Assembly: GCA_003116975.1 (NCBI GenBank)
Contig: BGKB01000017.1
Span: 372,001-436,000, forward strand
Direction: 5' to 3'
Source of the DNA: Aurantiochytrium sp. KH105
Taxonomy: Eukaryota; Sar; Bigyra; Thraustochytrida; Thraustochytriidae
DNA length: 64,000 bases
Of the stretch, positions 1 to 64,000 are shown piece by piece. Both the position numbers and the translations under genes were made by a program. Numbering within the stretch: position 1 is the first letter of the stretch; the number at the start of each line of letters is the position of its first letter. The notes under the pieces are model-generated. The model made no database searches. It was given only the letters and a program-made list of their open reading frames with translations, and was not told the origin of the DNA.

Positions 1-923
1 TGATCACCCAGCGAATCCGTGACCTCTTGCAAGCGCTCTTCCAACTCGGAACCGCCAACCTTGGGCCCACAAACCTCAAGAAGCTCTGACCGTGATACCA
101 TGTCAACCATGGAGTCCTCGAGACGCTCAAGCTCCGTCTTGGTGCGTGCAAGGGCGAGCTCTACAGCCTCGCGGAGCTGTGTGCGGTTTTGCTCCTGAAC
201 ACTGACGATGGCTTCTGTGCTCTTTGTCTGAATCTCCTTGGCCATTTCATCGTGCGTCGGCCGGTCACGCACGGCCCGCGCCAGCGTGTCCATATCTACT
301 TTTTGAGAAAGCACCTCGTCCAGGTCCTCAACCGTGGGGAGAGAGCTGATTCGTTTCTCCAGGACGGCGGCACGGTCGGCAAGCTCTTTGCGGACATTGG
401 TCAAAGCCTGTTTACGCGCCTCGGTCTCAAAGTCGAGAATTTCTTCCACCCATTTGCGCGTGGCAAACTTCGTGTGCAGGTCTTCCTCTTGTGATTGAAT
501 GTTGCTCAGCCCGCGGACCTGGCGCTTGAGCGTCTCAATTTCATCCTGCTGTTGCCGTACGAGGAGCTCGAGCGCGTTGTTGCTTTCGGCCATGCGCTGA
601 GTAGCAGTCGTCATATCTGCGTACAGATCCTTCATTTCGATTTTGTCTGCCTTGGACCCGAGCTGCGCGCGAAGCGCAGGCAGACCCATCTCCTCGAAGC
701 GGACTGTCAGGTGTTTGTTGAGCTCTGCGAACGTCGGCTTATTGGCCATGGAGACCTGCAAGTTCTCAAACTCGCCACCCGTTGGCGCGTTGGCAGCCTT
801 TTGCTCCAGTTGCCGGATCTTCTCGCCCTGTGCACGCACCACATCGTGCAGACTCTTGAACGTCTTGCGCACGACGTCCTGTATGTTGCGCCAGTCGTTC
901 ATGCCTGCGAGGAGGTCCTCCAT
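1..923 (-). CDS. Coiled-coil protein, partial at its C-terminus (runs off the window)
   Basis: On the minus strand an open frame runs from an ATG at 923 to the window edge without a stop (at least 307 residues), so the C-terminus is missing. The protein is hydrophilic and heptad-rich throughout, with no membrane segment. A short motif recurs about four times (MANKPTFAELNKHL, LGSKADKIEMKDL, LSQKVDMDTLARAV, VRDRPTHDEMAKEI), that is K/R-x-D/T-x3-L spaced through the coil. Such patterns occur in ciliary and centriolar structural proteins, but I do not recognise the family. The frame stays open upstream of 923 into GC-rich DNA, so a slightly longer N-terminus is possible; ATG 923 is chosen because the sequence becomes protein-like there. 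Function unknown. Confidence 0.7.
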   Translation of the reverse strand, partial: MEDLLAGMNDWRNIQDVVRKTFKSLHDVVRAQGEKIRQLEQKAANAPTGGEFENLQVSMANKPTFAELNKHLTVRFEEMGLPALRAQLGSKADKIEMKDLYADMTTATQRMAESNNALELLVRQQQDEIETLKRQVRGLSNIQSQEEDLHTKFATRKWVEEILDFETEARKQALTNVRKELADRAAVLEKRISSLPTVEDLDEVLSQKVDMDTLARAVRDRPTHDEMAKEIQTKSTEAIVSVQEQNRTQLREAVELALARTKTELERLEDSMVDMVSRSELLEVCGPKVGGSELEERLQEVTDSLGD

Positions 924-1695
924 GACGCCGTGCTGCGCAACGGTCGCCTTGCGCCCCGGGCCGAGCACGTCCCCGCCGCCGCGTCCTCGCGCCGTCCGCT
1001 GTGCAAGGGGGGGGCAGACCTCCGGCGCCCGGCGCGCGGGGGTGCGACGTCGACGGCCCCGCCGCGCACGCGCTCTCGCCCGCGCAGCGACGCCTCGCGG
1101 AGTGCGCGGCCCTCGCGTTTGTTGCTGCTTTGCCTTCGCGTTGTGATGGTGCTCGGCTGCTCGACCACCCCGAGGGAAAAAAAATGACCCTGTGGGGCGG
1201 GGCCGCGAGCACGAGTCGAAGTGCGTGGGTGGGCATGTGGGTGTGGCGAGGCGGCATGGCGTGCGAACGTCGTGGACAGCTTGGTGACTGACTGCAAAGT
1301 TCGAGTCGATGCTGCAAGAGCCAATCGCAAATTCAAGGGGAGGTAAGTAAGTGAGGCCCATTTCTTGGACGAGCAAAAGAGGAAGGATCTCGCACCCGAG
1401 CAGAAGGAAAATTTCTGTGCACACACGTATGAAAGAGATAGAAAAACATGCAAAGACCTTCAAAGAAAGATTCACATGTCAAGCCACTTGCGGAAGTATT
1501 CTTTTCACATACAGTTTGGCTTTGAAGAAGAGCCAAGTCAGCGGCCGTGTCTTTTCTCCAGCGTCTTTCAGACTTGGCTTCGCAAAATCCAAAGATTTCT
1601 TTCAGTCAACTTCTCTTGAAAGGTTGGAGAGAAGCAGGCCTTCTTTTCCGCAACACGTTTCTCAGGCTTATCTAAAAAAGAGCATCATGATCTTC
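924..1695. other. Intergenic region with GC-rich upstream sequence
   Basis: Between the two minus-strand coiled-coil genes. Bases 950-1130 are very GC-rich and probably hold the promoter and 5' leader of the gene starting at 923; 1290-1690 is AT-richer and likely carries the 3' end signals of that neighbour's upstream region. Short frames here overlap on both strands and look like composition effects. I see no further gene. Confidence 0.4.
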
Positions 1696-2730
1696 TCAAG
1701 ACTCTTCTCGTAAGAGACTGTCAATATTCTCGAGCTCGGACAGACGTTGGCGCAACTCGCTGCGTATGTGGGCGAGCAAACGGGCCGAGGAATTGGAGCC
1801 CTCCACATTTTCGATCTGCGCCTTGAGCACCTGCACCTCCTCGTGAACCTGCTCAAAGTCCTGCTCGAGTTGCTCGCGATGTTGTCGTCGTGCACTAAAT
1901 TCGGCTTCTGCCTTTTCACGCTGACTGCGACGAAGCACGGACTTTGTTGGTTTTCCAGAAATAAGCGACAGTGGAATATTGCCTTGAATGGGTGCAATTG
2001 TCCCAGTCTCGGGAAGTGCTTTGCCTCCCTTGAATTGAAAGTGCATGGCAAGCCTACGCTTTTCTGTCTCGGTCGAAATCGCCTTGCAAGGTCGCGGTCG
2101 TTCAACTGCGCGGTCCTCCTCGATGCGCCTTTGGTCTTCTTCGATGCGGTCAAGTGGCTTTCGTTTTGGCACGCTCAGAATTGCCGGCATGGGCTTAGAG
2201 ACAGTTCGCTTGGGCCGCGGTGCTTGTACACGTTGCTCGCGATCACGACGATCCGTGCGTTCGCGGGGATCGACGAGAGGCTTGCCCGTGAACCACGAGT
2301 TGGGTTTGAGCTCGCGCGATTTGGAACGAAACTTCGGGTAGCTTGCGAGAGGAGCGTTGTGACGCCCACCGGCATAGAGTTTACGGAGCATACGCCCCGC
2401 TTCAGAGTCATGCTCAAACTCTTTCCAGGCGGCCCCATGCGGGTTTGTCACTTCACGCTCCTCAATGCTGATGCGTGACTTTCGGCTGCGCATTGAGCAT
2501 TGTGTGGCTGGCGTCTCGGGCGAACGCTGAGAGGCAACTTCCTCATCACTGTTATTGCTCTCTTGCGCATAGACCTCGTACTCGAGTCTGGCGTCGCCAT
2601 CAGCATTTTCGTGGTTCTCGGAGTTGGCCGACGCCAAGGTAAGTCGCTCGAGCGCTTCGAGAAAGTACGGGTTTGGCAGCGACGACTGCTGATGCTGCTC
2701 TTGCTGCTCTTGCTCGGTCGAGGCCATCAT
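1696..2730 (-). CDS. Hypothetical basic protein with C-terminal coiled coil
   Basis: 344 residues from ATG 2730 (MMAST...) to a TGA at 1696-1698. An in-frame ATG at 2817 would add 29 residues; I prefer 2730 because the extension is not protein-like and the doublet Met starts a Q/E-rich N-terminus. Residues about 1-100 are acidic and Gln/Ser-rich, about 130-240 are basic and proline-rich with many Arg-Glu pairs, and about 265-344 are a strong predicted coiled coil (EQLEQDFEQVHEEVQVL). There is no signal peptide or membrane helix. I do not recognise the family. The heptad C-terminus suggests a structural or scaffolding role, which is inference only. Confidence 0.65.
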   Translation of the reverse strand: MMASTEQEQQEQHQQSSLPNPYFLEALERLTLASANSENHENADGDARLEYEVYAQESNNSDEEVASQRSPETPATQCSMRSRKSRISIEEREVTNPHGAAWKEFEHDSEAGRMLRKLYAGGRHNAPLASYPKFRSKSRELKPNSWFTGKPLVDPRERTDRRDREQRVQAPRPKRTVSKPMPAILSVPKRKPLDRIEEDQRRIEEDRAVERPRPCKAISTETEKRRLAMHFQFKGGKALPETGTIAPIQGNIPLSLISGKPTKSVLRRSQREKAEAEFSARRQHREQLEQDFEQVHEEVQVLKAQIENVEGSNSSARLLAHIRSELRQRLSELENIDSLLREES

Positions 2731-3263
2731 GGCTGAAAAAAGCTTTTGTCGCAGGACCGCGTGCTTCCTCAGCGTTGTTGATTGAGAATTAATTTGTCTG
2801 GCTTCGCAATGTGGCACGTGCCTGCCTGCCCTGTCTTGCCTGTTTCGTATCTATCTACATGTAGCCGTTGGCATCGGCGGCTGCCGTTCGAAGCACTGCC
2901 GCCCAACGTCACCGCCACTTGGGCCCAAGTCAATCGATATACCAAAGCAAGACGCACAGCGAAGGAAGAAAGTCTCCGAGCGAGACGCACGCCATGCCCG
3001 GCAAAAGTCTATGCCGGGCGCGTCGTACGTCTTGACGAAAGTGCTACGTGCTGTGATCTTCCGGCGATCCCCTCAATCAAACAATGAGGCTAAAGACCCT
3101 TCGTCCCGACGATCGTCAAGTCCCAGGCCCAGAGCCCGAAAGCGCTCGCTGCCGAGCCCACGTGCGAGAGCTCCTTCGTGGTTCACTCTGCTGGATTTGA
3201 CGGAGGGCGCGTCGCCGAAAAGACCTGCGCCGGACTTGCCAAATCCTGCCGCACAAGAAGAAG
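2731..3263. other. Intergenic, divergent promoter region
   Basis: Separates the minus-strand coiled-coil gene from the plus-strand DUF218-like gene, so it should contain both promoters. Short open frames on both strands are not protein-like. No repeat or RNA gene recognised. Confidence 0.4.
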
Positions 3264-3839
3264 ATGTCCAAGACCTTGGTTCTGGTCTTGGGCGGGGCCG
3301 CGGGCCGCGAGGAGCGGTCCGTGGAAGCCTCGATCGCGCAGGACGAGCAAGCAGGCGGCGGCCCGGGGCGGCAAAAGTGGCCAATCTGGCTTTCAGGACC
3401 TGCGCTCTCGGAAGACGCCGTGGAGAGGTGTGTCCATGCCGGCTGCGACGCCCGGTGTCTGCTCCTTGACTATGAGGCGGTGGATACGCTCTCGAACTTT
3501 ACGACGCTGGTGGATCTGATGCGAGAGCATAGCTTCAAAAAGGTGCATCTTGCCACGAGTTCGCTGCACATGCCCCGCGCAGTGGCGATTGCTGAGATTA
3601 TTCTGCCCGCGTATGGTTTGCGTTTGGGGAAAAAGATAAAAGTCGAACCTTCGCGTGGGGATCCTGACGAGCCGGCGATCACGCGATACCGCGATGTCGT
3701 ACGAGCTTGGATCTGGATCTGGTTTGGTTTTGACTTTGCAGCGCCGCTTCTGTGGCTTGTCCACCCTGATCGAATGCGACATCGGGATCGGCGCGTGAAA
3801 ACCTTAACATATCGTGGGGAATGCTGCTACGGAGACTGA
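3264..3839 (+). CDS. YdcF/SanA-like DUF218 domain protein
   Basis: 191 residues. The core matches the DUF218 (YdcF/ElyC/SanA) fold: a beta strand and glycine motif at the N-terminus (LVLVLGGAAGREERS), a PIWLSG strand, the hallmark segment DYEAVDTLSNFTTLVDLM around residues 70-87, then KKVHLATSSLHMPRAVAIAE with the family's Ser-x-x-His-x-x-Arg-Ala signature. Near the C-terminus an aromatic hydrophobic stretch (AWIWIWFGFDFAAPLLWLV) may be a membrane anchor. Bacterial relatives are linked to cell-envelope and sugar-nucleotide chemistry; in eukaryotic algae and protists the role is unknown. Start chosen because the first beta strand follows immediately. The last 20 residues are not conserved-looking. 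Confidence 0.75.
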   Translation: MSKTLVLVLGGAAGREERSVEASIAQDEQAGGGPGRQKWPIWLSGPALSEDAVERCVHAGCDARCLLLDYEAVDTLSNFTTLVDLMREHSFKKVHLATSSLHMPRAVAIAEIILPAYGLRLGKKIKVEPSRGDPDEPAITRYRDVVRAWIWIWFGFDFAAPLLWLVHPDRMRHRDRRVKTLTYRGECCYGD

Positions 3840-4024
3840 AAGATTGTTGTATCATAAAAGTTTTTGTCTTGCATGTTCTTTGGACATCCAAGACTCAGCT
3901 TTGTACTCGCAAGCTTCAGTTTTCGATGTTTTTTTTGGTTTGAAAACATAAAGTTGATTATCTCTCAGAACTCATCATTCTGGTGATGTAAGTAGGCCTG
4001 TGACACAGAACCCGGATGAAAGTC

Positions 4025-7000
4025 TCAGGCACTGGCAACAACGGCGTCTTTGGCGTTCTCGTCGGCCTCGGTCTTGGCCGCACGACGGCGACGACGGATG
4101 ACGACAGCGGCAAACACGGAGACGGCCACAAATGCACCAGCCACAGGACCCACGATGAGCGCCAGCGGCACAGCCGACGACTCGCTTGTGTTGCTCACCT
4201 GGAGCGTCGCAGACTTGGTCACAACCTGCAGAGATCGCGTCGAGTCCGACTCAAGCGCACGCCGCTCTCCAACCGAGGACGTCCAGGACGGCGTCGAGCA
4301 TGTGTCGACCACAGCCGTCACCGTGATCTCCATGGTCGACGTCGTTTCGGTAAACTCGCCAAAGACCCACTCGTTGGGCGTAAAGATGAAGCTGTCCACG
4401 TTGCGCGTCGAAATGCTTTGGCAACCTTGGTGGCCCTTATCATCGACCGCAAAGACGGCATCATTCGCAATCGTGAACGCGTTCGAGTTCTCCGCGTAGA
4501 ACGGCGCGCACGTGTTGTCAGAGCTGCCGGCGGCTTCAAAGCGGCAAAAGTGTCCGTCCTCGTACCACGGTGTTTGCACCAGCTGCATCCAGTCCACCTT
4601 GTCCTCGACCGCAAAGTTGCGCCGGTACAGACCGTTCGCCATGGAGACCTCGACATTCACCACACGCAGCGTCACGGACCCCGTCGGCGGAATGTTCGAG
4701 AAAGCGATGGTCGCTGTGATGGGGTTGTTGAGATTCGCGCCATCGATGGTGAGGTCCACGGGATAGGTACCGGTGACGTCCGTCTGGGCAGCAGGAACCG
4801 GGCAGTCCGATGTAAAGACCTTGTCGTTGACGATGGTTGGATCCTTGAGTGAACCTGTCTCGGCAAAGTCAGCGTACGTGAAGGTGGCCTGGACGTCGAG
4901 TGCGCTTAGATAGTCGAAGCTGCACGATGTTGTTTCTGCGCTGACCTCGCGAGCCATGGGCAGACACTCGGTGCTCGTCAGCTCGACGATGCATTCGTAA
5001 TTGCCATTGATCGCAGTCTCGTCGGTACACGAAAAGTCGCCAGGTTCGAGCAGAACATCGCCCATGGTGGGGTTGGAAAGAATGGTCTTCTCCGTTGGCT
5101 CGATGGAAGTGTCGAGACGGACGGTGTACTTGGTCTTGCCCATGGCCACAACACGGTCGCTGCACGGCTCGAAAGAGTAGTCGGCAATCTTCATGACGAG
5201 CTGATTGACGCTGGCGTCCGACGTGGCCTCGACGCCATTGTCGAGACGAGCGTAAAAGTCTATCGTGGCCTGGTCGTCAGCGAGGCTGGGCTTGGTATCG
5301 ATGTCGAGGTCGCACTCAGCTGGCAAGGTGAAACTGAGGAACTGCTCGACGTGGTAGACGATCTCACTGCCAGACTCGGAGAGCTTGCTGGGGTCCGTGA
5401 CACATGTGCTCAGGCGCTGCCCGAGCTCGGCCGAGGGGATGCTGGCGCTGTACTTGAAGGTCTCTGACACCGGAAGAGTCTCTGTGCACGCTGCGTCGCT
5501 GGCATCGCCGAGCTTGAGCGTCACCGTCGGAGGATATGGGCAGCTCTCCGAGGTGAAGGTGTTGCGACGAAGCTCGACATAGGTGTAGTACCCGTCGGTA
5601 TCTTCTGTGTCGTCTGCGGTGTAGAACACGTCGACGAGAAAGTATGGCTGGTCGCGCTCATCAATCGTGAGGAGGTGCACCGGGTACGGGTAGACTTGGA
5701 CGGAGCCAGAGGCCATGCCGAGGTCTTTGAGGAAGTAGATGAACTCGAGATCATTCACCTGGTACTCGTCGGCATTTTGAAAGGTCTCATTGAGGTTGAC
5801 GATGCAGCCGGCGGAGTCATCATCGGCAGCGGTGAGGGTGATCAGCTTGGGCTCGATGGCCTCGCTGCGCGAGCGGAGCACAGCTTTGGATTGCGTGCAG
5901 CTGAGCGCTGCAGGTGATGCGTTTGTGTCAGCATCAATAGGCACGAGGCGCATATGGGTGAGGTCGGCATCGGCCAGATCGTCGCCAACGATCTTGTCCC
6001 AAAGCTCGCCATTTTCGTCCGGGCCCAATCGATCAGCGTCCGCAAGGGTCTCGAAAACGAAGCTGGAGGTGTTGCGAGAATCGAAGACCTCGGGCTCGCA
6101 ACAGTCTGTGCAGTGGCAAAAGATATGGGAGATGGTACACGCGTCGAATTCTCCTGTTCCATCGTAGGGTCTGTTTGTCCCGGTAAGGGAAGCAGGAAGA
6201 TTTGGCTGTGGCCCGCAGAGAGGAACGTTATCAATGTTACTGCGTATCGGGATCATGTAAGCTTTCTTGCAGGAGAGGATTTTCGCGAAGGACTTACAAG
6301 TAGGTCAGACTTGTCATGCTACTGAGCGCTTGAGGAAGCTCCGTAAAATCTGTGTCGGCGATGTTCCTGTTCGATCAATTGTGAGTACGCTTTACTCTTT
6401 GATAAAGTGAGCGAGTGTGTTGAACGTACAGTTGAGTGAGCTGTGTGAGTGCGGACACACTCTCAGGAAGGGAGGTGAGAGGGTTGTCATGCATGTATCT
6501 ATAACAAGAATCAAAATGTTAGTTCCGTTCCAGCAGTTTGTTCGCGTTAGAGTGTATGCCATATCTTCCTCGACAATTCATGAGGAACGTCTCACGTACA
6601 AGTAACCCAGCTTGGTCAAAGCCCCAATCGAGGAAGGCAACTCTGTGAGCTCGTTGTGGTTGATGTATCTGCAGTAAAGTAAAAAAAAAAAAAGCGAATG
6701 TTAGTGGCAGCTCTTTTAGGTCTCGTCAACCACCCGATGAGATCATCTGACCTACAGGTTTAAAAGCTCGGAAAGCCCGGAAATACTGTCAGGAAGGGAC
6801 GTGAGCTGGTTGGACTGTGAGGACCTATTGTTCGCGTGCTTGCGTTTGTGAGTTTGCTTGGACGTTTCTTGCAGACAAGAGCACGACCAGCTTCGGTCAC
6901 TTTCACGTACAAGGAAGTCAGCTTGGTCAAAGCCCCAATCGAGGAAGGCAGTTCCGTGAGCTTGTTGGATTCGACATTCCTGCAGAAAAGGTTTTGGAAA

Positions 7001-8321
7001 AAGCGAATGTTAGTGGCGACTCTTATAGGTCTCGTCAAGTACCCGATGAGATCATCTGACTTACAGCGTGGTAAGTTCGGTAAGTCCTGAAATGCTCTCG
7101 GGAAGGGCCGTGAGCAGGTTGGACTGTGGATTGCTGTTGTTCGCATGCTTGCGTTCGTCAGTGTGCTTGTACATTTCTTGCAGACATCTTTAAGATCACG
7201 ACCAGCTTCGGTCACTTTCACGTACAACTTTTGGAGCTTGGTCAGAGCCCCAATCGTGGAAGGCAAGTCCGTGAGCTCATTGTTGTTGATAAACCTGAAG
7301 GCAAAATTTTGGAAAAAGCGGATGTTAGTGGCAACTCGCGTCAATCACCCGATGAGATCATCTGACTTACAGAGTGATAAGCTCGGAAAACCCGGAGATG
7401 CTCTCGGGAAGGGACGTGAGCTGGTTGGACTGTGGGTGGCTGTTGTTTGTGTGCTTGCGTTCGTGAGTTTGCTTGCATGTTTCTTGCAGACAAAACGCAC
7501 GACCAGCTTCGGTCACTTTCACGTACAAGGAAATCAGCTTGGTCAAAGCCCCAATCGAGGAAGGCACTTCGGTGAGGTTGTTATAACCGACATATCTGCA
7601 GTATAGGTTTTGAGAAAAGCGAATGTCAGAGGCAGCTCTTTTAGGTCTCGTCAACCACCCGATGAGATTATCTGACTTACAAAGTGGTGAGCTCGGATAG
7701 TCCGGAAAAACTGTCGGGGAGGGACGTGAGCTGGTTGTAATGTGAGTGGCTGTTGTTCGCGTGCTTGCGCTCGTGAGTGTGCTCGTACATGTCTTGCAGC
7801 CAAAGAGCACGACCAGCTTCGGTCACTTCCACGTACAAATTTTGGAGCTTGGTCAGAGCCCCGATCGAGGAAGGCAAGTCCATGAGCTCGTTATTGTTGA
7901 TAAACCTGCAGAAAAGGTTTTGGGGAAAGCAAATGTTAGTGGCAACTCTCTCAGGTCTCGCCAAATCGACGATCTTGATGCACGTACAGGGCCTTAAGAT
8001 TTGTCAGCTGGCCAACAGATCCAGAGATAGCCGTCAGCCCATTGAACGTCAGGTCGCTAGAGTTACAAACGGATGGGTTAGTATATCCTGCCAGTTCTTT
8101 GCAGCAAAGAAAACTTACAGGGACGTGAGCGAGGTCAAGGAGGAAAGGGCAGGCTCGAAAACGTCAGTGTTGTGGTCCTCGCCTTCGGCGATACCGGAGC
8201 CGCAGTCAGCACTGGTCGACAAGCCGTCACAAGGGGAAGGATTGCAGCTGCAACTTGCGCCATTCGTCAAGGCTGAGGTACAAAGAAGGACCACCAGGAG
8301 TAGTTGATGCCGAAGCATCAT
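4025..8321 (-). CDS. LRR gene A: type I membrane LRR protein with large ectodomain
   Basis: Fourteen-exon model: complement(join(4025..6239,6298..6366,6430..6498,6600..6668,6756..6824,6911..6979,7065..7133,7226..7294,7371..7439,7527..7595,7681..7749,7837..7905,7988..8056,8119..8321)), 1081 residues. Exon 1 encodes a signal peptide (LLLVVLLCTSALTNG) and a Cys-rich cap (CSCNPSPC). The next 12 exons are each 69 nt and each encode one 23-residue LRR (consensus NxLTxLPxSIGxLTKLxxL), all in phase 2. The last exon closes the solenoid (PLCGPQP), adds about 650 residues of Cys-containing ectodomain unlike anything I recognise, a single transmembrane helix (PLALIVGPVAGAFVAVSVFA), an RRRRR stop-transfer and a short tail. 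One donor is GTAGGT (after exon 10); the rest are GTAAGT or GTACGT. Probably a cell-surface recognition or adhesion protein. No expression evidence is available. Confidence 0.85.
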
Positions 8322-8460
8322 GGCGACAACACCGGTCTTGCTTGGAGGGGACCAATCTGAGCTCTTGTTGGCTTCTGAACCGACAGCGAGGGCGTGCGTT
8401 TGTTGCGGGTCTGCATCGCTTTTCTTTCTCGTTCGCCAGTCTACTATGCTTGCCCCGATT

Positions 8461-8520
8461 CGCCTTGGATTTGGCGCCGATGAAGGGGGGTAACTTTCAA
8501 CAAAATTTTCGGTTCAGAGG
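8461..8520 (+). repeat. 55-bp E2F-like dispersed element, copy 1
   Basis: Contains TTTGGCGCC followed by GATGAAGGGGGGTAAC and ends CGGTTCAGAGG. It lies about 140 bp upstream of LRR gene A's ATG. TTTGGCGC fits the E2F/DP consensus; binding is inference. Related copies sit at 9048-9101, 10311-10368 and 15885-15942. Confidence 0.7.
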
Positions 8521-8712
8521 AGATCGGGGGATGACCAACCCGCTGTTCAATGGGACGAGCAAGTGACCAACCCGCTCCCTGAGGGTGTGCGTCCCTTCTG
8601 AGCCGGAGTTGATCGCGAGCCTGGCGGATCTTTCCCTCCTCCGATCCCGGTCACCCCTCCGCTCGCGTTTCACAGCGTCGGAAGCTGCTCTCTGCGCCAC
8701 TGGCAGTGCACA

Positions 8713-9000
8713 TCAAGTTGCGTTTCCTTTTCCCTCATCCATCACCTGCATGCTCATGGAGGCAGTGCCACGCACGATGTGGTCGTCGGCCCGGAGCACG
8801 TGCACCATCCCTTGGACAGCACCGGTACCTGGACAGCCTCTCGGCGGCAAGTACGTGCAGCTATGGACGTCAGCGACAGTTGCGAGTCTCCCGTACACCT
8901 GGCTGCTCTCTTCAACTCCGGGAACGGACTCGGAGACGCGGCACGCGACTGCGACGGCTGTGCTGGTTGCAGCGGCGCCGCTGCAGCTTACAGTTAGTCT
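8713..9000 (-). pseudogene. Conserved upstream open frame, copy 1
   Basis: A minus-strand frame ending in ...MSMQVMDEGKGNAT then stop. It contains VESSQ-like and LATVADVHSCTYLPPRGCP segments and lies on the same strand as and upstream of LRR gene A. Two further copies (9830-10118, 15411-15701) keep the same frame and stop, with only in-frame indels between them. It could be the terminal exon of a lost gene or an upstream exon of the LRR gene. Family not recognised. Confidence 0.45.
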
Positions 9001-9047
9001 CTGTCGCAGTCGCGCGTTTGCTGCACAGTGAGTGGCCGCGGCACCTG

Positions 9048-9101
9048 GGATTTGGCGCCGATGAAGGGGGGTAACTTTCAACTAAATTTTCGGTTCAGAG
9101 G
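9048..9101 (+). repeat. 55-bp E2F-like dispersed element, copy 2 (insertion)
   Basis: Same element as at 8461, but inserted between GCGGCAC and GTGCAAGG. The mirrored site in the right arm (9778-9790) reads straight through without it, giving an empty-site comparison. No clear target-site duplication is seen. Confidence 0.65.
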
Positions 9102-9568
9102 TGCAAGGCATCGCCCGCAGCTGCTGGCTGCTCCCTCGCGCGTGCGGAATTTCCGGCCGCCTGGAATAATTTTTCCGCTGCTCGTTGCTGTTGCTCTTGC
9201 TGTTACACGTGGCTAATCGGCAACGTCGAGTGCAGTGGTCTTTGTTCGAAAGGTTCAGCGATCGTCGCAGTAGCAGCGAGAGATCGGGTCCACTGAAGAC
9301 GAAAACCGCAGCCGCAATCAAGGCCTTTGCAAAGAAGCTGCAAAAGTTACCGAGAGCGTCGGCGGACGCCCCTTCCCCCCCCCCCCCTCACTTGCCACCT
9401 ACGTGTGTGACCTTTTGAGGGGCAGTGATACACCTTACTGATAGAACACACAGATGCTTCCAACTGTGAGCGCTCTTCTCTGGCCCGGCTCGGAAGTGCC
9501 CACAAGAAGGTGGTGAGGTAGGCGAGGTAGGTGCACATAGCCACTGCAGGTCGCCGATCCGCCCTGCC

Positions 9569-9573
<5 letters not shown>

Positions 9574-9621
<48 letters not shown>
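9574..9621 (+). repeat. CAG microsatellite, block 1 (16 units)
   Basis: Sixteen perfect CAG triplets in the spacer between the inverted arms, preceded by an 18-bp sequence (GATCCGCCCTGCCACGAG) that also precedes block 2. Confidence 0.95.
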
Positions 9622-9622
<1 letters not shown>

Positions 9623-9633
9623 TCCGCCCTGCC

Positions 9634-9638
<5 letters not shown>

Positions 9639-9686
<48 letters not shown>
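9639..9686 (+). repeat. CAG microsatellite, block 2 (16 units)
   Basis: A second run of sixteen CAG triplets, followed by TAG, three more CAGs and CTGCAG repeats to about 9712. With the 18-bp leader, blocks 1 and 2 form a 66-bp direct duplication. Frames across it give poly-Leu, poly-Ala or poly-Cys and are not genes. Confidence 0.95.
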
Positions 9687-9689
<3 letters not shown>

Positions 9690-9829
9690 CAGCAGCAGCT
9701 GCAGCTGCAGCGGAAAGGTGAATGTTCCAGGCGGCCGGAAATTGCGCACGCGCGAGGGAGCAGCTGCGGGCGATGCCTTGCACGTGCCGCGGCCACTCAC
9801 AGTGCAGCAAACGCGCGACTGCGACAGAA

Positions 9830-10118
9830 ACTAACTGTAAGCTGCAGCGACGCCGCCACTGCACCCAGCACAGCCGTCGCAGTTGCGTGCCGCGTCTCCG
9901 AGTCCGTTCCCGGAGTTGAAGAGAGCAGCCAGGTGTACGGGAGACTCGCAACTGTCGCTGACGTCCATAGCTGCACGTACTTGCCGCCGAGAGGCTGTCC
10001 AGGAGCTGGTGCTGTCCAAGAGATGGTGCACGTGCTCCGGGCCGACGACCACATCGTGCGTGGCACTGCCTCCATGAGCATGCAGGTGATGGATGAGGGA
10101 AAAGGAAACGCAACTTGA
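9830..10118 (+). pseudogene. Conserved upstream open frame, copy 2
   Basis: Plus-strand frame upstream of LRR gene B, identical in layout to copy 1 and ending ...QVMDEGKGNAT then TGA. An acceptor-like CAG precedes it (near 9806), so it could be a 3' terminal exon. About 395 bp separate it from gene B's ATG. Confidence 0.45.
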
Positions 10119-10310
10119 TGTGCACTGCCAGTGGCGCAGAGAGCAGCTTCCGACGCTGTGAAACGCGAGCGGAGGGGTGACCGGGATCGGAGGAGGGAAA
10201 GATCCGCCAGGCTCGCGATCAACTCCGGCTCAGAAGGGACGCACACCCTCAGGGAGCGGGTTGGTCACTTGCTCGTCCAATTGAACAGCGGGTTGGTCAT
10301 CCCTCGATCT

Positions 10311-10368
10311 CCTCTGGACCGAAAATTTTGTTGAAAGTTACCCCCCTTCATCGGCGCCAAATCCCAGG
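10311..10368 (-). repeat. 55-bp E2F-like dispersed element, copy 3
   Basis: Mirror of copy 1, about 150 bp upstream of gene B's ATG; the core reads GGCGCCAAA on the plus strand. Confidence 0.7.
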
Positions 10369-10512
10369 TGAATCGGGGCAAGCATAGTAGACCGGCGAAT
10401 GAGAAAGAAAAGCGCTGCAGACCCGCAACAGACGCACGCCCTCGCTGTCGGTTCAGAAGCCAACAAGAGCTCAGACTGGTCCCCTCCAAGCAAGACCGGT
10501 GTTGTCGCCGTG

Positions 10513-12972
10513 ATGCTTCGGCATCAACTACTCCTGGTGGTCCTTCTCTGTACCTCAGCCTTGACGAATGGCGCAAGCTGCAGCTGCAATCCTTCCCCTT
10601 GTGACGGCTTGTCGACCAGTGCTGACTGCGGTTCTGGTATCGCCGAAGGCGAGGACCACAACACTGACGTTTTCGAGCCTGCCCTTTCCTCCTTGACCTC
10701 GCTCACGTACCTGTAAGTTTTCTTTGCTGCAAAGAACTGGCAGGATATACTAACCCATCCGTTTGTAACTCTAGCGACCTGACGTTCAATGGGCTGACGG
10801 CTATCTCTGGATCTGTTGGCCAGCTGACAAATCTTGAGGCCCTGTACGTGCATCAAGATCGTCGATTTGGCGAGACCTAAGAGAGTTGCCACTAACATTC
10901 GCTTTCCCCAAAACCTTTTCTGCAGGTTTATCAACAATAACGAGCTCATGGACTTGCCTTCCTCGATCGGGGCTCTGACCAAGCTCCAAAATTTGTACGT
11001 GGAAGTGACCGAAGCTGGTCGTGCTCTTTGGCTGCAAGACATGTACGAGCACACTCACGAGCGCAAGCACGCGAACAACAGCCACTCACATTACAACCAG
11101 CTCACGTCCCTCCCCGACAGTTTTTCCGGACTATCCGAGCTCACCACTTTGTAAGTCAGATAATCTCATCGGGTGGTTGACGAGACCTAAAAGAGCTGCC
11201 TCTGACATTCGCTTTTCTCAAAACCTATACTGCAGATATGTCGGTTATAACAACCTCACCGAAGTGCCTTCCTCGATTGGGGCTTTGACCAAGCTGATTT
11301 CCTTGTACGTGAAAGTGACCGAAGCTGGTCGTGCGTTTTGTCTGCAAGAAACATGCAAGCAAACTCACGAACGCAAGCACACAAACAACAGCCACCCACA
11401 GTCCAACCAGCTCACGTCCCTTCCCGAGAGCATCTCCGGGTTTTCCGAGCTTATCACTCTGTAAGTCAGATGATCTCATCGGGTGATTGACGCGAGTTGC
11501 CACTAACATCCGCTTTTTCCAAAATTTTGCCTTCAGGTTTATCAACAACAATGAGCTCACGGACTTGCCTTCCACGATTGGGGCTCTGACCAAGCTCCAA
11601 AAGTTGTACGTGAAAGTGACCGAAGCTGGTCGTGATCTTAAAGATGTCTGCAAGAAATGTACAAGCACACTGACGAACGCAAGCATGCGAACAACAGCAA
11701 TCCACAGTCCAACCTGCTCACGGCCCTTCCCGAGAGCATTTCAGGACTTACCGAACTTACCACGCTGTAAGTCAGATGATCTCATCGGGTACTTGACGAG
11801 ACCTATAAGAGTCGCCACTAACATTCGCTTTTTCCAAAACCTTTTCTGCAGAAATGTCGAATCCAACAAGCTCACGGAACTGCCTTCCTCGATTGGGGCT
11901 TTGACCAAGCTGACTTCCTTGTACGTGAAAGTGACCGAAGCTGGTCGTGCTCTTGTCTGCAAGAAACGTCCAAGCAAACTCACAAACGCAAGCACGCGAA
12001 CAATAGGTCCTCACAGTCCAACCAGCTCACGTCCCTTCCTGACAGTATTTCCGGGCTTTCCGAGCTTTATAACCTGTAAGTCAGATGATCTCGTCGGGTG
12101 ATTGACGAGACCTATGAGAGTTGCCGCTAACATTCGCTTTCTTTAAACTTTACTGCAGAGAAATCAACGACAACAAGCTCACGGAATTGCCTTCCTCGAT
12201 TGGGGCCTTGACCAAGCTGCGTTACTTGTACGTGAAACGTCCAAGCGAATTCCTCATGAATTGTCGAGGAAGATATGGCATAAACTCTAACGCGAACAAA
12301 CCGCTGGAACGGAACCAACATTTTGATTGTTGTTATAGATACATGCATGACAACCCTCTCACCTCCCTTCCCGAAAGTCTGTCCGCACCCACACAACTCA
12401 CTCAACTGTACGTTCAACACACTCGCTCACTGGAATCAGTAGTCAACGTACTCACAATTGATCGAACAGGAACATCGCCGACACAGATCTTACGGAGCTT
12501 CCTCAAGCGCTCAGTAGCATGACAAGTCTGACCTACTTGTAAGTCCCTCGCGAGATATAAGCGGTGCAGGAAAGCTTACATGATCCCGGTGCGCAGTAAC
12601 ATTGATAACGTTCCTCTCTGTGGGCCACAGCCAGTTCTTCCTGCTTCCCTCACCGGGACAAACAGGCCGTACGAAGGAACAGGGGAATTCGATTCATGTC
12701 TACCTACTGCAACACAGTATCCTACAGCCGAGCCGACAGTGATTATCGATGACGAGTCGTTGGCTACGCCAGTGGCGCTTATCGTGGGCCCTGTCGCTGG
12801 TGCGTTTGTGGCCTTCTCCTTGTGTGCCGCTGTCGTTCTTCGTCGCCGCCGTCGCGCGACCAAGACCGAGGCCAACGCAGAACCCTTCGCAGACCCCTAC
12901 GCAGAACCCTACGCACCAGACGCAGCCCCCTTCGCAAAAGACGCAGTCCCCACCGCGATTAACTGCGGCTGA
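10513..12972 (+). CDS. LRR gene B: type I membrane LRR protein, short stalk
   Basis: Fourteen exons: join(10513..10712,10775..10843,10926..10994,11082..11150,11236..11304,11392..11460,11537..11605,11698..11766,11852..11920,12007..12075,12159..12227,12339..12407,12470..12538,12597..12972), 467 residues. Exon 1 gives the signal peptide and Cys-rich cap. Twelve 69-nt phase-2 exons give twelve 23-residue LRRs. The last exon has the PLCGPQP cap, a very short stalk (QYPTAEPT), a transmembrane helix (VALIVGPVAGAFVAFSLCAA), RRRRR, and a tail with repeated AEPF/ADPY/AEPY units. Compared with gene A the ~650-residue ectodomain is absent. Intron 1 carries a perfect TACTAAC branch site about 21 nt before its acceptor. 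The exon sums close exactly in frame, which strongly supports the model. A surface receptor or adhesion role is inferred. Confidence 0.85.
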
Positions 12973-13018
12973 GTTGACAGCGATAAACGAGTGCCACCTA
13001 TGTCATACCGACGAGTTG

Positions 13019-13165
13019 TCGGCTGTGCCGCTGGCGCTCATCGTGGGTCCTGTGGCTGGTGCATTTGTGGCCGTCTCCGTTTTTGCCGCTGTTGTGATCC
13101 GTCGCCGCCGTCGCGCGGCCAAGACCGAGGCCGACGAGAACGCCAAAGACGCCGTTGTTGCCAGT
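13019..13165 (+). pseudogene. Second TM-tail module after gene B, out of frame
   Basis: After gene B's stop, another frame encodes SAVPLALIVGPVAGAFVAVS plus RRRRR and KTEADENAKDAVVAS, nearly identical to gene A's tail. It is open in the +1 frame all the way back to 12749 through a Thr/Gln/Pro-rich stretch, so a frame change upstream would join it to the LRR protein. The same layout follows genes D and E. Confidence 0.6.
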
Positions 13166-13169
13166 GAGA

Positions 13170-13876
13170 CATCCACCTGGAGTTCGAGTCCTAATTCAAG
13201 CGAGTCGCAGACCCCGATCAGAACCATTTCAGGACCAAAAGGAAACCCGAGCCAACCATACTTGTAAGTTGCGACTTAAGTTAGCTGGGCCTATCACTTC
13301 AGCATTCTTTGCGCATCTACATTGCACAGATGTGCATTGATTTGCTTCGCGCTCAGCTTCTCTTCTTCGTATGTGTCATGAGCTTCTTCGCTCATTCGTT
13401 TCGATCCCAATTCTAAGCATGATATTTGGGCGACCAATATTTTCGACTCGGAGGATCTCACACGAACAGGTTCTCCGCCCACAGATCGTTTAGCTTTGAG
13501 TCTGCCTTGTCGTTGGGTTTCGTTGTGAGCACGCCCAGTTCATTAGCCAGTCAGACAGGTTCTTCTCACGTCGCAGGCTGAAGTCACCTACCTGTCGCCT
13601 AGATTTAACCGTCAGACACTCTTATTGTTAGTTCATTAGATTGGGTTTCGCACACCGCGGCCAGCTGGACGTGGTCCCTGGCCGTCCCTGGCCGCGGGTT
13701 AGGCAAAAACATTTAGTATCTAAAAACAAGCGGACATTCGCGACGGAGAGAGAACAGGCTCGACAGGGACAAACTGTAAATCCAATCCAAGTGTGAGACG
13801 CGCAAGCGAGCGAGCCTCCGGTTCGGGTTTGGACAAGTCATGGATTCTTCTGAAAATCGGGGTGACTCGGTGTTGA
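13170..13876. other. Intergenic between LRR gene B and pseudogene C
   Basis: Likely 3' untranslated region of gene B; 13270-13530 is homologous to 18640-18900 downstream of gene D. No gene seen. Confidence 0.4.
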
Positions 13877-13945
13877 AATTGATTGTTTATAATCTCTTGG
13901 AGCTTATCATTCCGGTGATGGAATCATGAATTCGGGAAGAATGTC

Positions 13946-15383
13946 TCAGGCACTGGCAACAACAGCGTCTTTGGCGTTCTCGTCGGCCTCGGTTATAGCC
14001 GCGTGACGGCGGCGACGAATGCCGACAGCGGCAAAATCGGAGACGGCCACAATGCACCAGCCATAGGACCCACAAAAATCGCCAGCGGCACAGCCGGCAA
14101 CTCGCTGACGTCGCCGGCGACTCGCTTGTGTTACTCACCTGGAGCGTCGCAGACTTGGTCACAACCTGCAGAGATTGCGTCAAGTTCGACTCAAGCGCAC
14201 GCCGCTCCCCAGCCGAGGACGTCCAGGACGGCGTCGAGCACGTGTCGACCACAGCCGTCACCGTGATCTCCATGGTCGACGTCGTCTCAGTAAACTCGCC
14301 AAAGACCCACTCGTTGGGCGTGAAGATGAAGCTGTCCACGTTGCGCGTCGAAATGCTTTGGCACCCTTGGTGGCCCTTATCATCGACCGCAAAGATGGCA
14401 TCATTCGCAATCGTGAATGCGTTCGAGTTCTCCGCGTAGAACGGTGCGCACGTGTTGTCAGAGCTGCCGGCAGCTTCAAAGCGGCAAAAGTGTCCGTCCT
14501 CGCACCACGGCGTTTGCACCAGCTGCGTCCCGTCCACCTTGTCCTCGACCGCAAAGTTGCACCGGTACAGACCGTTCGCCATCGAGACCTCGACATTCAC
14601 CACACGCAGCGTCACGGACCCCGTCGGCGGCGATAAATGTCCGAGAAAGCGATGGTCGCTGTGATGGGGTTGTTGAGGTTCGCGCCATCGATGGTGAGGT
14701 CCACGGGGTAGGTGCCGGTGACGTCCGTCTGCGCAGCAGGAACTGGGCAGTCCGATGTAAAGACCTTGTCGTTGACGATGGTTGGATCCTTGAGTGAACC
14801 CGTCTCGGCAAAGTCAGCGTACGTGAAGGTGGCCTGGACGTCGAGTGCGCTCAGATAGTCGAAGCTGCACGATGTTGTTTCTGCGCTGACCTCGCGGGCC
14901 ATGGGCAGACACTCGGTGCTCGTCAGCTCGACGATGCATTCGTAAGTGCCATTGATCGCAGTCTCGTCGGTACACGAAAAGTCGCCAGGTTCGAGCAGAA
15001 CGTCGCCCATGGTGGGGTTGGCTAGAATGGTCATCTCCGTTGGCTCGATGGAAGTGTCGAGACGGACCGTGTACTTGGTGCACTGCCCATGGCCACAACA
15101 CGGTCGCTGCACGGCTCGAAAGAGTAGTCGGCAATCTTCATGACGAGCTGATTGACGTTGGCGTCCGACGTGGTCTCGACGCCATTGTCGAGACGAGCGT
15201 AAAAGTCTATCGTGGCCTAATCGTCAGCGAGGTCGGGCTTGGTATCGATGTCGAGGTCGCACTCAGCTGGCAAGGTCAAACTGAGGAACTGCTCGACGTG
15301 ATAGACGATCTCACTGCCAGACTCGGAGGCTTGCTCGGGTCCGTGACACATGTGCTCAGGCGCTGCCCGAGCTCGGCCGTGCA
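13946..15383 (-). pseudogene. LRR gene pseudogene C: truncated copy of gene A ectodomain
   Basis: Minus-strand homologue of gene A's last exon, starting within the SAELGQR region and running through the transmembrane tail, with no LRR exons or signal peptide. Lesions relative to gene A: a TAG at about 15219 (GAC CAG became GAT TAG), a 2-nt insertion near 15078, an insertion in the NIPPTGS region near 14630, a one-base loss near 15330, and disruption of the transmembrane segment near 14040-14110. The 5' end is cut at 15383 and fused directly to the LRR upstream-region repeat. Much of the middle is still highly similar to A, so the loss is recent. Expression is not expected. Confidence 0.85.
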
Positions 15384-15410
15384 GCAAACGCGCGACTGCG
15401 ACAGAAACTA

Positions 15411-15701
15411 ACTGTAAGCTGCAGCGGCGCCGCCACTGCACCAACCAAAGCCGTCGCAGTCGCGTGCAGCGTCTCCGAGTCCGTCCCCGGAGTTGAAGAG
15501 AGCAGCCAGGTGTACGGGAGACTCGCAACTGTCGCTGACGTTCATAGCTGCACGTACTTGCCGCCGAGAGGCTGTCCAGTTGCCGGTGCTGTCCAGGAGA
15601 TGGTGCGCGTGCCCCGGGCCGACGACCAGCTGCAGATCGTGCGTGGCACTGCCTCCATGAGCATGCAGGTGATGGATGAGGGAAAAGGAAACGCAACTTG
15701 A
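15411..15701 (+). pseudogene. Conserved upstream open frame, copy 3
   Basis: Same frame as copies 1 and 2, upstream of LRR gene D, with an in-frame 6-nt insertion (adds Gln-Leu after RADD) and the same stop. Retention of the frame through substitutions and indels hints at past or present coding constraint. Confidence 0.45.
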
Positions 15702-15884
15702 TCACTGCCAGTGGGGCAGAGAGCAGCTTCCGACGCTGTGAAACGCGAGCGGAGGGGTGACCGGGATTGGAGGAGGGAAAGATCTGCCAGGCTCGCGATC
15801 AACTCCGGCTCAGAAGGGACGCACACCCTCAGGGAGCGGGTTGGTCACTTGCTCGGAACAGCGGGTTAGTCATTCCCCTGATCT

Positions 15885-15942
15885 CCTCTGAACCGAAAAT
15901 TTTGTTGAAAGTCACCCCCCTTCATCGGCGCCAAATCCCAGG
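15885..15942 (-). repeat. 55-bp E2F-like dispersed element, copy 4
   Basis: About 145 bp upstream of gene D's ATG, same core (GGCGCCAAA) and spacing as copy 3. Gene E lacks it. Confidence 0.7.
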
Positions 15943-16086
15943 TGAATCGGGACAAGCATGGTAGACCGGCGAACGAGGAGGCATGGCACTGTAGACGCGC
16001 AACAGACGCACGCCCTCGCTGTCGGTTCAGAAGCCAACAAGAGCTCAGACTGGTCCCCTCCAAGCAAGACCGGTGTTGTCGCCGTG

Positions 16087-18328
16087 ATGCTTCGGCATCA
16101 ACTACTCCTGGTGGTCCTTCTTTGTACCTCAGCCTTGACGAATGGCGCAAGCTGCAGCTGCAATCCTTCCCCTTGTGACGGCTTGTCGACCAGTGCTGAC
16201 TGCGGTTCTGGTATCGCCGAAGGCGAGGACCACAACACTGACGTTTTCGAGCCTGCCCTTTCCTCCTTGACCTCGCTCACGTCCCTGTAAGTTTTCTTTG
16301 CTGCAAAGAACTGGCAGGATATACTAACCCATCCGTTTGTAACTCTAGCGACCTGAGGTCCAATGGGCTGACGGCTATCTCTGGATCTGTTGGCCAGCTG
16401 ACAAATCTTGAGGCCCTGTACGTGCATCAAGATCGTCGATTTGGCGAGACCTAAGTTGCCACTAACAATCGCTTTCCCCAAAACCTTTTCTGCAGGTTTA
16501 TCAACGATAACGAGCTCATGAACTTGCCTTCCTCGATCGGGGCTCTGACCAAGCTCCAAAAATTGTACGTGGAAGTGACCGAAGCTGGCCGTGCTCCTGG
16601 AATTTTAGAAGATGACGCTTACACTCAAACACGAGCAAACAGAGGAATTTGGAACAACCAGCTCACGTCTCTCCCTGAGAGCATTTCGGAACTTTCCGAA
16701 CTTACTGGCCTGTAAGTCAGATGATTTCATTGAATGGTTGACGCGACCTGAAAGAGTTGCTACTAACTTTCGCTGCTTGAGAAATAAATACTTTGTTGCA
16801 GAGATGTCGGCGGAAACAAGCTCACAGAATTGCCTTCCTCGGTTGTGGCTTTGACCCATCTGACTGGGTTGTACGTGAAAGTGGACAAAGTTTGCTGTGC
16901 TCCTAGAATTTCGGAAAGATGACACTTACTCTTTTTTCTTTTCTTTTTTAACGCGAACATAAACAGATATGTCGGCAACAATCAGGTCACGTCTCTCCCC
17001 GAGAGCATTTCGAGACTTTCCGAGCTTATCCACCTGTAAGCCAAACAACATCATCGAATGGTGGACGTGACCTGAAGGAGTTGCTACTAACTTTCGCTGC
17101 TTGAGAAATAAATACCTTATTGCAGATATGTCGACCGAAACGAGCTCACGGACTTGCCTTCCACGATTGGGTCTTTGACCAAGCTGCGTTACTTGTACGT
17201 GAACGTGAAAGTGACCGAAGCTGGTCGTGCTCTTCGTCTGTACGAAATGTACAAGCACACTGACGAACGCAAGCACGCGCACAACAGCTATCCACATTTG
17301 AACATGCTCACGTCCCTCCCCGACAGTATTTCCGGGCTTTCCGATCTTTATTACCTGTGAGTCAGATGATCTCATCGGGTGATTGACGAGACCTATGAGA
17401 GTTGCCGCTAACGTTCGCTTTTCCCAAAACCTTTACTGCAGATACATCAACAACAACAAGCTCACGGAATTGCCTTCCTCGATTGGGGCTTTGACCAAGT
17501 TGGGATACGTGTACGTGAAACGTTCAAGTGAATTCCTCATGAATTGTCGAGGAAGATATGGCATAAACTCTAACGCAAACAAACCGCTGGAACGGAACCA
17601 ACATTTTGATTGTTGTTATAGATACATGCATGACAACCCTCTCACCTCCCTTCCCGAAAGTCTGTCCGCACTCACACAACTCACTCAACTGTACGTTCAA
17701 CACACTCGCTCACTAGAACTAAGAGTAAAGCGTACTCACAATTGATCGAACAGGAACATCGCCGACACAGATCTTACGGAGCTTCCTCAAGCGCTAAGCA
17801 GCATGACAAGTCTGACCTACTTGTAAGTCCTTAGCGAGATATAAGCGGTGCAGGAAAGCTTACATGATCCCGATGCGCAGTAACATTGATAACGTTCCTC
17901 TCTGTGGGCCACAGCCAGTTCTTCCTGCTTCCCTCACCGGGACTTCCAGGCCGTACGAAGGAACAGGGGAATTCGATTCATGTCCACCTACTGCAACACA
18001 GTATCCTACGCAGTATCCTTCGCAGTATCCTACAGCCGAGCCGACAACCGAGCCGACAGCCGAGTCGACAACCGAGCCGCCAGCCGAGCCGGCAGTGATT
18101 ACCGATGACGAGTCGTTGGCAACGCCAGTGGCGCTTATCGTGGGCCCTGTCGCTGGTGCGTTTGTGGCCTTCTCCTTGTGTGCCGCTGTCGTCCTTCGTC
18201 GCCGCCGTCGCGCGACCAAGACCGAGGCCAACGCAGAACCCTTCGCAGACCCCTACGCAGAACCCTACGCACCAGACGCAGCCCCCTTCGCAAAAGACGC
18301 AGTCCCCACCGCGATTAACTGCGGCTGA
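16087..18328 (+). CDS. LRR gene D: type I membrane LRR protein, ten LRRs
   Basis: Twelve exons: join(16087..16286,16349..16417,16496..16564,16643..16711,16802..16870,16967..17035,17126..17194,17288..17356,17442..17510,17622..17690,17754..17822,17881..18328), 445 residues. Same plan as gene B: signal peptide and CSCNPSPC cap, ten 69-nt LRR exons, PLCGPQP, then a longer stalk of TQYP/SQYP and TAEP/TAES repeats, a transmembrane helix and the AEPF/ADPY tail. One donor is GTGAGT (after exon 8). Several introns differ in length and sequence from A and B, including a pyrimidine-rich one before 16967, so cassettes here come from more than one source. The promoter is shared with B by direct duplication. 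Confidence 0.85.
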
Positions 18329-18374
18329 GTTGACAGCGATAAACGAGTGCCACCTATGTCATACCGACGAGTTG

Positions 18375-18540
18375 TCGGCTGTGCCGCTGGCGCTTATCGT
18401 GGGTCCTGTGGCTGGTGCATTTGTGGCCATCTCCGTGTTTGCCGCTGTCGTCATCCGTCGTCGCCGCCACGCGGCCAAGACCGAGGCCGACAAGAACGCC
18501 AAAGACGCCGTTGTTGCCAGTGAGACATCCACCTGGAGTT
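18375..18540 (+). pseudogene. Second TM-tail module after gene D, out of frame
   Basis: Encodes SAVPLALIVGPVAGAFVAIS, RRRRH and KTEADKNAKDAVVAS in the +1 frame after gene D's stop. The frame is open from 18105 to 18638. Confidence 0.6.
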
Positions 18541-18639
18541 CGAGTCCTAATTCAATTCGAGTCGCATACCCTGATCAGAACCATTTCAGGATCAAAAGGA
18601 AACCCGGGCCAACCATACTTGCAACTTGCATGGCGTAGA

Positions 18640-19510
18640 CTTGAGTTAGCTGGGCCTATCACTTCAGCATTCTTTGCGCATCTACATTGCACAGATGTGC
18701 ATTAATTTGCTTCGCGCTCAGCTCCGATTCTGCGTATGCGTCATGAGCGTCTTCGCACATTCGTTTCGATCCTAATTCTAAGCATGATATTTGGACGACC
18801 AATATTTTCGACTCGGAGGATCTCACAAACAGGTTCTCAGCCCTCAGATCGTTAACCTTGTCATTGGGTTACGTTGTGAGCATGACCAGTTCATCAGCCA
18901 GTCAGATAAGTTCTTCTCACATGGTCGAGCGCAACTAGGGTATAAGCAAAGTTCGACTCTCGTGTTGCGCAGGTCTGTGCGAGCGAGAGGGCGATCGCCA
19001 GCGCCGTGCGACGTACGCTCAGCTGGCAAGCTGTCGCACGCAATCACTCGAACGAACGAACGAACGAACGATGGCTAGATCCAACCAGCCAGGCCCAGCG
19101 CTGCCACCACGGCGAGCGACATGGCAGCAAGCAACAAACGCAGCTTACCTCTCTCTCCCTCCCGCTGCTGCTGCATCATTCTCCAGCGCGCGAGAGAGAG
19201 TGAAACCTCTTCGCTGCCGCGGATAGAACTTGCAGGTTCTGCTGCCGCTGATCGCGCCGGACGCACGCCTCTCTCTTTTGACCCGCCACTAATTCGTCAT
19301 ACCAGCACAGCCGGCATAATGTTAGATGAGGGGGGGGAGAACCGGTTCGCACCCGGCCCAGTACGCGTGGTACGCGGGGTACCCGGCGCAGATCACGCGA
19401 AATTATCATCATGCCAGGCAGACCCGCAACAGACGCAAGGCCTCACTGTCGGTCCGGAAGCCAACAAGAGCTCGGAGTGGTCCTCTTCAAGCAAGAAAGG
19501 CATGGTCGCG
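18640..19510. other. Intergenic between LRR genes D and E
   Basis: The first ~260 bp match the 3' region of gene B. A CGAA tetranucleotide run lies at about 19049-19070. The promoter of gene E is expected in the last few hundred bases; it does not share the 55-bp element of genes A, B and D. Confidence 0.4.
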
Positions 19511-21915
19511 ATGATGCTTCGGCATTTACTGCTCCTACTGAGCCTTCTTTGTGCCTCAGCCTTGACGAGGGGCGCAACTTGCACCTGCGACACTGCTTCT
19601 TGTGACGGCTCGTCGACCAGTGCTAACTGCGCCAGCAGTATTGGCGAAGACGAGGACCGCAACATTGAAGTCTTCGACCCTCCCCTGTCCACCTTGACCT
19701 CGCTCAAGTCTCTGTAAGTTTTCTTCGCTGCAGAGTGCTGCCAAGGTGTACTAACAAATCCCTTTATACTCGTAGCGATCTGAGGAGCAATGGGCTGACG
19801 GCCATCTCTGAAATTCTTGGCCAGCTGACCTCGCTCACATCCCTGTAAGTTTTCTTCGTTGCAGAGTGCTACCAAGGTATACTAACCAATCCGTCTACAA
19901 TCGTAGAATTCTGGAGTCCAATGATCTGACGGCTATATCTGAAATTATTGGCCAGCTGACAAATCTTGAGTACCTGTACGTGCGTCAAGATCATCAATGT
20001 GGCGAGACCAACAAGAGTTGCCACTAACATTCGCTATCTGAGAAATACCTCACAACAGAAATGTTCGGCGCAACGAGATCACAGAGCTGCCTTCCTCGAT
20101 TGCGGCTTTGACCAAGCTGACATACTTGTACGTGAAAGTGGCCAACACTGACCGTGCGCTTTGGACGCAAGAAAAGTGCAAGCACACTCACGAGCACAAG
20201 CACGCACACAACAGATATACATCGTACAATAAGCTCACGTCCCTTCCCGAGAGCGTTTCGGAACTTACCGAGCTTACCCGCCTGTAAGTCAATTGATGTC
20301 ATCGAATGTTTGACGAGACCTAAAAGAGTTGCCACTGACATTCGCTGTTTGGGAAATACCTCATTGCAGAAATCTCAACTTCAACAACTTCATCGAGTTT
20401 CCTTCTAGTTTAGGGGCTTTAACCAAGCTGAGATACATGTACGTGAAAGTGGCCGAAGCTGGCCGTGCTCTTCGAATATAAAAAGATGACCCTTACATCT
20501 AAACGCGAGCAAAAACAGAGATTTCTGGGACAACCAGCTTACGTCCCTCCCCGAGAGCATTTCGAGACTTTCTCTACTTTACGATATGTAAGTGATATGA
20601 TGTCATTGAACGATTGACGAGGCCTGAAAGAGTTGCCGTTGACATCTGCTTTTCGAAAAATGCCATATTGCAGAAATGTACGATTCAACGAGCTCACGGA
20701 CTTGCCCTCTTCGATTGGGGCTTTGACCGAGCTGCAAAACCTGTACGTGAAAGTGGCCAAAGCCGGCCGTGCTCTTCGAATATTAGAAAAATGACCCTTA
20801 CACTTGAGCGCGAGCAAAAACAGTAATGTCGACAACAACAAGCTCACGGAATTGCCTTCCTCGATTGGGGCTTTGACCAAGCTGCGAAACTTGTACGTGA
20901 TTCTGGCCCAAGCCGGCCGTGCTCTTCGAATATTAGAAAGATGACCCTTACACTTGAACGCGAGCAAAAACAGATATTCCTACAGCAACCAGCTTCCGGA
21001 CCTCCCCGAGAGCATGTCGGCACTTTCTCAACTTATCACACTGTAAGCCCGATGATGTCATCGAGACGGCGAGGCAGAAATGGAATACACGAGCGAGCCA
21101 CTGGAAGGGGAACTGACACTTCTTTTTCTGATATAGAGACACAAATGCCAACCCCCTCACTTCACTTCCCGAAGGTCTGTCCGCACTCACACAGCTCCGT
21201 AAACTGTACGTTTAACACACTCGCTCATCAAAATTAGAGACCAAGCGTACTCACAATCAATCGAATAGGGACATCGCCGACACAGATCTCACCAAGCTTC
21301 CTCAAACATTCGGTAGCTTGACAAGTCTGACCTACTTGTAAGTCTTTCGCGAGATAGTAGCGATGCAAAAGAGCTCACACGATTCCGATGCGCAGGAACA
21401 TTGATGACGTACCTCTCTGCGGGCCACAGCCAGTTCTTCCTGCCTCACTCACCGGGACTTCCAGGCCGTACGAAGGAACAGGGGAATTTGATTCATGTCC
21501 ACCGACCACAACACAGTATCCTTCGCAGTATCCTACAGCCGAGCCGACAGTCGAGTCGACAGCCGAGTCGACAGCCGAGCCGACAGCCGAGCCGACAGCC
21601 GAGTCGACAGCCGAGCCGACAACCAAGCCGACAGCCGAGCCGACAGCCGAGTCGACAACCGAGCCGCCAGCCGAGCCGGCAGTGATTACCGATGACGAGC
21701 CGTTGGCTACGCCAGTGGCGCTTATCGTCGGTCCTGTCGCTGGTGCGTTTGTGGCCTTCTCCTTGTGTGCCGCTGTCGTCCTTCGTCGCCGCCGTCGCGC
21801 GACCAAGACCGAGGCCAACGCAGAACCCTACGCAGACTTCTACGCAGAACCCTACGCACCAGACGCAGCCCCCTTCGCAAAAGACGCAGTCCCCACCGCA
21901 GTTAACTGCGGCTGA
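19511..21915 (+). CDS. LRR gene E: type I membrane LRR protein with expanded stalk
   Basis: Thirteen exons: join(19511..19713,19776..19844,19907..19975,20059..20127,20215..20283,20370..20438,20519..20587,20674..20742,20824..20892,20974..21042,21137..21205,21269..21337,21396..21915), 493 residues. ATG 19511 is chosen to match genes A, B and D; an in-frame ATG at 19502 is an alternative. Eleven 69-nt LRR exons follow. Here the first two LRR exons are a local duplication with the same intron type. The last exon carries a long Thr/Glu/Pro/Ala stalk made of 12-nt repeats (TAEP and TAES), likely O-glycosylated if secreted, then the transmembrane helix and the AEPY/ADFY tail. This is the most diverged member of the cluster in LRR sequence. 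Confidence 0.85.
21530..21680 (+). repeat. 12-nt minisatellite encoding the TAEP/TAES stalk
   Basis: About a dozen copies of a GCCGAGCCGACA-type unit inside gene E's last exon. Gene D has around five related units and gene B one, so stalk length scales with repeat number. Confidence 0.9.
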
Positions 21916-21961
21916 GCCGACAGCGATAAACGAGTGCCACCTTTGTCACACCGACGAGTTG

Positions 21962-22114
21962 TCGGCTGTGCCGCTGACGCTTATCGTGGGTCCTGTGGCT
22001 GGTGCACTTGTGGCCATCTCCGTGTTTACCGCTGTCGTCATCCGTCGTCGCCGTCACGCGGCCAAGACCGAGGCCGACGAGAACACCAAAGACGCTGTTG
22101 CTGCCAGTGTCTGA
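21962..22114 (+). pseudogene. Second TM-tail module after gene E, out of frame
   Basis: Encodes SAVPLTLIVGPVAGALVAIS, RRRRH and KTEADENTKDAVAASV, ending at a stop in the same place as gene A's tail. The frame is open from 21692. Confidence 0.6.
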
Positions 22115-22295
22115 GACGTCCATCTAGAGTTCGAGTCATGATTACATGACCGGCATGATGTGCTCCAAGAGATGATCAACTTAAACAAAAATGAAGCTTT
22201 TCACGTGTTGACAAGGAAGTCGCAATCTGCCGATGCATTGACGGTCACGATAGAGTACAAGAATTACATTCTGATCATTGCCCTGACGAGCCTAG

Positions 22296-23208
22296 CTAGG
22301 GAATGGAGTCACCCATCATGACTGCTCGAAGGTCCGCATGGGCAGCCCAATTGACCTTGGCCTCGAGCATCATCGTCGTCAGGACGTGACGCAGCCAGGC
22401 ATTTCGGTGACGCAAGTGGGCAGTCTCTGCAGCGCTACGCTTGAGCGAAGAGGACTCTGAGTCATGCGTGGGGCTCGATGGCACTGTCTTGGAAGCCCAC
22501 TTCTCCCTCGCCTCGGTCTGTCGCTGCAGCACTTGGCGTTGCAAGCTCGCTTCCTCTTCCTCTGCTAGCCGACAGGCGTGGGCGAGTTTAAGTACGCGAG
22601 ATGCGAGCTTGTCGCGATCCATAAAACCGGCATTTGCAGCTGCTCGAGCGGCGGCATCTGCATCAAGGGTCGCTGCTGCAGCTGCTTCTTTAGCGGACTC
22701 GCTGGCAACGACTTTACTCAAGAAAATCCTCTCAAGCACGGCTTCATTCTGTTGCAGGTCCACCGTGAGATCAAAGAGTTGTGTCTGCGCATGCGTGGGT
22801 GAGCAAGATAAAATTGCCCGGTTGTGAGAATCAGAGCAGAGCAAAGCAAAGCATCGCGATTCGAGCTTGAAAACGCGAAAACCACTTCTGGATATGAATC
22901 GATTTGCAATAATAACTTACCTTGAGAAGTGCAATGCTTGTCTTAAGCCTTTCCTCGGCTTCAACACGATCATCGGGCAGCCGCTCGTCGCCTGCTGCCT
23001 GTTGTTGAGCCCTCAGCTTTCGCAGATTATCCTCATCCTCCCGCTGGGCCTCCAAGGCCGCCCTCTTGAGCGCGATCTTTTCGTTCGCAAAGGCGACCTT
23101 GATTCGCTTTCGTTTTCTGGGCACAAGCGCCGGGAACAGCAATGCTGTGCGCAGGAGCGCCGCGCTCTCCTCCTCGACGGCCTCGAGCGCCATCGCGAGC
23201 GTCGTCAT
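22296..23208 (-). CDS. CENP-H-like kinetochore protein candidate
   Basis: Two exons: complement(join(22296..22784,22921..23208)), 258 residues, phase-0 intron of 136 nt (donor GTAAGT, acceptor CGCAG). The protein is helical and coiled-coil rich, with an Ala-rich middle. The last ~45 residues (HRNAWLRHVLTTMMLEAKVN then WAAHADLRAVMM) resemble the C-terminal signature of CENP-H, where an Arg-Asn-x2-Leu helix is followed by VNWAEDPxLxxIV. In the family this subunit belongs to the constitutive centromere-associated network with CENP-K, I and M. The start is uncertain: the frame stays open upstream and could include SELKSDLTVGRGKTS. The match is a short motif, so the name is tentative. Confidence 0.5.
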
Positions 23209-24008
23209 GCTTGTCTTGCCGCGACCGACGGTTAGGTCGCTCTTTAGCTCGCTCACCACGCGAAGCGCTGTCCTCGCCGCTCCGCCGCGCGGACCTCCAC
23301 GAGGCCCGCACGAGCGAGCGCCCGCTCCTCGTACTGGCAGCCTCGCGCGCGGCCGGCGTGGCGTGCCTCGGGCCTGCGCGCACGCCAAGCGGTCGGTTTG
23401 TGCTGCTTTCCAGCTTTGCTTCTTCGTCTCCCTCCTCTTCGTCCCCCTGTATTTACTACAAGGGAGAGAAGATGCTAATCTGACTAACAGAAAGGAAACT
23501 GTAGTGACCCAAACCAAAAGCCAACCCGAGCCCAAGACTGCAAACCTCGCGCTTTCCTCTCCACTCCTTTCCTTTCTTTCCTCCCGGCCGCTCACCCCGT
23601 CCGTCTCCACCGCCGCGCCGCGCTTCTCCTCGAGCACTCCTCCTTGGCCCTGCTCCCCGCCCAGCAAGAGACGCACCCTCCGGGGACCCCCCAGCCCGCG
23701 CCCGGGGACGGGGGTGTGCGCCTCGCCCGCGCCCCCAACCCTGACCGGGCGCGGCTGCGACGGCCAAACCTAACCGGCCCCGGCCGCACCCAGCAGCGCC
23801 TGGGCGGCCTCGCGAGGCGCGCTTCGAGTGTCTGGGCGCGGCGGCAGAGCGCAGTCGCACGCCGCCGCGCACGCAGACCCGCGCAGGGACGAGCCGAGCA
23901 GAGCCGCGGCCGCCGCGCGTGCGCCCCCGCCGCCCCGCCCCCCCCCGCGCCCGCCCGCCCGCCCGGGCGCCGTCGGTCGAGGAGGAGGAGAAGAAGAGGG
24001 AGGACAAG
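23209..24008. promoter_or_regulatory. Shared GC-rich divergent promoter region
   Basis: About 800 bp between the CENP-H-like gene (minus) and NDUFB10 (plus). Bases 23590-23990 are extremely GC-rich and CpG-dense, as for a bidirectional promoter; overlapping frames on all strands are composition effects. Confidence 0.45.
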
Positions 24009-24317
24009 ATGGCGGAGGCCTTCAAGCCGCGCACGGAGACCAAGTACACGCCGGTCCCGGACTTCGAGGAGGGCGAGGACGGGCTCCTGCGCAGGTTCAA
24101 GGAGCCGTACAAGAACTATGAGGCCCGCATGCAGCGCGCAAGGGAACAGCTCATTGCCAAGGAGTACGTGAACGTGCTGCGCAACCGCGTCAACGAGTGC
24201 TACTACGAGGCGGGCGTCAACCACTACGAGGACTGTAAGGAGGTCGTCGAGGCGTACATGAATGCCTGGAGAGCAAAAGACCACGGCGCGCTGTACACGA
24301 AGAAGGCCGAAGAGTAG
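24009..24317 (+). CDS. NDUFB10: NADH dehydrogenase (complex I) subunit NDUFB10
   Basis: 102 residues, start AAGATGG. The segment NECYYEAGVNHYEDCKEVVE has two cysteines 12 residues apart with the Gly-x-Asn between them, matching the conserved twin-Cys helix of NDUFB10 (PDSW subunit), preceded by the family's helix around KEYVNVLRNRV. NDUFB10 is an accessory subunit of the membrane arm of mitochondrial complex I, on the intermembrane-space side, where the cysteines form disulfides. The protein is shorter than animal forms (about 170 residues), lacking most of the C-terminal tail, and lacks a cleavable presequence, as is usual for this family. Divergently transcribed from the CENP-H-like gene. 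Confidence 0.8.
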   Translation: MAEAFKPRTETKYTPVPDFEEGEDGLLRRFKEPYKNYEARMQRAREQLIAKEYVNVLRNRVNECYYEAGVNHYEDCKEVVEAYMNAWRAKDHGALYTKKAEE

Positions 24318-24948
24318 ACATACAACACCAGAAACAACATTAGTCGGTCGTCCTGTTCTGTGCCTGATCTGTCCTGGCTTCGTCTGGCATCCCCTGGCAT
24401 CTCTTGCCCTGGTTTCTCCTGGCTTGCCTGCTTGCTACTTTGGCATACGTGCCCGCCCGCCCGCGTGCTTTCTTGCTTGCTTGCTTTTGCGTGCGTCTTG
24501 ATGCTACGTTCTTTTCCAAAGCATAGTTTAAACATTGCGTATTGCTAATGAGAATGGATCTTGTGATGAGCAATCGCGCGTTCCCCCAACATCAAGGTAC
24601 CTGAAGGAAAAGCTCTTCGTGGGCTGGCAATGAGAATACCTCGATCGAGCACAGGTACACTTGGTAAAAAGAAAAGAAAAAAACAACTAAAATCTATTCT
24701 TTTTTTGACTCGTTTCGACTGTGTTCATATGATTGCATCGCGGCGACGCATGCGTGCCTTTTCAGAAGAGAGCTCTTGATGCTCTGGCAAGGCTAGGGCT
24801 CCATGATCTCGAGCAAAAGAAAATCTAATAAATCTAACTTTCTTCGACTTTCGTCCTCATAAAATAATGTCGTCACATGCTCGGTCTTGTTCTGCGAAGC
24901 AAACTATGCATGCTCCTGACAAGGCAAGCGACTTTTGGAGCAAATAAT
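24318..24948. other. Intergenic, convergent 3' regions
   Basis: Between the 3' ends of NDUFB10 (plus) and ABCC gene 1 (minus). Moderately AT-rich, with GCCCGCCCGCC and CTTGCTTGCTTGC runs near 24450-24490. No gene seen. Confidence 0.4.
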
Positions 24949-27900
24949 CTAGTTGTTCTTCTTCTCGGCTTCAGCGCGTGCTGCAAGCTCGTTGATGTGC
25001 TGGCGCGAAGCAGGGCCCAGCGACTCGACCATGGAGTGCAGCTCTGAGCTTGCGTCGCCAAGAAGACTTGACGGTGAGCCAAATTCGAGTACGCGACCAT
25101 CTTGCATGACAGCAATCTTGTCGTACGTCGCGATCGTCTGCAAGCGATGTGCAATGCACAACACAGAGCAACGCCGACGCCGGTAAAACTGCTCGCGGAC
25201 CATCTCATGAATGGCGTCATCGGTGTTCAAGTCGATGGCCGAGCTTGGTTCATCAAGAACAAGCACCTTGTTCGGACGCAAAAGTGCACGCGCAAAGCAA
25301 ATCAGCTGACGCTCGCCAGCCGACCAGTTGCGACCCGAGGCCTCGACTGGATCCTCAAGGGAAATGCTCTCGCCGAGACCGACAATGCGCAACGCCTCGC
25401 GCATGGCCTCGTCGTCGGTCTCGCCAAAGGGATCGAGATTTGTCGCAAGGGTACCCGAAATCAGGACGGGATCTTGCGGAATAATGGTGATGCGACTCCG
25501 CAGAACAGTCAGATCAACTGTGCCGATGTCACGACCATCGAGGAGAACAGCGCCGCCAGAAATGGGTCGGAGGCGGAAGAGGCATGAAATCGTCGAACTC
25601 TTGCCAGCGCCCGTTTTGCCACAGATACCCAGAGATTCGCCGCCTTGGACGGTAAAGGTGACACCCTTGAGCACGAGCGGCGCGTTCGGGCGGTAGCGCA
25701 GCTGGACATCACGGAACTCGATGGCGCCCTTGGAGGGCCACTCCGATGCCAAAGGCTGTGGATCCTGACCCGGATAGGCCTCCGCCGCATCCTTATCGAC
25801 CGCGTCCTCTTCGTCGAGAGTCTCGTACTCGAGGAGACGCTCGTACGAGGTAAAGTAGCTGTTGACGCGAATAATGTTTTGCGTGAGTGTGGACGCAAAG
25901 TAGGGAAGGTTGACGCAATAAGCAATCACAAGAGCCAAAAGATCTCCGTTGCCGAAAATGTCCCGAAGCACAACAAGCATGAGAGTGGAAAAGACCGCAA
26001 TTGTGAAGGACAGGTAGTGCGACACGAGCTGGCACCAGTTGATCGTGCAGCCGGCCGCAAAGTTGGCGCGAGCATACTCATCGGAAGCAAGACGATGACG
26101 CGCTTCAAAAAAGGGTCCAGTCTCCATCACCGCTGCCACGTCACGACCACGCGTCGCTTCCGAGGCGTTGGAAAGCAGGGGTGACATGTTGCTGTTGGAA
26201 ATGCGGCGCGTCTCACGCGAGGTGCGGTCCGCAGCAACGATCGCGCACGAAAAGACCACGCCGACAACGACCACGAGTGCAGCTGCGATTGGCACCGCAT
26301 AGCAAATGACTCCAAGCTGGACAAGAACCGCAGAGCCTTGCTGGATCGTGTTGTCCATCATCAAGCTCAAAATCAGATCCACCTTGGAGAGATCACCGCT
26401 GAAACGTGATAAAATGCGACCCGAGGACGTTCCCTCGAACCACTCGAGCGGGGCGCGCAAAAGACGCCCCAACATGGAGTGGTGCAGGCTGCGCGAGGCA
26501 CGCACGCCACCAAAGCTCATCATCCAAGAAGTGACCATGATAAAAGTGCCAAAACCAAGGCTCAGCGCCGCATATACACCAGCGTAAAAGGCGTTGCCAT
26601 GAGTGTCGTTCGGGTCCTGCATGCCCTCGGCCCAGCGAATGAGCCAATAGTCATTCACAGCCATCAACACGTACCCACATAGACACATGGTCATGGAGAG
26701 GAGCATGAATAGCACGCCAAATGACTTGATGTACGACACATAGACGCTCGCGTTAACTTTTCCTCGAGTGAGCTTTTCCGTGCCTAGAAGCGTGCCTTTC
26801 TCGCCACCCTTTTTCTGAAAGCTGGGATCAAAGTCTTCGGGCGAAGAGTCCAGTCGCGCGTCGCAGCCATCGTACAGCTTGCTGCTTTCACGAACGACCT
26901 CTTCTACTTGGTCCGCAGGGTCCAACGTGCAATGCGTCGACTCTTCCGGGGGCGTCGACGCGCCACCCTGCACAATGGCCGCATCTTCCTCGGTCTCTTC
27001 TTGCAACAACTTGGTGCACTCAACAAAGTCTGCAAATGTCGCGCAAGAATCGAGTAGCTCGTCATAGGTTCCGACCGCTGCGACAGTGCCCTCGGAAATG
27101 TACACGATTCGACTCACGCGAGGCAGCAAGGCGAGCTGGTTCATGGCAACCACGCACGCCCGGTCACAGTCTGCGACCTGGCGCAGAATGGCGTGCTCAA
27201 ACATATGCGCGCACATTTTGGCGTCCACGGCAGCGAGAATGTCGTCAAAACAGAGCAGCTTCGGCTCGGCGTACAGACTCCGGGCCACAGCCATACGAGC
27301 CTGCTGTCCGCCCGACAAGGTGGTGCCGCGCTCGCCAACTTCTGTATAGATGCCATCCGCGAGGTTCGGAATGTCAGCATGGAGACCACTGGCAAAAAGC
27401 GCCCGATCGAAACGAGTTTGATCAAAGGGTCGACCCAACAGAACATTTTGCTTGAGTGTGCCGCACACCACAAAAGGCTTTTGCGGCGCAAAACCTACAC
27501 TTTTGGCAGTGCGGATTGGCGCGCGACTTCCCGTCCATGACAACGGCGCAATGGCCTGTGCAACGCTTGCGAGAAGCGTCGATTTGCCTTCGCCGACGCC
27601 GCCCACAATCGCAATAATCTCGCCTGGCTGCACGGAAAAGGAGACGTTGCGTAGGACGGCTGTGTCGGCCGCGTCGTCGGCAACCCATCCGAGCGAGCAC
27701 GGCTCCACCACAGCGAGAGGGGCCGGAGCACCAGGTTCTGGGTCGGGCAAGAACACGCGGGGAGCCTTGTCGGGGCGCCGAAAGTAAATGTTGAGTCGCG
27801 TAAGCGTGACGTCAAACGCCATGAGAGAGGTAAAGCCAAGCGGGACGTAAATGAGTCCAAGGCGTAGCGCCTGGAAGACGCTTACGGCAGCGTAGGCGTC

Positions 27901-29140
27901 GGCGATGTCTACGGAGCCTCTCGAAAGAGCATAAAAAACGAGCGTGGCCATAGCCGAGAGCACAGGGCTGGCGCGTCCGGAGGCGATCGATGTGACATGC
28001 GCGAGGCGGTAGTTTCGAATATGGTTGCATTCCTCGTCGCGAATCTTGTTGATCTTTTCGCGGTACTTTTCCTCCCAGCCGAAAAGTTTGACAGCACGAA
28101 TGCCTTCAACAACAGCAGTGAGCATTGAGAGTCGCTCGTCAGCAAAGTTGAGACTCTTTTGCTCGATGGCGTGAATGAGCTTGCCCAAAAGGACATTGAG
28201 TAGCATGATGCCGAGCATGATGCCAATGCCCACGAGTGCGCTCTCGCCGAGCAAGACGACGAGCACGCAGATGCCACCCGAGACGCCTGCGATAGCCATA
28301 GGAAACTGCGCTGCAAGTCGCAGGTTCTCGTAGGCGCGTACAATGTCGTTGCCAATGAGACTTGACTCCGAGGCCTGGTCGTCGTGCTGACGCTGGGTGT
28401 CGACACGAAGCATCTTGCTGTAGACTGCGGAGCTGGCGCAAATCTGAAATTGGGTGCCGAATTCTTCGGCAAGAAGTTGTCGCCCCATGACACCGGCCCA
28501 GCCTTCGATCCCGACCACAATTGCAAAGTAAACGACAAGGATGATGGCATCTACGGTGCTGACATCGCTGTCAACGGCATCTACAATTGCTTTGAGAATG
28601 AGCGGCCTTCCTACCGTTGCCAGAATGCCCTGCGTGATCGCCAACAAGGTGCCAATCGCGAGGGTTAGGCGAACCTTGGGGATGCTGAGCAAGGCGCGCT
28701 GAAAGGCGTGCTTGGCCGTCGGGTCTGTATTAAAGTGTTCCTGGAACTGTAGGTACAATGTCGACGACAGGTAGTCTGGGTTGAGACCTGGGAGGTCGTC
28801 CTTTTGCAGGGGTTTCCGGAAGCCCTTGAAGATGAGCCCATACATCCACGTGAGAAAGGCTCTGCCCGACGATGCTCGTGTTCTTCGGGGTCTTCTCGGC
28901 ACCCTTGGCCCTCGAGGCGCGCGCGTCCGCCCACTCGCCCACGTCCACGCTGTTGCCCAGCATGGCCTCGTCTGCGGCGGCGAGGTCTCCCGCGCTCTCG
29001 CGGTCCGTCCCCCTCGTGGTCATCTCCGGCGCCACCGCCGCGGCGCCGCGCACCTCGATCTCCACGCTCTCCGAGGCGGCGCCGGCGCCCGCCACGCTCG
29101 CCGCGCCCGCCATGCTCGCCATGCTCGCCACGCTCGCCAT
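24949..29140 (-). CDS. ABCC (MRP)-type ABC transporter 1, with N-terminal frameshift
   Basis: Full transporter of the short ABCC type without TMD0: TMD1, NBD1, TMD2, NBD2. NBD1 has Walker A GGVGEGKSTLL, signature LSGGQQARM and Walker B LLCFDDILAAVDA (Asp where a catalytic Glu would be, as in degenerate ABCC site 1). NBD2 has GKTGAGKSSTI, WSAGERQLICFARAL, VLVLDEPSSAID and the CIAHR His loop. The main frame (28902 to 24949) starts without the conserved N-terminus; that segment (AADEAMLGNSVDVGEWADAR) is in another frame from an ATG at 29140. One extra C in the run at 28865-28867 separates them, in the GRAFLTWMYG region shared with its paralogues. It is either a sequencing error or a real lesion; without it the protein is about 1396 residues. 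Substrate unknown. Confidence 0.85.
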
Positions 29141-30022
29141 GCTCGCCGCGCGCCTGCTGCTGCGCCTCCGCGCGCGTCTTCTCCCGCGATTCCTGACTGC
29201 TCCTCGCGCGCGTGGCCACGGTCACGTTCACGTGCGAAAAGTAACTTCGCCTCGACTCTTCCTTCCTTGGTGCACCCTGAGATGACCCCGGTCCGGCATC
29301 CCGGGGCTACCATTGACCGCTGCTTCACGCTGGTCAGTCAGGCCCCGAGAACCTCGCCCTGGAAACGCCGCGGCAAACGCAAACGCAGCGAATGCGCCGC
29401 AGATCATGCCAGCTGCCGATGGGCTGCTGCAGCACGCGACGGCGTCGATCTCGTCGGCCAGGTGCGGTTGCCGGAATGGCGCCGCAGGCCGAGGACGCGA
29501 TGAGGGTGCTCGTAACGCGAAACATCGAACTCGATCGCAGTGGCCGGCCGCAAGGGAGTGAGGGACCAGTTGCGGCGAACAGCTTTCAGCGGAGGGATGG
29601 CAATGGCACCGAGGAAATGGGTTTGTGACTCAGGGCAATCGCAATAAGCCGCTTTTTGGCGCCATAAATCTATAATTTGGATTTTTGGAAGATGACTCTA
29701 AAAAAAAGTTTTACCGATGGAGCCATGCTGTCCAGCATGGCTCAGGTTTTAAGAATTTCTTTCAATTTTCTTTAAGCGTCTAGGTTACTCCTTGGACCAA
29801 GANTGAGGGGGTGAATGAGGGTGAACCATCTCGACTTGTGGGAAAAGTGGTGGGTGATGAACAAGTCGGCGCGCGTGCATACAAGCTGGGTTGCGGTTGA
29901 CGTGTGCGTGAGCCTAGCGAGCGCCGTGCGGACTGACAGTGAACAGGTATAGGCCTAGGTATATGTTGACTAAATTTATAAAAAAAGCGTGTGGTTTTAC
30001 CATGTGAGGCAACCTAAGTTTG
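29141..30022. other. Intergenic between ABCC genes 1 and 2
   Basis: Holds the promoter of ABCC gene 1 and the 3' region of gene 2. One ambiguous base at 29803. A short inverted repeat at 29723-29744 (AGCCATGCTGTCCAGCATGG) could form a hairpin. No gene seen. Confidence 0.4.
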
Positions 30023-33000
30023 TCACGAGAGCATCTCCGTCTTTTCGGCTTCTGCGCGGGCGGCAAGGTCGTTGATATGCTGGCGCGAAGCAGGGCCCAG
30101 CGACTCGACCATGGAGTGCAGCTCTGAGCTTGCGTCGCGAAGAAGACTTGTCGGTGAGCCCATCTCGAGTACGCGACCATCTTGCATGACAGCAATCTTG
30201 TCGTACGTCGCGATCGTCTGCAAGCGATGTGCAATGCACAACACAGAGCAACGCCGACGCCGGTAAAACTGCTCGCGGACCATCTCATGAATGGCGTCAT
30301 CGGTGTTCAAGTCGATGGCCGAGCTTGGTTCATCAAGAACAAGCACCTTGTTCGGACGCAAAAGTGCACGCGCAAAGCAAATCAGCTGACGCTCGCCAGC
30401 CGACCAGTTGCGACCCGAGGCCTCGACTGGATCCTCAAGGGAAATGCTCTCGCCGAGACCGACAATGCGCAACGCCTCGCGCATGGCCTCGTCGTCGGTC
30501 TCGCCAAAGGGATCGAGATTTGTCGCGAGGGTACCCGAAATCAGGACGGGGTCTTGCGGAATAATGGTGATGCGACTCCGCAGAACAGTCAGATCGACCG
30601 TACTAATGTCACGACCGTCGACCATGACAGCGCCGCCAGAAATGGGTCGGAGGCGGAAGAGGCATGAAATCGTCGAACTCTTGCCAGCGCCTGTTCTGCC
30701 GCAAATGCCGAGCGACTCACCGCCTTGGACGGTAAAGGTGACACCCTTGAGCACGAGCGGCGCGTTCGGGCGGTAGCGCAGCTGGACATCACGGAACTCG
30801 ATGGCGCCCTTGGAGGGCCATTCAGAAGCTGGAGGTTTGGGGTCGAGGTCTGCGAGAGTCTTGTCGACCGCGTCCTCTTCCTCGAGCGTTTCGTACTCGA
30901 TCAAACGCTCATAAGAGGTAAAGAAGCTGTTCATGCGAATGATGTTTTGCGCGAGAATAGACGCAAAGTAAGGAAGATTGACGCAGTAGGCAATGACGAG
31001 CGCCAGCAAATCCGAATCGCCAAAGCTGTCGCGCAAGACCACCAGAATCAATGTGGCAAAAACCGCAATCGTGAAAGACATGTAATGCGTCACAAGCTGG
31101 CTCCAGTTGATAATCGAGCCAGCAACGTAGTTGGCGCGAGCATACTCGTCGGATGCAAGACGATGGCGAGCCTCAAAAAAGGGTCCAGTCTCCATCACCG
31201 CTGCCACATCGCGACCACGCGTGGCCTCCGTGGCGTTGGAAAGCAGAGGCGACATGCTGCTGTTGGCAATGCGACGCGACTCTCGCGACGTCCGATCCGA
31301 TGCAAGCGTTGCGAAATAAAAGATCACGGCCATGGCAACCACAATGACGGCAGCAATTGGGACAGAATAGCAAATGACGCCCAGCTGCACAATCAGGCCA
31401 ACCGTTTGCTGAATGGTGCTGTCCACCACGAGACTGAGCATGTTGTCCACCTTGGAGAGATCGCCGCTGAAGCGAGACATGATGCGGCCCGTCGAGGTTC
31501 CTTCGAACCACGAAAGAGGCGCACTCACGAGGCGACCCAGCATCGTGTGGTGCAGTCGGCGCGAGGCGCGCACGCCGCCAAAGCTCATCATCCACGAGGC
31601 AATCATGATAAAGCTACCGAAACCAATACCGAGCGCAGCATAAATGCCCGCGTAGAACGCATTGCTTTGTGTGTTGTCCGGGTCTTCGAGCGCCTCGGCC
31701 CAGCGCGTCAGCCACGCGTCATTCACTGCCATCATCACGTAGCCGCCCGTGCCGATCAGTTGGGCGACGGTCAGGTACCCGAGACCAATGGCCCGAAAGT
31801 ACGAAAAATACACGCTCATATCGACCCTGCCTCGTGTCAGCTCTTCCGTGCGAAGAAGAGATCCTTTGCCGCCCTTTGCGACCACATCATCATCATCATC
31901 ATCATTGTGATCGTCACTCGGAGGGGCTGACTCGACGCGCGCATCAAAACCATCATACAGCTGACTGCTCGCACGAATCGCGTCCTCGGCCTCTTGCAGA
32001 GGCTTGCGGAGCGTATCTTCTGCAGTTAAGGGGGCTCTCTGTACAATCGCAGCGTCCTCCTCGGTTTCCTCTTGCAAAAGCTTCGTGCACTCGACAAAAT
32101 CTGCAAACGCCGCGCTTGACTCGAGGAGTTCATCGTACGTTCCGATCGCAGACACCGTTCCATTGGAAATGTACAAGATGCGACTCACGCGCGGAAGCAA
32201 AGCGAGCTGGTTCATGGCAACGACGCACGCGCGGTTCTGGTCCTGGACTTGACGCAGAATGGCGTGCTCGAACATGTGCGCGCACATTTTCGCGTCGACG
32301 GCTGCGAGAATGTCGTCAAAGCACAATAACGTCGGCTCCGCGTACAAACTGCGCGCGACGGCCATGCGGGCTTGCTGACCTCCGGAGAGCGTTGTTCCAC
32401 GCTCGCCAATTTCCGTGTAAATCCCTCCGGGAAGTCCGGGAATGTCGGCTTGCAAGCCGCTTGCGAAGAGCGCGCGATCGAAGCGAAGCTGGTCAAAGGG
32501 TCGACCCAGGAGCACGTTTTGCTTGAGCGTGCCGCACACCACGAACGGCTTCTGTGGTGCATAGCCCACACTCTTGACCGTGCGAATCGGCGTGCTTTCG
32601 CCAGGAGTCGTCAACGGCGCGATGGCTTGCGCAACGCTCGAAAGCAAGGTGGACTTGCCCTCACCGACGCCACCGACAATGGCGACAATCTCGCCAGGCT
32701 GCACTGTAAAGGCGACATCCCGGAGCACAGCGCTCTCGCTGCTAGAACTCGAGACCCAGCCCAGCGAGCATTGCTTGACCTCGACGAGCGGGGCCGTCGA
32801 TTCTGGGCCAGGCGTGGGCAGGAACACGCGTTCGGCCTTGTCCGGGCGTCGAAAGTAAATGTTGAGACGTTTGAGCGTGACATCAAATGCCATGAGCGAC
32901 GTAAATCCAAGCGGCACGGAAATGAGCCCGAGACGGAGGGCCTGAAAGACGCTGATTGCAGCGTACGCGTCGGCCAGGTCGACAGAGCCTTTGGCAAAGA

Positions 33001-34192
33001 CGTAAAAGATCATGGTCGCCATTGACGCGAGCACCGGGCTTGCTCGGGCAGAGGCGATGGAGGTGACCTGCGCGATGCGAAAGTTACGAATGTAGACGCA
33101 CTCGCTGTCGCGAACGTCGCTGATCTTCTTGCGATACCTTTCCTCCCAGCCAAAGAGCTTGACGGCGCGAATGCCTTCCACGACCGTGTTGAGCATGGAA
33201 AGGCGCTCGTCCGCGTACATGAGGTTCTTCTCTTCGATCATGTGGATGAGCTTGCCCAAGAGCATGTTCAGCGCCATGATGCCCAGCATGATGGCGATGC
33301 CGACGAGCGCGCTCGTACCGATCAAAACCAGGAGGACTGCGACGCCGCCAATGACGCCTGCGATGGCCATGGGGAACTTGGCTGCGAAGCGCAGGTTTTC
33401 GTAGGCGCGAACGATGTCGTTGCCAATGAGGCTCGACTCCGAGGACTGGTCCTCGTACTGGCGCTGCGTATCGACGCGGAGCATCTTGCCGTACACCGCG
33501 GAGCTGGCGCAGATATGGAACATGGTGCCGAACTCCTCGGCAAGCAACTGCCGGGCCATCACGCCGGCCCAGCCCTCGGCGCCGACGATAATAGCAAAGT
33601 AGACGATGAGCACGATCGCGTCCGGGGTAGAGACGTCTTCTGCGACCGCGTCAACGATGACCTTGAGGATCAAGGGTTTGGCTACGGTGGACAGAATTCC
33701 TTGCATGATGGAAATGAGGGTGCCGAGTATCAGCGTGTTGCGCACTCTGGGAATGCGGAGCAAGGCGCGCTGGAAGGCGTGCTTGGCCGTTGGGTCTGTG
33801 TTGAAGTGCTCCTGGAACTCGAGGTACAATGACGAGGAGATGTAGTCCGGGTTGAGACCGGGGAGATCATCTTTGCGCAGGGGTTTCTTGAATCCCTTGA
33901 AGACGATGCCGTACATCCAGGTCAGAAAGGCCCTCCCCAGCACGCTCGTGTCCTTGAATGTGTGTTCGGCGCCCTTGGCCCTCGACTTGCGCGCGTCGGC
34001 CCACTCGCCGACGTCGACGCTGTTGCCCAGCATGGCCTCGTCTGCCGCCGCCAGCTCTGCCGCCGTCACCTTCATCTCCGGCGCCACCGCTCCCGACTCC
34101 GCCTCCACGCGGATCTCCACCTCGGGCCTCTCCTCCGCCCGCGGCGCCGGCCCCGCCTTGGGCCCCGGCGGCGACTTTTCCGCGCCCGTCAT
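30023..34192 (-). CDS. ABCC (MRP)-type ABC transporter 2
   Basis: 1389 residues, single exon. Cytosolic N-terminus with a conserved ELAAADEAMLGNSVDVGEWA motif shared by all three paralogues, TMD1 about residues 145-440, NBD1 with GGVGEGKSTLL, LSGGQQARM and LLCFDDILAAVD, a linker containing an Asp run (DDHNDDDDDD), TMD2 about 780-1080, and NBD2 with GRTGAGKSSTI, WSAGERQLI and VLVLDEPSSAID. The last ~245 residues and their DNA are almost identical to gene 1 although the TMDs are clearly diverged. ABCC proteins export organic anions, conjugates and drugs; the substrate here is unknown. ATG 34192 is the first Met after an in-frame stop. Confidence 0.95.
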   Translation of the reverse strand: MTGAEKSPPGPKAGPAPRAEERPEVEIRVEAESGAVAPEMKVTAAELAAADEAMLGNSVDVGEWADARKSRAKGAEHTFKDTSVLGRAFLTWMYGIVFKGFKKPLRKDDLPGLNPDYISSSLYLEFQEHFNTDPTAKHAFQRALLRIPRVRNTLILGTLISIMQGILSTVAKPLILKVIVDAVAEDVSTPDAIVLIVYFAIIVGAEGWAGVMARQLLAEEFGTMFHICASSAVYGKMLRVDTQRQYEDQSSESSLIGNDIVRAYENLRFAAKFPMAIAGVIGGVAVLLVLIGTSALVGIAIMLGIMALNMLLGKLIHMIEEKNLMYADERLSMLNTVVEGIRAVKLFGWEERYRKKISDVRDSECVYIRNFRIAQVTSIASARASPVLASMATMIFYVFAKGSVDLADAYAAISVFQALRLGLISVPLGFTSLMAFDVTLKRLNIYFRRPDKAERVFLPTPGPESTAPLVEVKQCSLGWVSSSSSESAVLRDVAFTVQPGEIVAIVGGVGEGKSTLLSSVAQAIAPLTTPGESTPIRTVKSVGYAPQKPFVVCGTLKQNVLLGRPFDQLRFDRALFASGLQADIPGLPGGIYTEIGERGTTLSGGQQARMAVARSLYAEPTLLCFDDILAAVDAKMCAHMFEHAILRQVQDQNRACVVAMNQLALLPRVSRILYISNGTVSAIGTYDELLESSAAFADFVECTKLLQEETEEDAAIVQRAPLTAEDTLRKPLQEAEDAIRASSQLYDGFDARVESAPPSDDHNDDDDDDVVAKGGKGSLLRTEELTRGRVDMSVYFSYFRAIGLGYLTVAQLIGTGGYVMMAVNDAWLTRWAEALEDPDNTQSNAFYAGIYAALGIGFGSFIMIASWMMSFGGVRASRRLHHTMLGRLVSAPLSWFEGTSTGRIMSRFSGDLSKVDNMLSLVVDSTIQQTVGLIVQLGVICYSVPIAAVIVVAMAVIFYFATLASDRTSRESRRIANSSMSPLLSNATEATRGRDVAAVMETGPFFEARHRLASDEYARANYVAGSIINWSQLVTHYMSFTIAVFATLILVVLRDSFGDSDLLALVIAYCVNLPYFASILAQNIIRMNSFFTSYERLIEYETLEEEDAVDKTLADLDPKPPASEWPSKGAIEFRDVQLRYRPNAPLVLKGVTFTVQGGESLGICGRTGAGKSSTISCLFRLRPISGGAVMVDGRDISTVDLTVLRSRITIIPQDPVLISGTLATNLDPFGETDDEAMREALRIVGLGESISLEDPVEASGRNWSAGERQLICFARALLRPNKVLVLDEPSSAIDLNTDDAIHEMVREQFYRRRRCSVLCIAHRLQTIATYDKIAVMQDGRVLEMGSPTSLLRDASSELHSMVESLGPASRQHINDLAARAEAEKTEMLS

Positions 34193-35658
34193 CCCGGCCC
34201 GGTCGTCGTCCTCGTCGTCGTCCCCGTCGTCGTCCCCGTCGTTGTCCTCGTCGTCGACGTGCTCGTCGATGTGCTCGTCGTCGATGTGCTCGTGCAGGTG
34301 CTAAAAGGCCCGGCGGGCTTCCCGGCATTCGGTTCTGCCGCTCTCGGCGCGGCGTGCGCGGCTCGACCTGGCGCAGCTCCAACGGCGGTGACCAATCTAT
34401 CGCGCCGCTTCCTGCGCCTCCGTGCGCCCTCGAGAGCACCTCGGCGATCCGGACCCGCCGCGGCGCGAGGAAGGGAAGGAGCAGGATGCGGGATGCGGGA
34501 TGCGGGATGCGGCGGATGGATGCGGATGGACGCGAGGATATGGGGCGTACGAGGCGGTGGACGGGGAGGAGAGGGCGAGATTGTGGACGAAGTGAGGAGC
34601 AAGATGCCGCTGAGCGAGAGGTGATGAGCGGGACGATGAAGAAGACGATTTGCTGCGCGAGATAGATGGTGGGCAAGATGAGGAGAGGAGGAGCACGAAG
34701 ACGATGAACCCGATGGTGGATATCGAACGAGATGCCGATCGAGATGACGGATGAGATGATGCTGGCAGGGTCGTGGACTCGTAACTGCAGGACGCAGTTG
34801 CAGGCGCAGTGCAGATGCAAAGCGGCGGCGGAGGGCGCGGAGTTGGAGACGAAAGGACGGACGGCGTGCGCCGCGACGCTGGGGCGAGCGAGCGCACCAA
34901 GACCGGCGCGGAGGAGCGAGGCTGCGAGAGAGATAGCGAGCGAGGCAGCGAGCGAGGACCGGACCGGGGTCGCGCCGCGGCGGTTGGCCTTGCGCGAGCA
35001 CGGGAAGAAGGAATTCGGCGCGCAGATGCACGGATGCGTATGCATGCACATGAAGATGGATGATGATGAAGACGCGCTCGTGGTCGACGGCGCCGTCGCC
35101 GTCGCTCGTGTTGGGTCGACCTCGGTGCGCCGCGAGTCCCGGGTGGGTTGTACTACCGAGGGTGCAAGCTTCATGGTGCATGCATGCATACATGCGAGGA
35201 CGGATGGGCGGGGTGGAGGCACGGCACGCATGGATGCTCGCTTCAGGGCACGCGTGACGGCGGGCGACCGACCTCACTCGCGCAGAGGCGCCAGGATGTG
35301 TTGGTCGTTTCAGTCGTCGGTGAGTGGCGCGGCCAGGGTTGGATCAAGGGCTGCACGGACCAAGCAAGGCCTCTCCTCTCCTCTCTTTGTCACTCACTTA
35401 CAGTTATAAGCTAGGTGCGCAGACCGCGACCGATGATGGCGCAAGCCCGAGATCAACCCGGGGCAGGTGTTGCATCGAAGGCCGAAACCTGGATCGCCAA
35501 GACTCGTAAGATCGTCGTGTCCGAAAGAGGCGCATACAGATAAATTATAAACTGACATACAAAGTAGAGGGAGGGAGGGAAGGGAAGAGAGAGCCTGTAA
35601 GGGCCTTTCTGGCTGGCAGGCTGGGTATAGCTAGCTGGCGCGGCAGAGATCTCGACAC
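34193..35658. other. Intergenic between ABCC genes 2 and 3
   Basis: Upstream region of ABCC gene 2. It contains a GTC/GTCCTC trinucleotide tract (34202-34290), a GGGATGC repeat (34487-34516) and long open frames on both strands that are low-complexity Arg/Ser/Pro. None resembles a protein; I treat it as promoter plus the 3' region of gene 3. Confidence 0.45.
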
Positions 35659-38600
35659 TCACTGGGTCTTCTTCTCCTCCTCGGCCCGCGCAGCGAGGTC
35701 GTTGATGTGCTGCCGCGACGCAGGGCCCAAGGACTCGACCATGGAGTGCAGCTCCGAGGTTGCGTCGTTGAGAAGGCTTGTCGGCGAGCCAATCTCGAGC
35801 ACACGACCATCCTGCATCACAGCAATCTTGTCATAGGTTGCGATCGTCTGCAAACGGTGCGCGATGCAGAGCACAGAGCATCGCCGGCGTCGGTAGAACT
35901 GTTCACGGACCATCTCGTGAATCGCGTCGTCCGTGTTCAGGTCGATGGCAGAACTTGGCTCGTCGAGCACAAGCACCTTGTTCGGCCGAAGAAGCGCACG
36001 CGCAAAGCAGATCAGCTGGCGCTCGCCAGCCGACCAGTTACGGCCCGAAGCCTCGACGGGGTCATCAAGCGAGACGCGCTGACCAAGACCAACAATCTGC
36101 AAGGCCTCGAGCATCTCCGCATCGCCGACCTCACCAAAGGGGTCCAAATTGGTCGCAAGCGTGCCCGAAATGAGCACCGGATCCTGAGGAATGATCGTAA
36201 TGCGGCTACGCAACACGTTCAGGTCCACCGTGCCTACATCCCGCCCATCGACCATGACGGCACCCCCCGAAATGGGACGCAAGCGAAACAAGCACGAAAT
36301 CGTCGAACTCTTGCCTGCGCCTGTCTTGCCGCAAATGCCGAGCGACTCGCCGCCTTGGACGGTAAAAGAAACGCCCTTGAGCACGAGTGGCGCAGTGGGT
36401 CGGTAGCGCAGTTGCACGTCACGAAACTCGATCGCGCCACTTGTCGGCCACACAGAAGCAGGCGGTTTGGGGTCCAGCCCCGGCTGATGCTGCACGGCAG
36501 CTTCTTCCACAGACTCCTCCTCTTCGAGGGTCTCGTACTCGAGAAGCCGCTCGTACGAGGTAAAGTAGCTGTTCATGCGAATCGTGATTTGGGACAGCAT
36601 GGCCGCAAAGTATGGAAGATTAACGCAGTAGACAATCACAAGAGCCAAAAGGTCCGAGCCACCGAAAACATCGCGCAGCACGACCAACATGAGGGTGGAA
36701 AAGACCGCGATGGTGAATGAAAGGTAGTGCGAAATCAGCTGACTCCAGTTGATGATGGAACCTGCGACGAAGTTAGCGCGCGCGTACTCGTCCGAGGCAA
36801 GACGGTGGCGAGCCTCGAAAAAGGGACCCGTCTCCATGACCGCGACCACGTCGCGACCTCGTGTTGCCTCTGCCGCATTGGAGAGGAGCGGCGACATATT
36901 GCTGTTCGCAATCCGGCGCGTCTCGCGCGATGCGCGATCGGCAGCCACTACCGCAACAGAAAAGAGGACGGCCACGACAACAATGACTACGGCCGCAATG
37001 GGTACAGCATAGCAGATGACGCCGAGCTGCACCAAAAGGGTCGCCAAGATCTGGGTCGCGTTATCCACGATCAAACTCAGCATCATGTCCACCTTGGAGA
37101 GATCGCCACTGAAACGAGACATGATACGGCCGGTTGAAGTTCCCTCGAACCACTCGAGCGGAGCGCGCAAGAGCCGCCGGAGCATCGTGTGGTGCAGCGT
37201 CCGTGAAGCGCGCACGCCGCCAAAGCAGAGCATCCAGCTCGTCGTCATGATGAAGCTTCCAAAGCCGAGACTCAGGGCGACGTAAACGCCCGCAAAAAAG
37301 GCATTGCCTCTTGTCTCGTTCGGGTCCTCCATCGCCTCGGCCCAGCGAGTGAGCCAGTAATCGTTGACCGCCATCATGATGTATCCTGACAGACAAATGG
37401 TTAGGGACAAGAGCATAAAAAACGGCCCGATCGCCTTAAAGTATGAAAAGTACACGTCCTTGTTCACTTTTCCCCGCGTCAGCTGCTCGGTGCCAAGTAT
37501 TGTGCCCTTTTTCCCCGTTTTGGACACGAGACTTTCCTCGTCATCATTGAGCCGCGAGTCTTCGAGACGAGCTGCGAATCCATCGTACAGCTTGCTGCTC
37601 TCCCGGATCACCTCGCTTGCCTCTTCGACATGGGAATTGGACGCTGAACGCGCGGGGGGCTCCTCGGGTTCGTTGCCGCCTTGCGCAAGAGCAGTGTCCT
37701 CCACAGATTCCTCCTGCAGCAACTTGGTACACTCGACAAAGTCAGCAAAGGCTGGACACGACTCCAGCAGCTCGTTGTACGTCCCTGAAGCTGACACGGT
37801 GCCTTCTGAAATGTACAAGATGCGACTCACGCGAGGAAGCAAAGCGAGCTGGTTCATGGCGACGACGCACGCGCGATTTTGCTCTTGAACCTGCTTGAGG
37901 ATAGCGTGCTCAAACATGTGTGCGCACATTTTGGCGTCCACGGCCGCGAGAATGTCATCAAAGCACAGTAGCGTTGGCTCTGCGTACAGACTGCGCGCGA
38001 CGGCCATGCGCGCCTGCTGGCCTCCTGAAAGTGTCGTGCCTCGTTCGCCCACTTCGGTATAGATTCCACCCGGAAGTGCGGCGATGTCTGCATGCATGCC
38101 GCTGGCAAAGAGCGCCCGATCGAAGCGAGCCTGATCAAAGGGCCTTCCCAAGAGAACGTTTTGCTTGAGTGTGCCGCACACGACAAACGGCTTTTGCGGC
38201 GCAAAGCCCACGCTACGCACCGTTCGAATTGGGGCGCGACCTTCTGACCTCGACAATGGCGCAATTGCCTGCGCGACGCTCGCAAGCAAGGTCGACTTGC
38301 CCTCGCCGACGCCGCCAACGACGGCCACGATCTCGCCCGGCTGCACGGAAAAGGCAACGTCGCGAAGTACAGCGCTATCGTCCTTGCCATCCGCAATCCA
38401 GCCGAGAGAGCATCGCTCGACCTGAACGACGGGGTCTTGCGAACCAGGTTCGGGCATTGGGAGAAAGACGCGGTCTGCCTTATCCGGACGCCGAAAGTAA
38501 ATGTTGAGTCGCTTGATCGTCACATCAACAGCCAGGAAGGCAGTCATGCACAGTGGCACAAAGATGAGTCCCAATCGCAAGGCCTGGAAAACGCTCACAG

Positions 38601-39858
38601 CCGCATACGCATCAGCCAGGTCGACAGAGTCCCGTCCAATTGCATAAAAGACAAGGGTTGCCATGGCGGAGAGCACCGGGCTCGCGCGCCCCGACGCGAT
38701 GGAGGTCACGTGCGCCAGACGGTAGTTGCGAATATGCGTGCACTCCTCGTCGCGAATGTCGTTGATCTTCTTGCGATACTTTTCTTCCCATCCAAAGAGC
38801 TTGACGGCGCGAATGCCCTCGACGACGGCTGTGAGGATGGACAAGCGCTCATCTGCAAAGCGAAGGTTCTTTTGCTCGATGCTGTGCGTGATCTTGCCCA
38901 TGAGCACGTTGAGGCACAAGATGGCCAGCATAATGCCGATGCCCACAAGCGCGCTCTTGCCAATCAAAAGAATGAGGACGACAACTCCGCCAATCACACT
39001 ACTCACCGCCATGGGAAGCTGCGCCGCAATACGGAGGTTTTCGTAAGCACGAACGACGTCGTTGCCAATGAGACTGGACTCTGACGCCTGATCCTCGTAC
39101 TGACGCTGCGTGTCGACGCGAAGCATTTTGCTGTACACGGCCGAGCTCGCGCAAATTTGGAACTGGGTTCCAAACTCCTCTGCAAGAAGCTGCCGGCCAA
39201 GGACGCCCGCCCATCCCTCGATGCCTACGATTGCGGCAAATTTGATGATGAGAATAATTGAGTCGACCGTGTTCACGTCGTTCTCCACGGCGTCCACAAT
39301 AATCTTGAGAATGAGAGGCCGCCCCACCGTGGCCAAGACGCCTTGCGTGGCCGAGAGAATGCTTCCAAGGATGAGTGTGTGGCGCACCTTTGGGATGCGC
39401 AACAGGGCGCGTTGAAACGCGTGCTTTGCCGTCGGGTCCGCGTTAAAATGTTCTTGAAATTGCATGTACAGCTTGGACGAAAGGTAGTCTGGATTCAAGC
39501 CGGGGAGATCCTCCTTTTGTAGCGGCTTCCTGAACCCCTTGAACACGAGTCCGTACATCCACGTGAGAAACGCCCTGCCGAAGACGCTGGTGTCCTTGGG
39601 TGTACGTTTCGCGCCCAACTCGCGGGACTTGCGCGCGTCTGCCCACTCGCCAAAGTCGATGCTGTTGCCGAGCATGGCCTCGTCCGCGGCCTCGAGCTCT
39701 GCAGACGTCATCTTCGCCTCCGGCGCCACCTCCGCCCGCACGTGCCCTGCCTCGAGCTCCTCCAGGCCCGGCGCTCCGGGCTGCTCCTCGGCCGCCAGCC
39801 TGAACGACTTCGGGCCGCCGCCGCCGCCGCCATCTCCATCATCCCCCGCCAGCGCCAT
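35659..39858 (-). CDS. ABCC (MRP)-type ABC transporter 3
   Basis: 1399 residues from ATG 39858 (MALAGDDGDGGGGGG). The frame is open to an ATG at 40221, but that extension is encoded by a tandem repeat and is Arg/Ala low complexity, so I use the inner start, which also matches the length of gene 2. Same layout as its neighbours: ELEAADEAMLGNSIDFGEWA N-terminal motif, TMD1, NBD1 (GGVGEGKSTLL, LSGGQQARM, LLCFDDILAAVD), TMD2, NBD2 (GKTGAGKSSTI, WSAGERQLI, VLVLDEPSSAID). Its NBD2 DNA has many silent differences from genes 1 and 2, so it did not share their recent homogenisation. Confidence 0.95.
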   Translation of the reverse strand: MALAGDDGDGGGGGGPKSFRLAAEEQPGAPGLEELEAGHVRAEVAPEAKMTSAELEAADEAMLGNSIDFGEWADARKSRELGAKRTPKDTSVFGRAFLTWMYGLVFKGFRKPLQKEDLPGLNPDYLSSKLYMQFQEHFNADPTAKHAFQRALLRIPKVRHTLILGSILSATQGVLATVGRPLILKIIVDAVENDVNTVDSIILIIKFAAIVGIEGWAGVLGRQLLAEEFGTQFQICASSAVYSKMLRVDTQRQYEDQASESSLIGNDVVRAYENLRIAAQLPMAVSSVIGGVVVLILLIGKSALVGIGIMLAILCLNVLMGKITHSIEQKNLRFADERLSILTAVVEGIRAVKLFGWEEKYRKKINDIRDEECTHIRNYRLAHVTSIASGRASPVLSAMATLVFYAIGRDSVDLADAYAAVSVFQALRLGLIFVPLCMTAFLAVDVTIKRLNIYFRRPDKADRVFLPMPEPGSQDPVVQVERCSLGWIADGKDDSAVLRDVAFSVQPGEIVAVVGGVGEGKSTLLASVAQAIAPLSRSEGRAPIRTVRSVGFAPQKPFVVCGTLKQNVLLGRPFDQARFDRALFASGMHADIAALPGGIYTEVGERGTTLSGGQQARMAVARSLYAEPTLLCFDDILAAVDAKMCAHMFEHAILKQVQEQNRACVVAMNQLALLPRVSRILYISEGTVSASGTYNELLESCPAFADFVECTKLLQEESVEDTALAQGGNEPEEPPARSASNSHVEEASEVIRESSKLYDGFAARLEDSRLNDDEESLVSKTGKKGTILGTEQLTRGKVNKDVYFSYFKAIGPFFMLLSLTICLSGYIMMAVNDYWLTRWAEAMEDPNETRGNAFFAGVYVALSLGFGSFIMTTSWMLCFGGVRASRTLHHTMLRRLLRAPLEWFEGTSTGRIMSRFSGDLSKVDMMLSLIVDNATQILATLLVQLGVICYAVPIAAVVIVVVAVLFSVAVVAADRASRETRRIANSNMSPLLSNAAEATRGRDVVAVMETGPFFEARHRLASDEYARANFVAGSIINWSQLISHYLSFTIAVFSTLMLVVLRDVFGGSDLLALVIVYCVNLPYFAAMLSQITIRMNSYFTSYERLLEYETLEEEESVEEAAVQHQPGLDPKPPASVWPTSGAIEFRDVQLRYRPTAPLVLKGVSFTVQGGESLGICGKTGAGKSSTISCLFRLRPISGGAVMVDGRDVGTVDLNVLRSRITIIPQDPVLISGTLATNLDPFGEVGDAEMLEALQIVGLGQRVSLDDPVEASGRNWSAGERQLICFARALLRPNKVLVLDEPSSAIDLNTDDAIHEMVREQFYRRRRCSVLCIAHRLQTIATYDKIAVMQDGRVLEIGSPTSLLNDATSELHSMVESLGPASRQHINDLAARAEEEKKTQ

Positions 39859-40019
39859 CGCGCCGCGAGCCTGCGCTGCCGCGCGCCTCGCTCGCCAACC
39901 TCGCTCGCCCGCCTCGCCCGCCCGCTCGCTCGCGTTGCAGTTCTGCTGCCGCTGCTGCCGCCGCGCTGAGGAGCCGCGACGAGAAGCGGCGCAGCCGCGG
40001 CGTGCAGGGCGGTCACTCC

Positions 40020-40150
40020 GTCCACGGAGAGCGGCGCCTTTGCCGCGCACAAATGCACGCCTTCGCCGCGCACAAATGCACGCCTTGCGTTGCCTTGCGG
40101 TGCCTTGCGGTGCCTTGCGGTGCCTTGCGGCGGTGCCGTGCGGTGCCGTG
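40020..40150. repeat. Short tandem repeats upstream of ABCC gene 3
   Basis: GCGCACAAATGCACGCCTT occurs twice (from about 40047 and 40067), followed by several TGCCTTGCGG units to about 40130 and TGCCGTGCGG variants. Together they account for the open extension of the ABCC 3 frame. Confidence 0.8.
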
Positions 40151-40820
40151 CATTGCGACAGGGCCCGCGTCGTGATGCACGGCCGCGCCTCCGAGGGCGG
40201 GGAGGTGAGACGCGCGGCCAATGCACGCGCTGGGCGGGGAAGCCCCGGATGTCCCTGTCCGATCGTCGAAGGTCACCGGGGTTCTTGGGACGCTCTGGGG
40301 CGCGGGTGGCTAGCCTGAGGTTATGCTGGACGGGGTCTTGGGCCAGCCAGACAGCCAGACAGCCAGACAGCCCGTGGCTCGTTGGCGATGGTGGTGGTGA
40401 AGGGCTTGGGTTCTCCGGGCGTCGGATTCGGCGGAGGCACTGCGATAGTTTCGGGCGCTGAGGTTCTGGTCGCGAGCCTGGCCCTAGGGCAGGGGAAATG
40501 CACCGAGGTCAGGCAGCAAGGGAGTTTCCTGGGACCTAGAGCGCGATGGTTGCGATGTATAGGTTGCTTGTTTTGTGATACTGCTTGCTGATTTTTCGGC
40601 TTCCCGAGGCGCTTTTCGCCCAGCCTGCCTAGCGACAGTTTGGACCACTTATCCGGGAGCTCAGGTAGAACGTGTCCTTTCCGCTGCAGTCTGCCGGTTT
40701 TGGGGATCTTTTTTGAAGTGATTCCAGATTGCTTTGACTGACTCTCGGGCACGCCGAAGATGTTCAAGGCTACCTTTTCATTCGCATCAACATCGCAAAT
40801 CTTGATGAGCTGAGGGCTGC
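40151..40820. other. Intergenic upstream of SEPSECS repeat
   Basis: Includes an AGCCAGAC tandem run at 40346-40372 and a minus-strand frame of 148 codons (40321-40767) with no recognisable protein features. Nothing else supported. Confidence 0.35.
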
Positions 40821-41316
40821 AAAGACGACTTCTACGCTGCGGCCCGAGCAGCAGCGTCGAAAAGCGTTCTTTGCCTTGGTCAATAAACGTAGAAGCGCTG
40901 TTCTTGCGCCTCGTTCAGGTCTTGGTCGTCGCGGCAGTCTTTGTTCGCGTCAAAGCACGCGCTGGTTCACTCGCAGGGGAACTGGGCGTTCAAGCTTGAC
41001 GACAGTCGAGGCCTGGCCCGAGCAAAGCCCAAAATTTTACGAGCAAATGTCCCGAGCAAGGCCAACACAAAGACGACTTCTACGCTGCGGCCCGAGCAGC
41101 AGCGTCGAAAAGCGTTTTATGCCTTGGTCAATAAACGTAGAAGCGCTGTTCTTGCGCCTCGTTCAGGTCTTGGTCGTCGTGGCAGTCTTTGTTCGCGTCA
41201 AAGCACGCGCTGGTTCACTCGCAGGCGTACTGGGCGTTCAAGCTTGACCACAGTCGAGGCCTGGCCCGAGCAAAGCCCAAAATTTTACGAGCAAAGGTCC
41301 CGAGCAAGGCCAACAC
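40821..41316 (+). repeat. 248-bp direct tandem repeat, two copies
   Basis: Copies at 40821-41068 and 41069-41316, nearly identical (few substitutions such as GGGGAACTGG/GGCGTACTGG). It ends 150 bp before the SEPSECS start and so may lie in its promoter or leader. Frames through it differ between strands and are not protein-like. Confidence 0.9.
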
Positions 41317-41466
41317 AAAGTCGAAGTTGAAGTCGAAGGCGAAGGCGAAGGCGGTGGGCACGGCGGGCGCGAGCGAGAAAGGCGAGGTGCGAACAGCAGC
41401 CGCGCGAAAGTCACAGCTGGCCGCTGTGCGCAAAAGTCACAGCCGGCCGCTGACGCGGGACTCACC

Positions 41467-42927
41467 ATGGACGAGGACACGGTGCGCTTTGCGGCGCGCC
41501 TTGTGGGCGACTCGTACATGGCGCAAGGCAGCGAAGCCGTTCGGCGGCGACAGAAACTGGCGCGGCAGCTCGTCGAGCACCGTAAACTGCCCGCGCAGGG
41601 CTGGGATGCGCAGACCCTCGAGTGGTTCTTGGCCGAGACAGCGCTTCTGGACAGCAACAACTTTGTAGGCAATGTTGGAGCCGGCGAACGTGAAGGGCGC
41701 GTCGCCTGCGACCTCGTGCGGAGGCGCCATTTTGGCCTGGCCCATGGCATCGGACGCTCCGGCGACGTTGGGGCCGTGCAGCCCAAGGCAGCAGGATCGT
41801 CCCTCATCTACAAGCTGACCGTGGAGCTCGTGCGCGACCTTGTTCGGCGTGTTCTTGGCATGAGACATCTTCGTGGCGTGCTCGTGGTGCCCATGGCGAC
41901 CGGCATGGGGCTTGCGCTGGTTCTGCAGTGTTTACGGCACAAGCGCGTGAAAGAGGATGGGGCGACACCTCGCTACGTTGTCTGGCCTCGCATCGACCAG
42001 GCAACCTGCCTCAAGTGCATCCAAACAGCAGGCTTTGAGCCGATTGTTGTACCAAACAAAAGGGACGGCGACCTTGTCTGCACTGACCTTGAAGCCATTG
42101 AGCGCGCCATCGACGAGCACGGGGCAGAAAATGTGCTTGGCGTTCTGTCGACAACCAGTTGTTTCGCACCGCGCGTGCCAGACGATGTTGAAGGCATTGC
42201 TCGCATTTGCGCTGCCCGCGGCGTTGCACATGTCATCAACAATGCTTACGGCCTTCAATGCTCAAAGTGTTGCCATTATGTCGACGAGGCGTGTCGCGTA
42301 GGTCGTGTTGACGCCGTGGTGCAGTCCACCGACAAAAATCTCATGGTACCCGTGGGCGGCTGCATCATTACTGGCCCGGACGCAAGTTGGATTGAGGTCA
42401 CGCTTAGCAAGTCGTATGCAGGCCGCGCCAGCATGTCTCCCATTCTCGACGTCTTTCTCACGCTTGTGTCGCTGGGCTCGGACGGTTACATGGCACTTCG
42501 AAAGGAACGTATTAGTATGCTGGGGCCGTTCCAGGAGATGCTTGAGAAACTTGCTGCCAAACATAGCGAGCGCGTTCTCGTGACGCAAAAACGCAATACT
42601 ATCTCCTTTGCGCTGACCCTCGATAGCATTGTCGACGTAGGGGACCGATCAGAGGCAAGCGCGCGCACACTTTCCGAGTTTGGTTCCATGCTCTTTACGC
42701 GAGGCGTATCGGGGGCGCGTGTTGTGGCGCCGGGCATGACGAAAACCGTCGCTGCAATAGACTTTGGCCATTATGGCGCAAGCTTTGACGAGTACCCGCA
42801 CGCCTACGTGACGGTGGCATGTGCAATGGGAGTCCGCCTCGAAGATCTCGGGGTTTTGAACAAGAGATTAGATCAAACATTCACCGACTTTGCAAAGCGG
42901 CGCGCCAAACGTGCCCAGGCGGCATGA
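41467..42927 (+). CDS. SEPSECS: O-phosphoseryl-tRNA(Sec):selenocysteine synthase
   Basis: 486 residues, intronless, close to the usual ~500. A PLP enzyme that converts phosphoseryl-tRNA(Sec) to selenocysteinyl-tRNA(Sec) using selenophosphate. Family blocks in order: DSNNFVGNVGAGEREGR, HGIGRSGDVGAVQPKAAGSS (with the phosphate and tRNA-binding P-loop-like segment), VVPMATGM, WPRIDQATCLK, STTSCFAPRVPDD, NNAYGLQCSKC, and QSTDKNLMVPVGG with the PLP-binding lysine at residue 290, then GRASMSPILDV and GSMLFTRGVSGARVV. All catalytic blocks are present and full length, so it should be active. It implies that this organism makes selenoproteins. The 248-bp tandem repeat lies just upstream. Confidence 0.97.
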   Translation: MDEDTVRFAARLVGDSYMAQGSEAVRRRQKLARQLVEHRKLPAQGWDAQTLEWFLAETALLDSNNFVGNVGAGEREGRVACDLVRRRHFGLAHGIGRSGDVGAVQPKAAGSSLIYKLTVELVRDLVRRVLGMRHLRGVLVVPMATGMGLALVLQCLRHKRVKEDGATPRYVVWPRIDQATCLKCIQTAGFEPIVVPNKRDGDLVCTDLEAIERAIDEHGAENVLGVLSTTSCFAPRVPDDVEGIARICAARGVAHVINNAYGLQCSKCCHYVDEACRVGRVDAVVQSTDKNLMVPVGGCIITGPDASWIEVTLSKSYAGRASMSPILDVFLTLVSLGSDGYMALRKERISMLGPFQEMLEKLAAKHSERVLVTQKRNTISFALTLDSIVDVGDRSEASARTLSEFGSMLFTRGVSGARVVAPGMTKTVAAIDFGHYGASFDEYPHAYVTVACAMGVRLEDLGVLNKRLDQTFTDFAKRRAKRAQAA

Positions 42928-43213
42928 GGTCAGCACGTGAGATATCTTTGCGCGTCGTCATCGACCCAACAAGACGTTCTGGACCCACAAAACACAGCAG
43001 AATTGCATTGTGTTTTTGGCAGTAAATCAATCCAAATCAATTACAACATTTTTGCGCTTCGAACCATGTCCATGCTAGAACCAAGGATGATGCGATCCAG
43101 GTTTTCTGTCTAGGCGGTCACTTCACAGCGTCGCCATTTGTGATTGTGACTGCGCGCGGCCAAGAGCGAAAGACGTCATTTTTCTTCGCTCGCGTTCTCC
43201 TCCTTTACCTTTT
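42928..43213. other. Intergenic, convergent 3' ends of SEPSECS and kinesin
   Basis: Short region holding both 3' untranslated regions. No gene seen. Confidence 0.4.
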
Positions 43214-46069
43214 TTAGGAAGACATGGATGAGATCTGCTTCTTGGCACGACCAAGCTCCGTCTTTTGCACACCGCCAGCGAACCGGAGCGAGCAGAGCGA
43301 CTCGTTGGAATGCTCGCTCTCGGGAGACAAGTTCACAATCATCATCGTCTTGCCCTCACCAGCAAAGCAGGGCTGAAGCATGTGCGTGAGCTTGGAGTTC
43401 CTGTACGGGACATGAGCCGTCTTCTTTTGGAGCGAAGAGAAGACGTTGGCCAGGGAACTCAATGATTTGTTGATCGCCTGCGCCTCCTTGAGTCGGTCGC
43501 CCGTGGCATTCGATTTGGCGATGCGCTCGCTTCCAGCCAAGTCACACATGCTCAAGCTCCCCGTGACCTGGGCCTTAAACTCCTTGTTGACGCCTGTAAT
43601 AAAGAGTGTGAACACCGAGTGGCTCCGTGAGGAGTGCATGTTCGAGTCCGTGGCGGCCACGGACCTGTTTTGCTGCGCCAGCTCGAGAACCTGGTGAATC
43701 TGTTCCTTGGAATCGATCGGCTCGCGGTTAACGTTGGTGAGAATGATTTCCTTTTTGGAGTCGCGAATCTCCGGCTTCGAATCGGTCTTGCCTGGCGAGC
43801 GCGTGAGCAAGTCGCGAATGGATTCATTGTAGATTTCCACATAGGTTGCCTCAAGCGTGTATTCCCAGCCCTTGGATCGAAGTTCCGTCTGGTACGACAT
43901 GATTTGATCAATGGCGCGAGGAATGATTCCCCGTGACTCGGGCGAGTTGTGGTCGCCCGTCATTGTATACGTTTTGCCACTGCCGGTCTGTCCGTAGCTA
44001 AAGAGGCAAACATTGAAGCCGTCAAGGGCGCTCTGCACAAAGTCGCTCACCTCTTCAAAAACGTCAGCCTGGGCGGATTGCGGTGCAAACACGCGATCAA
44101 ACTCAAATTTGTGGCTCTGCACCTTGGTCCCTGCCGTCTGAGCACGCTCTGTCTGCACCGCGAGCGTCGTTCCATTCACGTCGCAGAGTAATTGCTGCTG
44201 TTCGTCCTCCTTGTCCTCGCCGACGGTGCTGGGGCGAACACGTGCCACAACTCGAATTTTGCCCTTGAGTGCCTGCACCTCGTTGTGGAGGCGGCGGCGC
44301 GTCTTGTCCGACTCGAAGAGCTTGTTCTGCGTGTCCTTGAGCTCGGCTTCGGTCTCGCGCAGACGAGCTTGCAGCTTTTCGAATTCGCCAACCTGACGCT
44401 TGAGCAGGGCGGCCTCCTTGGACACCTCGCAGAGTTGCTCGAGACGCTCGTCGGAGGAAATGCCTTGCTCGCTGTATGTCTTTTTCAGCACTTCCATTTC
44501 GCTTTCAAGCGCGTTGTTCTTGGCGAGCGCCTCGTCAAGCTGCGTGCGCATCGCTTCTGCGGCCGCTTCCATTTTCGCGGCAGCGGTAGCGCGCTTGCTT
44601 AGCTCGGCCTCGCATTTTTCCGCGCGTACAGTGGCGGAGGCGGCGTCACGCTTGGCCTTTTCAAGAGCTGAAACTGCGCCACTAGCTTGGTCCTTGACGC
44701 TGACAAGCTCATTCTGCAAATCGGTCTTGGCGGTTGTGAGAACCGTATTGGCATCGGTGGCCTCCTTGAGCGAGCCTTCAAGACGCGTTTTGTCCACCTC
44801 GAGAGCGCTCTTTGCGTTTGCGAGATCATGAACACGAACTTCGAGTTTGGCTTTCTCTTCGCTCAAGGAAGCGATACGATCCTGCGAAAAGGTCTGGTTC
44901 TGCTGAAAGGTCTCGAGCGTCTTGTCAAGATGGAGATCCTTTTGCTTGACCTGAGATTCCATGTTGGTAATTTGCGCTTGCAGCGCCACCGACGATGCCT
45001 GGAGACGCTGCGCCTCGGCCTCGGACTGGTGGAGCTTTTGCGTGGCTTCCTTGGTCTCTGCGGCAGCGGCGTCGCGCTCGCGCTCAAGGGTGGCAATGCG
45101 CTCACGAAGTCCCGGCAACTCATTCGCGATGCGTTCCTTTTCGGCACGAAGGTCCGCCACCTTGCCGGCATGATCGTTGTGCAGGCGTTCCATCTCAACA
45201 GAGTGGGTTTCGATGCGTTTGGCGAGCTCCTTGGCCTCTGCCTCCTTTTGGGCCAGGGCATTCTCAGCCTGAGTTACGCGTGCCTCGAGTTCGGTCTTGC
45301 GAGCCTCAAGTTTTCCCACTTGCGCCGCGACTTCGTCCCCGCGCTCGGTGCTCGCCTTGAGCTCCTTTCGAATAACTTGGACTTCGCCTCGAAGCGCAGA
45401 CTCGTCCTTGCGCACGGAACTGAGTTCCTTTTCTGCAGCGGCGAGCTTGTGCTTGCTCTCGTCGATGGCTCGGGCAAGCTGCTCGACACGAAACTTGGCA
45501 GACTCCAAAGAGCTAAGCATGGTGCGCTCGTAGGACTTGCAGGCTTCGACGAGTTGGTCGGTGGTCTGGAAGCTGTCGCGAAGACCCTGGGCAAGTCGCT
45601 TGGTCTCGGTTTCGAGGAACTTTTTGGCATAGCCAAAGATCTTTTGCTCTGGCTTGACGCGCTTGAGAAGAGCTGCCTTTTGCTGCTCACGCTCGTCCAT
45701 GGACCCAAAGCAGCGGGCGACGATGGTCTCCATGTTCTCGCTGGGGACTTCGATGAGCTCTTCCTGCTGCGTGTGCTGAGGACGGTCGGCAATGGCCTTG
45801 ATGTTGGAAGCTTTCCACGTAAGTCTCCGTTCTTTGCTCTGCTTATTTCCGGACTTGCTCCATCCGGGAGCTTGCAGGCCGCTGCCGCCGCGATTCACCT
45901 CGCTGAGAATTTTCCTTGCCGACGTGGGCGCCAACTGCCCATCGCTCTTGCGCTTCTTCGCCTGCACTGGGCTCGAGTTCTTGTTCTCCTCTTCGATTGT
46001 GGCAGCGCCCTCCACGTCGTCGATTTCCGCTGCCAATGACATTGTTCGCTCGCTACGCGTACAGTCCAC
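43214..46069 (-). CDS. Kinesin-14, C-terminal motor (Kar3/Ncd type)
   Basis: 951 residues from ATG 46069; a second Met at 46042 (MSLAAEIDD) may be the true start. The N-terminal ~160 residues are basic and probably bind microtubules. About 170-630 is a long coiled coil for dimerisation. The motor is at the C-terminus, preceded by the kinesin-14 neck (RRRLHNEVQALKGKIRVVAR). Motor motifs: P-loop GQTGSGKTYT (about residue 695), switch I NMHSSRSHS, switch II DLAGSERIAKS, and HVPYRNSKLTHML. Kinesin-14 motors move to microtubule minus ends and act in spindle formation. The order coil-neck-motor and the neck sequence make the class assignment firm. Convergent with SEPSECS. Confidence 0.95.
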   Translation of the reverse strand: MDCTRSERTMSLAAEIDDVEGAATIEEENKNSSPVQAKKRKSDGQLAPTSARKILSEVNRGGSGLQAPGWSKSGNKQSKERRLTWKASNIKAIADRPQHTQQEELIEVPSENMETIVARCFGSMDEREQQKAALLKRVKPEQKIFGYAKKFLETETKRLAQGLRDSFQTTDQLVEACKSYERTMLSSLESAKFRVEQLARAIDESKHKLAAAEKELSSVRKDESALRGEVQVIRKELKASTERGDEVAAQVGKLEARKTELEARVTQAENALAQKEAEAKELAKRIETHSVEMERLHNDHAGKVADLRAEKERIANELPGLRERIATLERERDAAAAETKEATQKLHQSEAEAQRLQASSVALQAQITNMESQVKQKDLHLDKTLETFQQNQTFSQDRIASLSEEKAKLEVRVHDLANAKSALEVDKTRLEGSLKEATDANTVLTTAKTDLQNELVSVKDQASGAVSALEKAKRDAASATVRAEKCEAELSKRATAAAKMEAAAEAMRTQLDEALAKNNALESEMEVLKKTYSEQGISSDERLEQLCEVSKEAALLKRQVGEFEKLQARLRETEAELKDTQNKLFESDKTRRRLHNEVQALKGKIRVVARVRPSTVGEDKEDEQQQLLCDVNGTTLAVQTERAQTAGTKVQSHKFEFDRVFAPQSAQADVFEEVSDFVQSALDGFNVCLFSYGQTGSGKTYTMTGDHNSPESRGIIPRAIDQIMSYQTELRSKGWEYTLEATYVEIYNESIRDLLTRSPGKTDSKPEIRDSKKEIILTNVNREPIDSKEQIHQVLELAQQNRSVAATDSNMHSSRSHSVFTLFITGVNKEFKAQVTGSLSMCDLAGSERIAKSNATGDRLKEAQAINKSLSSLANVFSSLQKKTAHVPYRNSKLTHMLQPCFAGEGKTMMIVNLSPESEHSNESLCSLRFAGGVQKTELGRAKKQISSMSS

Positions 46070-46857
46070 GAGCTCCTGACGGTGCCCTTGTACTGTTCAG
46101 ACTCGTCGTAGTTCTAGCAGTCCCTCGGCAAATCTAAGCCGCCGTGGCCTTTCTAAGCCCTTCAGCAACGTTGTATCGCCGTGGTCGGCCGTCCTGACTG
46201 GTCCTCGACTGGTCCTCGACGTTATCGCCGTCAAGGACAAAGGAGTTCGAATAAGGTCACCGAGGTCGCCGAGGTCGCCAATGCCCGCGACGAGCGCTCG
46301 TCGTGTCGACACGCTGATGACCTTGAGGCGAGCGGCCACAACGACGCGAGCGTCGAGAGCTCAAGTATGTCGGCCACGCGACGTGCACGCGGACCAGACG
46401 ATGATCAAGGTCTCGTTTGTTCCCAGCGATAGGAGAATGGATGCTCGCTCGCTCGCTCGCTCGCTCGAGTGGGCCTGCTGCCACTGCTGCTCGAGTCCTT
46501 TCGATCATCGAAAATTGCATAACCGTTTCACGCGCGCGAGCTCGGGTGCTTTGCACTCTGCCCCCCTAAAGGCCTTTGTCGTGCGGGAAATATCACGCTG
46601 AAGAGGGGTAGGTTAGAAACTGCGCAACCCTTTTCCCTCTCGACGACACTTATAACAGGTGACCGAGCACGCGCCCAGGCTTGGGCCTAGCAGTTAGTTA
46701 GAAGAGCAGGGCAAGTCGAGGCAAGGCAAGAATGGTAAGCAGCAGCAACAGCAGTAGCAGCAGCAGCAATAGCAGGCGGAGAAAAAAGGTTGGAGGTGCT
46801 TGACAAGGAAAAGATTACAAAGAATCCGTGCGCGCGCACGCGAGCCTATACTAAAGT
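46070..46857. other. Intergenic between kinesin and kinase
   Basis: Kinesin promoter region. Contains a GCTC tetranucleotide run (about 46444-46467) and an AGC-rich stretch (46739-46775). No gene seen. Confidence 0.4.
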
Positions 46858-47992
46858 CTAGACGTTGTCAAAGTCCATTTCGTCGATCTGCGGCGGCGGC
46901 GCAACGGAAGACAAGACATTGCGCAGGGAGCGGCCTTGCTGTGCGCTAAGGGACTTGAGTGGGGTGGCCGGAACCTGATTGTACTGGGCAATCCATGGGT
47001 GCGCAAGAACCTGCGCCATGCTAAAGCGCTGCGAGGGGTCGACGCAAATGAGGTGCTTGATGAGATCTTTGGCGCCGCTGGAAATGGCTTCCCAGGCTTC
47101 ATCGTCGAAGCTCCAATTTCCGCGTGTGATACGATACCAAATCTCGTTGTCCGTGGAGTCTCCATATGGGTCAAAGGGGTGGTAGGCCACGAGAATGACG
47201 TAGAGAATAACGCCGAGAGACCACGAGTCGCACTTGTTGGTGTAGTTTCCTCCGCGCGCGGGACCTCCGAAGCCCACCTCGGGAGCGCTGTAGGCTCGCG
47301 TACCGCAGACCGTGCGCAGAACTGACTCGTTTGTATCGTCGATGATTTTCGATAAACCAAAGTCGGAGATTTTAATATCGGCGTTGGGTCTCCGATCAAC
47401 GAGTACCAGATTCTCTGGTTTCAAGTCTCTGTGGACAATGCCGTTGGAGTGCATAAAGGCGAGCGCGGAAGCGATCTTGCGCACGTGACATGAGGCGTCG
47501 CGTTCGCTGTAGGCGCCATTGGCCACAATGCGGTCAAATAGCTCACCGCCGCCGAGAAGCTCCATGACCAGACAGACGTATTCGTTGTCGTAAAAGCAAT
47601 CAAAGAGGTTGACAATGTTCGGGTGGCCGCGCACCTTGCGCAAGGCACGGATCTCTGTCTTGAGAGTTGCTGGCCGGGCGAGCGAGCGGCGAATGCGCTT
47701 CACGGCGACCGCCTGGCCTGTCGCACGGTTACGACCGCGAAATACTGTGGCGTAATGGCCGCGACCCAGCTCGGACTCCTTGTTGAAGGACACCTCGTAG
47801 TACTGGTGCAGCAAGGAGAGCGTGTCCCCGTCAGGCCGCAAGGACAGCGTTCGAGTCAGTTGCAGCCTGCGGTCTCCGCCCTGCGGCGACTGTGCCTGCG
47901 GGTTCATGGCTGCTTGCTGCTGTTGCTGATGCTGTTGCTGCTGTGCACGCTGCTGGTATTGCGCGGCCATTTGTTGCTGTTGCGCCGCCGTA

Positions 47993-48031
<39 letters not shown>

Positions 48032-48048
48032 GCCGCATACTGTTGGTA

Positions 48049-48079
<31 letters not shown>

Positions 48080-48249
48080 TGCTGCGAGGGCGCGTACTGC
48101 TGCTGAGGCGGAGGTGGTGGCGGCGCTCCATACTGAGCTTGGCCATAGCCGGCAGGGCCCGAGGCTCCCGCTGCTGTTGCTGTTGCGCCGCCGCCGTCGC
48201 GGCGGCTTTTCCGCGAGACCTTGCTGCGCCCGCTCGTCTGGTTGCCCAT
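46858..48249 (-). CDS. CAMK-like Ser/Thr protein kinase with polyQ N-terminus, probably myristoylated
   Basis: 463 residues. Starts MGNQTSGRSK: Gly2 and Ser6 fit an N-myristoylation site, so membrane attachment is likely. Residues about 40-115 are Gln-rich with a Pro run. The kinase domain runs from about 150 to 410: glycine loop GRGHYATVF, VAIK-type lysine in AVKRI, HRDLKPENLVL, DFG in ISDFGLSK, and APE as SAPEV. The lobe order and the GGELFDRI and HPWIAQ segments are CAMK-like (CaMK or CDPK kinase domain). No EF hands follow and no clear calmodulin-binding helix is seen in the short tail, so it is not a canonical CDPK. All catalytic residues are present. Confidence 0.9.
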
Positions 48250-49547
48250 CTTTACGCTTTCCCTCTCTTCTCCTCCTTCTTTATGTTCTTCTCGCCGCTC
48301 TCAATCTCGTCGCTGTCGTCGCTCTCCGCGCGCGTCTTCTCGGCGTCCTCGAGCTCCGGGATGCCGCGCGTCCCGGTCCTCTCCGCGAACGCTGCGCGGC
48401 GGCCGCGCGGGGCGGCGGGAGGCCAGCCGGGGCGGGCGTGCGCGCGGCTCGCTCCTGCCTCCGCGGTCGCGCGCGCGCGCGAGCAGGCGGCCGAGCGGGC
48501 GGGCGGGCGGGCGGGCGGCCGAGCTCCCGCTGCGGCGAGCGGAAAGGGGTTTGAGTTTGAGCTCGTCTCGTGTCGCCGTCATGTTCCCTTGCTTTGGCCG
48601 GCAGGTCCCTCTGGGGCTTTCTTTCTTTTGCTGCCGGATCCGCAGCAATCGCCGCCGCAAAGATTCGGCGTCGCATTGCGCCGAAGAAAGCCGCGGCGAG
48701 CTTGCTGAGCTGCGCTGCGCTGAGCTGAGCTGAGCGCGGCGGGCGACGAACTTTGTGTGCGAGGACGAAGACACGGCGCGAAGAGTTGGCGCGAGGGGTT
48801 TTGAGGCTGCAGCTGCTGCTGCTGCGTGCAGTGCAGATGTAGTTGCTGTTGCGGTTGCTGATGCTGTTGCTGGCGGGGTTTTCGGAGAAGATGGCGCATT
48901 GAAGACGAGGATGGTGAGGGTGGGTGAGGGTGAGGAGATGGAGGAGGGCGGCGATGACGTTCTGGTGCCGAGTTCGCATCGGTGCGGTGCCGGTCGAAGA
49001 TGCGAGTCGCACCGAGACGGTGAGCGGAAGCAGCTGCAGCAGCCAGATATTCCTTGTTCAGGAGATGTTGATGGAGCTCGTCAAAAAGAGGAGGTACGAG
49101 TGCTAGCTTAGACCTAGTCCTAGCTCATCGGCCACTTATCTCATCAAGGTCGTCGGCGCTGCGAGCTTGATCCCTTCTTAACGCTCGATCTTTGAAGACA
49201 GGATCCCGACCAACACATCTGCCGCGATGACAGACAACTTTGGTCGACAAGCACTCTCTGCGAAAACGAGGTGACACGGTCAAGGAATTTTTGGTGGACA
49301 CAGAAGGTGTGTGCGCAACGCAAATATAGCGAGCTCGTTGACTTTCTTTGGATGAAAGCTAGACTGGACATCGTGATGATGAGGCGCGAGGCTCTGCGCG
49401 CAGTACAGCAGTAGTAGCAGCTCGCACGACATGGTAGGCAGAACCGCAACGACCCCAGCGAACAAAGCAAACCAAGAAGAGCATCGTCGTTGCAAGGAGA
49501 AGGTGTACACACTCGTCAGAAGAAGAACAAGCGAGAGACTTGCCAAG
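48250..49547. other. Intergenic, divergent promoter of kinase and lipocalin
   Basis: About 1.3 kb. The first half is very GC-rich with GCGGGCGG tandem units (48497-48520); GCTG(A)n-type repeats lie at 48706-48735. Frames on both strands are Arg/Ala/Gln low complexity. An in-frame ATG at 49431 would extend the lipocalin by 39 residues but is not preferred. Confidence 0.4.
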
Positions 49548-50060
49548 ATGGGCATTGCGACGTCATGTTTCAAGCCTTCCCTCAAGGCGGTGGACACGGT
49601 CGACGTGGGCCGCATGCTGGGCACGTGGAAGGTGGTGGCAGTGCTGCCAACCCCGTTCGAGAAAAACGGGTGCAACCCGACCGAAGTGTACACATGGGAC
49701 GAAGCGAAACAGCGCATTGATGTAGACTTTACGCTCAACAAGGGCTCGCTCGACGGACCCGTCAAGAGCATTCCGCAAAAGATCTACACGGGCGGCTTTC
49801 CGCAATCCTCCGGGCGCTGGCAAGCTTCGCCCATGTGGCCCATCAAGCTCAGTTACGTCATTATGGATCTTGACCCAGAGTACAAGTGGGTTCTCGTCGG
49901 TCATCCCAGCCGCTCGTACCTCTGGCTCATGGGCCGCGAGACCTCGCTGCCGCAAGACGTCATTGACGCGCGCCTCGCCGTGGCTCGCAATGAGGGATTT
50001 GACCTCGACAAGCTTGAATACCCCAAGCACAATGGCGTCACGCCCGGCGACCAAAAGTAA
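49548..50060 (+). CDS. Lipocalin (Blc/apolipoprotein D/temperature-induced lipocalin type)
   Basis: 170 residues from ATG 49548 (AAGATGG context). The lipocalin signature GTWKVVAVLPTPFEK (Gly-x-Trp) is near the N-terminus, followed by CNPTEVYTWD, the strand pattern of the Blc/apoD subfamily, and the second conserved block YKWVLVGHPSRSYLWLMGR, typical of outer-membrane and plant temperature-induced lipocalins. The chosen start gives MGIATSCF, with Gly2 and Cys7 fitting myristoylation plus S-acylation, so a membrane-associated lipocalin is likely; a 39-residue upstream extension from 49431 would remove this motif. These proteins bind small hydrophobic ligands and protect membranes. Its stop is six bases from the stop of the convergent next gene. 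Confidence 0.88.
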   Translation: MGIATSCFKPSLKAVDTVDVGRMLGTWKVVAVLPTPFEKNGCNPTEVYTWDEAKQRIDVDFTLNKGSLDGPVKSIPQKIYTGGFPQSSGRWQASPMWPIKLSYVIMDLDPEYKWVLVGHPSRSYLWLMGRETSLPQDVIDARLAVARNEGFDLDKLEYPKHNGVTPGDQK

Positions 50061-50066
50061 TGTACA

Positions 50067-50721
50067 TCATTCAAATTGTATCATTTTCTGCGATATTGAG
50101 CGGCTTTCAATTCCGTCGGCAGAGCGCATGCTTGCACGCCACACGCGAAACATGCGAAACTTGATATGATAGGCACAGAAGCGATCTGCTTGGACACGGA
50201 GTGCGCGGTCATGCTGTAATTTCATGGCAACTTCGGCCCAAGCGAGCAACATGTCACGCAGCGCTTCATTGGTAGACAAGCTTTGAGGGCCACCGGTCGC
50301 CTCTTTGGCGGTTAACACATGGTTCTCGATCAATGGCGCCTTAGGAGGTGCTACTGGCGGTGAGAACGAGTCCAATTGGGAAGATTCTTCGAGTTCTTGC
50401 ATGAGGTCATTAAGCACTTGCACTTGAGCGCTTGAGATAGGCAATCCCTCGTTGCTGTCTTTGACAAGGTCATTCGATGTTGCGCGATGTTTCATGAATC
50501 CTGCATTAGCTCGCCATCGCGCGAGTGTCTCTCGTTTGATGCGTACATCCACGCGCTCAATCTTGAACCGACATGCTTTGATCACTTGAAGTCTCCACGT
50601 CCGATGATCATCGACAAGATCTGCCCACGCATTGAACACATGTTTGACCAAATGCGACGCGCGTGCAAACCTGCCCCACGGGCAGTGATCTTCCGCGACA
50701 TCCTCCTCGTCGTCGTCGTCC

Positions 50722-50754
<33 letters not shown>

Positions 50755-50813
50755 AGGAGGAGGAGCTGCTTCTCCGTTGCTAGCTCACTTGCTGATGCCG
50801 CCACTGGCGCCAT
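50067..50813 (-). CDS. Hypothetical protein with Sfi1-like motifs and polyQ
   Basis: 248 residues from ATG 50813. In-frame upstream Met at 50969 would add 52 residues of Arg/Ser-rich sequence and is not preferred. The N-terminus has ten consecutive Gln followed by an acidic run. Two segments resemble centrin-binding Sfi1 repeats: HLVKHVFNAWADLVDD with a following LARWRANAG, and MLLAWAEVAMKL with MFRVWRASM near the C-terminus (hydrophobic-x3-Phe/Leu-x2-Trp pattern with ~30-residue spacing). If real, the protein could bind centrin at basal bodies; the motif is degenerate, so this is tentative. Convergent with the lipocalin. Confidence 0.5.
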
Positions 50814-51908
50814 GGCACACCTCTGCGAGCGGCTTGCCGGCAGGGCGCTGCACTCGCCAGATCGACTACGCCTGTGCCTGCGCGGCCTGGGCCCGGCATT
50901 CGCCCTCGACGCGCTCGTCTTCGCGTGCTCCTCCACGCCAAGTTGCGGCCTCGCAACCTCCGATCGCAACTGCGATGATGAAGCAGAAAAAGTATGATCA
51001 ACCTCTCTTTCGGGCCCGAGCTATGAAACACAGACAGCATCCAAGTGAACGTTCAAGTTGGTTGACCCTCCGAACCGCTCAGCCGGCGTGGCACAGCTTT
51101 CGTCGCAAGATGGGACGAGGGCTCCGACAAAAGTTGCAAAGAAAGGACCATCGTCGTAGGATCACACCCGTCCAGATTGAGCTGAGCGAGTAACGCAGGC
51201 TAGCGGCAGCGGCAGCGGGAGGGAGGCTGACAGATCTGTGCTCGCCGACTCGGAGGTTGTCCCTGTAATGATGTATGATGTGATGGTTTCGGTCTCAAGT
51301 AATAAGATGAAATGATGGCTCAGTGAGAAGTCGCGAAGAATCGTTGTCTAGTGATCCCTCCTTTTGTACATTGAGCAGAGCGGGCGACGCAAGCAAATGA
51401 GAAGAGGAGGGAAGGCTGGGAAGCAGCCTTCGCGGAACAGTCTTCGGAAATCTCAGGCTCCGGCATAGCTTTGATGACATGGCATGGTCTTCGGTCTCTT
51501 GGCCGGCCACAAACAAAAGTCGCGAAATATCATCGTCGTGTGATCACACCACACCCGTCCATCTAGATTGATCTGCAGCTGAGCGAGCAACGCAAGCAAT
51601 CGAGAAAAGGCCAGCCTGGAAAGCGGCCTTCGCGGAACTGTCTCCGAGAGTCTCAGCTGCCGGCTTGGCGAAGTTGCCCTTGTCTTGAGCGAGCTGCTGC
51701 TGCAAACGTAGTATTTTTTTTTCTTCCCCTGAAAAGCAACGCATGAGAAGACTGCCTGAACTATAACTGTAGTATAATAAGCCTAGGCCTAGTATAAGCC
51801 TACGGAAGAAGAAGAGCAGTCATCTCAATCACATCAAAACCAGATTCTCGCTTCGCACGCGGGGTTGCAGCAAAAGCAGATAAGAGGTGCTACAGACTAG
51901 AGGATACG
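50814..51908. other. Intergenic with diverged direct repeats
   Basis: Three related segments near 51080-51200, 51320-51480 and 51515-51690 share CATCGTCGT, CACACCCGTCCA, GAGCGAG(C/T)AACGCA and CCTTCGCGGAACTGTCT-type blocks. No open frame is conserved between them. The final ~150 bp should hold the GNAT gene promoter. Confidence 0.45.
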
Positions 51909-52634
51909 ATGATGTCTCAGACCGCGTCGAGGGCTGCCGCACCAGGCCTGGCACTCGCTGTCGCCGGCGTCGGCGTCCTGGTGGCCTTGCGCAGCAAAGC
52001 AGCTGCCCGCGCAGCATCGAGTAGAACTCTGGCCACAAAGACGAGCGGGGACGGCCTCGTCGTCGATGCCAAGGGCGTGCGGCACGCGCCGTCCAGCCTG
52101 GACCACATCCGCGAGGCCACGACGAACGCGCTGGAGCTCAAGATCTTGTCCGAACTCGTTAATGTCGCCTTTTACGAGGGAGACGGCTTCATCTGGTCTC
52201 AAGGTCAGCGTTTCCGCGTCGGCACAGATGGCGCTGACGTGCGCAAAATGGTTGAGGGCACCGAGAGCACCGTGCTCGTGTACGAAGATCCAGTCAACAA
52301 GCAGCTTCAGGGCTGCGTTCGCATCGACTGGGACAAAAAGAAAGACGTTGGCCACTTTGCGATGGTCTCTGTGCCGCTCATGTACGGCGGTAGGGGTATC
52401 GGTTCGCTACTCGTGCAGGCAGCGCAACTCCATCTCAAAAAGCAGCTGAGTCCTGCCGGTGAGATTGTCATGGATGTCATTAGCATTCGCGACGATCTCT
52501 TGGGCTTTTATTCGCGTCGCGGATTCAAGCGCATCGGCCCAGCCCCGCTCCCTGATGAGCTCAAGGAGCGCGCCTGTCCTGAGTTTCGCCACGTTTGCTT
52601 CGAACTCATGAAGAAGAAGGTGGCAGACGTCTAG
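51909..52634 (+). CDS. GNAT-family N-acetyltransferase with N-terminal membrane or organelle signal
   Basis: 241 residues. N-terminal ~35 residues contain a hydrophobic stretch (GLALAVAGVGVLVAL) followed by Arg/Ala-rich sequence, which could be a signal anchor or mitochondrial presequence. The GNAT core spans about 110-215: the acetyl-CoA loop at GGRGIGSLLVQAA (Gly-x-Gly-x-Gly/Ala-like), and LLGFYSRRGFKRIG (motif B). Substrate unknown. The doublet ATG at 51909/51912 leaves the start uncertain by one residue. Confidence 0.8.
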   Translation: MMSQTASRAAAPGLALAVAGVGVLVALRSKAAARAASSRTLATKTSGDGLVVDAKGVRHAPSSLDHIREATTNALELKILSELVNVAFYEGDGFIWSQGQRFRVGTDGADVRKMVEGTESTVLVYEDPVNKQLQGCVRIDWDKKKDVGHFAMVSVPLMYGGRGIGSLLVQAAQLHLKKQLSPAGEIVMDVISIRDDLLGFYSRRGFKRIGPAPLPDELKERACPEFRHVCFELMKKKVADV

Positions 52635-54903
52635 GCACCGTAGACATATGCCTCGAGTCACCCATCTTTTTCCCTTTGTGTGACCGTATTTGAAAAACCA
52701 AACCAAATCAAACCAAACCAAACCAAACCAAAACAATTTCTTATAATAATAAAAGTATTGCTGATAGAAACCAACACACTCTTGCGCATGAAGCTAGTTC
52801 AAGTCAAAAGGCGAGCCCAAGTCTGAAGGAAACGCGATCAACGCACTTCTTCAAATACGTCAAAAATCAGGAAAAGGCCTCAGTAGGCCTACCATCTTGC
52901 CAGATTTTTTCAGATTTTTTTTCAGATTTTTTTTTATTACGTTATCATGATGCTTACACCGTTGGAGGTACGGTAACACTACTGTGCATCCACAACGGGC
53001 TCTTGCTTCTTTACTGTATAGGTAAGGCAATAACGTTCTGGCGTATACCCCCCCTAAAAAACGGGGTCACGCAAAAAATGGGTGCCCCCCTCTTTTCCAA
53101 AGTGCCGCCTGAAAAGGCGGATCAATAGTTACCAAAAAATGACTCAAGAATCGAAGCCAAAAACGGAGCCAAAACGTAGCGCAATAACCATAGAGCACTT
53201 GGACACGCCGGGAGTTGTTGCAGGCAAAACCACTTTTATGGGGTTTCACCGACCCGCCTTGATCAAGGCACCTCCGGGATCACCTTTTTCTCATCTATTC
53301 TCATGTCGAGAGCGCGCTCTCAAAAGCGCGGGATCTCAACGCGCCTGAGCGAGCTCAAATTTCAAAGGTCTCAATGTCCATGTCAGCAGAGACGCCGCGG
53401 AGACGCTGCCGCGCAGGCGGGTAGGCAGCCCTGATGTGCGTGCTTGGTGGACGGTGTCGCAAGCTCGCGGCGTGCATACTCGGGCAGGCGCGCGCTCATC
53501 ACCTTGCTCGGCGATCACCTTGCTCGGCGCGGAGTCTCGCCGCTGGGAGCAGCTTGAAGATCGAGCCAGCGAAGGTGCGTGCGGGTGCTGGTGGCGCGAG
53601 CAACGAGAGGCGAGGCGCGGGGAGGCCAAGACGCGGCTGTATTGATGGAGACGCGCATTCCGAGAAGACTGCCTCGCGCTGCCCGGCGACTTGAGGATTG
53701 GATTGAACAGCAGCAAACAAGCAAGCAAGACCACCGCAGCGTCTAGGACGCTGTGAAAAGCGCTTACGATGCGCGTCGCGTCCGCAGTCATGCTCTCTGT
53801 AACCTATACTCCGTCAAGCTGATGTTTAGAAGCCGATGCTGGCGGCCAAGCAGGGTTCAGGTCAATGAGTCGATGCGGCCACGACCGCTCGCTTTACAGT
53901 TATGGTGTCAAACGCGTAGCGAGCGAAAGGCCCACGCACAGCGAGAAAACATTGCAAGGAGGACCGCCGTCATGTGCTGGGTCATGCATACTGTGCCCTT
54001 TGAAGCGTGCGTGCTGGGCCAATGCCACATCGTCAAGCCTGTTGTCGCCTGCAATGTTACTCTGCCTTTTTTGGCATATTTGAGACAAATCAGTAGCGCC
54101 GAGGCGAAGTAGTTTTTTGCAAAAGGTGTGTAGCAGACGAGCGCCGGCCTCGGTGTCGAATCTGGGATACTGTTCAGGCCAGCGCCGAAGTGTCATTGAG
54201 CCACATCACGCTTACGGGTACGATTAGGCAAGGACACTATTTGCAGCATTTGATGCGATGCAATGAGAGGCAGGACCGCGACAGGGACGGAACTTGAGGC
54301 TGGCCGTGGCAAGATGGGTCAAGTTCAGCCGAAAATTCGAGGCGCTCAGAGCAAATCGCAGTCGGCCCCATCTAGCCTCCGCGCGTCGTATCCAGATTTG
54401 TATTTTGAGTCATGATGCCGCGGAAATTCTTGCGCGGCTCTTTCATTCCAGACAAAACTTCTTTGCGACCCCATTCTTGAAGAAAAGGAAGGAACGCCGA
54501 TACCAATGGATGACGAAGCACACTTGACGATGACCACTCGAAAAGGTCAGTAGACGGAGGATGAGTTGCTACTGTAGTCATGGCTAGGTAAGTGTCGGCA
54601 GTCTCTCCAACATCCTCGAGACAGTATCAATTGGAAAAGTTTCTCATCAGTGCTTGAGGTGCGCTCTCCTTGCAATTAGGTGCGTTCTGCTTGCAATTTG
54701 TGACGCCGCCGCCGCATCTCCCGTAACCCATACCCGCTGCGTCGTGTGCAACAAAAAAGACCGAGAGGGTAAAAAAGTAAAGCAAAAGTTTATAAGCGAG
54801 ATACTACTACTGCATTGCAGTAAGTGATCACAAGAAGTTAATGTCGGTCGCCCACCCACCCACGCAGGCATGGCACACGGTAGCGCAAAGCCACACCGCA
54901 CGA
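52635..54903. other. Long intergenic region, no supported gene
   Basis: About 2.3 kb. Contains an AACCAAACC run (52697-52732), a CAGATTTTTT triple repeat (52908-52935), a C/G inverted run around 53048-53066 and GC-richer DNA at 53330-53720 with overlapping frames on both strands. A minus-strand frame of 151 codons (53336-53791) begins with a hydrophobic segment but is otherwise Arg/Ser/Pro-rich; I do not call it. Confidence 0.4.
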
Positions 54904-57900
54904 TTAGGTCCCAGGTTCGATTCCTTGGTCATGCAAGATGTGCACCATCCCGCTATCGTCGCCAATAACGTAAACACTTCCCTGGCAAGTTGTGTCACTG
55001 ATTGCGTGATCCGTTGTAAAGCCTATGCCTTCGCTAAGCTTCACATGCGTTCCGTTCTCGGAATTCACCAACGTCTTTATTCCAGGTGTACTCGATGCCT
55101 CCGCTTCATCCGCGTCGAGTGCCTCGCCCGTTCGAGCGTTCCAGTAACAAGTCTCATTGCCAGACTGTGATGTGATGGTGTCGCCCTGTATCGCCACGCT
55201 GTTGACTTCATTAGAGTGCCCCTTCAACACGTGCTGCTCCTCGCCCGACGTAGCGTTCCAGATGCGCACCGTATTGTCCCAAGACCCACTGACGATGATG
55301 TCGCCCTGTATCGCCACGCTGTTGACTTCATTAGAGTGCCCTTCCAACACGTGCTGCTCCTCGCCCGACGTAGCGTTCCAGATGCGCACCGTATTGTCCC
55401 AAGACCCACTGACGATGGTGTCGCCCTGTATCGCCACGCTGTTGACTTCATTAGAGTGCCCCTTCAACACGTGCTGCTCCTCGCCCGACGTAGCGTTCCA
55501 GATGCGCACCGTGTTGTCATCGGACCCACTGACGATGGTGTCGCCCTGTATCGCCACGCTCCTGACCCCACGAGAGTGCCCCTTCAACACGAGCTGCTCC
55601 TCGCCCGACGTAGCGTTCCAGATGCGCACCGTNNNNNNNNNNNNNNNNNNNNNNNNNNNNNNNNNNNNNNNNNNNNNNNNNNNNNNNNNNNNNNNNNNNN
55701 NNNNNNNNNNNNNNNNNNNNNNNNNNNNNNNNNNNNNNNNNNNNNNNNNNNNNNNNNNNNNNNNNNNNNNNNNNNNNNNNNNNNNNNNNNNNNNNNNNNN
55801 NNNNNNNNNNNNNNNNNNNNNNNNNNNNNNNNNNNNNNNNNNNNNNNNNNNNNNNNNNNNNNNNNNNNNNNNNNNNNNNNNNNNNNNNNNNNNNNNNNNN
55901 NNNNNNNNNNNNNNNNNNNNNNNNNNNNNNNNNNNNNNNNNNNNNNNNNNNNNNNNNNNNNNNNNNNNNNNNNNNNNNNNNNNNNNNNNNNNNNNNNNNN
56001 NNNNNNNNNNNNNNNNNNNNNNNNNNNNNNNNNNNNNNNNNNNNNNNNNNNNNNNNNNNNNNNNNNNNNNNNNNNNNNNNNNNNNNNNNNNNNNNNNNNN
56101 NNNNNNNNNNNNNNNNNNNNNNNNNNNNNNNNNNNNNNNNNNNNNNNNNNNNNNNNNNNNNNNNNNNNNNNNNNNNNNNNNNNNNNNNNNNNNNNNNNNN
56201 NNNNNNNNNNNNNNNNNNNNNNNNNNNNNNNNNNNNNNNNNNNNNNNNNNNNNNNNNNNNNNNNNNNNNNNNNNNNNNNNNNNNNNNNNNNNNNNNNNNN
56301 NNNNNNNNNNNNNNNNNNNNNNNNNNNNNNNNNNNNNNNNNNNNNNNNNNNNNNNNNNNNNNNNNNNNNNNNNNNNNNNNNNNNNNNNNNNNNNNNNNNN
56401 NNNNNNNNNNNNNNNNNNNNNNNNNNNNNNNNNNNNNNNNNNNNNNNNNNNNNNNNNNNNNNNNNNNNNNNNNNNNNNNNNNNNNNNNNNNNNNNNNNNN
56501 NNNNNNNNNNNNNNNNNNNNNNNNNNNNNNNNNNNNNNNNNNNNNNNNNNNNNNNNNNNNNNNNNNNNNNNNNNNNNNNNNNNNNNNNNNNNNNNNNNNN
56601 NNNNNATCGCCCCGCTCAAGACCGTTCCAGAGTGCCCCTTCAACGCATGCTGCTCCTCGCCCGACGTAGCGTTCCAGATGCGCACCGTGCCGTCCAAGGA
56701 CCCACTGACGATGGTGTCGCCCTGTATCGCTACGCCCAAGACCGGACCAGAGTGCCCCTTCAACACGTGCAGCAAAGGGTCGCGGGGATGAGCAAGGGTG
56801 ACGCGACTAGGCTCCAGCCATGGCTGATCAGGTGTTTGGAGACTACGTGCCAAGGGACCTTTCGAGTCGTGACCAAGACGCGCCAGAACTTGCGTCGCAA
56901 GTTCGTTGGGATCGTAGCTGAGGGCATGCACGGCTTTGCTCAGGAAGCGCGGCGTATCACTTTCGGGCGCAAAGTAGATACCGAGTTCGACGCAGTCGCG
57001 AATGAGGTTTCCGATTGTGGCGCGCCTTTGCGCCTCATCGTCACCGACGGAGATGGCTCTCTGAACCCATGCAAAGTCATTCAGGAGCTCGAAAGCCTCA
57101 GCGTGCTCACCGCTCTTGACGAGGTGAAAGACGACATGACGGAGCGAAAAAACGTCGTCCCGCGAGCTGCTGCAGTAGTCGGCCAAGGCAGTATGGCCAT
57201 CTTCAACATCCACGCCAAGATCTCCGCTCAGGTCGTCGTCCAGCAGCCAATCTGCCATCCGCTTGTGGATGAGCGCCACACGACCATCGCCGCCCTGGTA
57301 CAAGAGATTGCGCGCGTCGCCAACGATCTTTTTCGTCTTCTTCTTGGTTTTGTCAAGAATCACGGTGAGTTGTTCGACGCTCAGCGGCTCGCGCGCTGCC
57401 ACGATAGGAGTTAGCAGAGACTGATAAGCATCATCACCGCCCATCTTGTCGCGAAGGCGCTTAAAGTACTCCTCAAACATGCCACCAAGCCCGTTGGGAA
57501 TGGCGTCTTTGTGAGAGATGTCCTGCAAGGTCAGCACTCCACCTTGTTTCTCCTCGTGCATCCGGTTCAGGGTCTCGGGAAGGAAGCTCGCCCAAAGAAA
57601 GAGACCTTCCGATCGCTCGGAGAGAATCTTGGCGCAAGAAGCAACGTCTTTTTGCTCCACGGTATCTTTCATGTCGCACAGCAAATGCTCGATGTGTTTT
57701 TCGATGTCGCGAAAGTTCTCTTCGTCCTTGAGCTCCAGCACTTTAGAATCAAGGCTATTGTTGGTGATGCCGCGTTGAATCTCGCCTTCGGGACGTGTGC
57801 TCACAACCAAGCTGAGCCATGAGGGCATCACATCCTTCCACGTACGAATGACCTTTGTCAAGACATCGTCGCTTTTGCTGCACTCGTCGAGGGCGTCGAG

Positions 57901-59502
57901 CACGACCACTTGTCGCATCTGGTCTGGGCCGAGCTTGGTTGCAGGATTGACGAGGATGGTCTTGAAAAGATCCGATAGCGTCTTTTCGCGAAGACCCTCA
58001 AAGCTTACTTGATCGAGCACTTCAGGGAAATGAGGCACGGTCAGGCACAGTTGCCAAGCAATGCTTAGAATTGCTTCAGCAGGTGAAGCCGCGGTCCCAT
58101 CATCGTGTCGAAAGAAATGGTACGCTGCCACCGAAATAGGCTGGCGACCTTTTTGGCTACGACGCCACAGGCTACGTACACGCGACGACTTTCGGCGCGA
58201 CTCGGCGCGTTCATCAGCCTTGCTCTTTTCGACATCTTCGTCAGTTTTCAGAGCGCCTCCACGGTGACAGAGCTCGGCCATGATGACGCTTTTGCCGACG
58301 CCACCGTCGCCCACAAGAATGAAGACGGCACTCTTGTTGTCGTTGTACCACTTGCAGAGTTCGTCGACGATCCAGCTCCGCGTGCCGAGGGTAAAGTTTT
58401 CTGCCTTGCCCTTGGCCCATGCCTCTGAGCTGCACGGGTTCAAGCTTGCTTTCAAATCACGGAGCCTGGGTGTGAAATCAGACGAGGCCTCGGGCGTATC
58501 GATGCGCGTCTGAATGGCATTTGCGAGGCGATCAATAGCCTTGTCAGACAGTTCCGTGAGATCCACCGGTTTTTGCCGCGCGAGGCCGAGTTGAAACGGT
58601 CCAGTCCACTGCGATGCAGCCTTCGTCATGTCCGATTCCAGCGCAGCGACCACGATGCGGTCAAATCGTTTGTTGCCAGCGTATTGGAACTCTTTGAGGC
58701 AGTTATCAGCTTGGTTGCCACTGTTGATCTTTTCCATGTATTTTTTCGTGGCGAGGACAAGAAACACTGTGGAAGAATTGATACCATTTGCCATGCTTAC
58801 ATCCGTGCTGCCAGACATCTCATTGTCATCGAGCCACGCTTCGAGACCTTTGTCACGCAGTTTTAGAGCAATTTCGATGGCTTTATCATGAACGCCCCAC
58901 TCATGCGAAACGAAGAAGTGAAACTCCTTGCTATCCAGAGCTGGCGAAACACGAACTTGGGCGGCATTAACTTGGGCCATGATCGCACGAATGTCAGCCT
59001 TGACGGGGTCACAGAAATCGACATAGAGTAGATTGGGCATGTACCACGCAATCGCGCCTTTCCACTTCTTGGTGTCCTTCATCTTTTTATCGACGAGGAT
59101 GGGAACAAGAGTATTCGGGAGGACCCTCGCCACTACCTCGATGAGCTCCCAATTCTCTTCGAGTTTTTTGCTCACGAGCAGTAGAGCGACCTCGGCATTT
59201 TTGGCCTCCTGTTCAGCCTCTGCGGCGTGGCTGCCGGTGCACACGGGCACGCTGAGGTGGGGCTGAATCGCGTCAACCAGCTGCTCGGCCACGGTCTCGT
59301 CAGCGGGATCGTGTACGACGAGGACGGCGACGTCGGCGAGCACCTCAGGGGGAACGCGAAGCGCCTCCGCCTGTTCAGACGCGGCAGTATGGAGCTCTGC
59401 TTCCGCCTGCGCGGCTTCGTTCACCTCGCGCTCGCCGGTAGATCCTTTGTTGCCTTGGCCGCTGCCGAAGACGGCGTAGATGCTTTTTCTCAATCTTTCC
59501 AT
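54904..59502 (-). CDS. TIR-NACHT-WD40 STAND protein (NLR-like), with assembly gap
   Basis: Single frame of 1532 codons including the gap. Residues about 55-175 look like a degenerate TIR domain (DVAVLVVHDPADE) and about 190-320 a clearer TIR (KEFHFFVSHEWG, LEAWLDDNEMSGS, CLKEFQYA). A NACHT module follows: Walker A VGDGGVGKS at about residue 400, Walker B VVVLDALDEC at about 535, sensor-like STRPE. Then helical linkers and, from about 900, WD40 repeats of exactly 40 residues (LKGHSNEVNSVAIQGDTIVS and DNTVRIWNATSGEEQHV). At least six repeats are visible, split by a run of N at 55633-56605. STAND proteins of this plan sense ligands through the repeats and oligomerise through NACHT; TIR effectors often cleave NAD+. 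Whether either TIR here is catalytic cannot be judged. Start ATG 59502 is the first Met. Confidence 0.9.
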   Translation of the reverse strand: MERLRKSIYAVFGSGQGNKGSTGEREVNEAAQAEAELHTAASEQAEALRVPPEVLADVAVLVVHDPADETVAEQLVDAIQPHLSVPVCTGSHAAEAEQEAKNAEVALLLVSKKLEENWELIEVVARVLPNTLVPILVDKKMKDTKKWKGAIAWYMPNLLYVDFCDPVKADIRAIMAQVNAAQVRVSPALDSKEFHFFVSHEWGVHDKAIEIALKLRDKGLEAWLDDNEMSGSTDVSMANGINSSTVFLVLATKKYMEKINSGNQADNCLKEFQYAGNKRFDRIVVAALESDMTKAASQWTGPFQLGLARQKPVDLTELSDKAIDRLANAIQTRIDTPEASSDFTPRLRDLKASLNPCSSEAWAKGKAENFTLGTRSWIVDELCKWYNDNKSAVFILVGDGGVGKSVIMAELCHRGGALKTDEDVEKSKADERAESRRKSSRVRSLWRRSQKGRQPISVAAYHFFRHDDGTAASPAEAILSIAWQLCLTVPHFPEVLDQVSFEGLREKTLSDLFKTILVNPATKLGPDQMRQVVVLDALDECSKSDDVLTKVIRTWKDVMPSWLSLVVSTRPEGEIQRGITNNSLDSKVLELKDEENFRDIEKHIEHLLCDMKDTVEQKDVASCAKILSERSEGLFLWASFLPETLNRMHEEKQGGVLTLQDISHKDAIPNGLGGMFEEYFKRLRDKMGGDDAYQSLLTPIVAAREPLSVEQLTVILDKTKKKTKKIVGDARNLLYQGGDGRVALIHKRMADWLLDDDLSGDLGVDVEDGHTALADYCSSSRDDVFSLRHVVFHLVKSGEHAEAFELLNDFAWVQRAISVGDDEAQRRATIGNLIRDCVELGIYFAPESDTPRFLSKAVHALSYDPNELATQVLARLGHDSKGPLARSLQTPDQPWLEPSRVTLAHPRDPLLHVLKGHSGPVLGVAIQGDTIVSGSLDGTVRIWNATSGEEQHALKGHSGTVLSGAXXXXXXXXXXXXXXXXXXXXXXXXXXXXXXXXXXXXXXXXXXXXXXXXXXXXXXXXXXXXXXXXXXXXXXXXXXXXXXXXXXXXXXXXXXXXXXXXXXXXXXXXXXXXXXXXXXXXXXXXXXXXXXXXXXXXXXXXXXXXXXXXXXXXXXXXXXXXXXXXXXXXXXXXXXXXXXXXXXXXXXXXXXXXXXXXXXXXXXXXXXXXXXXXXXXXXXXXXXXXXXXXXXXXXXXXXXXXXXXXXXXXXXXXXXXXXXXXXXXXXXXXXXXXXXXXXXXXXXXXXXXXXXXXXXXXXXXXXXXXXXXXXXXXXXXXXXXXXXXXXXXXXTVRIWNATSGEEQLVLKGHSRGVRSVAIQGDTIVSGSDDNTVRIWNATSGEEQHVLKGHSNEVNSVAIQGDTIVSGSWDNTVRIWNATSGEEQHVLEGHSNEVNSVAIQGDIIVSGSWDNTVRIWNATSGEEQHVLKGHSNEVNSVAIQGDTITSQSGNETCYWNARTGEALDADEAEASSTPGIKTLVNSENGTHVKLSEGIGFTTDHAISDTTCQGSVYVIGDDSGMVHILHDQGIEPGT
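55180..55632 (-). repeat. 120-bp near-identical WD40 coding repeats
   Basis: Four repeats with exact 120-bp period, differing at only a few bases each. Differences concentrate after KGHS (NEVN, RGVR) and in SGS(W/D)D(N), positions that face the WD40 top surface. Confidence 0.95.
55633..56605. other. Assembly gap (973 N) within the WD40 array
   Basis: The run of N keeps the reading frame but its length does not fit a whole number of 120-bp repeats (phase offset 96 of 120), so gap size and repeat number are estimates. Confidence 0.95.
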
Positions 59503-61584
59503 GGTGCAAGTAGCCTCACCGTCTTTTGATTCGACCGCGCGCCCCTTCTCGCGCGCGGTTTTCCCTTCTCGCGCGCGGCTGCCCCCGCCCGAGCGCCGTT
59601 CCCCTCGCCCCCGCGGCTGCGCGTCCTCGACCTCGCTCTGCGCCCTGCCTCGAGCGGCGAATAGGTTCTGCTGCTCGCGCTCTGCTCCTACCGCCCTCGG
59701 CGGCTTGAGCGAGGGGATAAAAGTTCCAGAATACTCCCTTGTATGGGCCTACCATGTACAAAGGTCCCAATGTGGTTCTGCTGGAGAGAGTAAAACAAGA
59801 ACTGTATGCTGCGCGTGCTGCGCATTTTTTCCGAAGCCCTTCTTCTTCTTTCCCTATAAAAACGGGGGGCGGGTGCGCGTGCACAACGCACTGCCAATGG
59901 ATGATGGTGGTCGTTCTCCGGCGTGTCCAGCGTGCACACGTCGCGCGAGCCCGTCCGTCCGCAGCCTTTCCCCCTCACCGCATCCGCGAGTGGTGATGGG
60001 CCTGACTGAAGGAAAAGGAAAGCGGGCCTGGCCTGGAAGACGAATTGAAGTGGGGAAAGGGGGATGACAGGAGCGATTAGGAAGTAAATCGAAGTAAACG
60101 ATGAAAGTGTGTGCGGACGCTGTCGCGCCTGGCTGTTGGCGCAGCTGCAGCAGGCTGCTGAGAGTAAGTCGCCAAACGAGCCTGCCGCGCCAAACGAGCC
60201 TGCGTGGACCGACCGAGCCTGACAGCTCTTTCACGAGGTTTATGTATACTGGCTGACGCGCCAGAGTGTCTATCCGGCAGGTAGATGACGACACTGCAAA
60301 CAAAGAAAGAAACAACCAACCAAGCAAATGGTCTATCGGGAACGGACGCGCGCCCACCAGTGGCAGCAGCAGCTGCCCTTTTTATTAAGCCCTCCCCCGG
60401 CCAGATTCTTCTCTTTATGATCTCGGTAAAAAGCATCAACCAACTCGCGCGAAGCAGCCAGTCCAGCTGCCAAAAGCAGGAACAGCGACAACTCGCAGAG
60501 CAATTTTCCAGCGCACGGCCTGCTCTGTCCATCAGCCAGGCGTTGTGCGGAAGAAGTGAGAGGCACGAACAGGCCGCTCGGCGAGCCAGATCAATCAACA
60601 TCGGTCGATCGAAGACGCACGTCAAGCTGTCAGAAGAAGGGAAAGCAAGAAGGGGAAGGGGGAGTCAGCAGGCAAATAGGAGCTCTGCGCGTGCGTGCGC
60701 ACAAAGCAAAGCAGAGCAAAGCAAAGGCCAAGTTTTAACGCTCTTGTGACCTCAACGCAACCAAACCGGGAAAACCTCGAGTCTCATTAGTATGGCGACC
60801 GGAGAAATAAGCCAAATACAGATAATATGCAACGAATCGGCCCACCTTAAACTGTTTTTAGATTCTCCGTTCACAAGGTGATTGATTGTGCAGCGAGTTA
60901 AGGTGGTTAAAGATTTAAGGAAGCGGCAATCGTACAAATCTGGTTGCGTTGAGGTATAGGCACAAATGATAATCTTAATTATCAGCCCCAAACAAGTCTT
61001 TGCACCGAAGCGAAATCTCTCGCGTTCATCTCCTTGCTGTTGATTTCTCGATTTTCGAAGCTTTCGAGAAACGAGAAATAAGCCCTTGTTTTGCGGAATT
61101 AAGTTCATTTCATCTCTTTGGCAGAGATGAGCTTGACCCCTCCAATCCAAAGCTGACTCATTGAGACATCATGTTGAGACGGAGAGGGCCTACTTACTGC
61201 GCGCAGCGTGCATTACTTGGCGCCCTAAACCCCTTTTCTCCTACCAAAAAAAAATTGCTGCCGCGGGGTGCCCAAAACAAATATCACACAACAAGAACAC
61301 TGTAGGCCTATTCACTTTCTTTCTTTCTTTTCTTCTTTCTTTTTCCAAAGCAAAGGCGTCGTTATTCGCTGCGAAGAGAGTAATCCAGCTGGCAGACGAA
61401 GAAAAGCTCGAAGGAGATCGAGCTTTGGTCACAGCCCCACGTGAGCGGGCAGGCGCGCGACGCCGCCGCTCGCCACACCGAGAGACAGATAAGGAGTGAA
61501 GCAGGCAGACCTCAGGTAACTCTCTGTTCTGTTGGAGATAGAGAGCCGCGTCTGCTGCTGCTTGTTCTTCTTCTTCTTGGCACA
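59503..61584. other. Intergenic between the STAND gene and the glycosyltransferase
   Basis: Divergent promoters expected at both ends. 59520-59700 is GC-rich and contains a TTCTCGCGCGCGG direct duplication (about 59547-59577). 60750-61160 is AT-richer. A pyrimidine tract (61316-61348) precedes the glycosyltransferase leader. Short frames are not protein-like. Confidence 0.4.
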
Positions 61585-63960
61585 ATGGCTCGGTTATCGT
61601 CGCAGGGCAAGACCATCTTTGGCTTTGCCGTAATGCTCTTTGCCATGGGGCTTTTCCTAACTCGTATGGAGTGGACGGTCATCAATTCAAGCGAAGACTC
61701 CTTTGAAGTCTTGAGCTCATCTAGTACTGCTGACCGAGAGCAAAAAAGCTCCCTCTGTCGACCTGACGGCAGACAGCACTTTGTTCTTTGGCTGTACGAC
61801 GCCGCGGCGCCCGGCGACGCAGTGTGCCCGGACGATACCGTCATCTGCGCGTATGCACGCTGTCGAGAAGCGTTTCCAGACAGTGCGAGCATCAATCTGC
61901 GCGAACTTGCTCGATTCTCCAAGTACGAGCGCTTCATCGCCCATCACGCCTTTCAGAAGATCAGGCTCGGCATGGACTTTCCGCATCACGTTCAGTCTAT
62001 TGCAATCCTCCTCAAAGCCGCAGACTCCTCGTATGCCTGCGCGCGGACCTTGGGTGAGCCTAGGGCAGACGCCATATGCTCCGAGCAACTGGCCAACTTT
62101 GCCGACTATGATCCAGAAGCCGACGATGTCGCCCCAATATTGCGGCCTACGTTCAACGTGGACATGCCCGAGTTCTATTCAGTTCTTGACTACGAAGAGC
62201 AGGTGCAAGCGCACCCAAATCTCGGCAACGCTGGAGATGAAATGCAAGTGTTTGGGGGCAGTCAATTTTTTCCCCATGTCACTGACTTTATCGAGCGCGA
62301 CAAGCACCTCCCTGAAAGCCGCGGGCATATAGTTTTGAACGCATGGTGGGGGTACGACATTCCTTGGCTCTCAGATCTTGAGACTGTCAATCCAATTGCT
62401 GTCTCAATGCACGTGAGCGGTGCCGCGCAAAAGATGGTCCAAAAAAATATTGAATGGTTCAAAAGCTACAATGCGCGCTACGGCGCGATTGGAGCGCGCG
62501 ACACGGCCACGCATGCATTCTTCCAAAGGATCGGCATTCGCTCGTACTTTAGCGCATGTATGACGCTCACCATCGACGTGGGCAGCCGTCACAACCCAAG
62601 CCGCTTTGGGGTCGTGCGTAATACCATCTACAACATCGACGCGCGAGGCGGGCCCTACCCCCCCGGAGCAACAGATCCAATCAAAAGGCTTCCCCAAGGA
62701 ATTCAGTCCCTCAAGACCATCTGGCCTTTCAGAGTCAAGCGCTACGAATACGCGTACGGTCTTGCAACGCAATATGCGGAAAACGCCAAAGTGGTCGTCA
62801 CAAGTCGGATCCACTCCGCTCTCCCCGCCAACGCGCAGGGTGCATCGGTCATTTTCGTAGACACCCCAAAGCTCCCGGGTGGCGGAGGCAATCGCACTGC
62901 TGGGCTTCTGGAGCTCTTTCATGTCCAAAAGGAAGGGGAACTCTGGAAATTTGACGTCAACCAAATGCCAGCGAATCCTGGTGTTCACAAGTCAGATCGC
63001 TATCGCGCAGCTTTTTGGAACACTTTTCGGCGCCGCTCCAAGATTTACGAAGACTCTGCGAGACTTTTTGGTTACATTCCTCTTTTACGTTTGGGCAAGG
63101 GCGTGCACTTCGAAAGCGAACCGCTTCACGATTCATTCCACTTTGTTTTCAACGAGGATGCTGCTACAATCACATGGCGCATGGTACGCGCCGTCGAGTT
63201 TGTTCTTTACCATCATCCGAATGCTCGAGTCGTGATTTACAGCAACACGCTCTCCCCTACGCAGTCTCGCTTTGCAGTCCTGGCAGAAGCGGGCTACGAT
63301 GTTTTCGTTGAGCCGTATGATGTCAATGCGCTTGCAGGACATGCAAATTTAGATGCAAAAACACTTTCGCGTGTTCACGAGGTGCTCGAGAATATTCAGT
63401 CCAGCAAGTATGCACGCCTCCACGAGAGCCAACTTGTCCGTCTCCTTGCTCTTTACTCGCGAGGAGGCGTCTATCTCGACATGGACCGTTTTGTTGTTAC
63501 ACCCTTCAAGCTCGCCGTTAACGATGTCTGGAATTCCGGTACGGATCCGTTCGCGGCATTGATCTTCCAAGCGGGCTCAAAAGTCCTCGAGACACTCGTC
63601 AAGGAATACCTGGCCGCTTATCGGCCTGACTGCATGTCTTGCGCGGGCAAACAAGCGATCGAGCGGGCGTCGTCGCGCCATCGGGCTGCTTCAGAAGCCA
63701 ACGCCAAAGTTCCTCAAAAGTTCAGTCCTCTGGATGCAGCCGATGTGAAGCGCTGTTTTACCGCCAAAGAATCTTCGCCGGAGCGGAAGCTTGCTGACAC
63801 AGTTTGGGCCGTCAACATTGACACCATCAGTACGAAGCAGTACAAGAGCACTTTGCAGGGATCGTTTTGCGACTATCTTTTCCACAAGTTTTGCGTTCTC
63901 TGCGATGAAGTGCGAACGTCTGCGTCTTCCCTTGAAGCGATATCAGCCTATCCGGCCTAA
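61585..63960 (+). CDS. Type II membrane pyruvyltransferase-like / DXD glycosyltransferase fusion
   Basis: 791 residues from ATG 61585; an in-frame ATG at 61441 would add 48 residues and a second hydrophobic run, which I do not favour. Residues about 10-28 (IFGFAVMLFAMGLFL) form a signal anchor, typical of Golgi enzymes. About 190-440 resembles the polysaccharide pyruvyl transferase family (NAWWGYDIPWL, GAIGARD, VVVTSRIHSALPANAQGASV). About 520-790 resembles the GT32/A4GALT-type sugar transferase family: ARVVIYSNTLS, SQLVRLLALYSRGGVYLDMD with the DXD metal-binding motif at about residue 631, then WNSGTDPF. The two are fused in one intronless frame. It probably builds a pyruvylated or otherwise acidic glycan; the reactions are inferred from family. 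Confidence 0.8.
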   Translation: MARLSSQGKTIFGFAVMLFAMGLFLTRMEWTVINSSEDSFEVLSSSSTADREQKSSLCRPDGRQHFVLWLYDAAAPGDAVCPDDTVICAYARCREAFPDSASINLRELARFSKYERFIAHHAFQKIRLGMDFPHHVQSIAILLKAADSSYACARTLGEPRADAICSEQLANFADYDPEADDVAPILRPTFNVDMPEFYSVLDYEEQVQAHPNLGNAGDEMQVFGGSQFFPHVTDFIERDKHLPESRGHIVLNAWWGYDIPWLSDLETVNPIAVSMHVSGAAQKMVQKNIEWFKSYNARYGAIGARDTATHAFFQRIGIRSYFSACMTLTIDVGSRHNPSRFGVVRNTIYNIDARGGPYPPGATDPIKRLPQGIQSLKTIWPFRVKRYEYAYGLATQYAENAKVVVTSRIHSALPANAQGASVIFVDTPKLPGGGGNRTAGLLELFHVQKEGELWKFDVNQMPANPGVHKSDRYRAAFWNTFRRRSKIYEDSARLFGYIPLLRLGKGVHFESEPLHDSFHFVFNEDAATITWRMVRAVEFVLYHHPNARVVIYSNTLSPTQSRFAVLAEAGYDVFVEPYDVNALAGHANLDAKTLSRVHEVLENIQSSKYARLHESQLVRLLALYSRGGVYLDMDRFVVTPFKLAVNDVWNSGTDPFAALIFQAGSKVLETLVKEYLAAYRPDCMSCAGKQAIERASSRHRAASEANAKVPQKFSPLDAADVKRCFTAKESSPERKLADTVWAVNIDTISTKQYKSTLQGSFCDYLFHKFCVLCDEVRTSASSLEAISAYPA

Positions 63961-64000
63961 ATCCGATTTGCAGATAACAGCAATCTTTTCCGTCTTCTTT

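Follow-up and report, generated by a model that had tools for sequence, protein, structure and literature searches.

Arrays of phase-2 exons that encode leucine-rich repeats (LRRs) are already known from the ROCO genes of brown algae, where the exons measure 72 bp, and from Tetrahymena, where they measure 90 bp. These are nearer precedents for the thraustochytrid locus discussed here than the plant and animal genes to which a preliminary description had referred. According to Teng 2024, the brown-algal LRR-ROCO genes have in common with ours the stramenopile host, one phase-2 exon per LRR and the tandem arrangement (PMC11378527). In the same source, residues under positive selection map to the concave face (PMC11378527; Zambounis 2012 as cited there and in PMC6564038), and alternative splicing of the LRR exons is described. 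The exon length is different, i.e., 72 bp as compared to 69 nt, and the brown-algal proteins are ROC-COR GTPases (PMC11378527), whereas those discussed here have a predicted signal peptide, caps, a stalk and a transmembrane (TM) helix, and the spliced gene D has no ROC-COR match.

Tetrahymena, likewise a protist, has uniform arrays of phase-2 LRR exons in varying number, for which unequal crossing-over has been proposed. Its 90-bp exons contrast with the 69 nt of all 350 exons found here, where six long gaps could hold others. Most Tetrahymena species have more than 1,000 LRR genes, the majority of them without a TM domain, and an association with retrotransposons has been proposed. The thraustochytrid family, in contrast, is small, is built from an alternating two-exon unit and has a TM helix.

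The layout of the proteins resembles that of the lamprey VLRs, which, according to PMC3308329, also comprise a signal peptide, an N-cap, a first LRR followed by further LRRs in variable number, end modules, a C-cap and a Thr/Pro-rich stalk, and bind with their concave face. Like the vertebrate VLRs, the thraustochytrid proteins combine a hypervariable concave face with a fixed LRR scaffold; the allelic tests of this feature are mixed. Each lamprey VLR is, however, put together in somatic cells out of an incomplete gene and a bank of cassettes (PMC3308329), while 21 of the 29 thraustochytrid copies read as complete exon-split germline genes and no loose cassettes were seen in the fetched loci. 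LRR exons of similar size, also in phase 2, occur in the vertebrate glycoprotein-hormone receptors (as cited in PMC11378527). Unlike the thraustochytrid proteins, these receptors are GPCRs. To our knowledge, no variation of their arrays has been described.

The 69-nt exons of the window

The window, i.e., the whole stretch of 64,000 nucleotides analysed, harbors four LRR genes (A, B, D and E) and a fragment, 'C' (Table 1). In these genes, 45 phase-2 exons of exactly 69 nt had been noticed before, each encoding one 23-residue LRR (12 in A, 12 in B, 10 in D and 11 in E), and all of them were recovered when both strands were scanned for 69-nt units between AG and GT that stay open in phase 2 and carry LRR residues (score ≥5). 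The scan yielded 46 matches in the entire window, the remaining one being a weak stray at 52904. With unit lengths varied from 60 to 78 nt (score ≥7), 69 nt gave 45 matches and the others 0 to 4, save 73 nt with 43; the latter are read as hits to a second GT within the donor consensus GTACGT/GTAAGT, where the frame breaks. Shuffling the first 24 kb in blocks of three bases left no match in any of five shuffles. Of course, the 45 exons do not represent 45 independent events, because LRR exons 1-8 of A and B are nearly identical, and equal length is to be expected from copying one intron-bearing repeat unit.

Table 1. Features of the LRR gene cluster in window coordinates; domain names are predictions
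Feature	Position	Strand	Remark
Gene A, last exon: C-cap, long ectodomain, TM helix, short basic tail	4025..6239	-	737 codons after split codon
Gene A, LRR array: 12 x 69 nt, phase 2	6298..8056	-	order: N, alpha and beta in turn, T1, T2
Gene A, first exon, 203 nt: signal peptide and Cys cap	8119..8321	-	
Gene B, first exon, 200 nt	10513..10712	+	
Gene B, LRR array: 12 x 69 nt	10775..12538	+	99-100% identity with A in LRR exons 1-8
Gene B, last exon: C-cap, Thr/Pro stalk, TM, basic tail	12597..12972	+	
'C': partial copy of gene A last exon and downstream flank	13953..15433	-	place approximate
Gene D, first exon, 200 nt	16087..16286	+	
Gene D, LRR array: 10 x 69 nt	16349..17822	+	B-like ends, differing middle
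Gene D, last exon: C-cap, stalk, TM, tail	17881..18328	+	
Gene E, first exon, 203 nt	19511..19713	+	
Gene E, LRR array: 11 x 69 nt	19776..21337	+	
Gene E, last exon: C-cap, stalk, TM, tail	21396..21915	+	

The exon junctions were placed by GT-AG sites, frame and repeat register, and the resulting models are probably spliced correctly. All four have a length of 3n and a single terminal stop, and their last exons consist of 1 nt plus whole codons, which agrees with the closed frame claimed originally. The first exons have the proposed lengths of 200 or 203 nt if the start MMLRH/MLRH is taken; since an in-frame ATG further upstream stays open in B, D and E, the length depends on the start chosen and is not unique. 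The introns measure 58-111 nt and are themselves repeats. 'C' matches the part 3953-5433 of the window, used as query, with 92% identity, and the window scan found no 69-nt LRR exon in it. Neither Rfam nor tRNA scanning produced a match in the window.

When compared to Pfam, the spliced gene D scored 90.3 bits with LRR_8 and 99.5 bits with LRR_4 (cut-off 27 each); LRR families were the only matches, and neither a signalling domain nor ROC-COR was detected. The last exon of gene A had no Pfam match. Kyte-Doolittle plots display the hydropathy peaks of a signal peptide and a TM helix at the two ends of all four proteins, as is typical of surface-type LRR proteins.

The family and its variation across the genome

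The family far exceeds the four genes noted initially. Twenty contigs carry 29 copies or fragments of it, with 350 LRR exons of 69 nt in the order N-(alpha-beta)n-T1-T2, flanked by an exon for signal peptide and Cys cap and another one for C-cap, stalk and TM helix. All 350 exons sit in chains of 5-29, and a separate cassette bank was not seen in the fetched family loci. The scan sought 69-nt exons only; because 315 of the 321 gaps between neighbouring exons do not exceed 140 nt, exons of other sizes have no room there, and six gaps are long. Complete models of length 3n with one terminal stop were obtained for 21 of the 29 copies, four of which omit a broken or withheld stretch; three exons are frame-broken. 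That the introns are coding linkers could be ruled out for 277 of the 315 examined, where in-frame read-through is blocked, while 38 stay open. Both intron types are conserved along much of their length. Near-identical exons recur inside the genes C9, C73, C98 and C367. Their even spacing within genes (26 of 30 pairs) was considered as a sign of pair duplication, yet is forced by the alternation of the two classes.

Several pairs of contigs look like the two haplotypes of one genome. One pair of apparent alleles has 9 versus 21 LRR exons, with a 3' flank that is 90% identical over 1148 nt; another one has 29 versus at least 20. Apparent haplotypes also differ by whole genes (4 versus 1). In several apparent allele pairs the number of exons is equal. 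Where one allele has additional exons, these are distinct sequences rather than identical copies. By identity comparison, A/B and B/D are mosaics. Between non-allelic genes, 21 alpha/beta exon pairs are at least 93% identical: 12 are A/B or C9/C73, four more are confined to the cluster in the window or to C36, its allele, and five join other loci. Exon change thus looks mostly local, and exchange of single exons between distant loci is rare. The proposed gain, loss and swapping of cassettes is supported as far as mosaics and differences in whole exons and whole genes between apparent haplotypes are concerned; free swapping of single cassettes is not.

The window stems from a thraustochytrid that is close to Hondaea fermentalgiana. 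A search with the C-terminal protein region yielded three proteins, all bearing the name of that species. The absence beyond Hondaea is weak evidence, because intron-split genes are easily mispredicted. Since two LRR records of the family in the protein databases bear generic names and their introns were apparently translated, the family is easy to miss. As judged by title or the start of the abstract, none of the papers listed in searches on LRRs, immune receptors or viruses of thraustochytrids or labyrinthulomycetes, or on protist VLRs, describes it, and the accessible text of a thraustochytrid proteome paper contains neither 'leucine-rich' nor 'LRR' by term search (PMC12221091).

The concave face

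The framework residues of the LRRs are near-fixed; those of the concave beta-strand, at exon positions 1, 3, 4, 6, 21 and 22, are hypervariable. In both exon classes, positions 1, 3, 4, 21 and 22 have an entropy of 2.6-3.6 bits, as compared to at most 1.02 bits (beta) or 1.84 bits (alpha) at positions 5 and 7-20. The maximum-likelihood omega of the concave codons, estimated with local dS from short and possibly recombined exons, is 1.66 in 132 alpha and 1.72 in 122 beta exons, with likelihood ratio tests (LRTs) against 1 of 12.0 and 13.3, respectively. The framework has values of 0.32 (alpha) and 0.30 (beta), which is indicative of purifying selection, and none of 20 random sets of framework codons exceeded 1. 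On trees of framework codons, the LRTs were 407 and 780, which is too large to be trusted.

The evidence from alleles is mixed. In 77 allelic exon pairs, the concave pN amounts to 1.47 times the overall pS (bootstrap median; 1.11-1.96) and to 2.04 times the intron divergence (1.51-2.72); the framework has a value of 0.33 times. If only synonymous change at the concave codons is taken as the reference, the ratio over all pairs is 1.01 (0.68-1.57). Among eight allelic gene pairs, the concave pN is higher than the overall pS in four, equal in one (C98/C367) and lower in three (C14/C244, C51b/C123b and D/C36); it exceeds intron divergence in six.

Receptors, adhesins or a programmed repertoire

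Most likely, with a probability of about 0.63, the genes encode germline, VLR-like, single-pass surface LRR receptors that are diversified as exon units are locally duplicated or recombined and as selection acts on the binding face. As modelled, such a receptor consists of a signal peptide, a Cys N-cap, a conserved first LRR, a variable count of alternating alpha and beta LRRs, two conserved terminal LRRs, a C-cap, a stalk, a TM helix and a short basic tail. Each LRR corresponds to one symmetric (2-2) 69-nt exon within a repetitive intron-exon ladder, in which unequal crossing-over or gene conversion, the presumed routes, could add, remove or replace units with the frame intact. Selection would then diversify the concave residues and keep the scaffold constant. 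Architecture and selection together make a receptor function plausible, and the concave face may bind varied partners such as virus, bacterial or self/non-self molecules. All this suggests a fast-changing, inherited recognition repertoire in this protist. In our judgement, little is settled on how unicellular eukaryotes diversify their recognition of viruses, of bacteria or of one another; a compact, probably surface-exposed receptor family with frame-neutral modules, a constant scaffold, a variable face and, in part, large differences between apparent haplotypes would, if real, render recognition diversity testable in a culturable organism. We consider it doubtful that convergence has gone as far as a VLR-like repertoire for immune or self/non-self recognition, in which the germline ladder of one-LRR exons gives each lineage its own concave faces, and perhaps even each cell, if exons are skipped or arrays recombine at mitosis.

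The proteins could also be repetitive surface glycoproteins or adhesins for attachment, the matrix or the ectoplasmic net, subject to ordinary tandem-repeat turnover, with concave residues that are merely free to vary. The short tail, the absence of signalling domains from the Pfam matches of spliced gene D, the pooled allelic ratio of 1.01 with local pS, the excess over overall pS in just four of the eight allele pairs, and the exons repeated inside C9, C73, C98 and C367 would fit. Both concave omega values with LRTs above 12, and a pooled concave pN about twice the intron divergence, speak against it, and we regard it as rather unlikely. A programmed repertoire, in which cells show different LRR sets because symmetric exons are spliced combinatorially or because arrays change by rearrangement within clonal lines, appears less probable still. 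Skipping of any 69-nt exon would keep the frame, brown-algal ROCO LRR exons are alternatively spliced (PMC11378527), and both intron types are conserved. A Dscam-like pairing of these two types, however, proved unremarkable (duplex energy -32.9 versus a shuffle mean of -26.3, with 8% of 500 shuffles equally strong), 21 of the 29 copies read as complete genes, and every exon sits in a chain of five or more in loci without loose cassettes. The receptor-diversifying system envisaged in the preliminary description is partly supported, by copy-number differences between apparent haplotypes, by mosaics and by maximum-likelihood evidence of selection on the concave residues; the tests run gave no sign of a mechanism that is dedicated to this purpose or acts somatically. 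Finally, an artefact of misplaced exon boundaries, pseudogenes or mis-assembled repeats is a highly improbable explanation. Three exons are indeed frame-broken, and two Hondaea LRR records appear, by eye, to take introns as coding, but the frame closes in all four window genes and in 21 of the 29 copies, the framework seems to be under purifying selection, and the additional allelic exons differ in sequence.

The one-repeat exon and its family

That genes A, B, D and E of the window hold 45 exons of exactly 69 nt, each coding for one leucine-rich repeat (LRR), had been read from the sequence alone. A whole-window scan recovered all 45, plus one weak stray, and the frame closes in all four gene models. 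The length is specific: scans of other lengths and shuffles agree, the sole exception being a 73-nt echo of the donor site. The 45 exons are not independent, because A and B form an inverted pair whose LRR exons 1-8 are 99-100% identical.

DNA queries from the window (1-8600 and 16000-25000) yielded 355 candidate 69-nt exons in the matching regions. Five were removed: two in contig C253, one with a GC donor and two chance frames without an LRR. That leaves a family of at least 350 exons, spread over 20 contigs in at least 29 copies or fragments of the gene, the copy counts being lower bounds. Exon order is N (first), alpha and beta in alternation, then T1 and T2 (terminal), with some steps absent or doubled; the classes were assigned by a simple rule, and a few exons are mislabelled. 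Arrays range from 5 to 29 exons; that of C8 is broken into fragments of 5 and 6. Consecutive exons lie at most 140 nt apart in 315 of 321 cases. An in-frame stop occurs in 254 of these short gaps, 130 have a length that three does not divide and 38 are fully open. Of the six longer gaps, three contain what by eye is an LRR exon whose altered length breaks the frame, one shows no exon and two include unread sequence. Two-ended models were obtained for 21 of the 29 copies; for eight the first or last exon was not found in the examined DNA. The C-terminal exon had 65 matches, all but one of which fall on the family's 20 contigs. Alpha-beta (n=123) and beta-alpha (n=104) introns are conserved along much of their length, beyond the splice signals, which may reflect either recent homogenisation or a regulatory role.

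The modelled proteins begin with MMLRHLLLL or similar, followed by a CxC...C cap and the LRRs. The repeats are followed by a VPLCGPQPVLP...C cap, behind which many of the proteins have a Thr/Pro stretch; next is a hydrophobic helix, and most finish with an Arg-rich tail. Hydropathy peaks at both the N- and C-terminal ends in all four window genes. In gene A and at the loci C17:204k and C58:203k the protein has a long additional ectodomain, the last exons counting 737, 857 and 855 codons; a Pfam scan of that of gene A gave no match. The best-scoring sequence with a solved structure is SHOC-2, a likeness of scaffold only.

Apparent alleles, exon number and mosaicism

Apparent alleles were paired by a flank identity of about 90-97%: C17 window/C36, C17-200k/C58, C14/C244, C151/C356, C98/C367, C59/C214, C51/C123, C288/C8 and C9/C220. 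The flanks of C17-212k/C58-210k agree at 90% over 1148 nt (3') and at 82-94%, in pieces (5'). Exon number is constant in several pairs and strongly divergent in two.

Intact LRR exons placed in apparent allele pairs (a, b: two copies on one contig)
Pair	LRR exons	Remark
C17-212k/C58-210k	9 vs 21	
C17-204k/C58-203k	29 vs at least 20	
C51a/C123a	8 vs 10	
C59/C214	12 vs 10	one additional broken exon in C59
C98/C367	18 vs 17	one broken exon in the shorter
C151/C356	11 vs 10	one broken exon in the shorter
C288/C8	9 vs 5+6	
C9/C220	20 vs 6	not comparable, sequence incompletely read
C14/C244	12 vs 12	
D/C36	10 vs 10	
C51b/C123b	7 vs 7	

At the window locus, C17 has A, B, D, E and the C remnant, C36 a single D-like gene. 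Some 160 nt from the tail of gene A persist in C36, fused to the region upstream of D; the junction looks like a deletion. Intron 1 of this haplotype's sole receptor gene contains a transposon-like insertion.

Mosaicism was measured as identity in 60-nt windows of global alignments. A and B share 93-100% in the first 29 windows (about 1.7 kb) and 76-98% in the next 10, after which the last exons diverge. For B and D the values are 83-100% in the first 11 windows, 10-88% in the next 18, where gaps due to unequal array length are counted, and 88-98% in the next 11. D and the C36 gene share 88-100% from the first LRR exon onward; D and E showed no comparable near-identical blocks in such windows. 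Intron identity is 0.83-0.88 inside genes versus 0.80 between genes, as local duplication predicts. Near-identical exons between distant loci are rare.

Residue variation and selection

Alpha and beta exons share one pattern: hypervariable residues at positions 1, 3, 4, 21 and 22, intermediate variation at 2 and 6, and conservation at all others. In LxxLxLxxNxL numbering, positions 21, 22, 1, 3, 4 and 6 form the exposed concave strand; the remaining codons are the framework. Codon maximum likelihood on fixed trees of distinct exons (132 alpha, 122 beta) gave a concave omega of 1.66 and 1.72 (LRT 12.0 and 13.3) and a framework omega of 0.32 and 0.30, respectively. Adding kappa changed these to 2.06 and 1.97 versus 0.36 and 0.34. 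Trees from framework codons alone yielded concave values of 2.17 and 1.93, but with implausibly large LRTs (407 and 780). Of 20 random six-codon framework sets, 19 had an omega of 0.12-0.58; the remaining one reached 1.000, a point where the optimiser may simply have stopped.

The allelic test covered 77 exon pairs. C288/C8 was excluded from it, as were the comparisons that aligned poorly: C17-204k/C58-203k, C51a/C123a and the middle of C17-212k/C58-210k. Relative to overall synonymous change, concave replacement in the pooled pairs had a bootstrap median of 1.47 (1.11-1.96), relative to intron divergence 2.04 (1.51-2.72) and relative to concave synonymous change alone 1.01 (0.68-1.57). Concave replacement exceeded overall pS in four of eight gene pairs (C59/C214, C151/C356, C9/C220, C17-212k/C58-210k ends), equalled it in C98/C367 and fell below it in C14/C244, C51b/C123b and D/C36; it exceeded intron divergence in six of the eight. 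At the level of the whole family, the case for selection is good; at that of the alleles it is mixed.

Known systems and genomic surroundings

Phase-2 one-LRR exons are already known, with selected concave residues, from brown-algal ROCO genes (PMC11378527); Tetrahymena has phase-2 LRR exons that are uniformly 90 bp long. Lamprey VLRs have a similar layout (PMC3308329). Unlike VLRs, however, most thraustochytrid copies read as complete germline genes, and the family is therefore not a VLR. In the literature searched we met no description of a thraustochytrid family that combines a surface-receptor layout, a unit of two alternating exons and large differences between some of its apparent haplotypes.

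The window spans positions 372001-436000 of contig C17 in a eukaryotic assembly (76.0 Mb, 367 contigs). Spliced gene D matches P0002, a record of Hondaea fermentalgiana, and P0121 is 89% identical to gene A's last exon (656/733, gaps counted). The source is probably this thraustochytrid species or a near relative of it. Records P0002 and P0049 are named LRR-containing protein 1 and plant Ras-group LRR protein 5. Inspected by eye, their gene models translate intron sequence and miss LRR exons.

Features of the window and its apparent allele
Feature	Position	Strand	Remark
C	near 13953-15433	-	tail copy without LRR array
Second tail-like TM segments	C17:384869, 390222, 393809		downstream of B, D and E
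Insertion, 2.2 kb	~C36:553854-556076		ends by eye: 8-bp terminal inverted repeat, short target duplication
Three tandem long ORFs	24949-28902, 30023-34192, 35659-40221	-	1317-1520 codons, long segments in common
SepSecS match	41467-42927	+	domain match
TIR_2/NPHP3_N ORF	54904-59502	-	~1532 codons, single frame, sequence incompletely read; 33 kb from receptor cluster

The first tandem ORF, the one scanned, matches ABC_membrane and ABC_tran, i.e., ABC transporters. A kinesin ORF in the window runs through 951 codons in a single frame. Such long single-frame ORFs suggest that the genes around the cluster are intron-poor; the intron-rich receptor genes are the exception among them. The N-terminal 886 codons of the TIR_2/NPHP3_N ORF match these two domains above and NACHT below the cut-off, and its predicted product is NLR-like. 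Beyond codon 886, very similar WD40-like repeats can be seen by eye. The SepSecS (O-phosphoseryl-tRNA(Sec) selenium transferase) match points to a possible use of selenocysteine by this protist.
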